From assembly GCA_007844125.1 (NCBI GenBank), contig CM017556.1, forward strand, positions 83,702,088 through 83,766,087: a DNA stretch of 64,000 nucleotides, read 5' to 3'. Shown in pieces: positions 1 to 64,000 of this stretch. A program made the translations under genes and the position numbers. This stretch comes from Sinonovacula constricta. Lineage: Eukaryota; Mollusca; Bivalvia; Cardiida; Solecurtidae. The notes beneath the pieces are model-generated. The model saw only the letters and a program-made list of their open reading frames with translations, ran no database searches and was not told the DNA's origin. The stretch's first letter is position 1, and each line of letters starts with the position of its first letter.

Positions 1-221
1 ATGGTTAACTGTCTGTGGTTCCTGGCAAGGAACACATACAGGTTGAACTTCTCTTTTCAAGAGATATGAATGAGTCAATCCAGTATGTCCAATGCGACAG
101 CGGGTAAGAGCTACGTCTTCTCGTCGACTTTCTCTGCAAGCAGAGACATTGGCACCGACGTTAGGTTTAATTACGTGTAATTTGTTACAAACAATACTGT
201 CCCGACTTGTTTGCCACTTGT

Positions 222-677
222 TTAAACATGTCGGTAAATAAGTGGTCTAAAATCAGTGTGTGGGATGCAAAGGTCTGTCTCAGTGAGGGCTGAGGCAGAT
301 TTTGCACCCCTGTCAGCATCTTCGTTTCCTCGGATGCCTACATGACTAGGAAGCCAACAGAAGGAGATTTCGTTAGTGTCGTATAAACTTTGAAGTTTGA
401 CAAGAACAGTGCGAACATGTGGATTTGAATAATTCAGTGAATTTATGCTTTGCAATACAGATAATGAGTCTGAAAATATAACAAATTTTTCACCGGAATG
501 TTCTGAAATGAAATCAAGGCTTAGATTTATAGCCCGGATTTCAGCGATGAAGATAGACGAGTTGTTAGGAAGTTTTTGTTTAATGCAGTGGCTATTACTT
601 ACGGAAGCACAGCCAACATGAGTGTCCGTCTTTAAACCATCAGTATATATATGAAGGTAATCAAGAGTACTTGTCAA
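222..677 (-). pseudogene. RNase H domain of LINE copy A ORF2 (fragment)
   Basis: A 151-residue open stretch encodes the RNase H domain that ends ORF2 in this LINE group. Visible motifs are IYTDGLKTDTHVG (first Asp), a Glu in FIAEIRAINLSL, FSDSLSVLQSI (second Asp) and GNEDADRGAKSA (last Asp), which is the usual DEDD set. In living elements this domain removes RNA from the RNA/DNA hybrid. The upstream part of ORF2 is in other frames, so this is a fragment. RNase H next to an AP-like endonuclease and RT places the element in the I group rather than CR1 or Jockey proper. Confidence 0.82.
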
Positions 678-885
678 GGAGTTCGAGAAATTCAGATCGT
701 AAAATCAAAGGATCTGTGTTCGACTTTTTATTTTACAGAGTTCTAAATTCACATCAGGAGAACGGAGTTGCCATGGTGGCTGTTCAATTGGGAGAAATGT
801 TTGCGAGTTTTATACCTGATGTGTTTATGCTATCTTTAAGCCTTAAACCAAGAGGTCTGAGGGCTTTAGGTGATCGATCATAAAG

Positions 886-2245
886 CTACTCATGTTTAGG
901 GTTGAAAACACAATTAAACGTTGGGTTATCGGTGTTAGACACTAGTTTAATTATATACTGCAAAGAAAGTTTCTCGCGACGCAAGAATAATGATGGTTCA
1001 TTGGCTCCAACGTAAAGGCTCTGCACTGGTGAGGTCCTGAACGCTCCTAGAACCAGACGAAGTCCCTGGTTGTGAACGACGTCCAGCATCTGGAGATAGG
1101 ACCTCCTGGCAGAACCATAGACTATGCTTCCGTAATCTAATTTAGACCGAATTAGGGAACGGTACAGAAGTAACAATGTTTTCCTATCGGCTCCCCAGTC
1201 TGTATGGTATAAATATTTAAGCAAGTTAAGAGCCTTGAGACATTTCTTCTTGGTGTAATTGATATGTGGAAGAAAAGTCAGTTTCCTGTCAAAAATAACT
1301 CCGAGAAACTTAGTTTCCTGGACGACGGGAATGCGAACGTTGTTTAAAAACAATTCGGGGTCAACATGAAGACCATGTTTCTGACAGAAATGTATACAGT
1401 TGGTTTGATTGGAGAAAATTTAAAACCATTGGTGTTGCTCCATTTTTGCAACTTATTAAGACATTTTTGTAATTGTCTTTCAATTGTGCTTATATCTTTA
1501 GAGCGGTAACAAATAACGAAATCGTCCACAAAAAGTGAACAGTCAACCCCTTCATGAAGGGTTTTTACAATATTATTTATTTTTATGTTAAAAATGGTAA
1601 CAGATAGAATACTACCCTGGGGGACACCCTGTTACTGTTTATGAACAGATGAGAGGGTGGACCCAATCTTGACCTGAAAATTTCTGTCAGAAAGGAAGCT
1701 GTCAATGAAAATTGGTAAACGACCCCTGAGACCAAGGTCACCTAATTCCTTTAAAATCCCATGTTTCCAAGCCGTGTCATAAGCCTTTTCAAGATCGAAA
1801 AACACATCCTTCTTGATGAAAGCATCGCGAATGAGCGTTTCTAAACGAACAAAATGATCGACTGTGCTACGTTGGTGCCTGAATCCACTTTGATATTCTG
1901 AAATTAAGTTGTTGGACTCAAGATACCAGACAAGTCTATTATTGATCATTCGTTCTAAGGTTTTACAAATACAGCTCGTCAAAGCAATAGGTCTATAGCT
2001 TTGAGGATCTGTTGGGTCTTTACCTTGTTTATGAAGTGGAATAATGAAGGCATTTTTCCAAGAATCGGGTACTTTACCGGATATTCAAATTTCATTAAAG
2101 ATTGACAGAAGTAAGTTTAGAGATCGAATTGGTAAATGTTTTAAGAATTGATACGGTATGTCGTCTGGACCAGCAGCGGTATCTACGATTTATTTAGAGC
2201 ATCTTTAAGCTTTTTCAAGGAAAAGGATTGATTGTAAGTTTCGTT
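886..2245 (-). pseudogene. Reverse transcriptase region of LINE copy A ORF2, frameshifted
   Basis: Three open stretches (1632-1982, 1344-1529, 886-1353) lie in different frames. Together they cover the RT palm and thumb: SEYQSGFRHQRSTVDH, a DLEKAYDTAW motif, a VDDFVICYRSK catalytic segment, KFLGVIFDRKLTF and the thumb sequence SKLDYGSIVYGSARRSYL. Order and spacing match the intact RT of LINE B. A short in-frame loss (the EHLVAVF stretch) and several indels break it, so no full-length product is possible. Upstream of 1982 the remains of the SYRPIAL motif are readable at the DNA level. Confidence 0.82.
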
Positions 2246-2253
2246 ACTATTAG
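2246..2253. repeat. Target-site duplication, left copy (LINE B)
   Basis: ACTATTAG here is repeated at 8038-8045, directly flanking LINE B. The undisrupted family sequence in copy G has a single copy at this point of ORF2. This is the signature of target-primed insertion. Confidence 0.85.
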
Positions 2254-2476
2254 TTTTGGGTTTTGGGTTTTACGGCACACCGACACTTTATATAGGTCAT
2301 ACGGTGCCGAATACAGTTAAGTTTAACGTGAGCTGAATATAATCAGGTTAAAATCTAAATACGTAAGTAGAAATATAAAAATCTATAAGGTTAAAATAAT
2401 GTGAAATATAATTGTAAACAAGTTAATACATTAAACAGTAAAAATGTATAACGTTAGCATAATAAACAGTAAAAAT

Positions 2477-3514
2477 TTATAACTTATTAAGAATACCAAT
2501 CTCGTTCAGAAAACAAACAAGCGTAGTATCGGATACCGTCTTAAATAATTCGTGTATATTGTTGACATTAAAATATTTAGACCGAATATGGCCTGTGTCA
2601 ATACAATGTAATAAAATATGACTAACTGTCAGTGGTTCCTGGCAAGGAACACATTCAGGTTGAACTTCTCTCTTTAAGAGATATAAATGAGTTAGTCTAG
2701 TATGTCCAATGCGACAGCGGGTCAGAGCTACGTCTTCCCGCCTACTTTCTCTGCAAGTAGAGATATTGGCACCGACGATAGGTTTAATGGCGTGTAATTT
2801 GTTATTAACAGTATTATCCCAACTTGTTTGCCATCTGGTTAAAATATATCGATTGATAAGTGGTTTCAAATCTGTGTGGGGGATGCAAAGATCTGCCTCA
2901 GTAAGTGCTGAGGCAGATTTTGCACTCTTATCTGCATCCTCGTTTCCTCGGATGCCTACATGACTAGGTAGCCAACAGAAAACAATATTCTTATTAAGAG
3001 AAACTTCATTAAGTGTTAAAAGTAACCCTCTAATGAGGGGGTTTGAAAAATTGAGGTTTTTAATAGACTGTAATACCGACAAAGAGTCAGTAAACACTAC
3101 AAATTTATCGCCAGGATGATTTGAGATGAAATCAAGTGAAAGGTTAACAGCCTGAATTTCGGCTGTAAAAATGGACGAGTCGGGTGGTAGTTTTTGTTTA
3201 AAACAATGAATTTTACTTACGGAAGCACAGCCGACATATGAATCAGCTTTTGAGCCATCAGTATATATTTCAAAGTAGTTAGAGTATTTCTTGTCGCGCA
3301 GTTCGTTAAAATTTGAGCGAAGTACGAGAGGGTCTGTTTTTGACTTATTATTTGTACAGAGAGTTAAATCGACTTCGGGAGTTTTCAGTTGCCATGGTGG
3401 TAATTCCAAGACATTATTTTCCATAATTTGATTAAAATTAACGTGTGATGAGTGTACGATCTCTAACATTCGCAAACCAAAAGGTTTAATTGCCTTTGGT
3501 TTACGATCGTACAA
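2477..3514 (-). CDS. C-terminal RNase H module of LINE B ORF2
   Basis: 345 residues hold the end of ORF2: a linker (DRKPKAIKPFGLRML), an RNase H domain (residues ~85-195) with IYTDGSKADSYVG, a Glu in FTAEIQAVNLSL, FTDSLSVLQSI and GNEDADKSAKSA, and a C-terminal Cys/His segment (CVPCQEPLTVSHILLHC) common at the end of such ORF2 proteins. In sequence it continues the 3463-6156 frame. The two are separated by a 1-nt loss in a T-rich run around 3530-3540, seen by comparison with copy D at 34700. The reported start is not a real initiator; the domain would be part of one ORF2 polyprotein. Confidence 0.85.
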   Translation of the reverse strand: MYDRKPKAIKPFGLRMLEIVHSSHVNFNQIMENNVLELPPWQLKTPEVDLTLCTNNKSKTDPLVLRSNFNELRDKKYSNYFEIYTDGSKADSYVGCASVSKIHCFKQKLPPDSSIFTAEIQAVNLSLDFISNHPGDKFVVFTDSLSVLQSIKNLNFSNPLIRGLLLTLNEVSLNKNIVFCWLPSHVGIRGNEDADKSAKSASALTEADLCIPHTDLKPLINRYILTRWQTSWDNTVNNKLHAIKPIVGANISTCRESRREDVALTRCRIGHTRLTHLYLLKREVQPECVPCQEPLTVSHILLHCIDTGHIRSKYFNVNNIHELFKTVSDTTLVCFLNEIGILNKL

Positions 3515-6156
3515 GTGTTCATATTTAGGATTGAAAAAACACTATGTGCTGGATTTTTAGGGTTAGACTTGACTTTTGTTATGAACTGAAGCGCAAGTTT
3601 CTCTCGTCTAAGGTATAATGATGGCTCATTAGCTTCAACGTAAAGGCTTTCTACAGGTGAGGTCCTGAAAGCTCCAAGGGCCAGACGGAGTCCCTGGTTG
3701 TGGACAACGTCAAGCATCTGGAGATATGATCTCCTGGCAAAACCGTAAACAATGCTACCGTAATCTAATTTCGATCTAACTAGTGATCTATAAAGTTGCA
3801 ATAAAACTTTTCTATCAGCTCCCCAGTCGGTATGGGATAAAAATTTCAACAGGTTAAGAGATTTAAGACATTTAGATTTTACATATTTAATATGCGGTAT
3901 AAAAGATAGTTTACTGTCAAATATGACACCAAGAAATTTCGTTTCCTTGACGACAGGAATACGAGTGTTGTTAAGAAATAACTCAGGGTCGTTGTGCAAA
4001 GTTCTTTTCTGACAGAAATGTACGCAGTTTGTTTTGGTGGGTGAAAATTTAAAACCATTGTTGTTACTCCAAGTTTGTAATTTGTTGAGGCATTGTTGTA
4101 ATTGCCTTTCTATAGTATTCATATTTTTAGAACGATAACATATAAGGAAATCGTCCACATATAGGGAACAATCTACGCCATTATTTAGGGTTTTTACAAT
4201 GTTATTTATTTTGATGTTAAAGAGAGTAACTGACAATATACTACCCTGAGGGACACCTTGTTCCTGTTTATGAACAGAAGACAAAGTAGACCCAATTTTA
4301 ACTTGAACATTTCTGTCAGAAAGAAAACTGTTAATAAATGTGGGTAAACGACCCTTGAGACCAAGGTCACCTAAATCTTTTAAAATCCCATGTTTCCATG
4401 TTGTATCGTATGCCTTCTCAAGGTCAAAGAACACCGCTACGAGGTGTTCTTTCTTGATAAAGGCATCGCGTATAAAAGTTTCAAATCGAACGAGATGATC
4501 GATTGTACTGCGTTGGTTTCTGAAGCCACTTTGAAATTCTGTGAGTAAATTATTTGATTCAAGATACCAAACGAGTCTATTATTTATCATCCGTTCTAAA
4601 GTTTTACAAATACAACTAGTCAAAGCAATAGGTCTGTAACTTGAAGGATCTGTTGGATCCTTTCCCTGTTTAGGTATAGGAATGACGAATGCATTTTTCC
4701 ACGAATTCGGAACTTGTCCGGAAAACCAAATGTCATTATAAATAGACAAAAGCAAATTTAACGATGTATGCGGCAGGTGTTTTAAAAATTGATAAGGAAT
4801 ATCATCAGGTCCAGCAGCGGTATCATGAGATTTATTCAATGCTTCCCTAAGTTCTCTTAGGGAAAAGGGTTGGTTGTAATCTTCATTATTGTTTGAATTA
4901 AAATTGATTTTACTTTTCTCAACCCGATTCTTTACATTTTGAAATTCTTTCGAGTAATTGTCGGAAGACGAATTTTTTGCAAAATTTTTAGCAAGAGTGT
5001 CTGAAATTTCTTTTTTGTTTGTTATTATCGAGTTATTAGATTTTAAATGGTTAACTGTTGCTGAAGAAGATTTGCCGCTGTTTTTTCGTATGGCTGACCA
5101 GACATTTTTGACCGACGTTTTGCTGGTTATACCAGAAACAAATTTCTGCCAAGATGTTCTTTTGGCTTGTTTAATGATCCGCCTACTCTTTGCCCTTTCA
5201 TTTTTGACATTGTTTAAATTAGCAGTAGTAGGACGAATATTAAATTTCTTAAGTGCAGCTCTACGTTTTCTAATGGATTTTTTGCATTCATCATTAAACC
5301 AAGATTTGTTACGCTTTGACTTTGTCGTGGTCTTAGGTATACACTTTTCTGCTATGCTATGAAGAATTGTTGAGAATGAATGTATTTTATCATCAGCATT
5401 CTCAAATGTTGAAATAGTCAATTCTTCAGTACAAAATAGTGAGAATAATTCCCAATTTGCTCTGTTCATTCTCCAATAAGTATTATTGTCATTTAAGTTG
5501 ACAGAATCGTTGGTTAATATTACAGGAAAATGATCACTTCCACATAAATCGTCATGTACATCCCAACTATAATCAAGATATATAGAAGGGTGGCATAAAG
5601 AAAGGTCAAGAGATGAATAATGTCCTGAAGCAGGATGTAAGTAAGTTGCCTTTTTATTATTCATTAGGCATATATCATTTTGGGCAATGAAGTCCTCTAA
5701 CGTTTTACCCATATTATTATAATCGGAACATCCCCATAATGGGCTATGTCCATTAAAATCCCCTACAAGAATATAAGGGGACGGTAATTGGTTTATTAAA
5801 TCATCTAATTTTGATTTTGGAGTATCTGAATTAGGTGGAAGGTAAACAGAGCAAACTGTAATGACTTTATGGACTGTTACACGAATGGCAACAGCCTGTA
5901 AATCAGTATTAAGGTTAATTTTTGAATGTGGCAGTTTGGAGTTAACAAGTATTGTCGATCCTCCAGACGCCCTATCACACATTGTACGAACGTGATTATA
6001 TATAGAATAACCTTTAAAGTCAATATGATCACTTTCCTTCAGAAATGTCTCCTGAAGGCATAGCACGGCAGGGTTGAAAGTGGTCAATAAAAGTAAAATT
6101 TCATTAAAATTGGCTCTAAGGCCCCGACAATTCCATTGCACTATTTTGTTGTTCAT
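3463..6156 (-). CDS. ORF2 of LINE B: endonuclease-reverse transcriptase
   Basis: 897 residues. The start MNNKIVQWNCRGLRANFNEI begins an AP-endonuclease-like domain (about 1-230; LQETFL, VGDFNGHSPLWG, SDHFPVIL), which would nick target DNA. A basic linker follows (KSIRKRRAALKKF), then reverse transcriptase (about 450-800) with PIALTSCICKTLERM, FFDLEKAYDTTWKHG, GVPQGSILS and the catalytic YVDDFLICY. The last ~30 residues are out of frame after a 1-nt indel near 3530-3540; the RNase H domain follows in the next frame. ORF1 ends just upstream at 6187. Apart from this lesion the reading frame is clean, indicating recent activity. It is the best reference for reading the decayed copies. Confidence 0.92.
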   Translation of the reverse strand: MNNKIVQWNCRGLRANFNEILLLLTTFNPAVLCLQETFLKESDHIDFKGYSIYNHVRTMCDRASGGSTILVNSKLPHSKINLNTDLQAVAIRVTVHKVITVCSVYLPPNSDTPKSKLDDLINQLPSPYILVGDFNGHSPLWGCSDYNNMGKTLEDFIAQNDICLMNNKKATYLHPASGHYSSLDLSLCHPSIYLDYSWDVHDDLCGSDHFPVILTNDSVNLNDNNTYWRMNRANWELFSLFCTEELTISTFENADDKIHSFSTILHSIAEKCIPKTTTKSKRNKSWFNDECKKSIRKRRAALKKFNIRPTTANLNNVKNERAKSRRIIKQAKRTSWQKFVSGITSKTSVKNVWSAIRKNSGKSSSATVNHLKSNNSIITNKKEISDTLAKNFAKNSSSDNYSKEFQNVKNRVEKSKINFNSNNNEDYNQPFSLRELREALNKSHDTAAGPDDIPYQFLKHLPHTSLNLLLSIYNDIWFSGQVPNSWKNAFVIPIPKQGKDPTDPSSYRPIALTSCICKTLERMINNRLVWYLESNNLLTEFQSGFRNQRSTIDHLVRFETFIRDAFIKKEHLVAVFFDLEKAYDTTWKHGILKDLGDLGLKGRLPTFINSFLSDRNVQVKIGSTLSSVHKQEQGVPQGSILSVTLFNIKINNIVKTLNNGVDCSLYVDDFLICYRSKNMNTIERQLQQCLNKLQTWSNNNGFKFSPTKTNCVHFCQKRTLHNDPELFLNNTRIPVVKETKFLGVIFDSKLSFIPHIKYVKSKCLKSLNLLKFLSHTDWGADRKVLLQLYRSLVRSKLDYGSIVYGFARRSYLQMLDVVHNQGLRLALGAFRTSPVESLYVEANEPSLYLRREKLALQFITKVKSNPKNPAHSVFSILNMNTCTIVNQRQLNLLVCEC

Positions 6157-6186
6157 GGGATTAATGTTAGTGGTATTTAAAATGGG

Positions 6187-7442
6187 TTATGTTGGAGCTT
6201 TAACTGGTGACCTTAATGCTTTGTCCTTGTCTGGTGGAGAATCTGTCTCCATCAGACAATCAAATCTATTGAGAGAGTTGGACCGGCCAACTCTCTTCTC
6301 CCGGGAATTAGGAGGATTAGGTCCTCTTGTTTTCCCGGAAGGGCTTGTAGTTTCTCTTGAAACTTTTGCCATTGCGGCAGCTTTTTTTCCTTCCTTCGTC
6401 TGCTTTGAAGTAGGCTCTAAAGGTTGGGTAGAAGCGGATTTGGTAGGTTGTGTAGAGGTAGAAGATTGTGTAGAAGTTGGTTTTGGTTGGGTAGTTTTTG
6501 TAATTCCAGAAGACTCTGTGTTTTTGAATTTTGTGGGAATTATTATTTTGTCAGAGACTTGGTCACCAGAGAGTATTTCATATTGAGTCGAATTGTCCTG
6601 GAAAACCGAAGTGTTTGATTTTGTAATTGCAGCGTAAGATGTTTTGGAAGAGACAGATTTCTGTTTCTCTTGCACTAATTTACGCGCTTCTGGAAATGAG
6701 ATGTTGAGGGTGTATTTTATTTTAAGCACCTCTTTCTCGAATTTCCAAGTTGGGCAATCTCTGGACCTACTTTCGTGAGGTCCGGAGCAATTTGGACACT
6801 TCGGTTCAGCTTCACACTTAAAGTTTGGGGTGTGACCGGGTTCACTGCATCGTCCGCAGATAATATCATTTGTACAATTAGACTCATGGTGACCAAATTT
6901 CTGACATTCAAAACAGCGTAATGGATTTGGAATGTAGACTTGAATTTTGACCAGAAGATAACCGATTTTGATTGTTGATGGAAGTTTTGGGTTGTTGAAA
7001 GTTAAAACTAATGTGTTGGTGGGAATCCTGCGGCCTTCCTTGGAGAAGGAAATCCTCCTGACACCACCTCCTCCTCCGAAAGTCCAGAAAGATCAGGGCA
7101 ACGGATGACACCTTTTGAAAAATTGAGGGAATTGTGTGGGAGAGTTTTGACTTTAAGTGAGCAAAATTCATTTAGTTTCAAAATTTTATCAGAAATAGGT
7201 TTTCTTTTAGTTTCAATAAGGAGGCAGTCATTTTTTATTTTCTTGACAGAGTCAACTGTTCCAATTATGCCTTTAATTGACTTTTCGATAACAAAAGGTG
7301 AAATTTTGGTGATTGGAGTTTTTTCGAGTGACTGGATGACAAGAAAACGAGGAAAATTTGAATTTGTTGATGCAGAGTCGGTATCAGAGTCTTCTGAAGA
7401 CATTGTTGGGATAGGGTCAAAGCATTTGCGTTTGCGATCCAT
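6187..7442 (-). pseudogene. ORF1 (gag-like, zinc knuckles) of LINE B, one frameshift
   Basis: Start MDRKRKCFDPIPTMSSEDSD at 7442. The N-terminal ~140 residues (acidic/Ser-rich head, then FLVIQSLEKTPITKISPF) are open to about 7060. A deletion of about 34 bp relative to copy F (at a GGAGG microhomology) then shifts the frame. The downstream frame contains three Cys/His knuckles (CFECQKFGHHESNC, CGRCSEPGH, CPNCSGPHESRSRDC) and a Ser/Thr/Pro/Lys-rich tail ending just before ORF2. ORF1 proteins of this kind coat the RNA template and have chaperone activity. The open frame 6187-6729 is the tail part only. Confidence 0.85.
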
Positions 7443-8037
7443 GAGAGTTTATTGTAATTATTCGGCATCCTGGCTCACCACCCACCGCGGAGCCCAACAA
7501 GGGGACGTCTTATGGGAGTGGATCTCCGACCTCCCAACGCCAGTGATACCAGGATGCGATACTCCGACATAAAATATACTCTAAAGCATAAAAAATGCCA
7601 GATTGATCCGTTAAGGGGGTGTCGACCGGCAACTGGGTTATAGTTAATAGGAGACAATTTAAGAAAAGGAATTTACGGAACACGGTATATTTGAAGAAGA
7701 AAAAGGAGAAGAGGAGTGGAAAGTCGGAGGCAAGAAAGTGAGACGAAAGGGAGTAAAAGCTAATCCAGCACCGGCCGAGGGGTTAGCCGATTGGGGATAC
7801 AGGACCAGCACCCCGCCCGTCTACCCCACAACTTAGGGCCAAAGTGGTGTGTTGGTCAGGGTCGACTTATGTGTCAATATCCTGACAAGCCAACAAAGAC
7901 CTCAACCACCAGGATCCCCTCGTCGTAGAGATACTGGGTCGCCACCCACGGCAAACAGGTGGGCTACCTTTGGAGGGTTCTTACCCCGCTACAGGTAGCG
8001 GCAGCCGGAGAATTCTATGCCCCTTCCGGCAGGGCCG
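7443..8037 (-). promoter_or_regulatory. 5' UTR of LINE B, likely internal promoter region
   Basis: 595 bp from the element's 5' end to the ORF1 start. It is conserved at the DNA level with the 5' UTRs of copies A, E, F and G even though the ORFs belong to two families. Landmarks are a GC-rich first 50 bp (GCCGGAGAATTCTA on the plus strand), a block with GGATCC, and a pyrimidine-rich tract on the sense strand. LINEs of this type usually promote from their own 5' end; no specific promoter motif could be proven here. Confidence 0.5.
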
Positions 8038-8283
8038 ACTATTAGATTTAAAATTAAACTTTTCCCTTTCGGCAGAGTGTTTAAAGGTTTGAAATTGAGG
8101 CGTGTAGTTAGCTGATGAGGAATTTTTGGCAACATTTTCAGCCAGTGTGTTCGAAATGTTTTGTTTATCTGTTATTACGGTGCGATTTGCTTTAAGGTGG
8201 TTAACAGCTGAATATGATGGTTTACCGCCAATCTTTTTAATAGCAGAACAAACATTTTTGATGTAAGTCTTGCCATTTATTTT

Positions 8284-9306
8284 TTAAACATACTTTTGCC
8301 AAGATGATCTTTTGGCATGTTTAATAGTCCGGCGACTTTGAGCCCGTTCTTTTTTAAGGTTATAAAGATTTGTATCGGTAGGTCGAACATTAAATTGCTT
8401 CAATGCCGCCCTACGTTTACGAATAGATTTTTTACACTCTTCATTAAACCAAGGCTTATTACGTTTTGATATATTCGAGGTCTTAGGTATACACCTTTCT
8501 GCAATATTGTGCAAAGTGTTTGAAAATACGACAATTTTGTCATCTACATTTTCTACTGAAGTTGGGACAAGTTCTGCAGAACAGAGTGCTGAGAACAGGT
8601 CCCAGTTTGCTCTGTCCATCTTCCAGCGAGGATTATCGTCGCCTTTTGGCGAAGTACAGTTTGTAAGGATGATATAAAAGTGATTACTTCCACAAAGGTC
8701 ATCGTGTACATCCCAAGTGTAGTCTAAATATACAGAGGGGTGACACAATGTTAAGTCTAACGATGAATAATGCCCAGTTGCGGGGTGCAAGTATGTTGGT
8801 CTTTTAGTATTGGCCAGACATATGTCATTATAGGCAATAAAGTTTTCTATCGTTTTGCCCATATTATTGAAGTCACAACATCCCCATAGCGGGTTATGAC
8901 CATTGAAGTCTCCGTCGAATATATATGGAGTAGGCAACTGGTTGATAAGATTATCTAAATCATCCTTAGATACATTTGAATTCGGTGGAAGATAGACAGA
9001 GCAAATAGTTACAACTCTATGTAGGGTTACACGAATAGCAACAGCTTGTATGTTTGTGTCAAGTTCGACTTGAGAGTGTGGCAATTTGGAGTTGACAATT
9101 ATTGTCGATCCTCCAGATGCCCTCTCGCAAGCTGTATGTATATGATTTTAACAATTATAACCCTTAAAATTTGATTTATCAGAGTCTTTAAGAAAGGTTT
9201 CCTGAAGACAAAGCACAGCAGGATTTAGTGTAGATAACAGAATGAGTATTTCATTGTAATTGGCCTTAAGACCTCGACAGTTCCACTGAATTATTCTATT
9301 ATTCAT
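8284..9306 (-). pseudogene. Endonuclease part of LINE copy A ORF2, broken
   Basis: The ORF2 start codon is at 9306 (MNNRIIQWNCRGL readable at DNA level), but stops interrupt it between 9085 and 9200. From 9084 to 8284 a 266-residue stretch is open. It encodes most of an AP-like endonuclease (VTICSVYLPPNS, FDGDFNGHNPLWGC, HPATGHYSSLDLTLCHP, DDLCGSNHF) and the basic linker KSIRKRRAALKQF. The motif reads FDGDFNG where other copies have LVGDFNG. Downstream, the RT region continues to 8046 in other frames and is then cut by LINE B. Confidence 0.8.
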
Positions 9307-9333
9307 GGGATTATTAAACTTAGTTCTTCTAGA

Positions 9334-10548
9334 CTACATTTTCGGTGCTTTTACAGGTGACCTTGGTGGTTTTTTGGTGTCCGATGGAGCCTCCATTAGA
9401 CACTCAAATTTGTTTTGATGGGTGTTTATCACCCGAGTGTTTGGAGTGGGAGGACTATGTCCTCTCCTCCGCCCCGAAGGACCAGGTGTCTCCTTAGAGG
9501 AGACCTGGTCCTTGGCTGCAGGCTTGTTTTGTGCCTTTGCATTATTCTTTACAGAATCACTTGAAGGGGCAGTGTTTTTGATCGAGGAAGAAGTTTGAGT
9601 CTGAGAAGATTCCGATACCTGGTATTTTGAAGGAATTGTGATTTTGTCAGTAGTTTGGTCACCAGTCGGGACCTCATACTGGGTGAAATTGTCCTTGTGC
9701 TCTGAGATGCTTTGTTTGGTCGCTGAGGCATATGTTGCGCCTTTAGCAGGAGTTGCCTTGTCTTTTGCCAACTTCCTGGCTTCTGGAAAGGAGATGTTAT
9801 TTGTGTACTTTATTTTTAGTACTTCCTTTTCCAGTTTTCAGGCAGGGCAATCCCTGGATTTGGTCTCATGTGGTCCAGCACAATTAACACATTTAAGTGG
9901 GTTAGGACATACGTTAGGACATACGTCTTCCCTGTGCTGGGCGGACACTTCGCCGCAACGAGGGCAATGGTCGTCGTCCTTACACTGGAACATCTAAGTG
10001 GGTTCGGAATGTACACCTGCACTATCACGTTGAGGTAACCGACCTTAATCGAAGTAGGGAGTGATGGGTTTGTGAAAGTTAAAACAAAAGTGTTTGTCGG
10101 AACTCGCCGGCCGTCCCTCAGGAATGATATCCTGCGGACACCACACACCTCCTGTGGCGTAAGTTCCCCGAGGATATCCTACTCAGAGACACCAGAAAGG
10201 TCAGGGCATCGAATTACGCCTTTCGACGAGTTAAGAGAAGAGTAGGGGTAAGTTTTTACTTTTAAAGAACACAATTCTGTGAGTTTTAGAAGTTTATCCA
10301 GGTAGGTTTTACGATCAGTTTCAATTAGTAAGCAATCATTTTTTACTTTTTTTTACTGAAACAACACAGCCAATAAGGCCTTTGATGGATTTTTCTATCA
10401 CAAAAGGGGATACTTTGGTTATCGGCTTTTTCTCTGTCGATTCGACAACAATAAAGTGAGGAAAGCACGTGCTTGTAGGTGTTTCGGTATCGGAATCTTC
10501 GGACGATAAAGTAGGGGTCGGGTCCTTGCATTTACGTTTGCGTTCCAT
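9334..10548 (-). pseudogene. ORF1 of LINE copy A, multiply frameshifted
   Basis: Start MERKRKCKDPTPTLSSEDSD at 10548. Open pieces are 10336-10548 (head), 9816-10148 (middle, VRRISFLRDGRRVPTNTFV) and 9334-9771 (tail, ending KAPKM). The knuckle region has lost one Cys/His motif by deletion around 9990. Comparison with copy E (51710-52914) shows the same layout. No functional product. Confidence 0.78.
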
Positions 10549-10970
10549 GAGATTTTTATAATTATTCGGTATCCTGGCTCACCACCCACCACAAAGCCCA
10601 ACATGGGAGTGTCTTATGGAAGTGGATCTCCGAACTTCCAACGCCAGTGATACCAGGATACGATACTCCGACATAAAATATACTATAAAACATACAAAAT
10701 GCCAGATTGATCCGTTAAGGGGGTGTCGACCTGCAGCTGGGTTATAGTTTATAGGGGAAAATATGAGAAAAGGAGTTTTGCGGAACACAGTATATTTGAA
10801 GACAGAAAAAGGAGAAAAGGAGTGGAAAGTCCTCAACCACCAGGATGCTCTCGTCGTAGAGATACTGGGTCGCCACCCACGGCAAACAGGTGGGCTACCT
10901 TTGTAGGGTTCTTACCCCGCTACCGGTAGCTTCAGCTGAAGAATTCTAAGCCCCCTACCGGCAGGGCCGT

Positions 10971-12228
10971 TCGCTTTTATGTAGGTATTACAAGGTATGT
11001 CAGCAACGGTCGGTCGGCACAAGGAGTAATGCTGAACCTGTTTCAGTTGCAGTGTCGGCCAGGACACAACAGTACTATGTTTAAACAAAAAATAAGCTTC
11101 AAGCGAATAATAAATATGTAAGGAAGGTAAGTATATTGTTATTCGAATGCGCGTGTGTACCTTTCTCACATACACACAGTATTTTTAGGGACAAAATATT
11201 TCTACTTTTACTATTCAAGCCGTTGTTCGTGGCAAATCGAATAATATAATCAGCATAATTTATGCAGAAAGGGCCGGTATGTGAATATAAACCACGTGTA
11301 ATCCGGTTTCTGTTCCGGTTCTTCGATGACAGAACAACTCGTGCAAAACCATCTCGTGCCAAGTTAAATACGTACCTATAAAGGATAAAGTGTTCAATGA
11401 AATACACGCTGTATAATGGATGTACTTCAGTTGGTACAACGCGTGTCATTGAACTAGAAGAGTCCAAAAAGATAACCAGCTTTACTCCGTGGACTGGCCA
11501 AAATGGAATGTCCAGCTCCAGCAATTCAACGGTATGGTCGTTTTTACAACACAGATTGCAGAGATGAAATGCATTTATTTACCTAAACCAATCACAACTA
11601 TTGATTAATATCTTTAACTGTTTAGTTCACAATTTTTATGCAAACTTGCTAATTGCTTCATACATTTAAATTTTTACGATACTGTTACTTTTAATTACAA
11701 GACAATATTGTTAATTTTGCGTGCAACTAAAGAGCCCGCTTAATGTATCTATTAATCAACAATCAGTTGGTAAAAATATTATGATCATCAATTCATGGCA
11801 TGTGTAATTGCATAGGAATGCATAAGTAGAATACACAAACATGTCAATAAACAAATATAGTTTCTGCTGACATTTACATGCTTGGAGCATTTAATCTTTG
11901 TATTTGCGATATTTTTGCACGATAAGCACAATCATACTAACATTGAGGTGCTAACCTTTTCAGTAGCCACTTCCAGATACTGGGGGTAAAGAGCAGCAAG
12001 GCATACCAAGACGTCAGCAAGTGAATGGGGTTTTAAATGACAGTTGTTTTAAATAGGCACAAGTTGTCTCTACTAAATTTTACATGGATATTTAATATTT
12101 AAATATTTTTACTTTGTGATATGTTATAATGTTAACGTTCACACTATATCATAAATCTTTCCTTACTGTAATTTAAAGCCCAACACACATTTTGTTTACC
12201 AAAACAGTGCTTTACGTTTTACATTCAG
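10971..12228. other. Unannotated interval, no supported gene
   Basis: AT-rich sequence upstream of the P2X7-domain exons. A 141-codon open frame on the minus strand (11099-11524) resembles no family I know and looks like a chance frame. The interval could hold 5' exons or the promoter of the gene that follows, but nothing in the sequence shows it. Confidence 0.4.
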
Positions 12229-12434
12229 GTTCCCCTGCGATTCGTGGCAAACGAAGACGCACACTGGTAAAGAAGCCTCATACGTCATCTGAAGACAGTG
12301 AAACTGTGCTCGGCAAACCCAAAGTGTCATTAAACGTAATTGATGATATTTTACGGAAACAATCATGTATATGTTTACATCTTGCTACGAAATTGATAAA
12401 GTTGCTGATGTTACTATGATTATGGCTAAGCAAG
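12229..12434 (+). CDS. Possible upstream exon of the P2X7-domain gene
   Basis: The segment follows a pyrimidine-rich acceptor ending in CAG at 12228 and is closed by AAG/GTATTG. The first ~45 codons (SPAIRGKRRRTLVKKPHTSS, then EDSETVLGKPKVSLNVIDDI) look like a basic and acidic linker rather than random AT-rich translation. The frame to the 12434 donor does not stay open in the same phase, so the exon end is uncertain. It may instead end earlier, near 12372. Confidence 0.4.
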
Positions 12435-12670
12435 GTATTGTAGTACTATGTATTCAAATATGTTATAATTTGAAAATAAAATGATATATGAAGGCTTCAA
12501 AGCAAAATCATAATGAGCTGATGTACCTTTATTGGTATCTTTATTTTTCTAAAATGTTCCTTTTTAAAATATAAGCAAGTGTATCTTCTATGTAAAACAT
12601 GAATCCCTGCTTTCATTTAACTTGATATAATAAATATTTTGAGTTATTATGTGTATGCGATTTATTTAAG

Positions 12671-13855
12671 GCTCATGTCAAGAAGCTTTCCAAAAAGCAA
12701 CTACAGGAAAAATTATGTAGAGCCATCGAACTTGAGCCTGGGCTGATGGTGTCGGTATTGGCTCCAGGTCCAGCTGGTCAGCGGCCCTGTGGTAACAAAC
12801 CAGAGCAAGATCCAGGGGCCCAGCAGCCTTACTGGTGTGTGTCAGAAATGTCAACAGATGCGGACACAAAGGGAGAGAGTATGCTGTGGCAATGAAAGCT
12901 GCCTATTAATGTCAGCGGTAAGTAGCAATTACTTTTAAAGTGCACTGATTTTTTTTTTAAAGTATTAGTCATTACTAAATAGTTTAATTTCACAACCTGT
13001 GTTTAGTTAAAACAACTTGGCACATTTAAGTTTAAATGATTCTTATTTGCCTGTAGGAAGCAACTAAGAATCATGAATTAGAACATTACATAAAATCACT
13101 ACGTTATTTGTGAACATGCTGTCCTTCAAACAATTTAATTGGCAATGAGAGAGCCAAAAGCATTGTGCCACTTTTTAAATGATTTTCTTCTACTTTTAGC
13201 TATATGAATCTTATCAACCTACAATAGCTCCCAACTACGCATGTAGGAGGAAACACATTGTACATTTGTTAGTCATTGCAAAACACAGATTTGCTCCATA
13301 GTGTTGCACTAATTTAAAACAAGAATGGGGTGCTTATATGTGTAGTAGTCTTACGCAAATCTGTGACTAAGTTGATGTGCATTAGATGACATTTTTGCTG
13401 CCATTTTATTCATAACTTTTAAGAGTTACTTACCGAAATATTAAGTTTTCATTGTTTCCTTTCTCTACTTTAAGTTGACACGGAGACAAATGAAAAATTA
13501 TACTGAACTTACAAAAAGGTCACTTGCCTTTGAACTTACATTAAAACTTTTTAGTATGCAAGAAATATAACTTTGTCAACTATTGCAAACATTGAATGAA
13601 CATATTTCTTCAAATTTTCAGGACTATTTCTTGCTCGTTTTACGCGAGGGAGTCCTAGCACCGGCTAGGCTTATTAGGCAGGACATCTTTGTTTTTGTTG
13701 AGGAAGATGATTTTATGAAAGCAGACAGGCACCAAGCCTACAAACCGTTCATTTTATGGATCTTTGGCCATCTGGGTTCCAGTGACAGGTGGGTGGTTCC
13801 ATCATGTTGTGTGTGGCGGATCAGGAATAGATTTCCTGATCCATCAGGACAATAA
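12671..13855 (+). pseudogene. P2X7-type intracellular (zinc-binding) domain gene, two exons, one frameshift
   Basis: Exon 12671-12917 follows TTTAAG and ends at CG/GTAAGT. Exon 13622-13855 follows TTTTCAG and ends in TAA. Translated, the first gives KKLSKKQLQEKLCRAIELEP and then, after a frame change, the WCxCxxCxxM...CCG...C pattern. The second gives RHQAYKPFILW and VVPSCCVWRIRNRFPDPSGQ. These are hallmarks of the P2X7 receptor cytoplasmic 'ballast' domain, which binds zinc through these Cys residues. The junction is phase 0. A 1-nt loss within the TGTGTGTC tract at about 12830 throws the frame and gives a stop near 12893. It is either a pseudogene or a base-calling slip. There is no transmembrane or ion-channel part, as in the many stand-alone copies of this domain in bivalves. 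Confidence 0.72.
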
Positions 13856-14640
13856 AAACTCGGGAATATAAATATATAGAAGTGTATTTCAGAAATAAAT
13901 ACAAAAGTGATTTTGTAATTTTTTTGTCTCTTTCTTGTAGGCTCCTTAATAATAATAATATATGATGACAAAACAAAAAAGAACATGTTTAAATGGAAAA
14001 TCCCAACTCATAAACTTTGGAGCTTTATTCATTTTAATAAAGGTTAAGCCTGAATATTTATTAATGATTTGTATGAATATAGGTACATTATATGATGCAG
14101 TATTATTTACAAAATATAAAACATGTATTGAAATGATAAGGGTCAATACAATATAAGTAATAATTTTTTAACAAAACAAAACAGCTAGTAGCTTACATAC
14201 ATCAATTTCTGAAAAAATAAATGCATATAAAGTAATTAATTTCTAAAATGTAAAAGGTGCACTTAATACACAGTCTTACCATGACAAACACTAAATGCAC
14301 CATGATTTTTTTTAATATTGACCAAACGTTACCGTTTACAATTACAGGCGTTTTCGGTGTCATGCATGATCATATGCATTATTACTTAAGCAAATGACAA
14401 ACATGCACACATTCGTATGCACATACAGACCAAACTTCAATTGTGACCGCTATGTTCAGCTCACCTTATTAGTATTATTTTATTATTACCATATATTAAG
14501 GTGCCTTTATCACAAGAGTGCATAACGGCATCTAACAAATTTTAAAATTGTAACTAAAAACATTACAAGCAACAAAACATGTGCAGCAGTTGGCAATGAT
14601 AGATTACACATTTAGATAAGAATATAAAAGAAATTAGTGC
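13856..14640. other. Downstream/intergenic interval
   Basis: Begins with possible polyadenylation signals for the P2X7-domain gene (AATAAA-type at about 13850 and 13893), then AT-rich sequence with no supported gene. Confidence 0.4.
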
Positions 14641-15156
14641 AAATAAGCATTAATTAAAAAGTCTCTTTTCAGAGTTCTCTTAAAGCTTGTCAGTTTCGAA
14701 AGGGCCAACAGGAAGGCTGTTCCATAGCGTCGGGGCAGCGGAATAAAATGATCGCTCCCTGAAGCGTGACTTGGTCCTAGGTGTGACCAGGAGTCGTTGG
14801 ACAACGGAGCGAAGAGGTCTGCTCGATTGGGAAATATTCATAACATCTGGAATGTAGGCTGATGCAGTATCATTGATCACACGGAAACTGTGCACCAGAT
14901 CCTTGTAGTCGATTCGACTACTTACTGGTAACCAGTGTAAATCTACAAAAATTTAAGAAATGTGGTCAGACCGCTTAGCGCCGATGATAAGCTCAGCTGC
15001 CGAAATTTGAACTCTCTGTAAACAGTGGATGATGCTATTTGGAAGGCCAGTTAACATTGTATTACAATAGTCCACGCGCGAAATAATGTGACCATGAACC
15101 AGTGATTTTTGTGGACTTTCAGACAAGCAGCGTCTCAGGCAACTTATTTTCCTTAA
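14641..15156 (-). mobile_element. CR1/L2-like LINE, 3' half, split by the TTAA transposon
   Basis: Minus-strand remains of the C-terminal end of a reverse transcriptase: LRKISCLRRCLSESPQKSLV (spanning the insertion site), VDYCNTMLTGLP, DLHWLPVSSRIDYKDLV and FYSAAPTLWNSLP. This is the typical end of CR1/L2 ORF2, as also seen in the 46-49 kb element. Stops and a frameshift are present. The element stops at the TTAA at 15153-15156 and resumes at 28629. Reading across that junction gives a continuous LINE protein, so the two halves were once joined. Confidence 0.8.
15153..15156. repeat. TTAA target duplication, left
   Basis: TTAA directly precedes the left end of the 13.5-kb transposon. The other copy is at 28629-28632. 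The interrupted LINE frame is restored if one copy is kept. Confidence 0.8.
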
Positions 15157-15189
15157 CGGGTCGTGAAAGCGGTGAAATGATAAAATGCC
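15157..15189 (+). repeat. Left terminal inverted repeat of the 13.5-kb transposon
   Basis: Starts CGGGTCGTGAAAGCGGTG. It matches the left end of the 715-bp derivative and, imperfectly, the reverse complement of 28596-28628. Confidence 0.7.
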
Positions 15190-15481
15190 CCAAATTTTGA
15201 ATGCTAATAACTATGAAGTCTTTAGTCCGACTCTTCTAAAACTTTCCAAAATTATGTATACATTCTATAAGAACAGAATGGCAAAATATAAACGTGAAAA
15301 ATTACCTAGAAATACGTTTTCTTTTCTTAGAAATTTTTTTTCAGTCATTTTGTGGGGGCAAAAGTTCATCTTCACAGCAAAGCTTATATAAAACAACATT
15401 TAGCAGAATTATTAAATACACCCTAATGGAGGTAGTATGGAGCTTAAAATTTTGATTACCTTAACCGTGTTTGATAAATCT

Positions 15482-16261
15482 GACTTCAATAATTTGTTTA
15501 CGTCGAGCACATTTGACGCTATTTTGCACCATTGAAGGCCATCCACTTTGAAGCATGCCCCTGTACAATCGGTCCATGTATAAATTAATCTAACTACATA
15601 TTTTAAAGAAGTAGATATCCATCCATATAAATGCAGAGTGATGTGTTGAAATACAAAAGAAAAAGAGCCAAAATAGTTACTTTTTCAATCATACTTCTCT
15701 GAAAATTTCTTCCCACGGCCAGCTCTGTATTCATGCGCAGTTTCGAATTTAGTTTATTTAGTTTATTTGTAAGTCAAAAGTTATTTTTATTCTATATATA
15801 CAATATATCATATAAAAACACATTTTCAAAGTGTATTTGTCAAAAACTCACGCATTTGAGCAAAATTTAAACAATAAATAGTTCATGCGAAGTTACTTCC
15901 GGCATAAAGTATAGCTGACGGTAAACATGAAAGGAGGCTGAAAAAGCAACAATTATGTATTTAAAAGAACTTTAGGGGCTAAAGGTAAGTAAAATTATTT
16001 ATATTATGTAAACAATGTTCGTACTGTAACATTCTTTTTATTGATCATGGCCAAACTTGCATTGGTCATGCTCTTTGAAAATATTGGGCCTTCCAAATGC
16101 ACAATGTTATTGTTTACGATTTACATGGTCACTTCCGTCAAATATGTGTGTATGGTGAATTGGCTAGGACAATCATGAAAGTAAAAGTTTTTACAGTGGT
16201 GTAAATGAAATATGTATTTTACATGTTAATATCACCTTCATAATGTCATAATGCTTTCAAA
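15482..16261. other. Transposon 5' region upstream of the transposase
   Basis: Non-coding, AT-rich. It lies between the left 325-bp arm shared with the 715-bp derivative and the transposase start, so it should contain the transposase promoter. No clear motif is seen. Confidence 0.4.
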
Positions 16262-19200
16262 ATGGTGACTAAATCATTAAAATCACATTGGAAATATGGT
16301 GCCAAGTTTGGGAAACTTAAAGGTTGTGTTCGGAATAAAGTGAATAAAGTATTCAAACGATATTCGGTGAAGAGAATAAGCAATTTAAAATTGAAAATAA
16401 AGGTAGTTAAAAGGAGAAGTCGGCAATTCCCACGTCTTTCATGGGCTTCGAACAACACCAACATTTACACTGTGTCACAAAATTTTAATTCATTGAAATG
16501 TATCATCAAACGTGTGAAGAATGTGAACCTACATGGTTACCGCATGATTAACTTGAAGTCTCTGCAAACATTCATGAATAGTGTTATCTCTCATGCCAAA
16601 ACATGTGAATACGTTGATGAAACTACCATGGAGCCATTCTCGATTGTTAGAGAGGATCTGAAACAGGGTTTGGCTTCAACACTTTCTGGTGAGTGCAATG
16701 GGTGTAGAAAGTGTTTTCGATTTTGTACGAGTCCAAAGTTGAACAACAAAGGAACCATTATGCATGACATAAACGCTCGTGCTGTATGGGGAAGTGTTGC
16801 CACGGGTACTGGGGCATCACAGCTAGGTGAACTGATGGCAACCATGGATGCACCATCAATATCATCTCAAGCATTTACAGCCATGGAGAGTCGTATCGGA
16901 TCATGGTGGGAGGATGTGTCCTTAGAAGAAATGCTTGAAGCAGGTAAGCCAAACCTTTTGTTTTTATTTTACTTGTTGATACTGTGGTAGATAATAATTG
17001 TTTTTATATGATTGGGGAAACAGAATAATAAAAATATCCAGGTATTAAATCAATCATCCGATAAAAACCAGGATTGGCATTTAATAACCCGCCCAGGTTT
17101 TCCCGGGGGTAAAACGTGGGAAATATTTTTTTTCATTCAAAATCACTTATTTTATATTATATATGTTTTTAATTCAACTTTTATTAATAAGTATCCGCAA
17201 TAGTTAATATTAACTGTTAACATATGTGTCAGGGTTGGCGACAACATATGTGTCAGGGTTGGCGAAACTCATTGTCTGTATTGTCCCAAAGTAGGTGCAT
17301 ACAAGTGAAATTTATTCATTGTACAGACAAAATTTACTATACAGGCCTTATGGGCAAGTAAACAAAAATTATATTTTGCCACCCCTGTGTGTTATGTTTT
17401 TACTGTTGATAGAAGTCAGTCTCCAAGAATAATGATATAACCAGAAAAAGTATACATCTGACATGTTTATTCACAGTTTATATAACTTTGACATGTCTAG
17501 TGTCTAGTTAAGTTGATTTTTTATATATGGTCAACATTATCAAGAATTTCACCTAGTCTATCCCCACTCTATCTATTAGACTTACAAGGATGTTACAAAA
17601 CACCAACATTGCACATTTTTAAAATATTTTTTACTTGTCTATTATATAAATAAATTCTGTCTGCAATTTCATAGCAGTATTTAGTTGAAGTTGCATGTTG
17701 TCATTTATTAAATTTGGTCCATAACAACACAAATTTGAGTTTCTAAAAGCCACAGAACCTTTCAACAAACTAAGAGACCATGGTAGGACTTCTTAGTCTG
17801 TAAATCATATACCAGTAATTGAACATTACAATGCACAGCATGCTTGCACTTAACTGTTGACAGGAAAAGATGTTTTCACAGCTGATTGTTTAATAATATA
17901 TGACCTCAGACAGGTGTTAATCCTGTATTGACTACAGTCAGTGTATATTAAACCGTAAATGAAGCAAAAGTATTCTGAACAGGAAAGCTGAATGGACTTT
18001 CCATCAATGTTTCCTTAGAATATGGACATAACAGCATATTCAGGAATTTAATACATCACCAAGCAAGTTTGTAAATTGTTGATACTAGTTCAAAATAGAA
18101 GCTGTGACGTATTATCTTAGGCAGAGGGCATCATTCACGATGATCATAATAAGTGAATGTTCTTATTGTCCAGTATTACCCATTATTGCCCGGTATACAA
18201 TTACCCAGTTTTTCCCAGTATTCCCCGCTGGGCTGGGCAATACGACAAAACCTGGGCAATATGCCAACCCTGAAAACACGAAATGTCATTTTAGAATCAT
18301 AATGCAGGCTTCACATTAAGGCCTAAATAAACAACAACATATACTTGAAATAGGGTCGGGTTGTGCTATATCCAAGGCTGTCTAGGCAAAATGGTCATCT
18401 TACAAAATGCTACCAACAGACTACCAAAGAAACAAACTTTTATTTGAGTATGAAAGCACAAAATAACATATTAACAAGCTTATTTTACGATTTAGTTCTC
18501 CAGTCCAGACCATAACTCAAAAACTAAAGCATCTATAAACTTGAAACTTCATAGGTTGAGTTAGGAGAAGTGCAATGCATAAGAACCTTAAGTCTGTCTT
18601 GCTTAAATTTTGAGTTTTGCCCCTTTGTTTATATTTTTACTTAATTTTCGTCGGAAGCTTGGGTTGTAATGCAAAACTTTTGTAACAAAAGTCTGCATAC
18701 ATGGAACATCACCCATCTCCGTCTCTCCGACGGGTTCTTGTTTCATTTATTTGTACATGTTAGATCAATGCAATAAATGATGTTTTTAGCTCACCTGTCA
18801 CAAAGTGACAAGGTGAGCTTTTGTGACACTGTGTTGTCTGTCGTCCGTCTGTCCGCCCGTGTGTGCGTTAACTTTTTTCTTCAAACGACATCTCCTTCTA
18901 AACCACTTGACAGAATTTAACCAAACTTTACAGGAATGATCCTTGGGTGACCCTCTTTCAAAGTTGTTCAAATGGTTCCGGTCCATTGCATAATTAGGTC
19001 ACAGGAGCTAAAAATAGATTTTTAAAGTGAAATCTTAAAAATTTCATGAAACCGCGAGTACTGGAGCTTTGATATCTAGCATGGTGCATCAATTATAAAA
19101 ATTGGTCCTCTACTATAAACGTTCAAAAAATGCTCCTTGTTTTATACAGAACTATATAAAAAAACCAGACAAAGAACTTCACTATGTTTACTATGGCCTC

Positions 19201-21274
19201 AGGTGAGTGACCCAGGGCTCTATGGGCCCTCTTGTTTTAAAGACTAACATAATTAGCCTGCTAATCAATTTTGCAGTCAACATAAAACCGGGTCTGTCAC
19301 TTGTGACAGATTTTTTGTTAGAAAAACTTATCTGAGATTGACACATATTGGAACTTGTTAGTCACAATCAGTGTTAACTATTCTTAGAAATGCTTTATAA
19401 TTAATGGCATGACAGGTAAAATATGGTCAGAACTGGTAAAATTTAATATTATTCTGGAGTGGGATTGAAGAATGATAGTTGCATTTTATACAGGACTACA
19501 AATTAAATAACCCTGTTACCTTGTTTGATTTTAATTATCTGATTTTGAAGTCTGAACAATTTCTTATTGAAAATGACACACTAAATACATGTCTAATTCT
19601 TAATATTATTAATATTTATGTACATTAAATCATTGCAGAACAGAGAATTAGCATGAGGTATTATTTAAAGTAAATTAATGTTTAGAAACTTTCTATTGCC
19701 AGTGTTTATGGTAAAAAAGGGATTACATTTAATTTACGAAACTTATTACAATATTATGGTATTTTTTCTATATATCTTTAGGTGCTGAAGAAAGGCGAAT
19801 TGCTGTAGAGAAAGGGCAATTTCACCAAGGCGTTCCAGCAATTGCGGTCATTGCTGATGGAGGTTGGTCAAAAAGATCCCACAAGCACTCTTATGATGCC
19901 CTTGGAGGAGTTGGAATTATCATAGGAAAAGAAACAGGGAAGCTTTTACACATTGGCATAAAAAACAAATACTGTGTAATTTGTGAACGGAGCAGTAATG
20001 TTAATGAAAAACCACAGGAACATGAGTGTTTTAAAAACTGGGATGAAAGTTCGCAGAAAATGGAAAGCTCTAGCATAGTAGAAGGATTTCAGAAAGCTGA
20101 AAAAACACATGGTGTTCGGTATATGTGGTTGGTGGCAGATGGAGATTCCAGTGTGTATGCTCGGATTACAGAAGAGGTTGAGGTCTGGGGAAAAGATGTT
20201 AAAAAAAATGAATGTGCCAACCATGCCTGCAAGTGTTTAAGGTCAAACTTGGAAAAATTGGTTGAGGCCAACCCAGCGTACAAATGGAAAAATAAACTAA
20301 CAAAACAAAATAGAATAAGAATAGTCAGTGCAGTAAGATGTGCTATCAGGCTGAGATCTAAAGAAGAAGACAAAGCAAGTGCTGTTCAAAAACTAAGGAA
20401 AGACATAAACAATACTGTGCATCATGTATTTGGAAATCACAGTGGATGTTCTGACTTTTGCAAAGCTAAGACAAACACATGTTCCAATGACACAGCTGTT
20501 GAAACCCACCCCAATAACGATGAAACTCAACCAGCAGCAATCACTATATGTGATGATACAGCGTCATTCTGGTTAGAAGGGTCCTCTCTCACAGCCCAAG
20601 AGGAATCTAGGGGTCCATCCACATCAAATATACAAATGTTGGACAAAAACATGTTAACAGACATTTCTGTTTTACTGAACCGACTTGCAAACAAAGCAGA
20701 CAGGCTCATAGACAATACTACTACCAATTTGGCGGAAAATTGGATGAGTATCCGAATGAAGTTCGATGGTGGCAAAGTTAAGAACCTTTGTCAGAGGGGA
20801 TCATGGAGCACGCGTTGCCATGGAGCAGTACTCCGTAAAAACAAGGGTACACAGTGGTCACCATCAGTATGGGAAACCTGTACTGGAACAGAAGCAGGTG
20901 CTGACTTTAAGGCCCACTACTCCTCTCGTGACAGACATCACCAGCGCACGATCAATTGGAAAAATAAACCAATCCGAAATCAACGTAGATGGAAAAGAAA
21001 AATGAAGGCAACTACACAGGCAGCCTCAAAGAAGGCAGAGTATGGGCCTACAGCTGTAGACCAAGAAGCTGATGTAGATGAACAAACTCTGTCCAAGATG
21101 AAAGATCAGTTTATTGAATCACATATTAATATCTCAGAGGAAAGGATCAATGTCATAAACAATCAAACCACTGAACAAAGTTCATCTGAAGTATGGAAAA
21201 ATGAACGAAAGAAAAGGTTAACAGCATCAAATATTGGAATTATTATGAAAAGAAGGACAAAAACACCAAAATAG
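16262..21274 (+). CDS. Mutator-like DDE transposase, two exons (16262-16943, 19782-21274)
   Basis: Exon 1 ends GAAGCAG/GTAAGC. Exon 2 follows TATCTTTAG; the junction is phase 1 and keeps one frame of 724 codons. The N-terminus is very basic (KLKIKVVKRRSRQF; likely DNA-binding). A Cys-rich segment (CNGCRKCFRFC) and VWGSVATGTGASQLGELMAT then match the conserved N-terminal part of the Mutator-like transposase domain found in many bivalve proteins. The catalytic core is visible: IADGGWSKRSHKHSYDA (D253), LVADGDSSVYAR (D347/D349), the CANH motif (C372-H375) characteristic of several DDE superfamilies, and TNLAENWMSIRMKF (E546). An insertion with Cys pairs lies between CANH and E. The last 30 residues (VWKNERKKRLTASNIGII) begin a YqaJ-type nuclease domain, where a 1-nt loss in an A run at 21268-21271 causes the stop. 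The transposase core itself has no lesion. Its role is cut-and-paste of the surrounding element. Confidence 0.82.
16944..19781 (+). other. Transposase intron, 2,838 bp
   Basis: GTAAGC...TTTAG ends, phase 1. It contains a 24-bp direct duplication at about 17219-17266 (TATGTGTCAGGGTTGGCG core), an AT-rich middle, and the interspersed repeat at 18787-19236. Open frames inside it are short and unrelated to known families. Confidence 0.65.
18787..19236. repeat. Mollusc-type interspersed repeat with a 5' hairpin
   Basis: Starts AGCTCACCTGTCAC and within 30 bp has the inverse TGACAAGGTGAGCT, giving a stable hairpin. A (TCYG)-rich tract follows, and it ends in a GGTGAGTGACCC...GGGCCCTCTTGTTTT block. 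I recall this arrangement as very common in bivalve and other mollusc introns. It lies inside the transposase intron, so it was gained by the transposon. Confidence 0.6.
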
Positions 21275-22010
21275 TGTCCACCTTCCTACATTCCTCATTT
21301 CAAGGCAATGCAAACACGCTAAATGGCATAAAGAAAGAGCGAACAACGAAACGGGAATATGTGTTAAAGAAAGCCGAAGAAGGCGAAAATGTAGAAATAA
21401 GAGAGTCAGGCCTAGTGGTTTGCAAAGAAAACAAGTATCTTGGGGCTTTTCGTGGCGATCGTATAGTTTTAGATTATTTAGTACTTCGCTTGTGAGAAAA
21501 ACACAACCAGCTTCGACCTTTACTATTTAATGACTACTGACGTTATAATAACAACATTCATAAAAAATGACGTAACGAAAACGTACACAATCGCGGCGAC
21601 GTCGTGCCAAATAATTGTTCACGACAGGGCTAGTCCAGACGGAATTGTTTACAGCAACTGTGCTGTTAAACAAAAATGTAAATTTAAGTGAAAGCGCATT
21701 GAAAGACAAAGGTTTCTGTTTGAAAATTGAAAAGGGCCAACTTTCTTTGAAAAGAAACCACATCTACTACTACCAGTGCCAGTCACTACTGAATATCTGT
21801 GATTTTCCATGGTTAGACTTTGTTGTGCGTTGTGAGAACCTATATCAACTCCATATTGAACGCATTTATAAGGACACTGAGGAATTTAACTCGTGGTTGC
21901 CAAAGTTGAAAGCCTTTTATTTCAATGTCCTTCTCCCAGAACTGGCTTGTCCAAGATATGGGAAAGTACCGGGTATTCGTGAACCTGGTGTGTGGGTAAG
22001 GTTGTTATAA
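21190..22010 (+). pseudogene. YqaJ-like nuclease domain (transposase C-terminus), broken
   Basis: Continuation of the transposase protein in several frames: VWKNERKKRLTASNIG at the end of exon 2, VSTFLHSSFQGNANTLNGIK (21274-21447 frame), the SPDGIVYSN motif at 21632-21660, and HIYYYQCQSLLNI ... LKAFYFNVLLPELACP in the 21615-22010 frame. These match the order of a lambda-exonuclease/YqaJ fold, whose SPDG and EIKCP-like motifs carry metal ligands. Lesions are a 1-nt loss at ~21270, a 179-bp insertion between YLGA and SPDG (21448-21626), and a further indel near 21665 around the expected EIKCP motif. The nuclease is therefore dead in this copy while the transposase core is intact. Confidence 0.68.
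21448..21626. mobile_element. 179-bp MITE-like insertion in the YqaJ domain
   Basis: Inserted exactly between the codons for YLGA and SPDG, with GGGCT duplicated at 21443-21447 and 21627-21631. The ends TTTCGTGGCG and (reverse complement) TGTCGTGAAC form a short imperfect inverted repeat. It has no coding capacity. The family is not recognised. Confidence 0.55.
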
Positions 22011-22016
22011 ATACAG

Positions 22017-23447
22017 TAGATTTATTATTTTAATATCTTTCATGTGTCATATCTTCTAAAAGACCTTAGATATCTTACCCGGAATTATTGTATCCTACAT
22101 CTTTCTCTACCTAGCTGACCTTCAGCAAAACAAAAAGCTATGTCATATGACCAGAAATCATTTCAATGTGTAGTTAAACCCAAACAAACAAAAACAAATC
22201 ATATTGCATAAATGTGTATGTATAATTTTAATATGTGAAGTCTTAGCATACTGTACACTATGTTATGACTCGGTCTTCAAATTAATGTTTTCAGCCCAAT
22301 AGCCCGAATACTTAAATATGTTTAGTAAAATGTCATGGATTTTTCACTAGCCAAACTATACAAATTTTAAAATTCCTACAAACCCGTACAGGTTTTACTT
22401 TCCCCAGGCTTCTGGCTAGTGGGTTAGCATGAAGACTGTTATGGTTGTTGACATGTACTGTCTTTTGAGTAAAGGTAGTCTTGATATATTTTGGAAGCAA
22501 ATTATACAATGACATGATATGAAACTAGCACCAAGTGGTTCATTACTCATAACTGGTAATTCTAAATGCAACACCATAGATGCTCTATTGCATCAATGAG
22601 AGCAGGACTATATTATCAGTGAATTTATTATATTGAATGATCCAAAAGCTTATAAGTTACATACATACTAGGTTTTTAGTCCCCTACCAGTTTCACCAGA
22701 GGGGACTATAGGTTTGCCCTCCGTCTGTCTGTCTGTCCGTCCGTCATTAGTCCATCCGTCCGGTTCATTTGTAGGGGACTCATGTATTGCTTGCGATTCT
22801 ATCATAGCCTTGTTACATATAATTATTTATATTTATATTTATATTAATTTTAAATATTAAAAATAATGTAAACATTAAATATACAATTTTCTTCGGAGAT
22901 TTACAAGAAAATTGATGGGTAAAAATGAGGTTATAACTTTATTTAATATTTGTTATCAGAAAATGTTTTAATGCGTCTTTTAAAAATGCCAGTGCCAAAA
23001 CATAACCCATACTTAATACTCTTAATTTCAATTAAATACATTGTTATGAATATTATACATCTGTAATATTATTGTTATAAACAAGCATGTCCAATATTCT
23101 ATTTTCTAGTACTCTGAAGATGTATCGAAGAACCCAACCGCAAGAAGACACCCAAGTTTCAAGAAAAATGTTTGAAGAAACATGAAATATAACCTTCAGA
23201 ACGCATGGAGATACAGCGACAGCGCCTAGCCATACATGCAAGATATACCCGGTAGACATAGAACGTACCATCCACATCCTCAAAAAAGGACATTTCAAGC
23301 ATGCCTATATACCACACCGCACAATGCATGACACTCTTCAGATTCTGAAAATTTGCATATTACCTTAAAGGGAGGTAATTGGAACGGGAGACTACACTGA
23401 ATTGAAGTATGAAACTGAAACATGAAACTGAAGTATGAAGAAAAATG
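22017..23447. other. Transposon cargo, non-coding part 1
   Basis: AT-rich sequence without a supported gene. Contains the fold-back repeat at 22678-22820. Downstream of the transposase stop there are AATAAA-like signals in the AT-rich stretch, none distinctive. Confidence 0.4.
22678..22820. repeat. Fold-back repeat, AGTCCCCTACC...GTAGGGGACT (copy 1)
   Basis: Inverted ends AGTCCCCTACC and GTAGGGGACT enclose a (TCYG)n tract. The motif GAGGGGACTATAGGTTTGCC lies just inside the left end. A conserved 40-bp extension (TGTATTGCTTGCGAT...) follows. Two further copies lie at 25021 and 25961, all in the same orientation and inside the transposon. Confidence 0.65.
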
Positions 23448-23845
23448 TAAACAAAGAATACAAGTGTCATTTGTGGACCAAGTATATACAGCCCGGCTTG
23501 TGTTATAAGCGTTCAACAGATACCAGTGTCATTTCTGGATAGTGCTACCTACAGAGAGTAAACGAAGTATATTCAGGCCAGTTTGTGTTATAAGCGTTCG
23601 ACAGATACCAGTGTCATTTCTGGAACGTGCTACCTACAGAGGGTAAACGAAGTATATTCAGGCCAGTTTGTGTTATAAGCCTTCGACAGATACCAGTGTC
23701 ATTTCTGGAACGTGCTACCTACAGAGAGTAAACGAAGTATATTCAGGACAGCTTGAGTTCGTGATCGACAGATACCAGTGTCATTCGTGACTATTGCTAC
23801 CTATAGAGGGTAAACCAAGTCTATTCAGACTTGCTTGTAATTGTG
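23448..23845. repeat. Minisatellite, ~85-bp unit, about 4 copies
   Basis: Tandem units starting CAGATACCAGTGTCATT at 23517, 23602, 23687 and 23769 (spacing 85, 85, 82), with a partial unit before. Each unit carries GTGCTACCTACAGAG and AAGTATATTCAGG. Sequence after the array diverges. Confidence 0.85.
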
Positions 23846-25020
23846 ACTGACTTTAGTATAAGTTGTGAGTGGTATAGAGTGAGGATTGTGTGTAATATTT
23901 TTAGCAGTAGTATAGCAACTTTGTTTAGTAAAAAGTAGACTTCTGTATTATTTTGAAATTTGGGTGTTGATATGTTTACTTTTGCTGCTTTTCTCAAAAC
24001 ATTTTATTGTTATAAGCATTTGTGTAAATATTTCGTAATAGATAAACCTTTTTATATCTACTTTTAGAAAATAAGTATAAATACATACATGCACTATTTC
24101 AACTGTTAATTTACTGGAAAAAAAACAATAACATGGAATTCTATTTGTTAGTCCGAAAGTTGTGTCTAAACTAATAACACAAAAAACAGCGACAAAACCT
24201 GAGCTTATAAATTCTTTAAATTTAATACCTTTGTACAGTAATGAATAACACTCTGAAAATTAAATATTTATTTAATTAAAAATTACATGTAACTTGCATG
24301 TAGCTACAAGAAAATCACACATGTTCAGGTTTGCATATTTTTGGTGATTTTTTTATTTATGCAATTCAAAGAAAAGATATGCAAACAATGTTGCATTTGT
24401 TACATACATTTTGGTAACAAAATAAGTTTGTAATTGGTCTTAATTAAATATGTCGATTTAATTTTAGTTGAAACACAATATTATAATAGCATGTTGATTC
24501 ATCGGTTTGTACTACTTTGAGTTGTGTGTTTGAATTTGGATCACACGAGGCTAAAGGTCGAGCATAATGCAATTTCACACACACAACGTGAAGCGATACA
24601 AACCGACCGGTCAACATGTTAATGTAATTATGCTTTTATTATATACCTTTATGATTATGAAAAAGTTTTGTACATAAAATAGTCCAAGCAAAACTTAATT
24701 AATGGGGAATGAAAACATGAATTGATTATTGGCGGAAAAGTGTATTTCACGCTGGTTTCCGTCTTTTATAACCAAAGTGTCGTGACATTTAGTAAGCTGG
24801 GATAAAATGACATCAGAGAAAATCATCCGCGAAATAACTTTGTGACATAATATTTCCCTTGCTTTCTCAGCGTGACTGGCTAAAATGTCATTTTGTTATT
24901 GTTTTTAACAAGAAGTAAAGAGAAAATTCAATATATTTTTTTTGAAAGACTGATATTTCTTTCTTGCTTTCGAGTGAGAGTGGGAAATACCCGTGAAAGA
25001 AACCTTATGATCAGGTTATT
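23846..25020. other. Transposon cargo, non-coding part 2
   Basis: AT-rich sequence with no supported gene. A palindromic pair flanks 24489-24620: GATTCATCGGTTTGTA... and ...TACAAACCGACCGGT, with TTATAATAGCATGTTGA and its near inverse, suggesting another small inverted-repeat element of about 160 bp. Confidence 0.4.
24475..24640. mobile_element. Possible small inverted-repeat (MITE-like) element
   Basis: The left side reads TAATAGCATGTTGATTCATC, then GGTTTGTACTACTTTGAG. The right side contains TACAAACCGACCGGTCAAC followed by ATGTTAATGTAATTATG. These are imperfect inverses, and the middle also has CACACAACGTGAAGC opposite the left inner arm. No coding capacity and no target duplication was established. 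Confidence 0.4.
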
Positions 25021-25160
25021 AGTCCCCTACCGGTTTCACAGGAGGGGACTATAGGTTTGCCCTCCGTCTGTCCGTCCGTCCGTCTGTCCGTCATTCCGTC
25101 CGTCCGTCTGCTTTACCGGTAGGGGACTCCTGTATTTCTTGCGATACTATCTAAGTCTTG
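25021..25160. repeat. Fold-back repeat, AGTCCCCTACCGGT...ACCGGTAGGGGACT (copy 2)
   Basis: Best-preserved copy: perfect 14-bp inverted ends at 25021-25034 and 25115-25128, a (TCYG)n core, and the conserved extension CTGTATTTCTTGCGATACTA. Same family as 22678 and 25961. Confidence 0.7.
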
Positions 25161-25253
25161 TTATTATGAAGTTGCAAATTATACCTCCATTTTATATTGA
25201 TTAAATAGTTTTATCGCAGAACCTTACCCATGTTTTCAAACATTATTTTGATT

Positions 25254-25330
25254 ATAATTATACCACCACCAGTGGTGGGGGCTATACTGGAATTACCTTG
25301 TCCGTCCGTCGGTCCGTCGCGGGACAAATG
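25254..25330. repeat. Hairpin plus (TCCG)n interspersed repeat
   Basis: CCACCACCAGTGGTGGGGG forms a hairpin and is followed within 50 bp by TCCGTCCGTCGGTCCGTCG. The layout resembles the fold-back repeats nearby (hairpin, then TCCG tract), but the sequence is different. Confidence 0.45.
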
Positions 25331-25954
25331 TAAACTACTAAGAAATGTGCATGTGGTGGGGGTATTCATCACATTAAGTGATAGTTCTAGTTTAATATTG
25401 TAATAGTCTGTGCCCAGGCTTTTTTTAAGTAAGGCGCATCCGAAATGATTTTATGTTTGAATTATGTACATTTATAAAATGAGGCTTACCTACACTAGAT
25501 AATAGTCTGTCTGCATCTTCTCTTAGTTAAAATATAGATTACTTTTGATAGAATACAGACAGCCAGGTGAAAAGCTTGCTTAATATAATATGTGGGTGTG
25601 ATTTAAATCGGCAGCATCTGCCTGCTGATTTCCAGGATTTTAATGGAGAGCGCCATGACTACTTTTTAAAGCTGGCACATACTTATACACAGCTATGTGT
25701 TTTAGACTAAATTGCATTATTCGTTGTCAAAACTGCCTGCCTTATAAAGGAAATGTTGTTTAAGTAATTAATGATATTGTAATGTATATGATTTTTTGAT
25801 TTTGTTCTTGCTGTAACTAATTAATTCAGCAGCATGTACTATTTTTACTTGCGTGTGTTTTAGAATGCTAGGGACATGCTGGCACATAGTTTTTATGTAT
25901 CGTGTAAATCTAAGATGGTTTCTTTCGATATACTATGATTTTAAGAATGCGCTT
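25331..25954. other. Transposon cargo, non-coding part 3
   Basis: AT-rich sequence between two fold-back repeats. No supported gene. Confidence 0.4.
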
Positions 25955-25960
25955 TATTAG

Positions 25961-26117
25961 TCCCCAACCAGTGTTTCACCGGAGGGGACTATAGGTTTGC
26001 CCTATGTCTGTCTGACGTCCGTCCATCCGCAAATTGGCTTTCAGTCTTTATTAGGGGGGTTTAGTTTTGGGATTCACCGCTAGGGGACTCCTGTATTGCT
26101 TGCGATACTATTAAAGC
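25961..26117. repeat. Fold-back repeat, degenerate copy 3
   Basis: AGTCCCCAACC on the left and TAGGGGACT on the right (ends near 26089), with GAGGGGACTATAGGTTTGCCC inside and the TGTATTGCTTGCGATACTA extension. Weaker arms and a partly lost TCCG core compared with copy 2. Confidence 0.6.
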
Positions 26118-26787
26118 CTCGATATTTATATCTTGCTGCGTTGCATAAATGTTTTAAAAAATGTGTTACATTTATTGTTAAGCTTTGACCGCCATTATAT
26201 GTAAACACACTAACTTCTGTAAACAAACAAACAAATGTCAATCAGAGCCTTACCGCTGTGTTTTTTAAAATTCCTTAAGGTTGTTAGTTAATAGATTATA
26301 TTTAATTAGAATATAAGTAATACATCTTCTTTATTTTAGTTAATAGATTATATAATACATCTTCTTTATTAATAAACACAAATTTAAGTTTGAGGGAGAG
26401 ATAAACTTGACCAATTCTCTTTTATGAGAAATATTTAACAGATCTTACGGTAATTAATGATACAGTTTGAATTGCTAGTTTAAGTAATTTTGAGTAATAA
26501 TATTCAAATTTACTCAAGTACTTATTGGTCATTGGCAAGCAACTTGTCACGACTGGTGCTATTATCATTTTATTGGCAGTTTTTGTTGTAGATTTATATG
26601 ACCTTCTTTTGCATGTAGTGCTATACGATATTAAATATTGGTGCAATCTTTAAGCACACCAATTCATTATACCATAAATAAAATGTGTTAACTGTTACCG
26701 CGTTGTTAGTTGTTTCTTATTCTTTGTTTTCTGGAAAGCTAATTACTTAATCGCGAAGGTATATTTCACTCACTCACATTTAGACAT
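26118..26787. other. Transposon cargo, non-coding part 4
   Basis: AT-rich with a short direct duplication (TTAATAGATTATAT... at about 26288 and 26340). No supported gene; the 26422-26646 open frame looks like chance. Confidence 0.4.
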
Positions 26788-27205
26788 AGGTACAACTCTG
26801 ATACAGGGCCCAGTCAACCGACACAGATAAGATTCAAACCATGTACCTGATTTGTACTTCATTTATAATTATTAGTACACGCATTCACTAAATTTTAGAT
26901 CTAGGTACAAATGTGATGCAGGGCTCAACCAATCAACAAAGATAATATTGAGATCCAAACCCTGTACCACATTTGCACTTTATTCATTTTTTTACAAGCA
27001 CTATAAACTAGGCACAAGTCTGATTCAGGACCCTGCCAACAGACATAGAAAGATAATAGATTCCTGAACCGGGTTTGTACCTTATTTTTAAGTACATCCC
27101 CCCCCCCAACACACACACACTTGTAGGTACAAGTCGGATACAGGGCCCAACCAACCAACATCAATATAGAGACTTGAAACCCTGCATCAGGCCTGTGCTT
27201 TATGC
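26788..27205. repeat. Degenerate tandem repeat, ~110-bp unit, 4 copies
   Basis: Units begin TAGGTACAA at about 26788, 26902, 27009 and 27124. Each continues with a CAGGGCCC-like block, a CAACCAAC-like block, an ACCCTGTACC-like block and TTTGTACTTTATT. The 27100 region includes a C-run/CA-run. Divergence is higher than in the 85-bp array. Confidence 0.7.
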
Positions 27206-27295
27206 ATAATATATTTACACCGTTGGTTAAATATTAATTGTAAGTCCGCCCTAAAACAGCGACCGCCCTTCTCTGACAAAGATTAAAAAGTTTAT

Positions 27296-27980
27296 TTATT
27301 TATTTGGATTTAACGGCACACCGACACCTAACAGGTCACACGGCGCCGAATACAAAGTTAAGTGTGAATAAAGCGTAATCAGGTTAAAACCAAACTACGC
27401 ATGTAAAATATAGAAAAATAATAAAACTATCAGGTAAAAAAATAAATAACAATTGAAAACAGGTCAACACACAAAACGGTTTAAAAAGTATGACGATTGG
27501 TTAATAAACAGTTTAAAAATTTATAACTTACTAAGAATACCAATGTCGTTCAAGAAGCAAACCAGTTTAAAATCCGACACTGTCCTAAATAGTTCGTACA
27601 TGTTATGGACATTAAAATATTTCGACCGTATGTGGTCTGTGTCGATACACTGTAATAAAATATGGTTGACTGTCAGTGGTTCCTGGCAAGGAACACATAC
27701 AGGTTGAACTTCTCTTTTCAAGAGAATGAGTCAATCTAGTATGTCCAATGCGACAGCGGGTAAGAGCTACGTCTTCTCGTCGACTTTCTCTGCAAGCAGA
27801 GACATTGGCACCGACGTTAGGTTTAATTACGTGTAATTTGTTACAAACAATACTGTCCCAACTTGTTTGCCACTTGGTTAAAATATGTCTGTAAATAAGT
27901 GGTTTAAAATCAGTGTGTGGGATGCAAAGATCTGTCTCAGTGAGGGCTGAGGCAGATTTTGCACCCCTGTCAGCATCTTC
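27296..27980 (-). mobile_element. LINE copy C (family beta), 5'-truncated
   Basis: Minus-strand fragment beginning at the conserved 3' tail (TTAACGGCACACCGACAC on the plus strand) and extending into the RNase H domain, which it leaves at about 27980. Two overlapping frames (27521-27721 and 27612-28013) encode the C-terminal RNase H end and the Cys/His tail, separated by a small deletion near 27725. It sits inside the 13.5-kb transposon and therefore inserted after, or travelled with, it. Confidence 0.8.
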
Positions 27981-28240
27981 AAAACTTAGATTATTTACTT
28001 TGTTTAAGTTCATGTGGGTTCAAAATAACGAAAATACTGTAATTATGTATGTATATAAAAATATTTTACCAATATTACCTCCCTTTATGAATAAAAAAAA
28101 TATTAAAGAAAAAATATTAAGTTCTCTCTTATTTTAATTATATTTAATGCAAAACATAATAATGTAAAGAATATAACACATGTATTTTTTTCTTTTTCAT
28201 AAATGAAAATAAAACAATATTTTCAGTGGTCACAATTGCA

Positions 28241-28628
28241 CACCATAGTTTTCAATGTCAAAAAAGTAGTCCCTCTTTGAAACAGAAAGTACATGTGTTT
28301 TCACTTGATTTTTAAAATGTGTTTTTATGCATGTTCTAAACACTCACTATGAAAATTAAGTGAGCTTCTACGTTGAAAATTGTTTGAACAAACTTATGTT
28401 ACAATAAAATTGTGTCTATAAACATATTTCCTGGGCTAAACTTGTCATAACAAAAAATGGTAGTTTTATCAATATTCATCAAATTTCACCTTTTTGTGAA
28501 GTAATCTTAATAAATTATGATATAATATGTTATAACATTGGTTTTGATGTATGGCATGAATATTTATATGAAAAAATAATGAACTTTGAAAATTAAAATT
28601 TTATGAAATGTGCCGCTTAAGCGACCCC
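28241..28628 (+). repeat. Right 388-bp arm and terminal inverted repeat of the 13.5-kb transposon
   Basis: This arm, ending GCTTAAGCGACCCC before TTAA, aligns along its full 388 bp with 44369-44756 of the 715-bp derivative. The last ~33 bp are the right terminal inverted repeat. No coding frame is seen. Confidence 0.82.
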
Positions 28629-29390
28629 TTAAATGCATGAAGCATGGCCGTGCAAGTAATTTAAAATGGTGATCTATGGACATTGTATAGTCAAACACAA
28701 CACCAATATTTCTTACAGATTCACTGGATTTGCGAACCTGCCATTGATTGTGATAGCAATATCGAATATGTCCGCTGATGACCTCTAAGACGCAAAAGCA
28801 ACACTTCGGTTTTATCGCTATTGAGCTTGAGAACTTTGGTATCCATCCATGTGCGGATGTCCTCCGGACAGGCTTCTAAGCGCTGACTGCTTGTTCGATA
28901 TTCGCAACATATTTGCGCTTAAATGAGACATCCAATGGTGTATCGTCAGCATACATATGATAGTCCAGGCAATGTTGTCTGATCAGATCACCAAGAGTTA
29001 AGGCCCCAGGACAGACCCCTGGGGTACACCAAATTTGAGCTTATGGGGCTTTAAGCAGTTGCCTGATAAATACACTGATTGATGGCGATTACTAAGGTAC
29101 AAAGCGAACCACTCCAAGGCTACACCGGAAATACCGTAGCCTAATCTTAGGCGTTCAATAAGTGTCTTGTGGTCCAAATTATCGAAGGCTGATAAGTCGA
29201 ACATATACAAAACAGCAGCATCACACCGATCCAATGATTTTAATATATCAGACTGAATGCGAAGGAGTGCCGTTTCAGTCGAACGGAACTTGGTGTGCGC
29301 ACTCTGATATTGTTCAGAGAGTGCATTGGTATCCAAAGGTTTGCATATATCTAATACATGCAACGACGTCTTAGTCCTCTTCCGGGGAAA
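28629..29390 (-). mobile_element. CR1/L2-like LINE, 5' half of the split copy
   Basis: Continues the element of 14641-15156. The frame 28998-29363 gives the RT core on the minus strand: SEQYQSAHTKFRSTETALLR, FDLSAFDNLDHKTLIERL and KFGVPQGSVLGP. A YADD catalytic motif follows at about 28941-28955 in another frame. The first 4 bp are the second TTAA. The 5' side fades near 29390, so the LINE was already 5'-truncated before the transposon inserted. Confidence 0.78.
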
Positions 29391-30169
29391 TTATGGATAA
29401 TTGCTGTATACACTTATACTTTACTTTAAGTAAACGCTATAGCTCAATTTTAGACAGTACAAATTGTAAAATATTTCGCTTAAAATTCCAATAATTTCCA
29501 TATCTATAAATAAGCGCGATTGGGATTTCAGCTCAAAATAGATATCAACAACAGATCTTTTCAAGTAAAAATAATTTTTATGAGAATAAACTGGTTCACA
29601 ATGTCGGATATCACGTTTTAGGATGATAATCACATCCAGCCATAATGTAATGCATATGTTATACAATTAATCAATCAAAATCAACCTCTCATTATAAGTT
29701 ATTTTCAAATATATTGATACAAAACCTTGTCTACTTTGAAAATGATGCTGACAAGAGGTTCATGATAATAACTTTTTCAAAGGTTGATTTATAAATAAAG
29801 AAAACTCGACAGTAACATTAGAAAGATCAGACTGCAAAATGACAACTGGATAGCATAAACTGTTAGACCACATGCTTCCACATCAGCTACCGAGGGCTTC
29901 TATAAAGAAAGTGAAACAAAGTCCCTTTAGCCCGTATCTAAACAGTTGATTATATAAACTCGTAAATAATGCCAAAAATAAAAAGTTGTGAAATCATATT
30001 AGAACGATTATGTACAAGTAGTGTAAGAGGGTGTGGGGGCTTACTCCCACAAGAGAAGTGTTGACATCAAAACCCAAATAGTGCCATTATCTGCATTTCA
30101 GATGCTAATAGACTTTCATAAACGTTATGTTTAAGAGAAATAATTTAATTCCAGTGCAGTTTTTTTTTC
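29391..30169. other. Unannotated interval
   Basis: AT-rich, no supported gene or recognised repeat. Confidence 0.4.
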
Positions 30170-30610
30170 AGTTAGTTGGTAACTGTCGGGTTTGCTCTTT
30201 TTGTTAAATGACTCATCACAGATCTATTCTTACTTTTACGTTTGGCTTGCATGTGAATACCTGTGTCATGTGTCTTTTCAAATGTTGGTATATGTTACAA
30301 TGCTCATAGGACTTTGTCATATACTCTTATTCATGATCACAACAATGTTACTGTGACACTGTGGCGGTCGTAAAAATCTCCCCGGGCATGTAATCTATGC
30401 TGTCATTTAATTCATCCTTTAAGGATTGTTACGTGTATTTCCTTTGATTGACATTGGCCTAAAATAGTTCCTCAATTTCATCTTCACATGAACATGCTGC
30501 TACAAACATTAAGTCTTCTCTAGTCATTTTCCTCTCGATTCAACGAGTTTATATCAGTCATAATCAGCAATGTTCTTCTAATCGAAATAGCACCTCATTC
30601 TCTCTCTTTA

Positions 30611-30781
30611 AAGGCCTAGTCACATAAGCACATAAATACACATAAATAACTAGACTTTCTACGTACTTCAACCCTAGTTAACCGTAGTAAGTCTACGTTT
30701 AAGTACGTGTAACTACGTGTTAGTACGTTCAAGACGGACTACGTGTAACTACGTGCAAAATCGTAGATGTGACCACCCCTT
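30611..30781. mobile_element. 171-bp MITE inside the unclassified repeat
   Basis: AAGGCCTAGTCACAT at the left end and ATGTGACCACCCCTT at the right end form a 15-bp inverted repeat with 3 mismatches. The middle has ACGTGTAACTACGTG-type repeats. Other copies of the host repeat (31275-31290, inverted) lack it, so an empty site is visible; a TA-type target is likely. Confidence 0.55.
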
Positions 30782-31865
30782 ATAACACTATGTGGGCATT
30801 ATTTTTCATTGGCGTAACTACTATTGGCATATTATCAAAAGAAAAGATCAGCGCTTGGACATTTTTAATTCAAATAGATCGCTTTTCTTCATTGCTTGCA
30901 TTTGAGAAACCCATCAGGAAGTGCAAGAGTTTAGAGCTCTGTATAACCGGCTTAAGCACCCCAGTCGGCCCGTTCTAAGGCGGTTACTGTCGGGTTTGCT
31001 CTTTTCGTTAAATGGCTCATCACAAATTTGTTTTTCACTTGGTTTGCATGTGAAATACCTTTGTCCCGAGCTAATGCTCATAGTACTTTTCCTATATTCT
31101 TATCCAAACATTGTCACGAAGCTCTTCGTTTCTTACATCTATAACATTATGATTCAATGACTGGAAGTTAGCCAGATGAATGTGGATAAAAATGAAAATT
31201 AAATACAAAATGTCCAAGCGCTGATATTTTCTTTGATGGGTGACAAAAGTAGTGACATTATTGAAAAATAATGTCCACATTGTGTTTAGAAAAGAAAGGG
31301 GTGTCATTTCGATTGTATAAAAACTACACAAATGGTTGATTACAAGTGAAATTAACTTTAAATCAAGAAAAACATTATCAGAGAAGAGTAAAAGTGTAGC
31401 ATCCTGTTCATGTGAACATGGAAAAATGTCTTATCAAAGAAAATACACGTAACAATCCTTATACGATAAATTAAATGACAACATGGATTACATGCACAGG
31501 GAGATTTTTTACGACCGCCACACTGCACAAGCAACTTTGTTTGGATCATAAATAAGATAATATGAAAAGTCCTATGAGCATTGCAACTTAAACCGAACTC
31601 TGGAAAGGCACAGGACGAAGGTATTTCATATGCAAGCCATTGAAAAGCAAACTTTTGATGAGTCATTTAAAGAAAAAAAGGAGTCAACCCGACAGCTACC
31701 GCCTTAGAACGGTCAGTCGGCAAAATGTCCAAGCGCTGAAATTTTCTTTGAGTTATGACGAAAGTAGCGACGTCATTGAAAAGTAATGTCTACATGGTGT
31801 TTAGAAAAAAAGGGTATCATTTCGATTATAAGAAAAACTACAAAAATGGTTCATTATAAGTGAAA

Positions 31866-32163
31866 TTATTTATTTGGGTTTTACGGCACACCGACACTTA
31901 ACAGGTCATACGGCGCCGAATACAAAGAGGTTTAATGTGAGAAAAGAATAAACAGGTACTTAGCAATGTTAGTAAAAGAAAAGAAAAATACAAAAATCAA
32001 TCAGGCTAAAATAATGTTAACTACAATCGAAAATGGATGATATATTAAACGGTTTAAAAATGTCTAACTGTTTGTAACTTATTAAGAATATAAATCTCGT
32101 TCAATATCGGTTAATAAGTGACTTAAAATCAGTGTGTGAGATGCAAAGATCTGTCTCAGTAAA
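31866..32163 (-). mobile_element. LINE 3'-tail fragment inside the repeat array (first)
   Basis: Begins at the conserved tail (ACGGCACACCGACACTTAAC) and runs through the 3' UTR, then jumps to a short RNase H-derived piece (AAAATCAGTGTGTGAGATGC). Most of the region between is deleted. The same tail-plus-piece recurs at 32426. Confidence 0.7.
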
Positions 32164-32425
32164 AGGCACAGGACAATGTATTTCACATGCAAGCCAAGTG
32201 AAAAGGAAAGAACAAACTTGTGATGAGTCATTTAAAAAATGGAGTCAACCCGACAGGTACCGCCTTAGAACGGTCGGTCGGCAAAATGTCCAAGCGCTGA
32301 TATTTTCTTTGAGTTATGACGAAAGTAGCAACGTCATTGAAAAGTAATGTCCACATGGTGTTTAGAAAAAAAAGGGGTATCATTTCGATTATGAAAAAAC
32401 CTACAAAAATGGTTCATTATAAGTG

Positions 32426-32935
32426 AACTTATTTATTTGGGTTTTACGGCACACCGACACTTAACAGGTCATACGGCGCCGATTACAAAGAAGTTCAATG
32501 AGAATAGAGAATAATCAGGTAAAAACTTAACAATGTTAGTAAAATATAGACAAATAAAAAAGTCTTTCAAGTTAAAATAATGTTAAATACTATCTAAAAT
32601 AGGTGAGTATATTAAACGGTTTAAAAATGAATAACGGTTATTAAATAAACAGTTTGAAAAAGTATTACATAAGTAAAACTTATTAAGAATACTGTACTAA
32701 TCTCATTCAAGAAGCAAACATGTTTAGAATCCGACACTGTGGTAAACAGTTCGTACAGATATGAATTAGTTAACCTAGTATGTCCAATGCGACAGCGGGT
32801 AAGAGCTACGTCTTCTTGTCGACTTTCTCTGCAAGCAGAGCATTGGCAACGACTATAGGCTTATTAAGAATATCAATATCGGTTAATAAGTGATTTAAAA
32901 TCAGTGTGTGCGATGCAAAGATCTGTCGCAGTAAC
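32426..32935 (-). mobile_element. LINE 3'-tail fragment inside the repeat array (second)
   Basis: Same composition as the fragment at 31866: tail, 3' UTR, then RNase H pieces (GTATGTCCAATGCGACAGCG and AAAATCAGTGTGTGCGATGC), with internal losses. It is one unit further along the tandem array, so the LINE piece was copied together with the array unit or inserted before amplification. Confidence 0.7.
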
Positions 32936-33077
32936 AGGCACAGGACAAAGTTATTTCACATGCAAGCCAAGTGAAAAGCAAATTTGTGATGAGTCATTAA
33001 ACGAAAAGAGCAAACCCGACAGTTACCGCACTGGAACTGTCAGTCGGCAATATGGCCGACTGGAGTTACTTTATCAA

Positions 33078-33165
33078 ATGAAAATTTGCCTGTCTCAGGG
33101 CTCGAACCAGCGATTGCAGGTTTGGCAGTCCAGACCTCTAAGCATATGTTTATACATGCCATTAA
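33078..33165 (-). repeat. tRNA-like sequence, probable SINE head
   Basis: The minus strand reads GGTTCGAGCCC (a B-box) preceded by GAGGTCTGGACTGCC. There is no complete cloverleaf, so it is not called as a tRNA gene. Confidence 0.4.
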
Positions 33166-33684
33166 TCATAGAATTATTTAATTTGCATTCTCTTGTAAAA
33201 TTTGATATTAAAATAAAAGTTGCAAAATATACAAGCTTATGAAAAGATAGAAAATACACATTAAATTGATTATTATACAAATAAAGACTTGCAAGGTTGA
33301 GGTCAGTATTTAGTGTTAAGGACCTGGGTAATGTTATATTGACCGTGGACGCAATATTCTTCATCGAAACATAAGTCTTTACTTTTTTATATCACATACC
33401 CCATGAAATTGAAGCGTTGTTGATACGGTATAGTGTGATTTTTACTTCACTTTTTTGTGGCTCAAATTTGTTCATCGTTCATTTCCTCAAAGTCCAGTCA
33501 AAACGCTTTAAATGCAAATGGTATGTGATATTATGTAATATTTAATGTGGTTTCTGATGAAATTCTTTACAGATATTAATGGCAAACAATTTTCTTTCAG
33601 TACTGGAATTGATTAAAAAAACAACGTTCGTATGGTTTTTATTTTAGTACACTTAATCTTTTAATAATAATACAACTTTATTAT
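33166..33684. other. Unannotated interval
   Basis: AT-rich, no supported feature. Confidence 0.4.
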
Positions 33685-33698
33685 AAAATTTAGAACGG

Positions 33699-34389
33699 AT
33701 GATAAATAATAGACTCGTTTGGTATCTTAAGTCAAATAATTTACTCACAGAATTTCAAAGTGGGTTTAGAAACCAACTAAGTACACTCGATCATCTCGTT
33801 CGATTTGAAACTTTTATTAGAGATGCCTTTACCAAGAAAGAACACCTAGTAGCGCTGTTCTTTGATCTTGCAAAGGCATACGATACTACATGAAAAACAT
33901 GGGATTTTAAAAGATTTAGGTGACCTTGGTCTCAAGGGTCGTTTACCCACATTTATTAACAGTTTTCTTTCTGACAGAAATTTTCAAGTTAAAATTGGGT
34001 CTACTTTGTCTTCTGTTCATTAACAGGAACAAGGTGTCCCTCAGGGTAGTATATTGTCAGTTACTCTTTTTAACATCAAAATAAATAATATTGTATAAAC
34101 TCTAAATAATGGAGTCGATTGTTCACTGTATGACGATTCGCTCCAAAAATATGAACACAATTGAAATGCAATTACAACAATGCCTTAACAAACTATAAAC
34201 TTGGAGTAACAATGGTTTTAAATTTTCACCCACCAAAACAAACTGCGTACATTTCTGTTATTTCTTTATAACATTCGTATTCCTGTCGTCAAGGAAACGA
34301 AATTTCTTGGTGTCATATTTGACAGCAAATTATCTTTTATACCACATATTAAATATGTAAAATCTAAATGTCTTAAATCTCTTAACCTG
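33699..34389 (+). pseudogene. LINE D reverse transcriptase, N-terminal part, broken
   Basis: The frame 33699-33893 gives NRLVWYLKSNNLLTEFQSGF and FFDLAKAYDTT, followed by a stop. The QGVPQGS region at 34030 is in another frame, and the YVDD catalytic segment at about 34128 is partly deleted (SLYDDSLQK-like). A stretch near 34255 (the CQKRTLHNDPE region) is also lost. It cannot be active. Confidence 0.75.
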
Positions 34390-35223
34390 TTGAAATTTTT
34401 ATCCCATACCGACTGGGGAGCTGATAGAAAAGTTCTATTGCAACTGTATAGATCACTAGTAAGATCGAAATTAGATTATGGTAGCATTGTTTACGGCTTT
34501 GCCAGGAGATCATATCTCCAGATGCTTGACGTTGTCCACAACCAGGGACACCGTCTGTTGCTTGGAGCTTTCAGGACCTCTCCTGTAGAGAGCCTTTACG
34601 TTGAAGCTAATGAGTCATTATACCTTAGACGAGAGAAACGTGCGCTTCAGTTTATAACAAAAGTGAAATCTAACCCTAAAAATCCAGCACATAGTGTTAT
34701 CTTTAATCCGAAATATGAACACTTGTATGAGCGTAAACCAAAGGCAAATAAGCCGTTTGATTTACAAATACTAGAAATTATACACTCATCACAACTGAAT
34801 TTAAATCAAATATTAAAAGAAAATAATGTTTTAGAATTTCCACCATGGCAATTGAAAACTCCCGACGTCGATCTATCTCTCAGTATAAATACTAAATCAA
34901 AAACAAACCCTCTCGTACTACGCTCAAGTTTTATCGAACTGCGCGACAAGAAATATTCCAACTACGTCGAAATATATACCGATGGCTTAAAAGCAGATTC
35001 ATATGTCGGCTGTGCTTCCGTAAGCAAAATTCATTGTTTAAAACAAAAATTACCCCCCGATTCGTCCATTTTTACAGCCGAAATTCAGGCTGTTAATCTT
35101 TCTCTTGACTTTATTTCTGATCATCATAACGATACATTTGTAATATTTACTGACTCTTTGCTGTCGCATTGGACATACCAGATTAACTCATACATACCTT
35201 CTAAAAAGAGAAGTTCAACCTGA
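34390..35223 (+). pseudogene. LINE D RT thumb and start of RNase H
   Basis: 277 open codons: the RT thumb (SHTDWGADRKVLLQLYRSLV, SKLDYGSIVYGFARR), the linker and the first half of RNase H (VEIYTDGLKADSYVG, FTAEIQAVNL). RNase H is cut after FTDSL by an internal deletion, so the last catalytic Asp is missing. The stretch AHSVIFNPKYEHLYERKPKA is intact here and shows where B lost one base. Confidence 0.78.
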
Positions 35224-35964
35224 ATGTGTTCCTTGTCAGGAACCTCTTACAGTTAATCCTATTTTACTACATTGTATTGACACAGATCATATTCGATCTA
35301 AATATTTTAATGTCAATAATATATACGAACTATTTAAGACGGTATCCGATGCTAAACTTGTTTGCTTCCTAACCGAGATTGGTATTCTGAGTAAGTTATA
35401 AATTTTTAAACTGTTTATTATGCTATATATGTACGTTATACATTTTAACTGTTTAATATATTAACTTGTTTTTCGTTTGTCATTCACATTTTAACCTGAT
35501 AGATTTTTATTTCTACTCACGTATTTTAGTTTTAACCTGAGTATATTCTCATGTCGTTAAACTTTAATGTATTCGGCGCCGTATGACCTATCAAGTGTCG
35601 GTGTGCCGTAAAGCTAAAAGACAAAAAAAGAAAACCCAACAGTTACTGCTGCATGGACTGACCAAAGTTTTGATGGAGCGCCCATGGCATTGGTAGAGTC
35701 GCCGATTTGCAACTCTTCTGACTGCCTTGCCTCTCTCCACGTGGGAACTATATAAATATGTGAATATGTAAATGTTTGTATCAATTTCTAAATATGTGTC
35801 TTTGTTTGAACATAATTACTTGCTTACTTTAAAATATTTACTTTTTATTAATTAAATGGTGTACTATGGTTGCTAAAAGACCATTTTTTTTCTGCTTCTA
35901 AATGAATAATTCTATCATAAGCAGCATCAGGTCTAGCTGCAAATGGCTCAGCAAACAGTTGAAA

Positions 35965-36138
35965 TCATGCTGGGGGTTTCCTTAATCCTGTCCTCCTACG
36001 TTTCCTCTGTCTTTCTTCTGTGGATGGCAGTGTGTCTGGGGTGGCAGGTGCTTGAATATGTGCAGGTGTTTGTCTCTGTGTAACTGTAGGTGCTGCACGT
36101 TTTACAGGTGCTAGTTTTTGTGTTAATGTGAGTGTGGT
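35965..36138 (-). CDS. Possible C-terminal exon of a host gene (basic, Pro/Thr-rich)
   Basis: On the minus strand an open frame reads TQKLAPVKRAAPTVTQRQTP and later STEERQRKRRRTGLRKPPA, then stops at 35965. It has no close family resemblance that I can name; the basic stretch RQRKRRR would suit a nuclear localisation signal. The frame is cut on its 5' side exactly where the mariner element starts. Could be the last exon of the Myb/SANT gene at 37832-37980, by position and strand only. Confidence 0.35.
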   Translation of the reverse strand, partial: TTLTLTQKLAPVKRAAPTVTQRQTPAHIQAPATPDTLPSTEERQRKRRRTGLRKPPA

Positions 36139-37143
36139 TGTACGAGGGGCGTTTATAAAGTATTAATCAGTGCGATTTTTTAACGTTAATCCGAGCGTAA
36201 TTTGTAAATGTTGAAAGTTAAAACTAATACATGTATGGAAAGATTAGACTCTCTTCTACAGTTACGTGCACGAGGAAACCGGAAAAAACCTACACAGTGA
36301 GCGCAATGTTCACTTGAATCGACTACGGTCAGGTACACTGCAGTTAGAAATGGCAGATAAATAGAACAATTCTCAAGATGAGCAAAGAGCGTATTGTAAA
36401 ATACGCGCATTGCTTGGCGTTGCTGCACCTGATATTAAATCAGACTTAGACAAGGTTTATGGGGACAGTGTCCGGTCGTATGCCACAGTTAGAAGATTGG
36501 TCCGTCTATTTACCTCTGGTAGAGAGGCGATAAAAGATGAGGCCCGTCCTGGCCGTCCAGTTACAACAATGACTGACGGAAATATTGCCGCTGTTAAAAA
36601 AGCTGTGGAAGATGATGCCCGCTGTACAGTGGGGGAGATAAGTAATTTATGTGGCATTAATTCGTCATCGGTTTTTCAAATATTGACTCGCGTGTTAAAG
36701 CTACGCTTTATTGCGCTTTATATACGCCTGGCTTTATTGCGCCAGGTGGATACCCCACCTTCTCACTGAGGACCAAAAACGGGAGCGCGCGTGCAAATTG
36801 CGTCACAGCTGCTCGAAATATACAAGAATGCTGACCAAAACCGCATGAATGAAATTGTGACTGGCGATGAAACATAGGTATATTTTTATGAGCCTGACAG
36901 TAAAGAAAAAAATAAGGTGTGGGTCGGTGAAAATGACGAACGACCCCAAGTTGCCCGTAGAGCTCGCACCTCAAAACGCATTATGTATGCATTATTGTTT
37001 GATTGCCAGGGAATGGTGGCTCGAATTCCTATACCAGAAGGCAGGAGTGTTACTGTAATATTTTACCGAGATTCGGTTCTTTCTGCTGTTGTAAGCCACT
37101 ATACTGCAGCCCGTCCCCGTACCGGCGTACCCTTAAACATGTT
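36139..37143 (+). mobile_element. Mariner-family DNA transposon, decayed, 3' end lost
   Basis: The left end TACGAGGGGCGTTTATAAAG is a typical mariner terminus next to a TA. Transposase remains fill 36350-37143. No matching right inverted repeat was found, so the 3' end is missing or unrecognisable. Confidence 0.72.
36350..37143 (+). pseudogene. Mariner transposase, nonsense and frameshift mutations
   Basis: The start codon at 36350 is followed by an in-frame TAG after four codons. The frame then gives QRAYCKIRALLGVAAPDIKS, YGDSVRSYATVRRLVRLFTS, GREAIKDEARPGRPVTTMTD and CTVGEISNLCGINSSSVFQI: the paired HTH region of a mariner transposase. A ~35-bp insertion near 36705 follows, then shifted frames with LLTEDQKRER, a TGDE catalytic motif (about 36861) and VWVGENDERPQVARRARTSK. 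The last catalytic Asp region is not reached. The HTH part binds the element's ends in active relatives; this copy is dead. Confidence 0.75.
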
Positions 37144-37831
37144 TTAGATATAATTGTTAAATGCCTTACCAGAAGAAGCATTTGTATTTCAAATAATTTT
37201 TTCATAATGTTACATTTTACCTAATGATGATAAAACACAGACAGGTGTAACTGCGGGGTAACCAGCCATCACCCCCTCCATGAGGTTGAAGAATTGTCAC
37301 GTCCTTCTTTCTACGTCCACTTTTGTTGTTTGAGTCAGTTATGACTTTGTGCCTTAAATCCATTGAAACAAAGTTAACTGTTTCGATTATTTATTTTTAT
37401 ATTGTTTGCAATATTAAGAACATAGTTTTTAAATTTGAAAGGATTGTTATTAATATTTATACTGTAGTAGTTACTTCTTATGTTAAAAGTATACTGTGTT
37501 TATGATGTTAAAAAAAAGATGCAATAAACTTTATATACACATTCTAATATGAATTTAGTTCTACTTTTCAATGAGCTGTCAGTATGATAACCTAAAAATG
37601 TAAAGTATTGATTATATGTTTATCTGTACTTTTCATCCTTTTGTCAGTGTTAAGACCAATAGTTTTTGCTCTTTGATTCTGTTTAACAGTTTTTTTTTAT
37701 TCAAGAGACATATAAGCAAAACCAAAGTTATAGGGATTAGACCCAAATATAGATTATAATTCTGTTTACTTTATAAAATGTGCATTCCAATTACACATAT
37801 ATGGCCTAGAGATAGCCAGCCTCAGACTTAC
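37144..37831. other. Unannotated interval
   Basis: AT-rich, no supported gene or repeat. Confidence 0.4.
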
Positions 37832-37980
37832 ATTTTTACATGGTATCTCATCTGCTGTAAATAATGAGCAATGCTCCTCCACACATCCTTCTGTTTAAAG
37901 CAGTTTGACTGGAACCGGTGCTTGTTCGCAGCAAACAAGGGATATCAGGCGTGTGACAGCCTCAGGACTCCATGTAAATC
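37832..37980 (-). pseudogene. Exon with a Myb/SANT-like DNA-binding domain, one frameshift
   Basis: The minus strand shows an acceptor (GGATAG/GATTTAC) and a donor (AAAT/GTAAGT) around a 149-bp exon. It translates as FTWSPEAVTRLISLV and, after a 1-nt shift, AANKHRFQSNCFKQKDVWRS then IAHYLQQMRYHV. The W...EAV..LI.L....F....K.K.VW..IA..L pattern is that of Myb/SANT-like domains (trihelix type), used for DNA binding by transcription factors and by Harbinger-type transposon partners. The shift is an extra T after CTTGTT. Other exons are not identified except, tentatively, 35965-36138. Confidence 0.55.
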
Positions 37981-38297
37981 CTATCCAATAACAAAATATA
38001 TTTTAGCTCTTTCAGTTTTTTACATATAACACCAACAAAAGTAAGGCAATATAAGCATCTTTCAAATTTTGTTTAAGGAAAACAGACAAATGTCTGGGTA
38101 GAACGACCTGCCTGTCAGCTTGATGACATCTTCACAAGACAGTTCTCTCAACCAGGATGTGAATCCAAGTGGTGAAGTTTCATATAATTAAGTGACAGTG
38201 ACATTTAAAGTATGTCAAACAGGTAATTTGGGTTTTGGGATGGAATTTGATCAAATGTTTATTTCAAATTCCATTAATCTTTTCTACAAATCATTGT

Positions 38298-38537
38298 CGA
38301 CATACCAAAGTCGTTAAAAATGGTAGTGGTATAGCTCCCTTGCTTACGCTCAAGCAAATATAAGGCTAGTTCCACGACTGGTTGGCCCGGTGTCAGGATA
38401 ATGTGACTGGGTGTGGTATCATGCCAGGTGTTCACGGCATGCTATACACAGTGAAGGCAGCACTATATCTGCTTCAAGTGGACACCGTCTCCAAATAACT
38501 GAAATACTGTTGGTGGGACGATAAACCCAATAAACAA
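38298..38537 (+). mobile_element. SINE, 5'-truncated copy
   Basis: Same body as the full SINE at 59145, from CGACATACCAAAGTCG-like sequence to the tail ATAAACCCAATAAACAAAC, but without the tRNA head. Flanked by a 12-bp duplication, ACAAATCATTGT, at 38286-38297 and 38538-38549. This shows the truncated form was inserted as such. Confidence 0.82.
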
Positions 38538-38549
38538 ACAAATCATTGT

Positions 38550-38987
38550 GCTACAGATGACTGACTTTCCAATTTTAGCTGATAACTATCACTATGCTTC
38601 TGACCCTTATAACCTAAAGTGTCAAGGGTATTCTAATCAAAATTTAATGATTCTTTAAGACTCCAAAAGACTATTAAAGAAAAATAGAATTTCAAAGGAA
38701 GATACATGACATCATGTAGTTATGTAACACAGTAATTGTACATCAGTGTTCTGTACCTTATTGTAATAGCTTTAAATGGGTAGTAACAGTGGTGTTTTGT
38801 TTTGCTTTTAAAAATTCATCGCAGCAACACAATCACAGTCAGTATAGCGACGTCCACTACATATTGGTAAAGGAATAGTCCAGACATATTTCATGTCAGC
38901 TGGAAGACATCCCCACATGAAATTACTCACCTGGGTCAAGACTAGAACCCATGCCATACGGTGCTGAAAAGTTACAAGTCTGTGACT
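38550..38987. other. Unannotated interval
   Basis: No supported gene or repeat. Ends in the left duplication of LINE F. Confidence 0.4.
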
Positions 38988-39584
38988 CTTACCACTCTAC
39001 GGCCCCTGCCGGAAGGGGCATAGAATTCTCCGGCTGCCGCTACCTGTAGCGGGGTAAGAACCCTCCAAAGGTAGCCCAACTGTTTGCCGTGGGTGGCAAC
39101 CCTGTATCTCTGTGATGAAGGGATCCTGGTGGTTGAAGCCTTTGCTGGCTTGTCAGGATGTGACGTATAAGTCAGCACTGGTCAACACACTACTTTTGGC
39201 CCTTAGTTGCGGGGTAGACGGGCGGTTATATTGATCCGGTATAACCAATCGGCTGGCCGCGTTGTTCATACATAGATTACTATTTCCCTCTTGTATACAC
39301 TTACTTTGTCCTCCACCATCCACTCTAATTTCTGCTTTTTCCTTTATTGTATACCGTAAAGCTGAACCCCCTCCCTCTAATGGTCTCCTTTTTCCTATAA
39401 TCTAGTGGACAGCTGGCTATACGGATCAATCTGGCATTGTTTACATTTTGTATTTCATGTCAGAGTATAGCACTCTGATATCGCTGGTGTTGGGAGTTCG
39501 GATACCCACTCCATGTCAACGTCCCCTTGTTGGGCTCCGAGGCGGGTGGTGACCCAGAGTGCCGAAATTTTAAATAACATTCTC

Positions 39585-40852
39585 ATGGATCGCAAACGCA
39601 AATGTTACGAACCGATTCCAGCCATCACTTCAGAAGACTCTGATACGGACAATTCATCATCGAATACAAATTTTCCACGCTTCCTCGTTATTCAATTTCT
39701 AGAAAAAACTCCAATCACCAAAATTTCACCTTTTTTTATCGAAAAGTCAATCAAATGCCTTATTGGAACAGTTGATTCTGTCAAGAAAATTAAAATGAAT
39801 GCTAACAAAAAACCTATTTCGGATAAAATTTTGAAACTTAATGAATTTTGTTCACTTAAAGTCAAAACTTACCCGCACAATTCCCTAATTTTTCAAAAGG
39901 TGTCATCCGTTGCCCTGATCTTTCTGGACTTTCGGAGGAGATACTGACAGAACTCACACCACAAGGTGTGAGTGGTGTCAGGAGGTTTTCCTTCTCCAGG
40001 GAAGGTCGCAGGATCCCTACTAACACATTAGTTTTAACTTTCAACAACCAAAACTTCCATCAACAATCAAAATTGGTTATCTTCTGGTCAAAATTCAAGT
40101 CTATATTCCAAATCCATGACGTTGTTTTGATTGTCAGAAATTTGGTCACCATGAGTCTAATTGTACAAATGATATCATCTGTGGACGATGCAGTGAACCC
40201 GCTCACGCCCCAAACTTTAAGTGTGAAGCCGAACTTAAGTGTCCAAATTGCTCTGGACCTCACGAAAGTAGGTCCAGAGATTGTCCAACCTGGAAATTCG
40301 AGAAAGAGATGCTTAAAATTAAATACACCCTCAACATCTCATTTCCAGAAGCGCGTAAATCAGTGCAAGAGAAACAGAAATCTCTCTCTTCCAAAACATC
40401 TTACGCTGCAATTACAAAATCAAACACTTCGGTTTGCCAAGCAATTCGACTCAATATGAAACACTCTCTGGTAACCAAGTCTCTGACAAAATAATAATTC
40501 CAACAAAAATTAAAAACACAGAGTCTTCTGAAATTACAAAAACTACCCAAAACAAACCATCTTCGTCTACGCAATCTTCCAAACCTTCCTCTAACCAACC
40601 TTCCAAACCCTCCTCTATCCTACCTTTATAACATACTTCAAGGTAAACCGAACCAAAAAGAAGAGCTGCGGCAAAACCTTCAAAAGAAGCTACTAGCCCT
40701 TCCGGGAAATCAAGAGGACCTAGTCCTCCCAATAACCGGGAGAAGAGAGTTGGCCGGTCCAACTCTCTAAATAGATTTGATTGTCTGATGGAGATAGATT
40801 CTCCACCAGACAAAGACAAAGCAGCAAGGTCACCTGTTAAGGCTCCAAGATG
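39585..40852 (+). pseudogene. ORF1 of LINE F, frameshifted
   Basis: Start MDRKRKCYEPIPAITSEDSD at 39585. The first frame ends at 39947 after a 1-nt loss near 39885 (SLIFQKVSS instead of SLNFSKGV). The three Cys/His knuckles are readable around 40118-40290, with the first Cys-containing residues partly lost (CFDCQKFGHHESNC-like at the DNA level). The tail is broken by a stop near 40628 and by indels. Compared with B it retains the ~34 bp that B lost (the TELTPQGVSGVRRF region). Confidence 0.75.
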
Positions 40853-40882
40853 AGACATTTAACTATCATTTAATATAATCCC

Positions 40883-43520
40883 ATGAACAACATAATAATG
40901 CAATAGAATTGTCGGGGTCTAAGAGCCAATTTTAATGACATTTTACTTTTATTGTCCGCTTTCAACCCTGCTGTGCTATGCCTTCAGAAGACATTTTTGA
41001 AGGAAAGTGATAATATTGACTTTAAAGGTTATTATATATATAATCACATTCATACAATGTGTGATAGGGCGTCTGGAGGATCGACACTACTTGCCAACTC
41101 CAAACTGCTACATTCAAAAATTAACCTTAATACTGATTTACAGGCTGTTGCCATTCGTGTTACAGTCCATAAAGTCAATACAGTTTGCTCTGTTTACCTT
41201 CCACCTAATTCAGATATTCCAAAATCAAAATTAGATGATTTAATAAACCAATTACCGTCCCCTTACATTCTTGTAGGAGATTTTAGTGGACATAGCCCAT
41301 TATGGGGATGTTCCGATTATAACAATATGGGTAAAACGTTAGAGGACTTTATTGCCCAAAATGATATATGCCTAATGAATAATAAAAAGGCAACTTACTT
41401 ACATCCTGCTTCAGGACATTATTCATCTCTTGACTTTTCTTTATGTCACCCTTCTGTATATCTTGATTATAGTTTGGATGTACATGACGATTTATGTGGA
41501 AGTGATCATTTTGCTGTAATGTTAACCAACGATTCTGTCAATTTAAATGACAATAATACTTATTGGAGAATGAACAGAGCAAATTGGGAATTATTCTCAA
41601 TATTTTGTACTGAAGAATTGACAATTTTAACATTTGAGAATGTTGATGATAAAATACATTCTTTCTCATCAATTCTTCACAGCATTGCAGAAAAGTGTAT
41701 ACCTAAGACCACGACAAAGTTAAAGCGTAACAAACCTTGGTTTAATGATGAATGCAAAACATCCATCAGAAAACGTAGAGCGGCACTTAAAAAATTTAAT
41801 ATTCGTCCTACTACTGCTAATTTAAATAATGTCAAAATTGAAAGGACAAAGAGTAGGCGAATAATAAATCAAGCCAAAAGAACATCTTGGCAGAAATGTG
41901 TTTCTGGCATAACCAGTAAAACATCGGTCAAAAGTCTGGTCATCCATTTGGAAAATAAGCGGTAAATCTTCTTCTACAACAGTTTATCACTTAAAATCTA
42001 ACGATTTAATAATAACAAACAAAAAAGAAATTTCAGACACTCTTGCTAAAAGTTTTGAAAAAAAAAATCGTCTTTCGAAAATTACTCGAAAGAATTTCAA
42101 AATGTAAAGAATCGGGTTGAAAAAGCTAAAATCAATTTTAAGTCAAACAATAATGAAAATTACAACCAACCTTTTTCTTTAAGAGAACTTATGTTGAGAG
42201 AAGCACTAAATAAATCTCATGATACCGCTGCTGGACCAGATGATATTCCTTATCAATTTTTAAAACACTTGCCGCATACATCATTAAATTACTTTTGTCT
42301 ATTTATAATGAAATTTGGTTTTCCGGAGAGGTTCCAAATTCGTGGAAAAATTCATTCGTCATCCCTATACCTAAATAGGGAAAGGATCCAACAGATCCTT
42401 TAAGTTACAGACCTATTGCTTTGACTAGTTGTATTTGTAAAACTTTAGAACGGATGATAAATAATAGACTCGTTTGGAATCTTGAATCAAATAATTTACT
42501 CACAGAATTTCAAAGTGGGTTCAGAAACCAACGCAGTACACTCGATCATCTCGTTCGATTTGAAACGTTTATAAGAGATGCCTTTATCAAGAAACAACAC
42601 CTTGTAGCGGTGTTCTTTGATCTTGAAAAGGCACACGATTACTACATGGAAACATGGGATTTTAAAGGATTTAGGTGACCTTGGTCTCAAGGGTCGTTTA
42701 CCGACATTTATTTACAGTTTTCTCTCTGACAGAACTTTTCAAGTTAAAATTGGGTCCACTTTGTCTTCTGTTCATAAACAGGAACAAGGTGTCCCTCAGG
42801 GTAGTATATTGTCAGTTACTCTCTTTAACATCAAAATAAATAATATTGTAAAAACTCTAAATAATGGAGTCGATTGTTCACTGTATTAGATGATTTTTTT
42901 ATATGCTATCGCTCCAAAAATATGAACACAATTGAAAGGCAATTACAACAATGCCTTAACAAATTACAAACTTGGAGTAGCAACAATGGTTTTAAATTTT
43001 CACCCACCAAAACAAACTGCGTACATTTCTGTCAGAAAAGAACTTTGCACAACGATCCTGAGATATTTCTTAATAACATTCGTATTTCTGTCGTCAAGGA
43101 AACGAAATTTCTTGGTGTCATATTTGACAGCAAATTATCTTTTATACCGCATATTAAATATGTAAAATCTAAATGTCTTTAATCTCTTAACCTGTTGAAT
43201 TTTTTATCCCATACCGACTGGGGAGCTGATAGAAAAGTTCTATTGCAACTGTATAGATCACTAGTAAGATCGAAATTAGATTATGGTAGCATTGTTTACG
43301 GCTCTGCCAGGAGATCATATCTCCAGATGCTTGACGTTGTCCACAACCAGCGACTCCGTCTGACGCTTGGAGCTTTCAGGACCTCTCCTGTAGAGAGCCT
43401 TTACGTTGAAGCTAATGAGCCATCATTATACCTTAGACGAGAGAAACTTGCGCTTCAGTTCATAACAAAAGTGAAATCTAACCCTAAAAATCCAACACAT
43501 AATGTTATCTTGAACTGAAT
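40883..43520 (+). pseudogene. ORF2 of LINE F: endonuclease and reverse transcriptase, broken
   Basis: The endonuclease is mostly open (40952-41965, 337 codons: CLQKTFLKESD, LVGDFSGHSPLWGC, SDHFAVML). Note GDFSG for GDFNG, which changes a conserved catalytic-site Asn. The RT is in pieces: 42191-42403 (AAGPDDIPYQFLKHLPHTS), 42421-42678 (SGFRNQRSTLDH, FFDLEKAHD), 42617-42889 (QGVPQGSILS), and the thumb at 43195-43518. The YVDD motif has lost bases at 42887 (reads VLDDFFICY). It cannot be active. Confidence 0.8.
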
Positions 43521-43524
43521 TTAA

Positions 43525-45148
43525 ATCAAATAATAGAAAATCTATCTCTCAATATAAATACTAAATCAAAAACAGACCCTCTCGTACTACGCTCAAATTT
43601 TATCGAACTGCGCGACAAGAAATACTGCAAATATCGAAATATATACTGATGGCTCAAAAGCAGATTCATATGTCGGCTGTGCTTCCGTAAGCAAAATTCA
43701 TTGTTTAAAACAAAAATTACCCCCGAATCGTCCATTTTTACAGCCCAAATTCAGGCTGTTAATCTTTCTCTTGACTTTATTTCTGATCATCATGGCGATA
43801 AATTTGTAATATTTACTGACTCTTTGCCGGTATTACAGTCTATTAAAAACCTCAACTTTTCAAACCCGCACATTAGAGATATACTTTTGAAACTTGGTGA
43901 ACTTTCTCTTAATAAGAATATTGTTTTCTGTTGGCTACCTAGTCATGTAGGCATCCGAGGCAACGAGGATGCAGATAAGAGTGCAAAATCTGCCTCAGCC
44001 CTTACTGAGACAGATGTTTGCATCCCCCACACAGATTTTAACGGGTCGTGAAAGCGGTGAAATGATAAAATGCCCCAAATTTTGAATGCTCATAACTATG
44101 AAGTCTTTTGTCCGACTCTTCCAAAACTTTCCAAAATTATGTATACATTCTATAAGAACAGAATGGCAAAATATAAACGTGAAAAATTACCTAGAAATAC
44201 GTTTTCTTTTCTTAGAAATTTTTTTTCAGTCATTTTGTGGGGGCAAAAGTTCATCTTCACAGCAAAGCTTATATAAAACAACATTTAGCAGAATTATTAA
44301 ATACACCCTAATGGAGGTAGTATGGAGCTTAAAATTTTGATTACCTTAACCGTGTTTGATAAATCTATCACCATAGTTTTCAATGTCAAAAAAGTAGTCC
44401 CTCTTTGAAACAGAAAGTACATGTGTTTTCACTTGATTTTTAAAGTGTGTTTTTATGCATGTTCTAAACACTCACTATGAAAATTAAGTGAGCTTCTACG
44501 TTGAAAATTGTTTGAACAAACTTATGTTACAATAAAATTGTGTCTATAAACATATTTTCTGGGCTAAACTGCTCATAACAAAAAATGGTAGTTTTATCAA
44601 TATTCATCAAATTTCACTTTTTTGTGAAGTAATCTTAATAAATTATGATATAATATGTTATAACATTGGTTTTGATGTATGGCATGAATATTTATATGAA
44701 AAAATAATGAACTTTGAAAATTAAAATTTTATGAAATGTGCCGCTTAAGCGACCCCTTAAACCACTTATCAATCGGTATATTTTAACCAAATGGCAAACA
44801 ATTTGGGACAATACTGTTTATAACAAATTACACGCCATTAAATCTAACGTCGGTGCCAATATCTCTACTTGCAGAGAAAGTAGGCGGGAAGACGTAGCTC
44901 TTATCCGCTGTCGCATTGGACATACCAGATTAACTCATGCATACCTTCTAAAAAGAGAAGTTCAACCTGAATGTGTTCCTTGTCAGGAACCTCTTACAGT
45001 TAATCATATTTTACTACATTGTATTGACACAGATCATATTCGATCTAAATATTTTAATGTCAATAATATACACGAACTATTTAAGACGGTATCCGATGCT
45101 AAACTTGTTTGCTTCCTAACCGAGATTGTTGTTCTTAGTAAGTTATAA
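43525..45148 (+). pseudogene. RNase H end of LINE F ORF2, split by the 715-bp insertion
   Basis: A deletion joins the linker region to IYTDGSKADSYVG at about 43530-43650. The frame 43701-44041 gives FTAQIQAVNL (catalytic Glu changed to Gln), FTDSLPVLQSI and GNEDADKSAKSASALTETDV, then the insertion. Downstream, 44757-45148 continues PLINRYILTKWQTIW and the Cys/His tail ECVPCQEPLTVNHILLHC. The insertion point is a TTAA in the codons between TDF and KPL. Confidence 0.8.
44042..44756 (+). mobile_element. 715-bp internally deleted derivative of the 13.5-kb transposon
   Basis: Flanked by TTAA at 44038-44041 and 44757-44760, within the RNase H region of LINE F. Bases 44042-44366 correspond to 15157-15481 (325 bp each) and bases 44369-44756 to 28241-28628 (388 bp each), with a 2-bp join. 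It encodes nothing and must be moved in trans. High identity over both arms suggests it and the large element are of similar age. Confidence 0.9.
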
Positions 45149-45476
45149 TTTTTAAACTGTTTATTTTGCTAACGTTATACATTTTAACTATTTAATATAT
45201 TAACTTGTTTTTCGTTTGTCATTAACATTTTTAACCTGATAGATTTTTATTTCTACTCACGTATTTGAGTTTTAACCTGATTATATTCTCATGTCGTTAA
45301 ACTTTAAAGTATTCGGCGCCGTATGACCTATCAAGTGTCGGTGTGCCGTAAAGCCCAAAAAACAAAAACAAACTTACCACTCTGCCAGGAACGCCTCTAA
45401 AGTAATAATGATAACACTAATGAAATATACACCATCATAAATATTGAAATACTAAATGAATTTATTATAAAATCTT

Positions 45477-45577
45477 TTACAAACCCTTTTTGGCTTCAAA
45501 ATCGCTGGATTGTGATTTGCTCTCTGGTGGCTCTAGTGTTTTGTGGGCCTCTTGTGTCTCCAGTTCTAAATCAATTT
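45477..45577 (-). CDS. Candidate last exon of an unidentified minus-strand gene
   Basis: After an acceptor CTTATTTCAG the minus strand reads IDLELETQEAHKTLEPPESK then SQSSDFEAKKGL and TAA. It is acidic and Gln/Ser-rich, unlike any nearby transposon ORF. The start phase needs one base from the previous exon. The connection to exons at 49600-50974 is by strand and position. Not recognised as a known family. Confidence 0.4.
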
Positions 45578-46056
45578 CTGAAATAAGGACGGCATACAAA
45601 TAAGCTAACAGTGTACTTGGTGTATCAGATTAGAATTTGTATTTGAACAAGACAATAACATAAATTTGGTTTTAGTTTACTTTCTGTTTGATATGTCTGT
45701 ATATTCCATTATAAAAATGATAGTCATTATTAGAACTTCCAGCTTTTTTTCTTGGCAAAGGAGACACCTACACATTTGTCTTGTAAAAGCTTACAACAAA
45801 AAGGTCAGCTGAAATTACAATTACATGGCATTTATAGAGCGCAAAAATTATAGAAATATTCATTTGCGCTGTACACAAGGTGAAATAAGGTTTACAAAGA
45901 ATGACAATGAACATATTGCAAGGATTATGTACATATACAAAAATATACAAGGGCAACATAAAAACCAATGATCAAGTGAAAAGATACAAGCACAAATTGA
46001 AATCGTCAAGTTAATGGAAAAAAGTGAGTTGTGGGCACTTGATATAACAGACAGTG

Positions 46057-48178
46057 TTAGCCATAAGACATATTAAACAGGTGTGTCTTGAGTTTAGATC
46101 TGAAAAGTTCTTCGGAGTGAATGTCTCTTAGAGAAGAAGGGAGCTCGTTCCACCACCTCGGGCCTAAAACCGCAAGAAAGCGGTCAGCCAGTTTCGTTCT
46201 CCGTCTAGGAATGATAAAGTTAGTATCACTCTGTGAACGAAGTCTGTAACGACCTTGATGAACATGGAACATTTGTCGTATATAGATTGGAGCAGTTCCT
46301 GACACGACACGGAAAACCATCACCAATACTTTAAACATGATCCTAGCTTTCACAGGTAGACAGTGAAGCTTCTTTAAGAGTTCCGTACTTGGGACATCAC
46401 GGGATACGTTAAAGACAACCCTGGCGGCGTGGTTCTGTACCTTTTGAAGTTTGTTCAGTTGATAAGCTGGAATGTCAGTGTAAAGGCTATTGCAAAAATC
46501 AATATGGGAGTGGACCAAACTATGAACCAATGTTTCAGCAGACTTCTGTGTGAGATACTTACGAATTGCCCGAAGATTACGTAACTGAACATGGGCAATT
46601 TGACACTTTTTTATATGTGATTATCGAAATTAAGAGTATTTGTCATAATTACACCAAGGTCTCTGACTTAATCAACACATTTCACTTCAACGCTACCAAC
46701 CTTTACATGGTCAATACTCAGTTTATCAAGTTGTTGTTTTGTACTATATATGATAATCTCAGTTTTTGATTCATTCATTTTCAGTTTGTAAGTAGTCATT
46801 CACTTGATAACATCATTCAGACAACTGTCGAGCTGTGTAAGCATCTCAGACACATTGTGGGGATTTCCTGCACAAAAACTCAAGGCAAGCTTATGGTCAT
46901 CAGCGTATCCATAGAGGTGAGCAGGGTATCTCTGCACTATTTTTTTAAGGCCGAAATATAGAGTGTGAAAATCACAGGTCCAGCACAGGAACCCTGGCGA
47001 ACGCCAAACCTGAGAGGCTCACTCTTGGATGTTGACTGTCCAATTTTAACAGTCATTGACCGACCTGTCAAATAGAATTTTATCCAGTCCAATGGTGTTC
47101 CACAAATACTAAAGCCATGTTCTAAGAGATGTAATAATATGGGAATATCAATGGTATCGAATGCGGCGCTCAAATCAACCATGACCACTAAGGTAACTTT
47201 GTTGTTGTCAATGTTATCCAACAAGTCATTATACATCTTAACCATTGCTGTTTCCACTCCGTGGTATTTCCTATACGCACTTTGATAGTCTGGTAGAAAA
47301 GAATTAGTTTTAACATGGCTTTTTATTTGGTTCAAGGCTGCCTTCTCTAAAATCTTTGAAAGGAATGCTAGATTTGAAACAGGCCTATAGTTCTTGAGTT
47401 CCAGAGGTAGACCTTGGGATAACATCAAGATCACAAGTAGAAGATTTGGATGCAAACACAAGTTTCCTAACTTCTGACTCTGTGAGCGATTGGAACTCTG
47501 TGAATGTTACACCTGGGGAATCAGATGACAAAGACAACCCAGAAGGACTTTGTGGAACATTGTCTAGATCATTTCTGTGCTTAACTATTTTATCAGTGAA
47601 GAATTGTAAAAAGTCATTAGCCAAAGATACTTCATTTGTGTGAAATGGAAGTGGGTTGTCCCTCGATCTCCCAAGTAGGTCAGATGTCATAGCATATAGG
47701 CTTTTGATATTCCCTTCGCCTGCCCAACCTTTGTCTCATAAAAACTATCCTTAGCCCGAGCCAGTTCAGAGTTGTATATATTTCGGATGCCACTGTAAAT
47801 TTTCTTAGTTAACTCAGATTTGTTTGTTATATAAATCTTTTCTATGGATTGTCTATAGTTTTTCAAATGCTTAAGGTATCCCGAGTACCATGGCACAGTT
47901 GGTCGACAAACAACAGATCTTGCTTTAAGAGGGGCATGTTTCTCAACAATTTCTGATGTTGCCTTGGTGAATTCAGAAACAAGATCATTAACATTTGTAG
48001 TGCTTGTCAAGGTCTTGTTTAACGCAATGTCAGATTTCAAAGACTCACAGGATACAGCTTTCCAGTTTCGTGATGTAATCACTTTACGAACCAAAGGTTG
48101 ACGCATCTGCTTAATGCGGCATGTGACAAAGCGGTGGTCCGAGATATAATAGTCAGGAAAAGGGTCCACAATATTCAA
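46057..48178 (-). pseudogene. Reverse transcriptase of the second CR1/L2-like LINE, broken
   Basis: Open pieces are 47687-48178 (linker; SDHRFVTCRIKQM, WYSGYLKHLKNYRQ), 47385-47690, 46937-47461 (NYRPVSNLAFLSKILEKAAL, VMVDLSAAFDTIDIP, GVRQGSCAGPVIFTLY) and 46057-46530 (C-terminal thumb and LGPRWWNELPSSLR). The YADD motif is at 46896-46907 between the pieces. At least three frameshifts or stops separate them, so the copy is inactive. Confidence 0.78.
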
Positions 48179-48185
48179 ATGTTTG

Positions 48186-49175
48186 TCATCTTTTTTTGGT
48201 GATAATTAAGTCAAGTGTATGGCCACTAGTATGGGTAGGAAAATGGACATGTTGAACTAACCCAAAACCTTTCAAGCATTTTTGAAACTGATTAGAATAA
48301 CAGTCTTTGTTTTTATCCACATGAATGTTGAAGTCTCCAAGAAATACCTGGGACTCAGATCCAGTTGATATGTTGTTTAAGAATTCAGTAAACTCAGTGA
48401 TAAAAGCCGCCAATGTCACAGGCTGCACTGACGAGTATGGAGGTCTGTAGATCCCAAATACATAGAAGATTAAGGACCTTATGCAGACTTTCCATTGAGC
48501 ACACTCGAAGGATCGAAAAGCTGCAACTGGACATCTAGACACTTTGAGATTGTTCCTATATATCAGGGCGAGTCCTCCGCCTTTGCGGTCAGACCGGGGG
48601 ACATCATCAAAACAGTAACCATCCTGAGACAGTTCTCCTCTAGCAACATCAACACTATCGGTCAGTAGCCTAGTCTCAGTGATTAAGCACAAGTCAATGT
48701 TATCCTTTAGAACGTGTTGTAGAAGATCAGCTATTTTTCCTCGAACAGATCTTGTGTTAACAGTTGATAAGCGTATATGGTTTTTCCTTTTCTCATCAAA
48801 CAAAATTGTGTGATCAAGCCTAATCTGGATCAAGTTAGAATGATGAACGCCAGCATTAGATTTCACCCTTGGGCCACCACCTTGTTTTCCCCTGTATCTC
48901 AAGAGATTATGTGTTTTCAGCAATGATAAGACTTCTTCACTAGGTATAGAAAATTGTCTAGGGGCCGATCTATAATCCAATAATTGCTCTCTACTGTAAT
49001 GGTTAACTGTAAACTGATTAGCCTTAGCCCCAGGTAGAATTTTGTTCACCAATACTGATGAATTGTTGTATGTTGACATATTCCAATAATAAGAATAATT
49101 GGAATCTTCTATCCACAAATTACACCAAAGTCCAAATGTAATTCCAAGCAACAAATACAGCATTCTGAAGATCAA
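48186..49175 (-). pseudogene. Endonuclease of the second CR1/L2-like LINE
   Basis: 329 open codons. After a hydrophobic start (residues ~1-20) and a ~130-residue linker, an AP-like endonuclease appears: STVNTRSVRGKIADLL, LITETRL, GGGLALIYRN, FGIYRPPYSS, FLGDFNIHVD and THTSGHTLDLIITKK. The expected SDH motif falls just beyond the frame end (ISDHRFVTC in the next frame, 48140 region), so one frameshift separates it. It would nick target DNA in an active copy. Confidence 0.78.
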
Positions 49176-49599
49176 CTATTCATAAACCCATATGCCAAGT
49201 ATCAAAACACAAGAATCATCGGTTCCACCACAAAAGGCAAATAAATGCAGAGCACAAAAATTGCAGCCATCACCAGGCGCAAACACTAAAAACATGAAAG
49301 AACTCACGTGAATGTTTTTCAGAAGAGATTGGAACTTCAACTTACAGCTGATGCATTATGAGATGGGCCAAAAGTTTTTTACAATAACAAATAATGTAAA
49401 AAAAATAGAGTAATTGATGATTACATTTTCATTATCTGTTCCACCAGTAATCTACCATTGCAAATGTACATGCAAGGGTAAATTAAATCAGCTGACAATA
49501 TATATTAAAAGCAAAAATGTACTTGTTAAGTGTAATACACTGAAGATCACCGATGAGTATTACAGGAATTGAACCAAATACATAATTATATATACATAC
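49176..49599. other. Unannotated interval (probable intron)
   Basis: AT-rich with no supported feature; lies between the LINE 5' end and a candidate host exon. Confidence 0.4.
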
Positions 49600-49707
49600 A
49601 TATATATGGATTATAAATCATATTGGCTTGCCAGTCTACATTATTATTTAAGTCAATGAGGGACCCATCCACCTCAATGCAACATACCACCTTCTCTTCA
49701 GCAGTAT
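49600..49707 (-). CDS. Candidate exon of the minus-strand gene (TAEEKVVCCIEVDG)
   Basis: Acceptor TTTAATCTCAG, then (GAT)ACTGCTGAAGAG, translating as DTAEEKVVCCIEVDGSLIDL and then NNNVDWQANMIYNP. It joins exon 50274-50321 in frame (phase 1: GAT G + AT gives Asp-Asp). The donor is not settled; 49600 is a minimum. Not recognised. Confidence 0.42.
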
Positions 49708-49934
49708 CTGAGATTAAATAAAAGCACATCAATTACCGACCACTTGTAACTAATAAGTTAAGGCAAATTATTATCCATTATTTAAAAGTAAACAAAATCG
49801 TTTTTAAAAGTCAAATTTTATTATTTTGCCAAAGACAAATCTAGGTAATAGTTAACAGGTAATACCAAGTTATAGTCTACTTTCAAGCTACTGCTCGTTC
49901 AGCCGACTTTTCAGTTTAGCCCCTGGTCATTGGG

Positions 49935-50135
49935 TATATTCGTCAATCCCGTACTATGGCAGCCGACACATGGCGCTTGGAAGTCATATTACTGACCCGA
50001 ATAACCCTCGCAGGTACCCATTTATACACCTGGGTGAAGAAGCAAGGAAATGAGCGGCGACCTGACCGGGGTTCGAACCACGGACCCCGTGATCCGGAGT
50101 CGTGTTTCCTACCACTGGATTATTTTCCTCCTCTA
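49935..50135 (-). mobile_element. tRNA-derived SINE fragment
   Basis: On the minus strand an A-box-like AGTGGTAGGAAACACGACTC and a B-box GGTTCGAACCCC are followed by CAGGTCGCCGCTCATTTCCT and a body with GTATAAATGGGTACC. This is the layout of a tRNA-headed mollusc SINE. Different from the SINE at 59145. Ends uncertain. Confidence 0.6.
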
Positions 50136-50273
50136 GGTTGTTATTGATTACACAATTTTGTATTCCAAACAGGATACTTGACATTACTTGACATTTTTAA
50201 ATGTATAAACTAAAATCTTTTCCAAGTTATTAAAGAAATATATACGGTTGCTTCTTTGGTCAAATAAACTTAC

Positions 50274-50321
50274 CATCAAAAGCATTGTATCCCCGTTCAA
50301 TGGCAGCAACAATTTCTGGAT
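50274..50321 (-). CDS. Candidate 48-bp exon (PEIVAAIERGYNAFD)
   Basis: Bounded by TTAACAG and GATG/GTAAGT on the minus strand; translates as PEIVAAIERGYNAFD. The phase (2+45+1) fits the downstream exon at 49707. Short, but both splice sites are good and the frames agree. Confidence 0.48.
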
Positions 50322-50856
50322 CTGTTAACAGTGACAAATATATTAATGTATAAAAGTCGTATAATACAAACATCAAACTGCATATGATAGAATCAGTCAA
50401 CTAGTAACTAGAAGTATGTGAATATGATTTTTATTATATTATTAATATGAAATGGAGTGACTGGTGAATTGCTCAAACCTTAAACATTGTTTTTATATTG
50501 GTCACATATGCTGCAAGCAGGATCACTTATGTATTGTTAATTGAAAGTGAGAACTGACAAGTTCCTTGTCCTTGGTTGATCCACCACAGCACTCCTGTAG
50601 GAACACCTAGACACAAAGTTAACTAATTCGAACTTAAACACATGCTGTGAGTGGATGATGAGATATTATATTGATTACTCATACACCTTAACCAACATCA
50701 GCCCCCTACATTGTTTTAAATTTTCTGTAGGCTTTATTGACCAGGAGAAGCAAAATAGTGAACAATGTCCAACCTGATTACCCGAATACAATTTTATGCA
50801 ATAAAATACAAATACATTATGAACATGCGTGCAAGCATTACTGTGTGCAAAAATAC
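50322..50856. other. Unannotated interval (probable intron, possible small exon)
   Basis: A minus-strand segment near 50540-50597 follows a CCTACAG acceptor and reads ECCGGSTKDKELVSS. It could be another exon, needed because the phases of 50857-50974 and 50274-50321 do not match directly. Otherwise nothing is seen. Confidence 0.35.
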
Positions 50857-50974
50857 CTCTATCTTCAGAAGCCTGTCACAGACTGACATATCCACATGCA
50901 CCTTCTCCTCTGTCCCATCACCAAATATAACTTTTATTGGTTTCAGCTCAGAGTGACTTACATTCACTGGCTTA
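50857..50974 (-). CDS. Candidate 118-bp exon (KPIKVIFGDGTEEKVHVDM)
   Basis: Minus strand: acceptor TATATTACAG, donor ATAGAG/GTATTT. Translates as KPVNVSHSELKPIKVIFGDG then TEEKVHVDMSVCDRLLKIE with no stop. The composition is coding-like and unlike the transposons around it. The family is not recognised. It leaves at phase 0. Confidence 0.45.
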
Positions 50975-51709
50975 CTGTAATATAATATAAAGTTTGCAAA
51001 ATGAATTAAATAACAACCAATACCAATAAATAACAACAATATGTAATGACAATCTAAATGAGGTAAAACAAAACTTGAAACTTTGGAATTACAAAGCAAT
51101 GCTGTTTTGTGCTCCAGTATATCCAGACACGGCCCTGCCGGTAGGGCCCTTAGAATTCTCCGGCTGCTGCTACCTGTAGCGGGATAAGAGCCCTCCAAAG
51201 GTAGCCCACCTGTTTGCCATGGGTGGCGACCCAGTATCTCTACGACGAGGGGATCCTGGTGGTTGAGGTCTTTGTTGGCTATAAGTCGACCCTGACCAAT
51301 ACACCACTTTGGCTCTAAGTTCTGGGGTAGACGGGCGGGGTGCTGGTCCTGTATCCCCAATCGGCTAACCCTTCGGCCGGTGCTGGGTAAGCTATTACTC
51401 CCTTTCTTCCCACTTTCTTGCCTCTGACTTCCCACTCCTTTTCTCCTTTTTCTTTCTTCAAATATACCGTGTTCCGTAAACTCATTTTCTCATGTTTTCC
51501 CCTATTAACAATAATCCAGCTGCCGGTCGACACCCCCTTAACGGATCAATCTGGCATTTTGTATGCTTTATTGTATATTTTATGTCGGAGTATCGCATCC
51601 TGGTATCACTGGCGTTGGGAGGTCGGAGATCCACTCCCATAAGACGCCCCCTTGTTGGGCTCCGCGGTGGGTGGTGAGCCAGGATGCTGAATTATTATAA
51701 GAACCCCTC

Positions 51710-52914
51710 ATGGAACGAAAACGTAAATGCAAAGACCCGCTCCCTACTTTATCGTCAGAAGATTCCGATGCCGAAACACCCACAAGCACATGCTTTCCTC
51801 ACTTCATTGTTGTTGAATCGACCGAGAAAAAAACGATAACCAAAGTATCCCCTTTTGTAATAGAAAAATCCATCAATGGTCTTATTGGCTGTGTAGTATC
51901 AGTCAAAAAACTAAAAAACGACTGCTTACTTATCGAAACAGATCGCAAAACCTACTCCGATAAGCTACTTAAACTAAATGACTTCTGTTCCTTAAAAGTA
52001 AAAACCTACCCCACTCTTCTCTGAACTCGTCAAAAGAAGTCATTCGATGCCCTGACCTTGCTGGTGTCTCTGAGGAGGATATCCTCGGGGAACTCACGCC
52101 ACAGGAGGTGTGTGGTGTCCGCAGGATATCATTCCGTTTCGTTTTAACTTTCGCAAACCCATCACTCCCTACTTCTATTAAGGTCAGTTACCTCAACGTG
52201 AAAGTGCAGGTGTACATTCCAAATCCCCTTAGGTGTTTTCATTGTCAGAAGTTTGGCCACCACGAGTCCCAGTGCAAGGACGACGACCATTGCCCACGTT
52301 GCAGTGAAGTGTCCGCCCAGCACAGGGATGACGTATGTCCCAACCCACTTAAATGTGTTAATTGTTCTGGACCACATGAGACCAAATCCAGGGATTGCCC
52401 TGCCTGGAAACTGGAAAAGGAAGTACTAAAAATAAAGTACACAAATAACATCTCCTTTCCAGAAGCCAGGAAGTTGGCAAGAGACCAGGCAACTCCTGCT
52501 AGAGGCGCAACATATGCCTCAGCAACTAAAAAAAGCATCTCAGAGCACAAGGACAATTTCACCCAGTATGAGGTCCCGACTGGTGACCAAACTGCTGACA
52601 AAATCATAATTTCTTCAAAATACAAGGTATCGGAGTCTTCTCAGACTCAAACTTCTTCCTCAATCAAAAACACTGCCCCTTCAAGTGATTCTGTAAAGAA
52701 TAATGCAAAGGTACAAAACAAGCCTGCAGCCAAGGACCAGGTCTTCTCTAAGGAGACACCTGGTCCTTCGGGGCGGAGGAGAGGACATAGTCCCCCCACT
52801 GCTCCAAACACTCGGGTGATACACACCCATCAAAACAAATTCGAGTGTCTAATGGAGACTCCATCGGACACTAGAAAACCACCAAGGTCACCTGTAAAAG
52901 CACCTAAAATATAG
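51710..52914 (+). pseudogene. ORF1 of LINE E, one or two lesions, intact zinc knuckles
   Basis: Start MERKRKCKDPLPTLSSEDSD at 51710; the frame ends at 52024 after a 1-nt loss near 52011. The frame 52108-52914 (268 codons) then carries VRRISFRFVLTFANPSLP (a ~30-bp loss after ISF), three Cys/His knuckles (CFHCQKFGHHESQC, CPRCSEVSAQH..C, CVNCSGPHETKSRDC) and the Ser/Lys-rich tail ending KAPKI. It is the best knuckle region of the beta family in the window. The protein would bind the LINE RNA. Confidence 0.8.
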
Positions 52915-52941
52915 TCTACAAGAATTAAGTTTAGCAATCCC

Positions 52942-53362
52942 ATGAATAATAGAATCATTCAGTGGAACTGTCGAGGTTATAAGGCCAATTACAATGAAAT
53001 ACTCATTCTGTTATCTACACTAAATCCTGCTGTGCTTTGTCGTCAGTAAACCTTTCTTAAAGACTCTGATAAATTCAATTTTAAGGGTTATACTTGTTAT
53101 AATCATATACATACAGCTTGCAATAAGGCATCTGGAGGATCGACAATAGTTGTCAACTCCAAATTGCCACACTCTCAAGTCGAACTTGACACGAACAAAC
53201 AGGCTGTTGCTATCCGTGTAACCCTACATAAAATTGTAACTATTTGCTGTGTTTATCTTCCACCGAATTCAAATGTATCTAAAGATGATTTAGATAATCT
53301 TATTAACCAGCTGCCTACTCCATATATACTCGTTGGAGACTTCAATGGTCATAACCCGCTAT
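52942..53362 (+). pseudogene. LINE E ORF2 start: endonuclease, first part
   Basis: The ATG at 52942 begins NNRIIQWNCRG; a TAA follows at about 53047 (CRQ* where others have CLQET). The frame 53164-53362 gives VELDTNKQAVAIRVTLHKIV and LVGDFNGHNPL, then the foreign insertion. Inactive. Confidence 0.75.
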
Positions 53363-54749
53363 TGCATTGCTTTTAAATTACACGATGACCGGACAGGTCG
53401 TTGAGACTATATGAAAACAGTGACTTAAAGCCATAATTGGACAGTTACTGTAGGAATTCTTGTCTCTTCATCTCTCCAGTCGTGCCCTTTATAGGTGAGA
53501 CAACTTGAGCAGTCTCCATACCCTTTACGTGAGATTGCACTGTAGGTATAACATCGGGATTTTTAGTACCTTTCTTACATATTATATGCCAACTGCGGAT
53601 AAATCCTCGGCTTTTCATGAACTTTTTTTTTAACTTATTAGCTCTTAACAATACTACATTTTATTTTGTTGGTAGGTTGTTTTCTTAGTTTCGTTGTTTG
53701 TTTTTTTTTTCGTATTTTTTACATTTCACTTTTAGAACATGATATCCACTCTGTACCATCGGCTCATACATTCACCTCTGTTTGACTCACTTAATGTCGG
53801 GACTACTTTCGATCCACGTGGATCACGTCCATGTTTATTTACAAATGCGCATTAATATCACTATGTTATTCTTCCAAAAATAGTGCGCTTGAATTAATTA
53901 AATATCTTTAATTATTTACTTCAATATATGTCTTTTTAGTAGATGTTTATTCATTTTATGTAGAAGTATTATTTTAATTTGAAAATATCCTTAACACTTT
54001 AAAATTTCCGTCAAAAATCTTGACGTGAGCCCATTGCAGAGGTGTCTGAGAGAGGAACGAACGACAACTCTGCATGGGAGATTGCATGATGTCATGGCAT
54101 TATATGCCATATTTAAATTGATCTTGTTATATATCAGCGCTTGGGCTGTTTTATTTGTTCCTATAATATATCAGCGCTTGGGCTGTTTTATTTGTTCTTA
54201 TAATATCTTTTAATATATCAGCGCTTGGGCTATTTTATTTGTTCCTATAATATCTTTTAACATATCAGCGCATAGGCTGTTTTATTTCAAACTGATCTCT
54301 CGTTTGGGATTTTTGTTATTACGTTGCCGAGGATTTTATTTACTGTACATACTGTACATATGTTAATAATTTATTTTGTTGCTAGTTGTAATGTATGTAT
54401 ATAAGTTCATTGTTTTTCTTTTAACTCCCGATGCAGGTGCTTACTGTTAGTTGTTTCACTTTGACGGGGTGTTGTTATTTACACTGTTTGTTTGCTAGAA
54501 AAACCTTCAGGAAGTGCGAGGTTGGAGCGCTTCACAAACCAGGTTTAAGCACCCCAGTTGGCCCTTTTGCCGACTGACCGTTCCAAGGCGGTAACTGATG
54601 GTTTTTCTTTATGTGTGTTATATCTCGTCTCTGCGCTGTTGTTTTTTGTGTTTTTTTCACATTTGCATTTACCTTGTTTGCCTTTGTCTACCGGTAGAAA
54701 AAAATTCAAATATCTGTTAGAGTTTTGATAGGACCTTTTCTTATTTACC
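53363..54749. mobile_element. ~1.4-kb insertion in LINE E, with fragments of the unclassified repeat
   Basis: Replaces about 18 bp of the endonuclease after HNPL. It holds no coding frame of note. Its second half has short tandem copies of TATCAGCGCTTGGGCTG (54130-54290) and a block AAGCACCCCAGTTGGCCC...GACTGACCGTTCCAAGGCGG shared with the 30-33 kb array. No clear terminal repeat was found, so the class is open. Confidence 0.55.
54125..54290. repeat. Short tandem repeat, 36-46-bp units, 4 copies
   Basis: Units containing ATATATCAGCGCTTGGGCTG and TTTTATTTGTTCCTATAATA, the last ones with an extra TATCTTTTAA. The core AGCGCTTGG also marks the array at 30170-33060. Confidence 0.75.
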
Positions 54750-56110
54750 TATTCAATAATATGGGCAAGACGATAGAAAACTTTATTGCCCATAATGACA
54801 TATGTCTGGCCAATAATAAAAAGCCAACATACTTGCACCCCGCAACTGGGCATTATTCACCGTTAGACTTAACATTGTGTCACCCCTCTGTGTATTTAGA
54901 TTACACTTGGGATGTACACGATGACCTTTGTGGAAGTGATCACTTTCCTATAATCCTTACAACAATCCTCGTTGGAATATGGACAGAGCAAACTGGGACC
55001 TGTTCTCAGCACTTTGTTCTGCAGAACTTGTCCCAACTTCAGTAGAAAATGTAGATGACAAAATTGTCGCATTTTCAACTACTTTGCACAATATTGCAGA
55101 AAGGTGTATACCTAAGACCTCGACTAAATCAAAACGTAATAAGCCTTGGTTTATTGAAGAGTGTAAAAAATCTATTCGTAAACGTAGGGCGGCATTAAAG
55201 CAATTTGATGTTCGACCTACCGATACAAATCTTAATAACCTTAAAAAAGAACGGGCTCAAAGTCGCCGGACTATTAAACATGCCAAAATATCATCTTGGC
55301 AAAAGTATGTTTCAAAAATAAATGGCAAGACTTCCACCAAAAATGTTTGTCTGCGATTAAAAAGATTAGCGGTAAACCATCATCTTAACTGTTAACCACC
55401 TTAAAGCAAATCGCACCGTAATAACAGATAAACAAAACATTTCGAACACACTGGCTGAAAATTTTGCCCAAAATTCCTCATCGGCTAACTTACACGCCTC
55501 AATTTCAAACCTTTAAACACTCTGCCGAAAGGGAAAAGGTTAATTTTAAGTCTAATAATAACGAAACTTCCAATCAATCATTTTCATTGAAAGAGCTTAA
55601 AGATGCTCTAAATAAATCGCATGATACCGCTGCTGGTCCAAACGACATACCGTACCAATTCTTTAAACATTTACCAATTCGATCTCTAAACTTACTTCTG
55701 TCAATCTTTAATGAAATTTGGATATCCGGTAAAGTACCCGATTCTTGGAAAAAAATGCCTTCATTATTCCACTTCATAAACAAGGTAAGGACCCAACAGA
55801 TCCTCTAAGCTATAGACCTATTGCTTTGACGAGCTGTATTTGTAAAACCTTAGAACCAATGATCAATGATAGACTTGTCTGGTATCTTGAGTCCAACAAC
55901 TTAATTTCAGAATATCAAAGTGGATTCAGACACCAACGTAGCACAGTCGATCATCTTGTTCGTTTAGAAACACTCATTCGTGATGCCTTCATCAAGAAGG
56001 AACACCTTGTAGCTGTGTTTTTCGATCTTGAAAAGGCTTATGACACGGCTTGGAAACATGGGATTTTAAAGGATTTAGGTGACCTTGGTCTCAGGGGTCG
56101 TTTACTCTAA
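54750..56110 (+). pseudogene. LINE E ORF2: endonuclease rest and RT first half, broken
   Basis: The frames 54725-55045 (NNMGKTIENFIAHNDICLAN, DDLCGSDHFPII), 54979-55395 (basic linker KSIRKRRAALKQF), 55464-55808 (KSHDTAAGPNDIPYQFFKHL) and 55745-56110 (SGFRHQRSTVDHLV, FFDLEKAYDTAWKHGILKDL) follow one another with shifts. The RT ends at LRGRL, where a deletion begins, so QGVPQGS and YVDD are absent. Confidence 0.78.
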
Positions 56111-57155
56111 ACATGAGGAGCTTCATGATCGATCACCTAAAGCCCTCAGACCTCTTGGTTTAAGGCTTAAAGATAGCATAAACACATCAGGTATAAAACT
56201 CGAAAACATTTCTGAAAACCCCACTATTGAACATCCACCATGGCAACTTCGTTCTCCTGATGTGAATTTAGAACTCTGTAAAAATAAAAAGTCGAACACA
56301 GATCCTTTGATTTTACGTTCTGAATTTCTAGAACTCCTTGACAAGTACTCTGATCACCTTAATATATATACTGATGGTTCAAAGACGGACACTCATGTTG
56401 GCTGTGCTTCATAAGTAATAGCCACTGCATTAAACAAAGACTTCCTAACAATTCGTCTATCTTCACCGCTGAAATCCAGGCTATAAATCTAAGCCTTGAT
56501 TTCATTTCAGAACATTCCGGTGAAAATATGTTATATTTTCAGACTCATTATCTGTATTGCAAAGCATAAATTCACTGAATTATTCACATCCACATGTTTG
56601 CACTGTTCTTGTCAAACTTCAAAGTTTATACGACACTAACGAAATCTCCTTCTGTTGGCTGCCTAGTCATGTAGGCATCCGAGGAAACGAAGATGCTGAC
56701 ATGGGTGCAAAATCTGCCTCAGCCCTCACCTAAACAGATCTTTGCATCCCACACACTGATTTTAAACCACTTATTTACCGACATATTTTAACCAAGTGGC
56801 AAACAAGTTGGGACAGTATTGTTTGTAACAAATTACACGTAATTAAACCTAACGTCGGTGCCAATGTCTCTACTTGCAGAGAAAGTCGACGAGAAGACGA
56901 AGCTCTTACCCGCTGTCGCATTGGACATACTAGATTGACTCATTCATATCTCTTGAAAAGAGAAGTTCAACCTGTATGTGTTCCTTGCCAGGAATCACTG
57001 ACCGTCAACCATATTTTATTACAGTGTATCAACACAGACCACATACGCTCGAAATATTTTAATGTCCATAACATGTACGAACTCTTTAGAACAGTGTCGG
57101 ATTCTTAACTTGTTTGCTTCTTGAACGAGATTGGTATTCTTAGTAAGTTATAAAT
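56111..57155 (+). pseudogene. LINE E RNase H region after the internal deletion
   Basis: The frame 56079-56414 resumes at KHEELHDRSPKALRPLGLRL and runs to IYTDGSKTDTHVGCAS, then a stop. RNase H remains follow in other frames: FTAEIQAINLSL (56462), CWLPSHVGIRGNEDAD (56655-56700) and the Cys tail near 56980. Several stops interrupt it. Confidence 0.75.
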
Positions 57156-57381
57156 TTTTAAACTGTTAATTTACCAATCGTCATACTTTTTAAACCGTTT
57201 TATGTGTTGACCTGTTTTCAATTATTATTTATTTTTTTACCTGATAGTTTTTATATTTTTCTATATTTAACATGCGTAGTTTGGTTTTAACCTGATTACT
57301 CTTTATTCACATTTAACTTTGTATTCGGCGCCGTATGACCTAAGTGTCGGTGTGCCGTAAAACCCATATAAATAAATAAAC

Positions 57382-58201
57382 TATTCAGACCCAACGTGTC
57401 TAGACTGAAAGATTTAAATCATTAACAAGTATTTGTATTGTAAATTTATTATATTATAATTATTATATTATATAAGTATGAAGAACATCGTTCTTGAAAA
57501 TAAATACTTAAATTAAGTTAAATCGAAGGCAACTAACAAAATACTGATGTTGCAAATTGTAAGCAAACAAGATATATGATCCTCATAATAAACAATGTCA
57601 AGTCAACAGTTGACGAATAAACACTTCACTTAATATTTTTTAAGAACACTCAATGTCAACTACATACATCGATTTATTTTAGTTAGGTAATTCCCGTTTG
57701 TGAAACAAGCAGTTTCTACATTTAACTATGAATGGATACAGACATAATGTTTGTTCCATGATGTAAAGCAATAATCACATGAAATAAACATCTTGTAACA
57801 AACATATTTCAGGGGAACACCCAATATGAAATAAAAGTGTAAATGGATTTGTATTTGACCCAAACTTTTTCGAAGCAACTTTTCCGATAATCTTAACGTT
57901 TATAATGGCTAGTGGTCAGTTTGGTAATTGAAATGCATATAAATCGTTTCTTTCTCATATCAAAAACCGTTTAAAATAATATTTCAAAAGTTCAAACTAT
58001 CTTTAACAGTAGTTATTTCACATCATCAAAACTCAACTCTCAACTGGCAGCCATCTTGTTTTGCTTCGCACACTACCTCCTACATACGTTTGCGAACCGA
58101 GGCAATCGAATGTGGCGTATGGTCCATTCAGCGTGCTAAAAATACGAACCGTTTTAAACCGTAGCGAAACGTAACGCTACGGTTTGCTATTCTGAACTCA
58201 C
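57382..58201. other. Unannotated interval
   Basis: AT-rich. Near 58150-58185 a short palindrome (GTAGCGAAACGTAACGCTAC) lies next to the solo LINE tail; it could be the end of a small DNA element. No gene supported. Confidence 0.4.
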
Positions 58202-58333
58202 CCCTGATAGATTTTTATTTCTACTCACGTGTTTTAGTTTTTACCTGATTATATTCTCTCGTTAAACTTTAATGTATTCGGCGCCGTATGACCTATTAAG
58301 TGTCGATGTGCCGTAAAACCCAAAACACAAATA
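58202..58333 (+). mobile_element. Solo 3' tail of an alpha-family LINE
   Basis: Only the last ~130 bp of the 3' UTR is present: GATAGATTTTTATTTCTACT to ...GGCGCCGTATGACCTATTAA, GTGCCGTAAAACCCAAAA. This is extreme 5' truncation; the tail alone is sufficient to identify it because it matches the ends of B, D and F. Confidence 0.75.
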
Positions 58334-58364
58334 CTGAAAGACCTTCCCATTTTTAGTCCTTCGC

Positions 58365-58460
58365 CCCAAACGGGACTCGAATACACGAAGTGAGAGGCTA
58401 GGTGGTCAGGAGAGTTACTAGTTAGCGATGGTACCGCTACGCCATGAGCGCATCTGTAAC
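58365..58460 (-). repeat. tRNA-like sequence, probable SINE head
   Basis: The minus strand has an A-box-like TGGCGTAGCGGTACC and a B-box-like GTATTCGAGTCCC about 50 bp apart. A full tRNA fold is not evident. Confidence 0.45.
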
Positions 58461-58837
58461 ATATTATGGTATCCAACATGTTGCCTATATCTGAACCCTG
58501 TTTAAGGTTATGCATTATTATTGCAGAAAATCTTACTTTGCTTTAAGCAAAGACATTTCTAAACACTATCAAAATTTAAATAAGTACAACACACTAAAGA
58601 GAACCATTCAAAATGTTCAATATTTTCAAATATGTTCATGAACTAGCGTGATCTCATATACTAGTGGTCACATGGTTTTCTGTAACACACAGTATGCGAT
58701 TATGCCATCGATGTTAGAATGGAAAATGTATCATTATTTTTTCGTAAATTCTGCGTGTTTTAAAACATAGACATCATATAAAAATTATATCCATCCATTA
58801 ATTTATTAATTGGAAAAAATATTTTAATCTTGGTTGG

Positions 58838-58945
58838 TTGCAAGTAGGGAGATTCGGGTTCGGTCCCGACTGGGTAAGACCTTAATATCTGTCGTATTGG
58901 CTTCTCTCCTGGACACACAGGAATTAGGGATGTGTATAACAACTA
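58838..58945 (+). repeat. tRNA-like/SINE fragment
   Basis: Contains GATTCGGGTTCGGTCCCG (B-box) followed by GACTGGGTAAGACCTTAATA and TGGACACACAGGAATTAG. Resembles the 5' part of a tRNA-derived SINE of another family. Ends uncertain. Confidence 0.4.
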
Positions 58946-59144
58946 GTTGATTGGTTATACTTACAGGATCGTATGATGGTCAATTACAGTCCCTGGTGAA
59001 CCTCATTAAAGGCATGTTTAGCCCAAGGTCCCTTTTTAACGCTGTCCATATATCGTGTGCCCAGATAAACTCTCGTACTCGCAAATGCTTTAATTCGCTT
59101 TCTTTTATAAACTTCAGTTGCTTTGGTCTACCACGTTTTCGTTT

Positions 59145-59465
59145 CGACCGGACCTGGTAGCGCAATCGGTAGAGCGTCGGCTCCAGGTACGGGAGGCCCC
59201 GGGTTCGTTCCCGGGCCGCGACATACCAAAGTCGTTAAAAATGGTAGTGGTATAGCTCCCTTGCTAACTCTCAAGCAAATATAAGGGTAGTTCCACGACT
59301 GGTTGGCCCGGTGTCAGGATAATGGGACTGGGTGTGGTATCATGCCAGGTGTTCACGGCATGCTATACACAGTGAAGGGAGCACTATATCTGCTTCAAGC
59401 GGACACCGTCTCCAGATAACTGAAATACTGTTGGTGGGACGATAAACCCAATAAACAAACAAGCA
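59145..59465 (+). mobile_element. Full-length tRNA-derived SINE with 9-bp duplication
   Basis: The head has A-box TAGCGCAATCGGTAGAGCG and B-box GGGTTCGTTCCCG. The body contains GACTGGTTGGCCCGGTGTCA and the tail ATAAACCCAATAAACAAACA. Flanked by TTTTCGTTT at 59136-59144 and 59466-59474. The head cannot form a proper acceptor stem, so it is not a tRNA gene. Transcription would be by RNA polymerase III, mobilised by a LINE partner that is not identified here; the tail differs from the LINE tails of this window. Confidence 0.85.
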
Positions 59466-59474
59466 TTTTCGTTT

Positions 59475-59988
59475 AGCGTTATACATTGGACGTTGTTTGA
59501 CTTTGAACAACTTTCCAATTCTTACGTAAAACACATACATGTTGCGGAGCCAGATCATTTTTCTGACCGCTGGCACATTCGAATTCAATTATATTTGTTC
59601 CAGATCCATTATTGAAAGTCTACCCTGGTTTTTTGAGGTATGTCCATTCATGTTTACATAATAATTATTCATGCATCTCGTGATTACCTTTTGGTCTAAT
59701 CCGAACCATAGCAGGAACTCCTCGGAAGCAGTCGTTGGAAAATTTGCTGATTATTTCCAACCTACTTAAATTTGAAATGGGGGATTATCGAGGAAATATC
59801 AGCCCATCCCAAAGCCATCATGCGCCTTTATTTTGCAGACGTCTAAGATAATGGTCCATTTAACCAATGATGGCACTATTTTTGCGATTCCTTCACTTAG
59901 AAACGGTCAACACTGCAACTTTAAACAACTCTTAACTTGCACTTCCAGTTGGTATTAAGAAAACAATATAAAGAAACTAGGCCACTTT
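59475..59988. other. Unannotated interval
   Basis: No supported gene or repeat between the SINE and LINE G. Confidence 0.4.
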
Positions 59989-60574
59989 ACGGCCCTGCCG
60001 GTAGGGGCCTTAGAATTCTCCGGCTGCCGCTACCTGTAGCCTCCAAAAGTAGCCCATCTGTTTGCCGTGGGTGGCGACCCAGTATCTCTACGACGAGGGG
60101 ATCCTGGTGATTGAGGTCTTTGTTGGCTTGTCAGGATATTGACATATAAGTCGACCTTGACCAAGACACTACCTTTGCCCTAAGTTGTGGGGTAGACGGG
60201 CGGGGTACTTGTCCTGTATCCTCAATTGGCTAACCCTTCGGCCGGTGCTGAGTTAGTTTTAACTCCCTTTCGTCCCACTTTCTTGCCTCCGACTTTCCAC
60301 TACTTTTCTCCTTTTTCTGTCTTAAAATATACCGTGTTCCGCAAACTCCTTTTATCATATTTTCCCCTATTAACTATAACCCAGCTGCCGGTCGACACCC
60401 CCTTAACGGATCAATCTGGCATTTTGTATGCTTTGTAGTATATTTTATGTCGGAGTATCGTATCCTGGTATCACTGGCGTTGGGAGGTCGGAGATCCACT
60501 CCCATAAGACGACCCCTTGTTGGGCTCCGTGGTGGATGGTGAGCCAGGATACCGAATAATTATAAAAATCTCTC

Positions 60575-61800
60575 ATGGAACGCAAACGTAAATGCAAGGA
60601 CTCGATCCCTACTTTATCGTCCAAAGATTCCGATACCGAAACATCTACAAGCACGTGCTTTCCTCACTTCATTATTGTCGAATCGACAGAGAAAAAGCCG
60701 ATAACCAAAGTAATCCCTTTTGTGATAGAAAAATCCATCAAAGGCCTTATTGGCAGTGTTGTTTCAGAAAAAACAACAACACTAAAAATGCTTACTAATT
60801 GAAACGGATCGTAAAACTTACTCCGACAAACTTCTTAAACTTACTGACTTTGTGTTAAAAGTAAAAACGTACCCTCACTCTTCTATGAACTCGTCGAAAG
60901 GCGTAATTCGATGCCCTGACTTTGCTGGTGTCTCTGAGGAGGATATCCTCAGGGAACTCACGCCACAGGAGGTGTGTGGCGTCAGCAGGATTTCATTTCT
61001 CAGGGACGGCCGGCGAGTTCCAACAAATACTTTTGTTTTAACTTTCGCCAACCCATCACTCCCTACTTCTATTAAAGTCGGTTACCTTAACGTAAAAGTG
61101 TAGGTGTACATTCCCAATCCACTTAGGTGTTTTCTATGTCAGAAAGTTGGCCACCACGAGTCCCAGTGCAAGGAGGACGGTTGCCCACGTTGTGGTGAAC
61201 AGTCCAGCACAGGGAAGACGTTTGTCCTAACCCGCTTAAATGTGTTAATTGTTCTGGACCACATGAGACCAAATCCAGGGATTGCTCTGCCTCGAAACTA
61301 GAAAAGGAAGTACTAAAAATAAAGTACACCCAAAATATCTCCTTTTTAGAAGCCAGAAAGTTGGCAAAAGACAAGGCATCTCCTGCTGGTGGTGCAGCAT
61401 GTGCCTCAGCAACCAAAAAAGCATCTCAGTGCACAAGGACAATTTCACCCAGTATGCCGTCCCGACTGGTAACCAAATTTCTGACAAAGTCATCATTCCC
61501 TCCCAATACAAGGTATCGGAATCTTCTGAAACTCAGACTTCTCCCTCAACCAAAAACACTTCCTCTTCAAGTCATTCCGTGAGGAATAACGCAAAGGCAC
61601 AAAACAAGCCTGCAGCAAAGGACCAGATCTCCTCTAAGGAGACTCCTGGTCCTTCGGGACAGAGGAGAGGACAGAGTCCTCCCACTGCTCCAAACACTCG
61701 GGTGATACACACCCATCAAAACAAATTCGAGTGTCTAATGGAGACTCCATCGGACACTAGAAAACCACCAAGGTCACCTGTAAAAGCACCTAAAATATAG
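60575..61800 (+). pseudogene. ORF1 of LINE G, frameshifted
   Basis: Start MERKRKCKDSIPTLSSKDSD at 60575. Frames are 60575-60802, 60852-61103 (GVIRCPDFAGVSEEDILREL, VSRISFLRDGRRVPTNTFVL), 61104-61301 (CFLCQKVGHHESQCKEDGCPRC knuckles) and 61282-61800 (tail, ending KAPKI). A stop (TAG) lies at about 61100 inside the KVQVYIP segment. Knuckle 2 is shortened. Confidence 0.75.
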
Positions 61801-61827
61801 TCTACAAGAATTAAGTTAAATAATCCC

Positions 61828-64000
61828 ATGAATAATAGAATCATTCAGTCGAACTGTCGAGGTCTTAAGGCCAATTACAATGAAATATTTATTTTGTTAT
61901 CTACGCTAAATCCTGCTGTACTTTGTCTTCAAGAAACTTTCTTAAAGACTCTGAAAAATTTGATTTTAAGGGTAATACCTGTTATAATTATATACATACA
62001 GCTTGCGAGAGGGCACCTGGAGGATCGACAATAATTGTCAACTCCAAATTGCCACTTTTGCTAATCGTGTAACACTACATGAAGTTGTAACTATTTGCCC
62101 TGTCTATCTTCCACCGAATCCAAATGTATCTAAAGATGATTTAGATAATCTTATTACATGTTGCCTACTCCATATATACTCGTTGGAGACTTCAACGGTC
62201 ATAACCCGCTATGGGGATGTTGTGACTTCAATAATATTGGCAAGACGATAGAAAACTTTATTGCCCATAATGACATATGTCTGGCCAATAATAAAAAGCC
62301 TTGCACCCCGAAACTGGGCATTATTCATCGTTAGACCTAACATTGAGTCACCCCTCTGTATATTTAGATTACACTTGGGATGTACACGATGACCTTTGTG
62401 ATCACTTTCCTATAATTCTTACAAACTATACTTCGCCAATAGGCGTCGATAATCCCCGTTGGAAGATGTACAGAACAAACTGGGACCTGTTCTCAGCACT
62501 TTGTTCTGCAGAACTTGTCCCAACTTCAGTAGAAAATGTAAATGACAAAATTGTCGCATTTTCAAACACTTTGCACAATATTGCAGAAAGGTGTATACTT
62601 AAGACCTTGACAAAATCAAAACATAATAAGCCTTGGTTTAAAGAAGAGAGTAAAAAAAGTCTATTCGTAAACGTAGGGGTGGGTGGGGGGGAGTGGGCAT
62701 TAAAGCAATTTATGTTCGACCTACCGATACAAATCTTAATAACCTTAAAAAAGAACGGACTAAAAGTCGCCGGACTATTAAACATGCCAAAAGATCATCT
62801 TGGCAAAAGTATGTTTCAAAAATAAATGGCAGGACTTCCATCAAAAACGTTTGGTCTGCTATTGAAAAGATTAGCGATAAACCATCGTATTCAACTGTTA
62901 ACCACCTTAAAACAAATCGCACCGTAGTAACAGATAAACAAAACATTTCGAACACACCGGCTGAAAATTTTGCCCAAAATTCCTCATCGGCCAACTACAC
63001 GCCCCAATTTCAAACCTTTAAACACTCTGCTGAAAGGGAAAAGGTTAATTTTAAATCTAATAATAACAAAACTTACAATCAATCCTTTTCCTTGAAAGAG
63101 CTTTAAGGTGCTCTAAATAAATCGCATGATAACGCTGCTGGTCCAGACGACATACCGTACCAATTTTTAAAACATTTACCAATTCAATCTCTAAACTTAC
63201 TTCTGTCAATCTTTAATGAAATTTGGATATCCGGTTAAGTACCCGATCCTTGGAAAAATGCCTCCATTATTCCACTTCATAAACAAGGTAAGGACCCAAC
63301 AGATCCTCAAAGCTTTAGACCTATTGCTTTGACGAGCTGTATTTGTAAAACCTTGGAACGAATTATCAATAATAGACTTGTCTGGTATCTTGAGTCCAAC
63401 AACGTAATTTCAGAATATCAAAGTGGATTCAGACACCAACGTAGCACAGGCGATCATTTTGTTCGGTTAAAAACACCCATTCGTCATGTCTTTATCAAGA
63501 AGGAACACCTTGTAGCTGTGTTTTTCGATCTTGAAAAGGGCTTGAAAATATTTAGGTGACCTTGGTCTCAGGGGTCGTTCACCAATTTTCATTGACAGCT
63601 TCCTTTCTGACAGAAATGTTCAGGTCAATATTGGGTCCACCCTGTCATCTGTTCATAAACAGGAACAGGGTGTCCCCCAGGGTAGTATTCTATCTGTTAC
63701 CCTTTTTAACACAAAAATAAATAATATTGTAAAAACCCTTCATGAAGGGGTTGACTGTTCACTTTTTGTGGACGATTTTGTTATTTGTTACCGCTCTAAA
63801 AATATGAGCACAATTGAAAGACAATTACAACAATGTCTAAATAAGTTGCAAAAATGGAGCAACACTAACGGTTTTAGATTTTCTCCAACCAAAACCAACT
63901 GTATACATTTCTGTCAGAAACGAGGTCTTCCTATTGTCCCCGAATTGTTTTTAAATAACGTTCGCATTCCCGTCGTCCAGGAAACTAAGTTTCTTGGAGT
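61828..64000 (+). pseudogene. ORF2 of LINE G: endonuclease and RT, broken, incomplete
   Basis: Starts MNNRIIQSNCRGLKANYNEI (Trp changed to Ser) at 61828. Endonuclease pieces: LCLQETFLKTL, 62003-62251, 62301-62825 (GHYSSLDLTLSHPSVYLDYT). A G-rich slip (GGGGTGGGTGGGGGGGAG) at 62676 disrupts the basic linker. RT pieces: 62693-63106, 63329-63559 (SGFRHQRSTGDHFV, FFDLEKG with AYD lost) and 63560-64000, where QGVPQGSIL and YVDD-like FVDDFVICYRSK are readable. The rest lies outside the window. Confidence 0.78.

Follow-up and report, generated by a model that had tools for sequence, protein, structure and literature searches.

A young transposon family, probably of the KolobokE type, inserted at TTAA sites in the genome of Sinonovacula constricta

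The insertion and its boundaries

The window analysed is a stretch of 64,000 nucleotides (G000:C2:83702088-83766087) in a 1.22-Gb genome of 177 contigs. It is dense with LINE sequence, and long LINE-like frames were identified by eye at 2477-9147, 34222-35223, 39860-41965 and 51982-52914. One LINE frame on the minus strand is split in two. Its upstream part, with the reverse transcriptase, lies at 28633..29390 and its downstream part at 14953..15152, and the frame joins across an element that occupies 15157..28628 on the plus strand. TTAA was read in the window sequence on both sides of this element, at 15153..15156 and at 28629..28632. The original prediction had placed TTAA at both ends and had taken the flanks for halves of one LINE protein. 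Both statements were borne out, since joining the flanks via a single TTAA gave one open LINE frame, ...FMHLRKISCLRRCL....

The empty sites that had been proposed as a check were found when the joined 29-base flank was searched in the genome. There were 48 matches at 1 to 3 mismatches, nine of them in one tandem stretch on contig C12, and the reversed control gave 0. These related LINE sites are unoccupied; a single TTAA stood at the insertion point in 37 of the 48, and the other 11 were without TTAA itself there. Because the LINE frame joins and matching unoccupied sites exist, there is good support for the insertion and for the duplication of its target site, and the window element is real and well delimited.

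The element termini are CGGGTCGtgaAAGCGG on the left and GGGGTCGcttAAGCGG on the right (reverse strand). They belong to imperfect terminal inverted repeats at 15157..15188 (plus strand), which begins with CG and not RR, and at 28597..28628 (minus strand), where the terminus was read as GGGGTCG. The inverted termini that had been predicted are thus present, with 12 of 16 bases matching. However, termini as good or better were found at 38 of the 119,457 TTAA pairs in the window, the element's own pair included. Therefore, the inverted repeat is unconvincing by itself, and it was ruled out as sole proof of an element.

The transposase gene and its product

A gene of two exons on the plus strand, with a product of about 923 aa if spliced, is inferred for this family. 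Exon 1 (16262..16943), with a putative start codon and splice site (donor GCAG/GTAAGC, at 16943/16944), would encode the N-terminal part and the first third of the Pfam domain PF20700; in the window copy it matched the N-terminal part of this domain with an E-value of 1.5e-19. The predicted intron (16944..19781) would end with TTTAG at 19781. Exon 2 (19782..22010) comprises the DDE core, a linker and a YqaJ/lambda-exonuclease domain. Its first part (19782..20455) matched PF20700, here the presumed Kolobok DDE core, with an E-value of 2.8e-56, and the YqaJ domain was placed at 21200..21790 by mapping from a sister copy. The 724-aa protein described originally is close to exon 2 alone; with exon 1 added, the product would reach about 923 aa.

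In the window copy, two lesions interrupt the nuclease part: a frameshift, and near 21447-21659 an inserted stretch of about 150 bp that the eight other long copies keeping the region lack. The open frame for the protein of about 923 aa is lost in this copy. In a sister copy, PF20700 and YqaJ (PF09588) were found in a single open frame, so the predicted joining of a transposase to a YqaJ nuclease stands for the family, whereas the window copy is defective in its YqaJ part. Both exons are open in three of the 11 long copies (c013, c014 and c016), which measure 12.4-12.7 kb. The same three copies have a different, shorter stretch in the intron at about 17515-17838. This difference was considered as a private feature of the window copy and rejected, because the remaining long copies covering the stretch have the same form as the window copy.

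In an alignment of 31 sequences, the DDE triad was assigned from the conserved residues as D33 (at least 90% conserved), D127 and E326, with the CxxH motif at C152-A-N-H155. Residues H222/H227, C230 and C234, which form a zinc finger between CxxH and E, were invariant in these sequences, as were those of a second, CCHC zinc finger past the first D (C72-x2-C75 ... H88-x-C90). No THAP match was obtained when exon 1 (E up to 0.1) and exon 2 (E up to 1) were scanned with Pfam.

Among the 120 of 439 protein matches listed (7,996 candidates scored), the best relative had 58% identity. The nearest named proteins in this list came from mussels and oysters, and proteins of the same layout came from mussels, oysters, scallops and limpets. 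Horizontal transfer was dropped as an explanation because no close relative appeared among these matches.

The right arm

The right arm (22011..28240, plus strand) contains no recognised gene. It is family-specific except for a nested LINE fragment and an approximately 95-bp dispersed repeat. In a search with a 5.2-kb stretch of the arm, everything apart from the dispersed repeat was family-specific among the best 40 of 1,185 candidates. This repeat, at 25016-25110, has many copies elsewhere at 83-91% identity (same 40 candidates). The arm also holds an 85-bp tandem repeat at 23477-23841, with four copies listed, whose copy number seems to vary among element copies. A second gene was sought by open frame, and the longest frames in the right arm of c013 were just 60-91 aa. 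Many of them are open as well in the five copies with which c013 was compared, but this says little, given how alike the copies are.

The nested LINE fragment (27294..27979, minus strand) derives from an RNase H region and is absent from the eight other long copies reaching this point. It accounts for about 0.7 kb of the 13.5 kb first given for the element; the boundaries hold, but the three copies whose exons are open measure 12.4-12.7 kb. The element had also been called very large. Since full-length Kolobok copies of 6.8-13.9 kb have been published for Xenopus (XKol; PMC6004289, Table 5), the window element is not exceptionally large, and that claim was given up.

Copies of the family

A first, loosely chosen terminal pattern was discarded as uninformative (97/101 matches, against 215/179 with the reversed control). 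In the genome, 141 exact left termini and 126 exact right termini were counted. TTAA precedes 140 of the 141 left termini, in agreement with the proposal that it should be found at the copies. The single exception, at C1:7336236-7336257, has a right terminus about 0.6 kb away, so it appears to be a shortened or rearranged short copy.

Ends were paired by exact match on contigs C1-C12, which hold 91 of the left and 87 of the right ends. A right end was found for 78 of the 91 left ends, and 13 left and 9 right ends were without a partner. The paired spans are bimodal: 72 of the 78 measure 710-726 bp, and the other six measure 6,454, 12,395, 12,722, 13,480, 14,074 and 14,242 bp. Arms at random, unlinked lengths, which would have spoken against an element, were not seen among these pairs, and neither of the refuting outcomes named with the original prediction occurred.

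When the left 748 bp were used as the query, 11 full-length matches at 98-100% identity, the window copy included, were found among the best 40 of 152 candidates, and the remaining 29 covered the first 329 bases only. The other 10 long copies, mostly 97-99% identical by segment, were each followed over 20 kb. Both TTAA-bordered ends lay within this stretch in eight of them, whereas in c010 and c019 the right end with TTAA was not within the 20 kb. Two copies, c011 and c015, have internal deletions, down to about 6.5 kb. Over their left 1.5 kb, all 11 long copies are 98.4-99.7% identical, and the burst of this KolobokE-type family therefore looks recent.

The short class is a non-coding MITE that has its termini in common with the long copies and outnumbers them. 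It arose by deletion, and the nine copies read have one and the same internal junction, although a nearby base differs in one of them. The copies were 98.9-100% alike in an identity table of eight of these nine loci, the ninth (L022) being without an exact right end. One 723-bp MITE of the family lies in the window itself, from TTAA to TTAA at 44038..44760 (plus strand), inside another LINE, and the site is unoccupied in related LINE copies. Because c018 and c019 have the left flank in common, and L020 and L021 both flanks, these pairs are duplicated stretches rather than independent insertions.

Classification of the element

The best explanation of the findings as a whole, including the mechanism proposed below, is a young family of KolobokE-type DNA transposons; the probability of this reading was put at about 90%. 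The family is new and young, within a known kind of transposon. In the available excerpts of the published description (Kojima & Bao 2022, PMC9587614), Kolobok elements duplicate TTAA and have the termini 5'-RR and YY-3'. In the present family, the TTAA duplication was found at the 140 left termini and on both sides of all eight other long copies in which the right end was reached. The right terminus reads CCCC before TTAA in the window copy and in seven of these eight, and the remaining one (c018) reads ACCC, so YY is kept. The left terminus differs from the description, as it begins 5'-CG: the first base was C in all 100 left ends listed, and A in c011.

A pyrimidine that opens the left end, together with the TTAA duplication, might also suggest a piggyBac element or a sister lineage using TTAA. 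This is hardly credible, however, because Pfam found no piggyBac domain in protein P0001 or in the five window ORFs scanned, the right end is 5'-GG on its own strand, and CxxH and Kolobok-type zinc fingers are present.

The name of PF20700 in Pfam, 'Mutator-like transposase', would suit a genuine Mutator (MULE) element lying at TTAA by chance. The target duplications of MULE/MuDR elements are 8-10 bp long, whereas that of the present family is the 4-bp TTAA, found at 140 of 141 ends and single at the related unoccupied sites. The C/DxxH motif fits such an element, as it is common to MuDR, hAT, P, Kolobok and Dada, but zinc fingers both after the first D and between CxxH and E are the published Kolobok pattern (PMC9587614). 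A MULE is thus very improbable, and nothing beyond Pfam's name was found for the Mutator relationship originally proposed.

Assignment to KolobokE in particular rests on protein features compared with the published description, and the 5'-C left end and the lack of a THAP match stand as exceptions. According to the excerpts of that description, the Kolobok zinc finger between C/DxxH and E is variable at three of its four positions, a second CCHC finger after the first D occurs in KolobokE and also in KolobokP, D and 5, and in KolobokE the transposase is followed by a PD-(D/E)XK lambda-exonuclease-like domain (PMC9587614). The present family agrees in TTAA, in a DDE core with CxxH, a finger before E and a CCHC finger after the first D, and in the position of the lambda-exonuclease-like domain. 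The original prediction of a Kolobok-like transposase that carries an exonuclease-like domain is right, and can be narrowed to the KolobokE design. The length of 12.4-12.7 kb and the right arm of some 6 kb, in which no gene was recognised, set the family apart from KolobokE as described. THAP is usual in Kolobok (PMC6004289) and is absent from the defining traits in the excerpts of PMC9587614.

The Xenopus Kolobok and T2-MITE system (PMC6004289) resembles the present family in TTAA, in its large full-length copies and in its numerous short non-autonomous relatives. It differs in that the XKol transposases have THAP and H2CH domains, whereas the present family gave no THAP match. The word 'exonuclease' never appears in that paper, and the present family has a YqaJ domain. 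In bivalves, Kolobok is established, with 43 curated consensus elements (PMC10294476). A search of one literature library yielded no paper pairing 'Kolobok' or 'Mutator-like transposase' with 'YqaJ', and none mentioning 'PF20700'.

A YqaJ exonuclease is also found in ISL2EU, a eukaryotic transposon of the PHIS superfamily, where this domain is characteristic of the second ORF (PMC4482050). The shared exonuclease is what speaks for such an element here. In the excerpts of that source, however, ISL2EU has a Harbinger-type transposase, YqaJ on a separate ORF and AT duplications, whereas sister copies of the present element have YqaJ in the transposase frame and the duplication is TTAA; neither AT duplications nor a Harbinger-type transposase was seen. 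An ISL2EU element is accordingly about as implausible as a piggyBac one.

It could also be supposed that a Kolobok lineage acquired YqaJ independently and is sister to the published KolobokE but not inside it. The 5'-C left end, which departs from the published RR rule, would fit this, KolobokE being compared here by its description. The order of domains and the second zinc finger are nevertheless the same as in published KolobokE, and proteins of the same layout were listed from mussels, oysters, scallops and limpets (among 120 of 439 matches). Independent acquisition is considered improbable, though the least so of these alternatives, and membership in KolobokE is preferred.

Related families and the name of PF20700

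In a protein search of the genome, solely copies of the present family appeared for the transposase part among the best 63 of 522 candidates, whereas a search with PF20700 returned several other families among the best 114 of 441 candidates. One of them, with a 676-aa frame, forms tandem arrays with a period of 4,495-4,497 bp (C4:74211666-74226299, C19:9046860-9056999 and C3:6871522-6877163). In one copy (L049), 659 aa of this frame were read, and the pattern D / DGDS / DPIH / CxxC / CEA was recognised by reading. This protein matched PF20700 with an E-value of 3.9e-76 and had no YqaJ match. BLASTP of P0001 against it gave no match, whereas hhalign with the profile of the present family gave an E-value of 2e-6 and a probability of 89.5.

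In the excerpts of PMC9587614, KolobokP is described as rich in bivalves, with direct repeats that are long and terminal and with its His-Me nuclease encoded separately. The 676-aa family is likened to KolobokP on two traits, unit length and tandem form. The present family has the Kolobok DDE core and the two zinc-finger positions in common with KolobokP; it differs in that its ends are inverted and no direct repeat joining them appeared among the 20 of 37 repeat families listed. Because the KolobokP-looking family is also matched by PF20700, this domain looks like a Kolobok transposase rather than a MULE one, to judge from sequence comparison.

Other frames were noted in the same genome. A PF20700 family with a 666-aa frame has a tandem period of about 10.1 kb (C5:64397602-64418961). 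Another, with a 698-aa frame, matches PF20700 from position 139 and has an exon layout like that of the present family (C3:28393729 and 12 other listed places). A 571-aa frame matches the YqaJ part only, at about 34% identity, in 13 listed places (e.g., C1:45877028, C3:191804 and C8:14941326); it possibly comes from a different type of transposon that has a YqaJ ORF, ISL2EU for instance.

Proposed mechanism and significance

From the anatomy of the element, it may be proposed that the RNase-H-fold DDE core of the protein of about 923 aa binds the ends of the element and, by cut-and-paste, transfers it to TTAA sites. The same protein would move the MITE in trans. With less certainty, the fused C-terminal domain of lambda-exonuclease fold might resect DNA where the element is excised or inserted, and such resection might steer repair, for example toward gap repair from a sister copy. 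The role of the exonuclease in transposition is conjecture. It is doubtful that the stronger claims hold together, namely that the family is still mobile, that a lambda-type 5'-3' exonuclease resects the donor or target ends, and that PF20700 as a whole is a misnamed Kolobok transposase.

If an exonuclease does act in transposition, this would help to explain how one transposase gene drove a fast burst of 12-kb elements and MITEs. The kind of transposon is itself ordinary; what the present family offers is exactly defined boundaries and a system in which the fusion of a transposase with an exonuclease can be tested, since the young open-frame copies and the 723-bp MITE are a natural pair of enzyme and donor. 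The findings also suggest that PF20700 is misnamed. Bivalve proteins of the same layout are named 'uncharacterized', 'YqaJ viral recombinase' or 'Mutator-like' among the matches listed, and bivalve genome papers, in their available parts, counted YqaJ genes as endogenous viral elements or recombinases (PMC7826175, PMC10225492). Because the gene described here can be assigned to an element with exact ends, a duplicated target site, known empty sites and a MITE of the same family, such bivalve genes can now be checked as Kolobok transposases.
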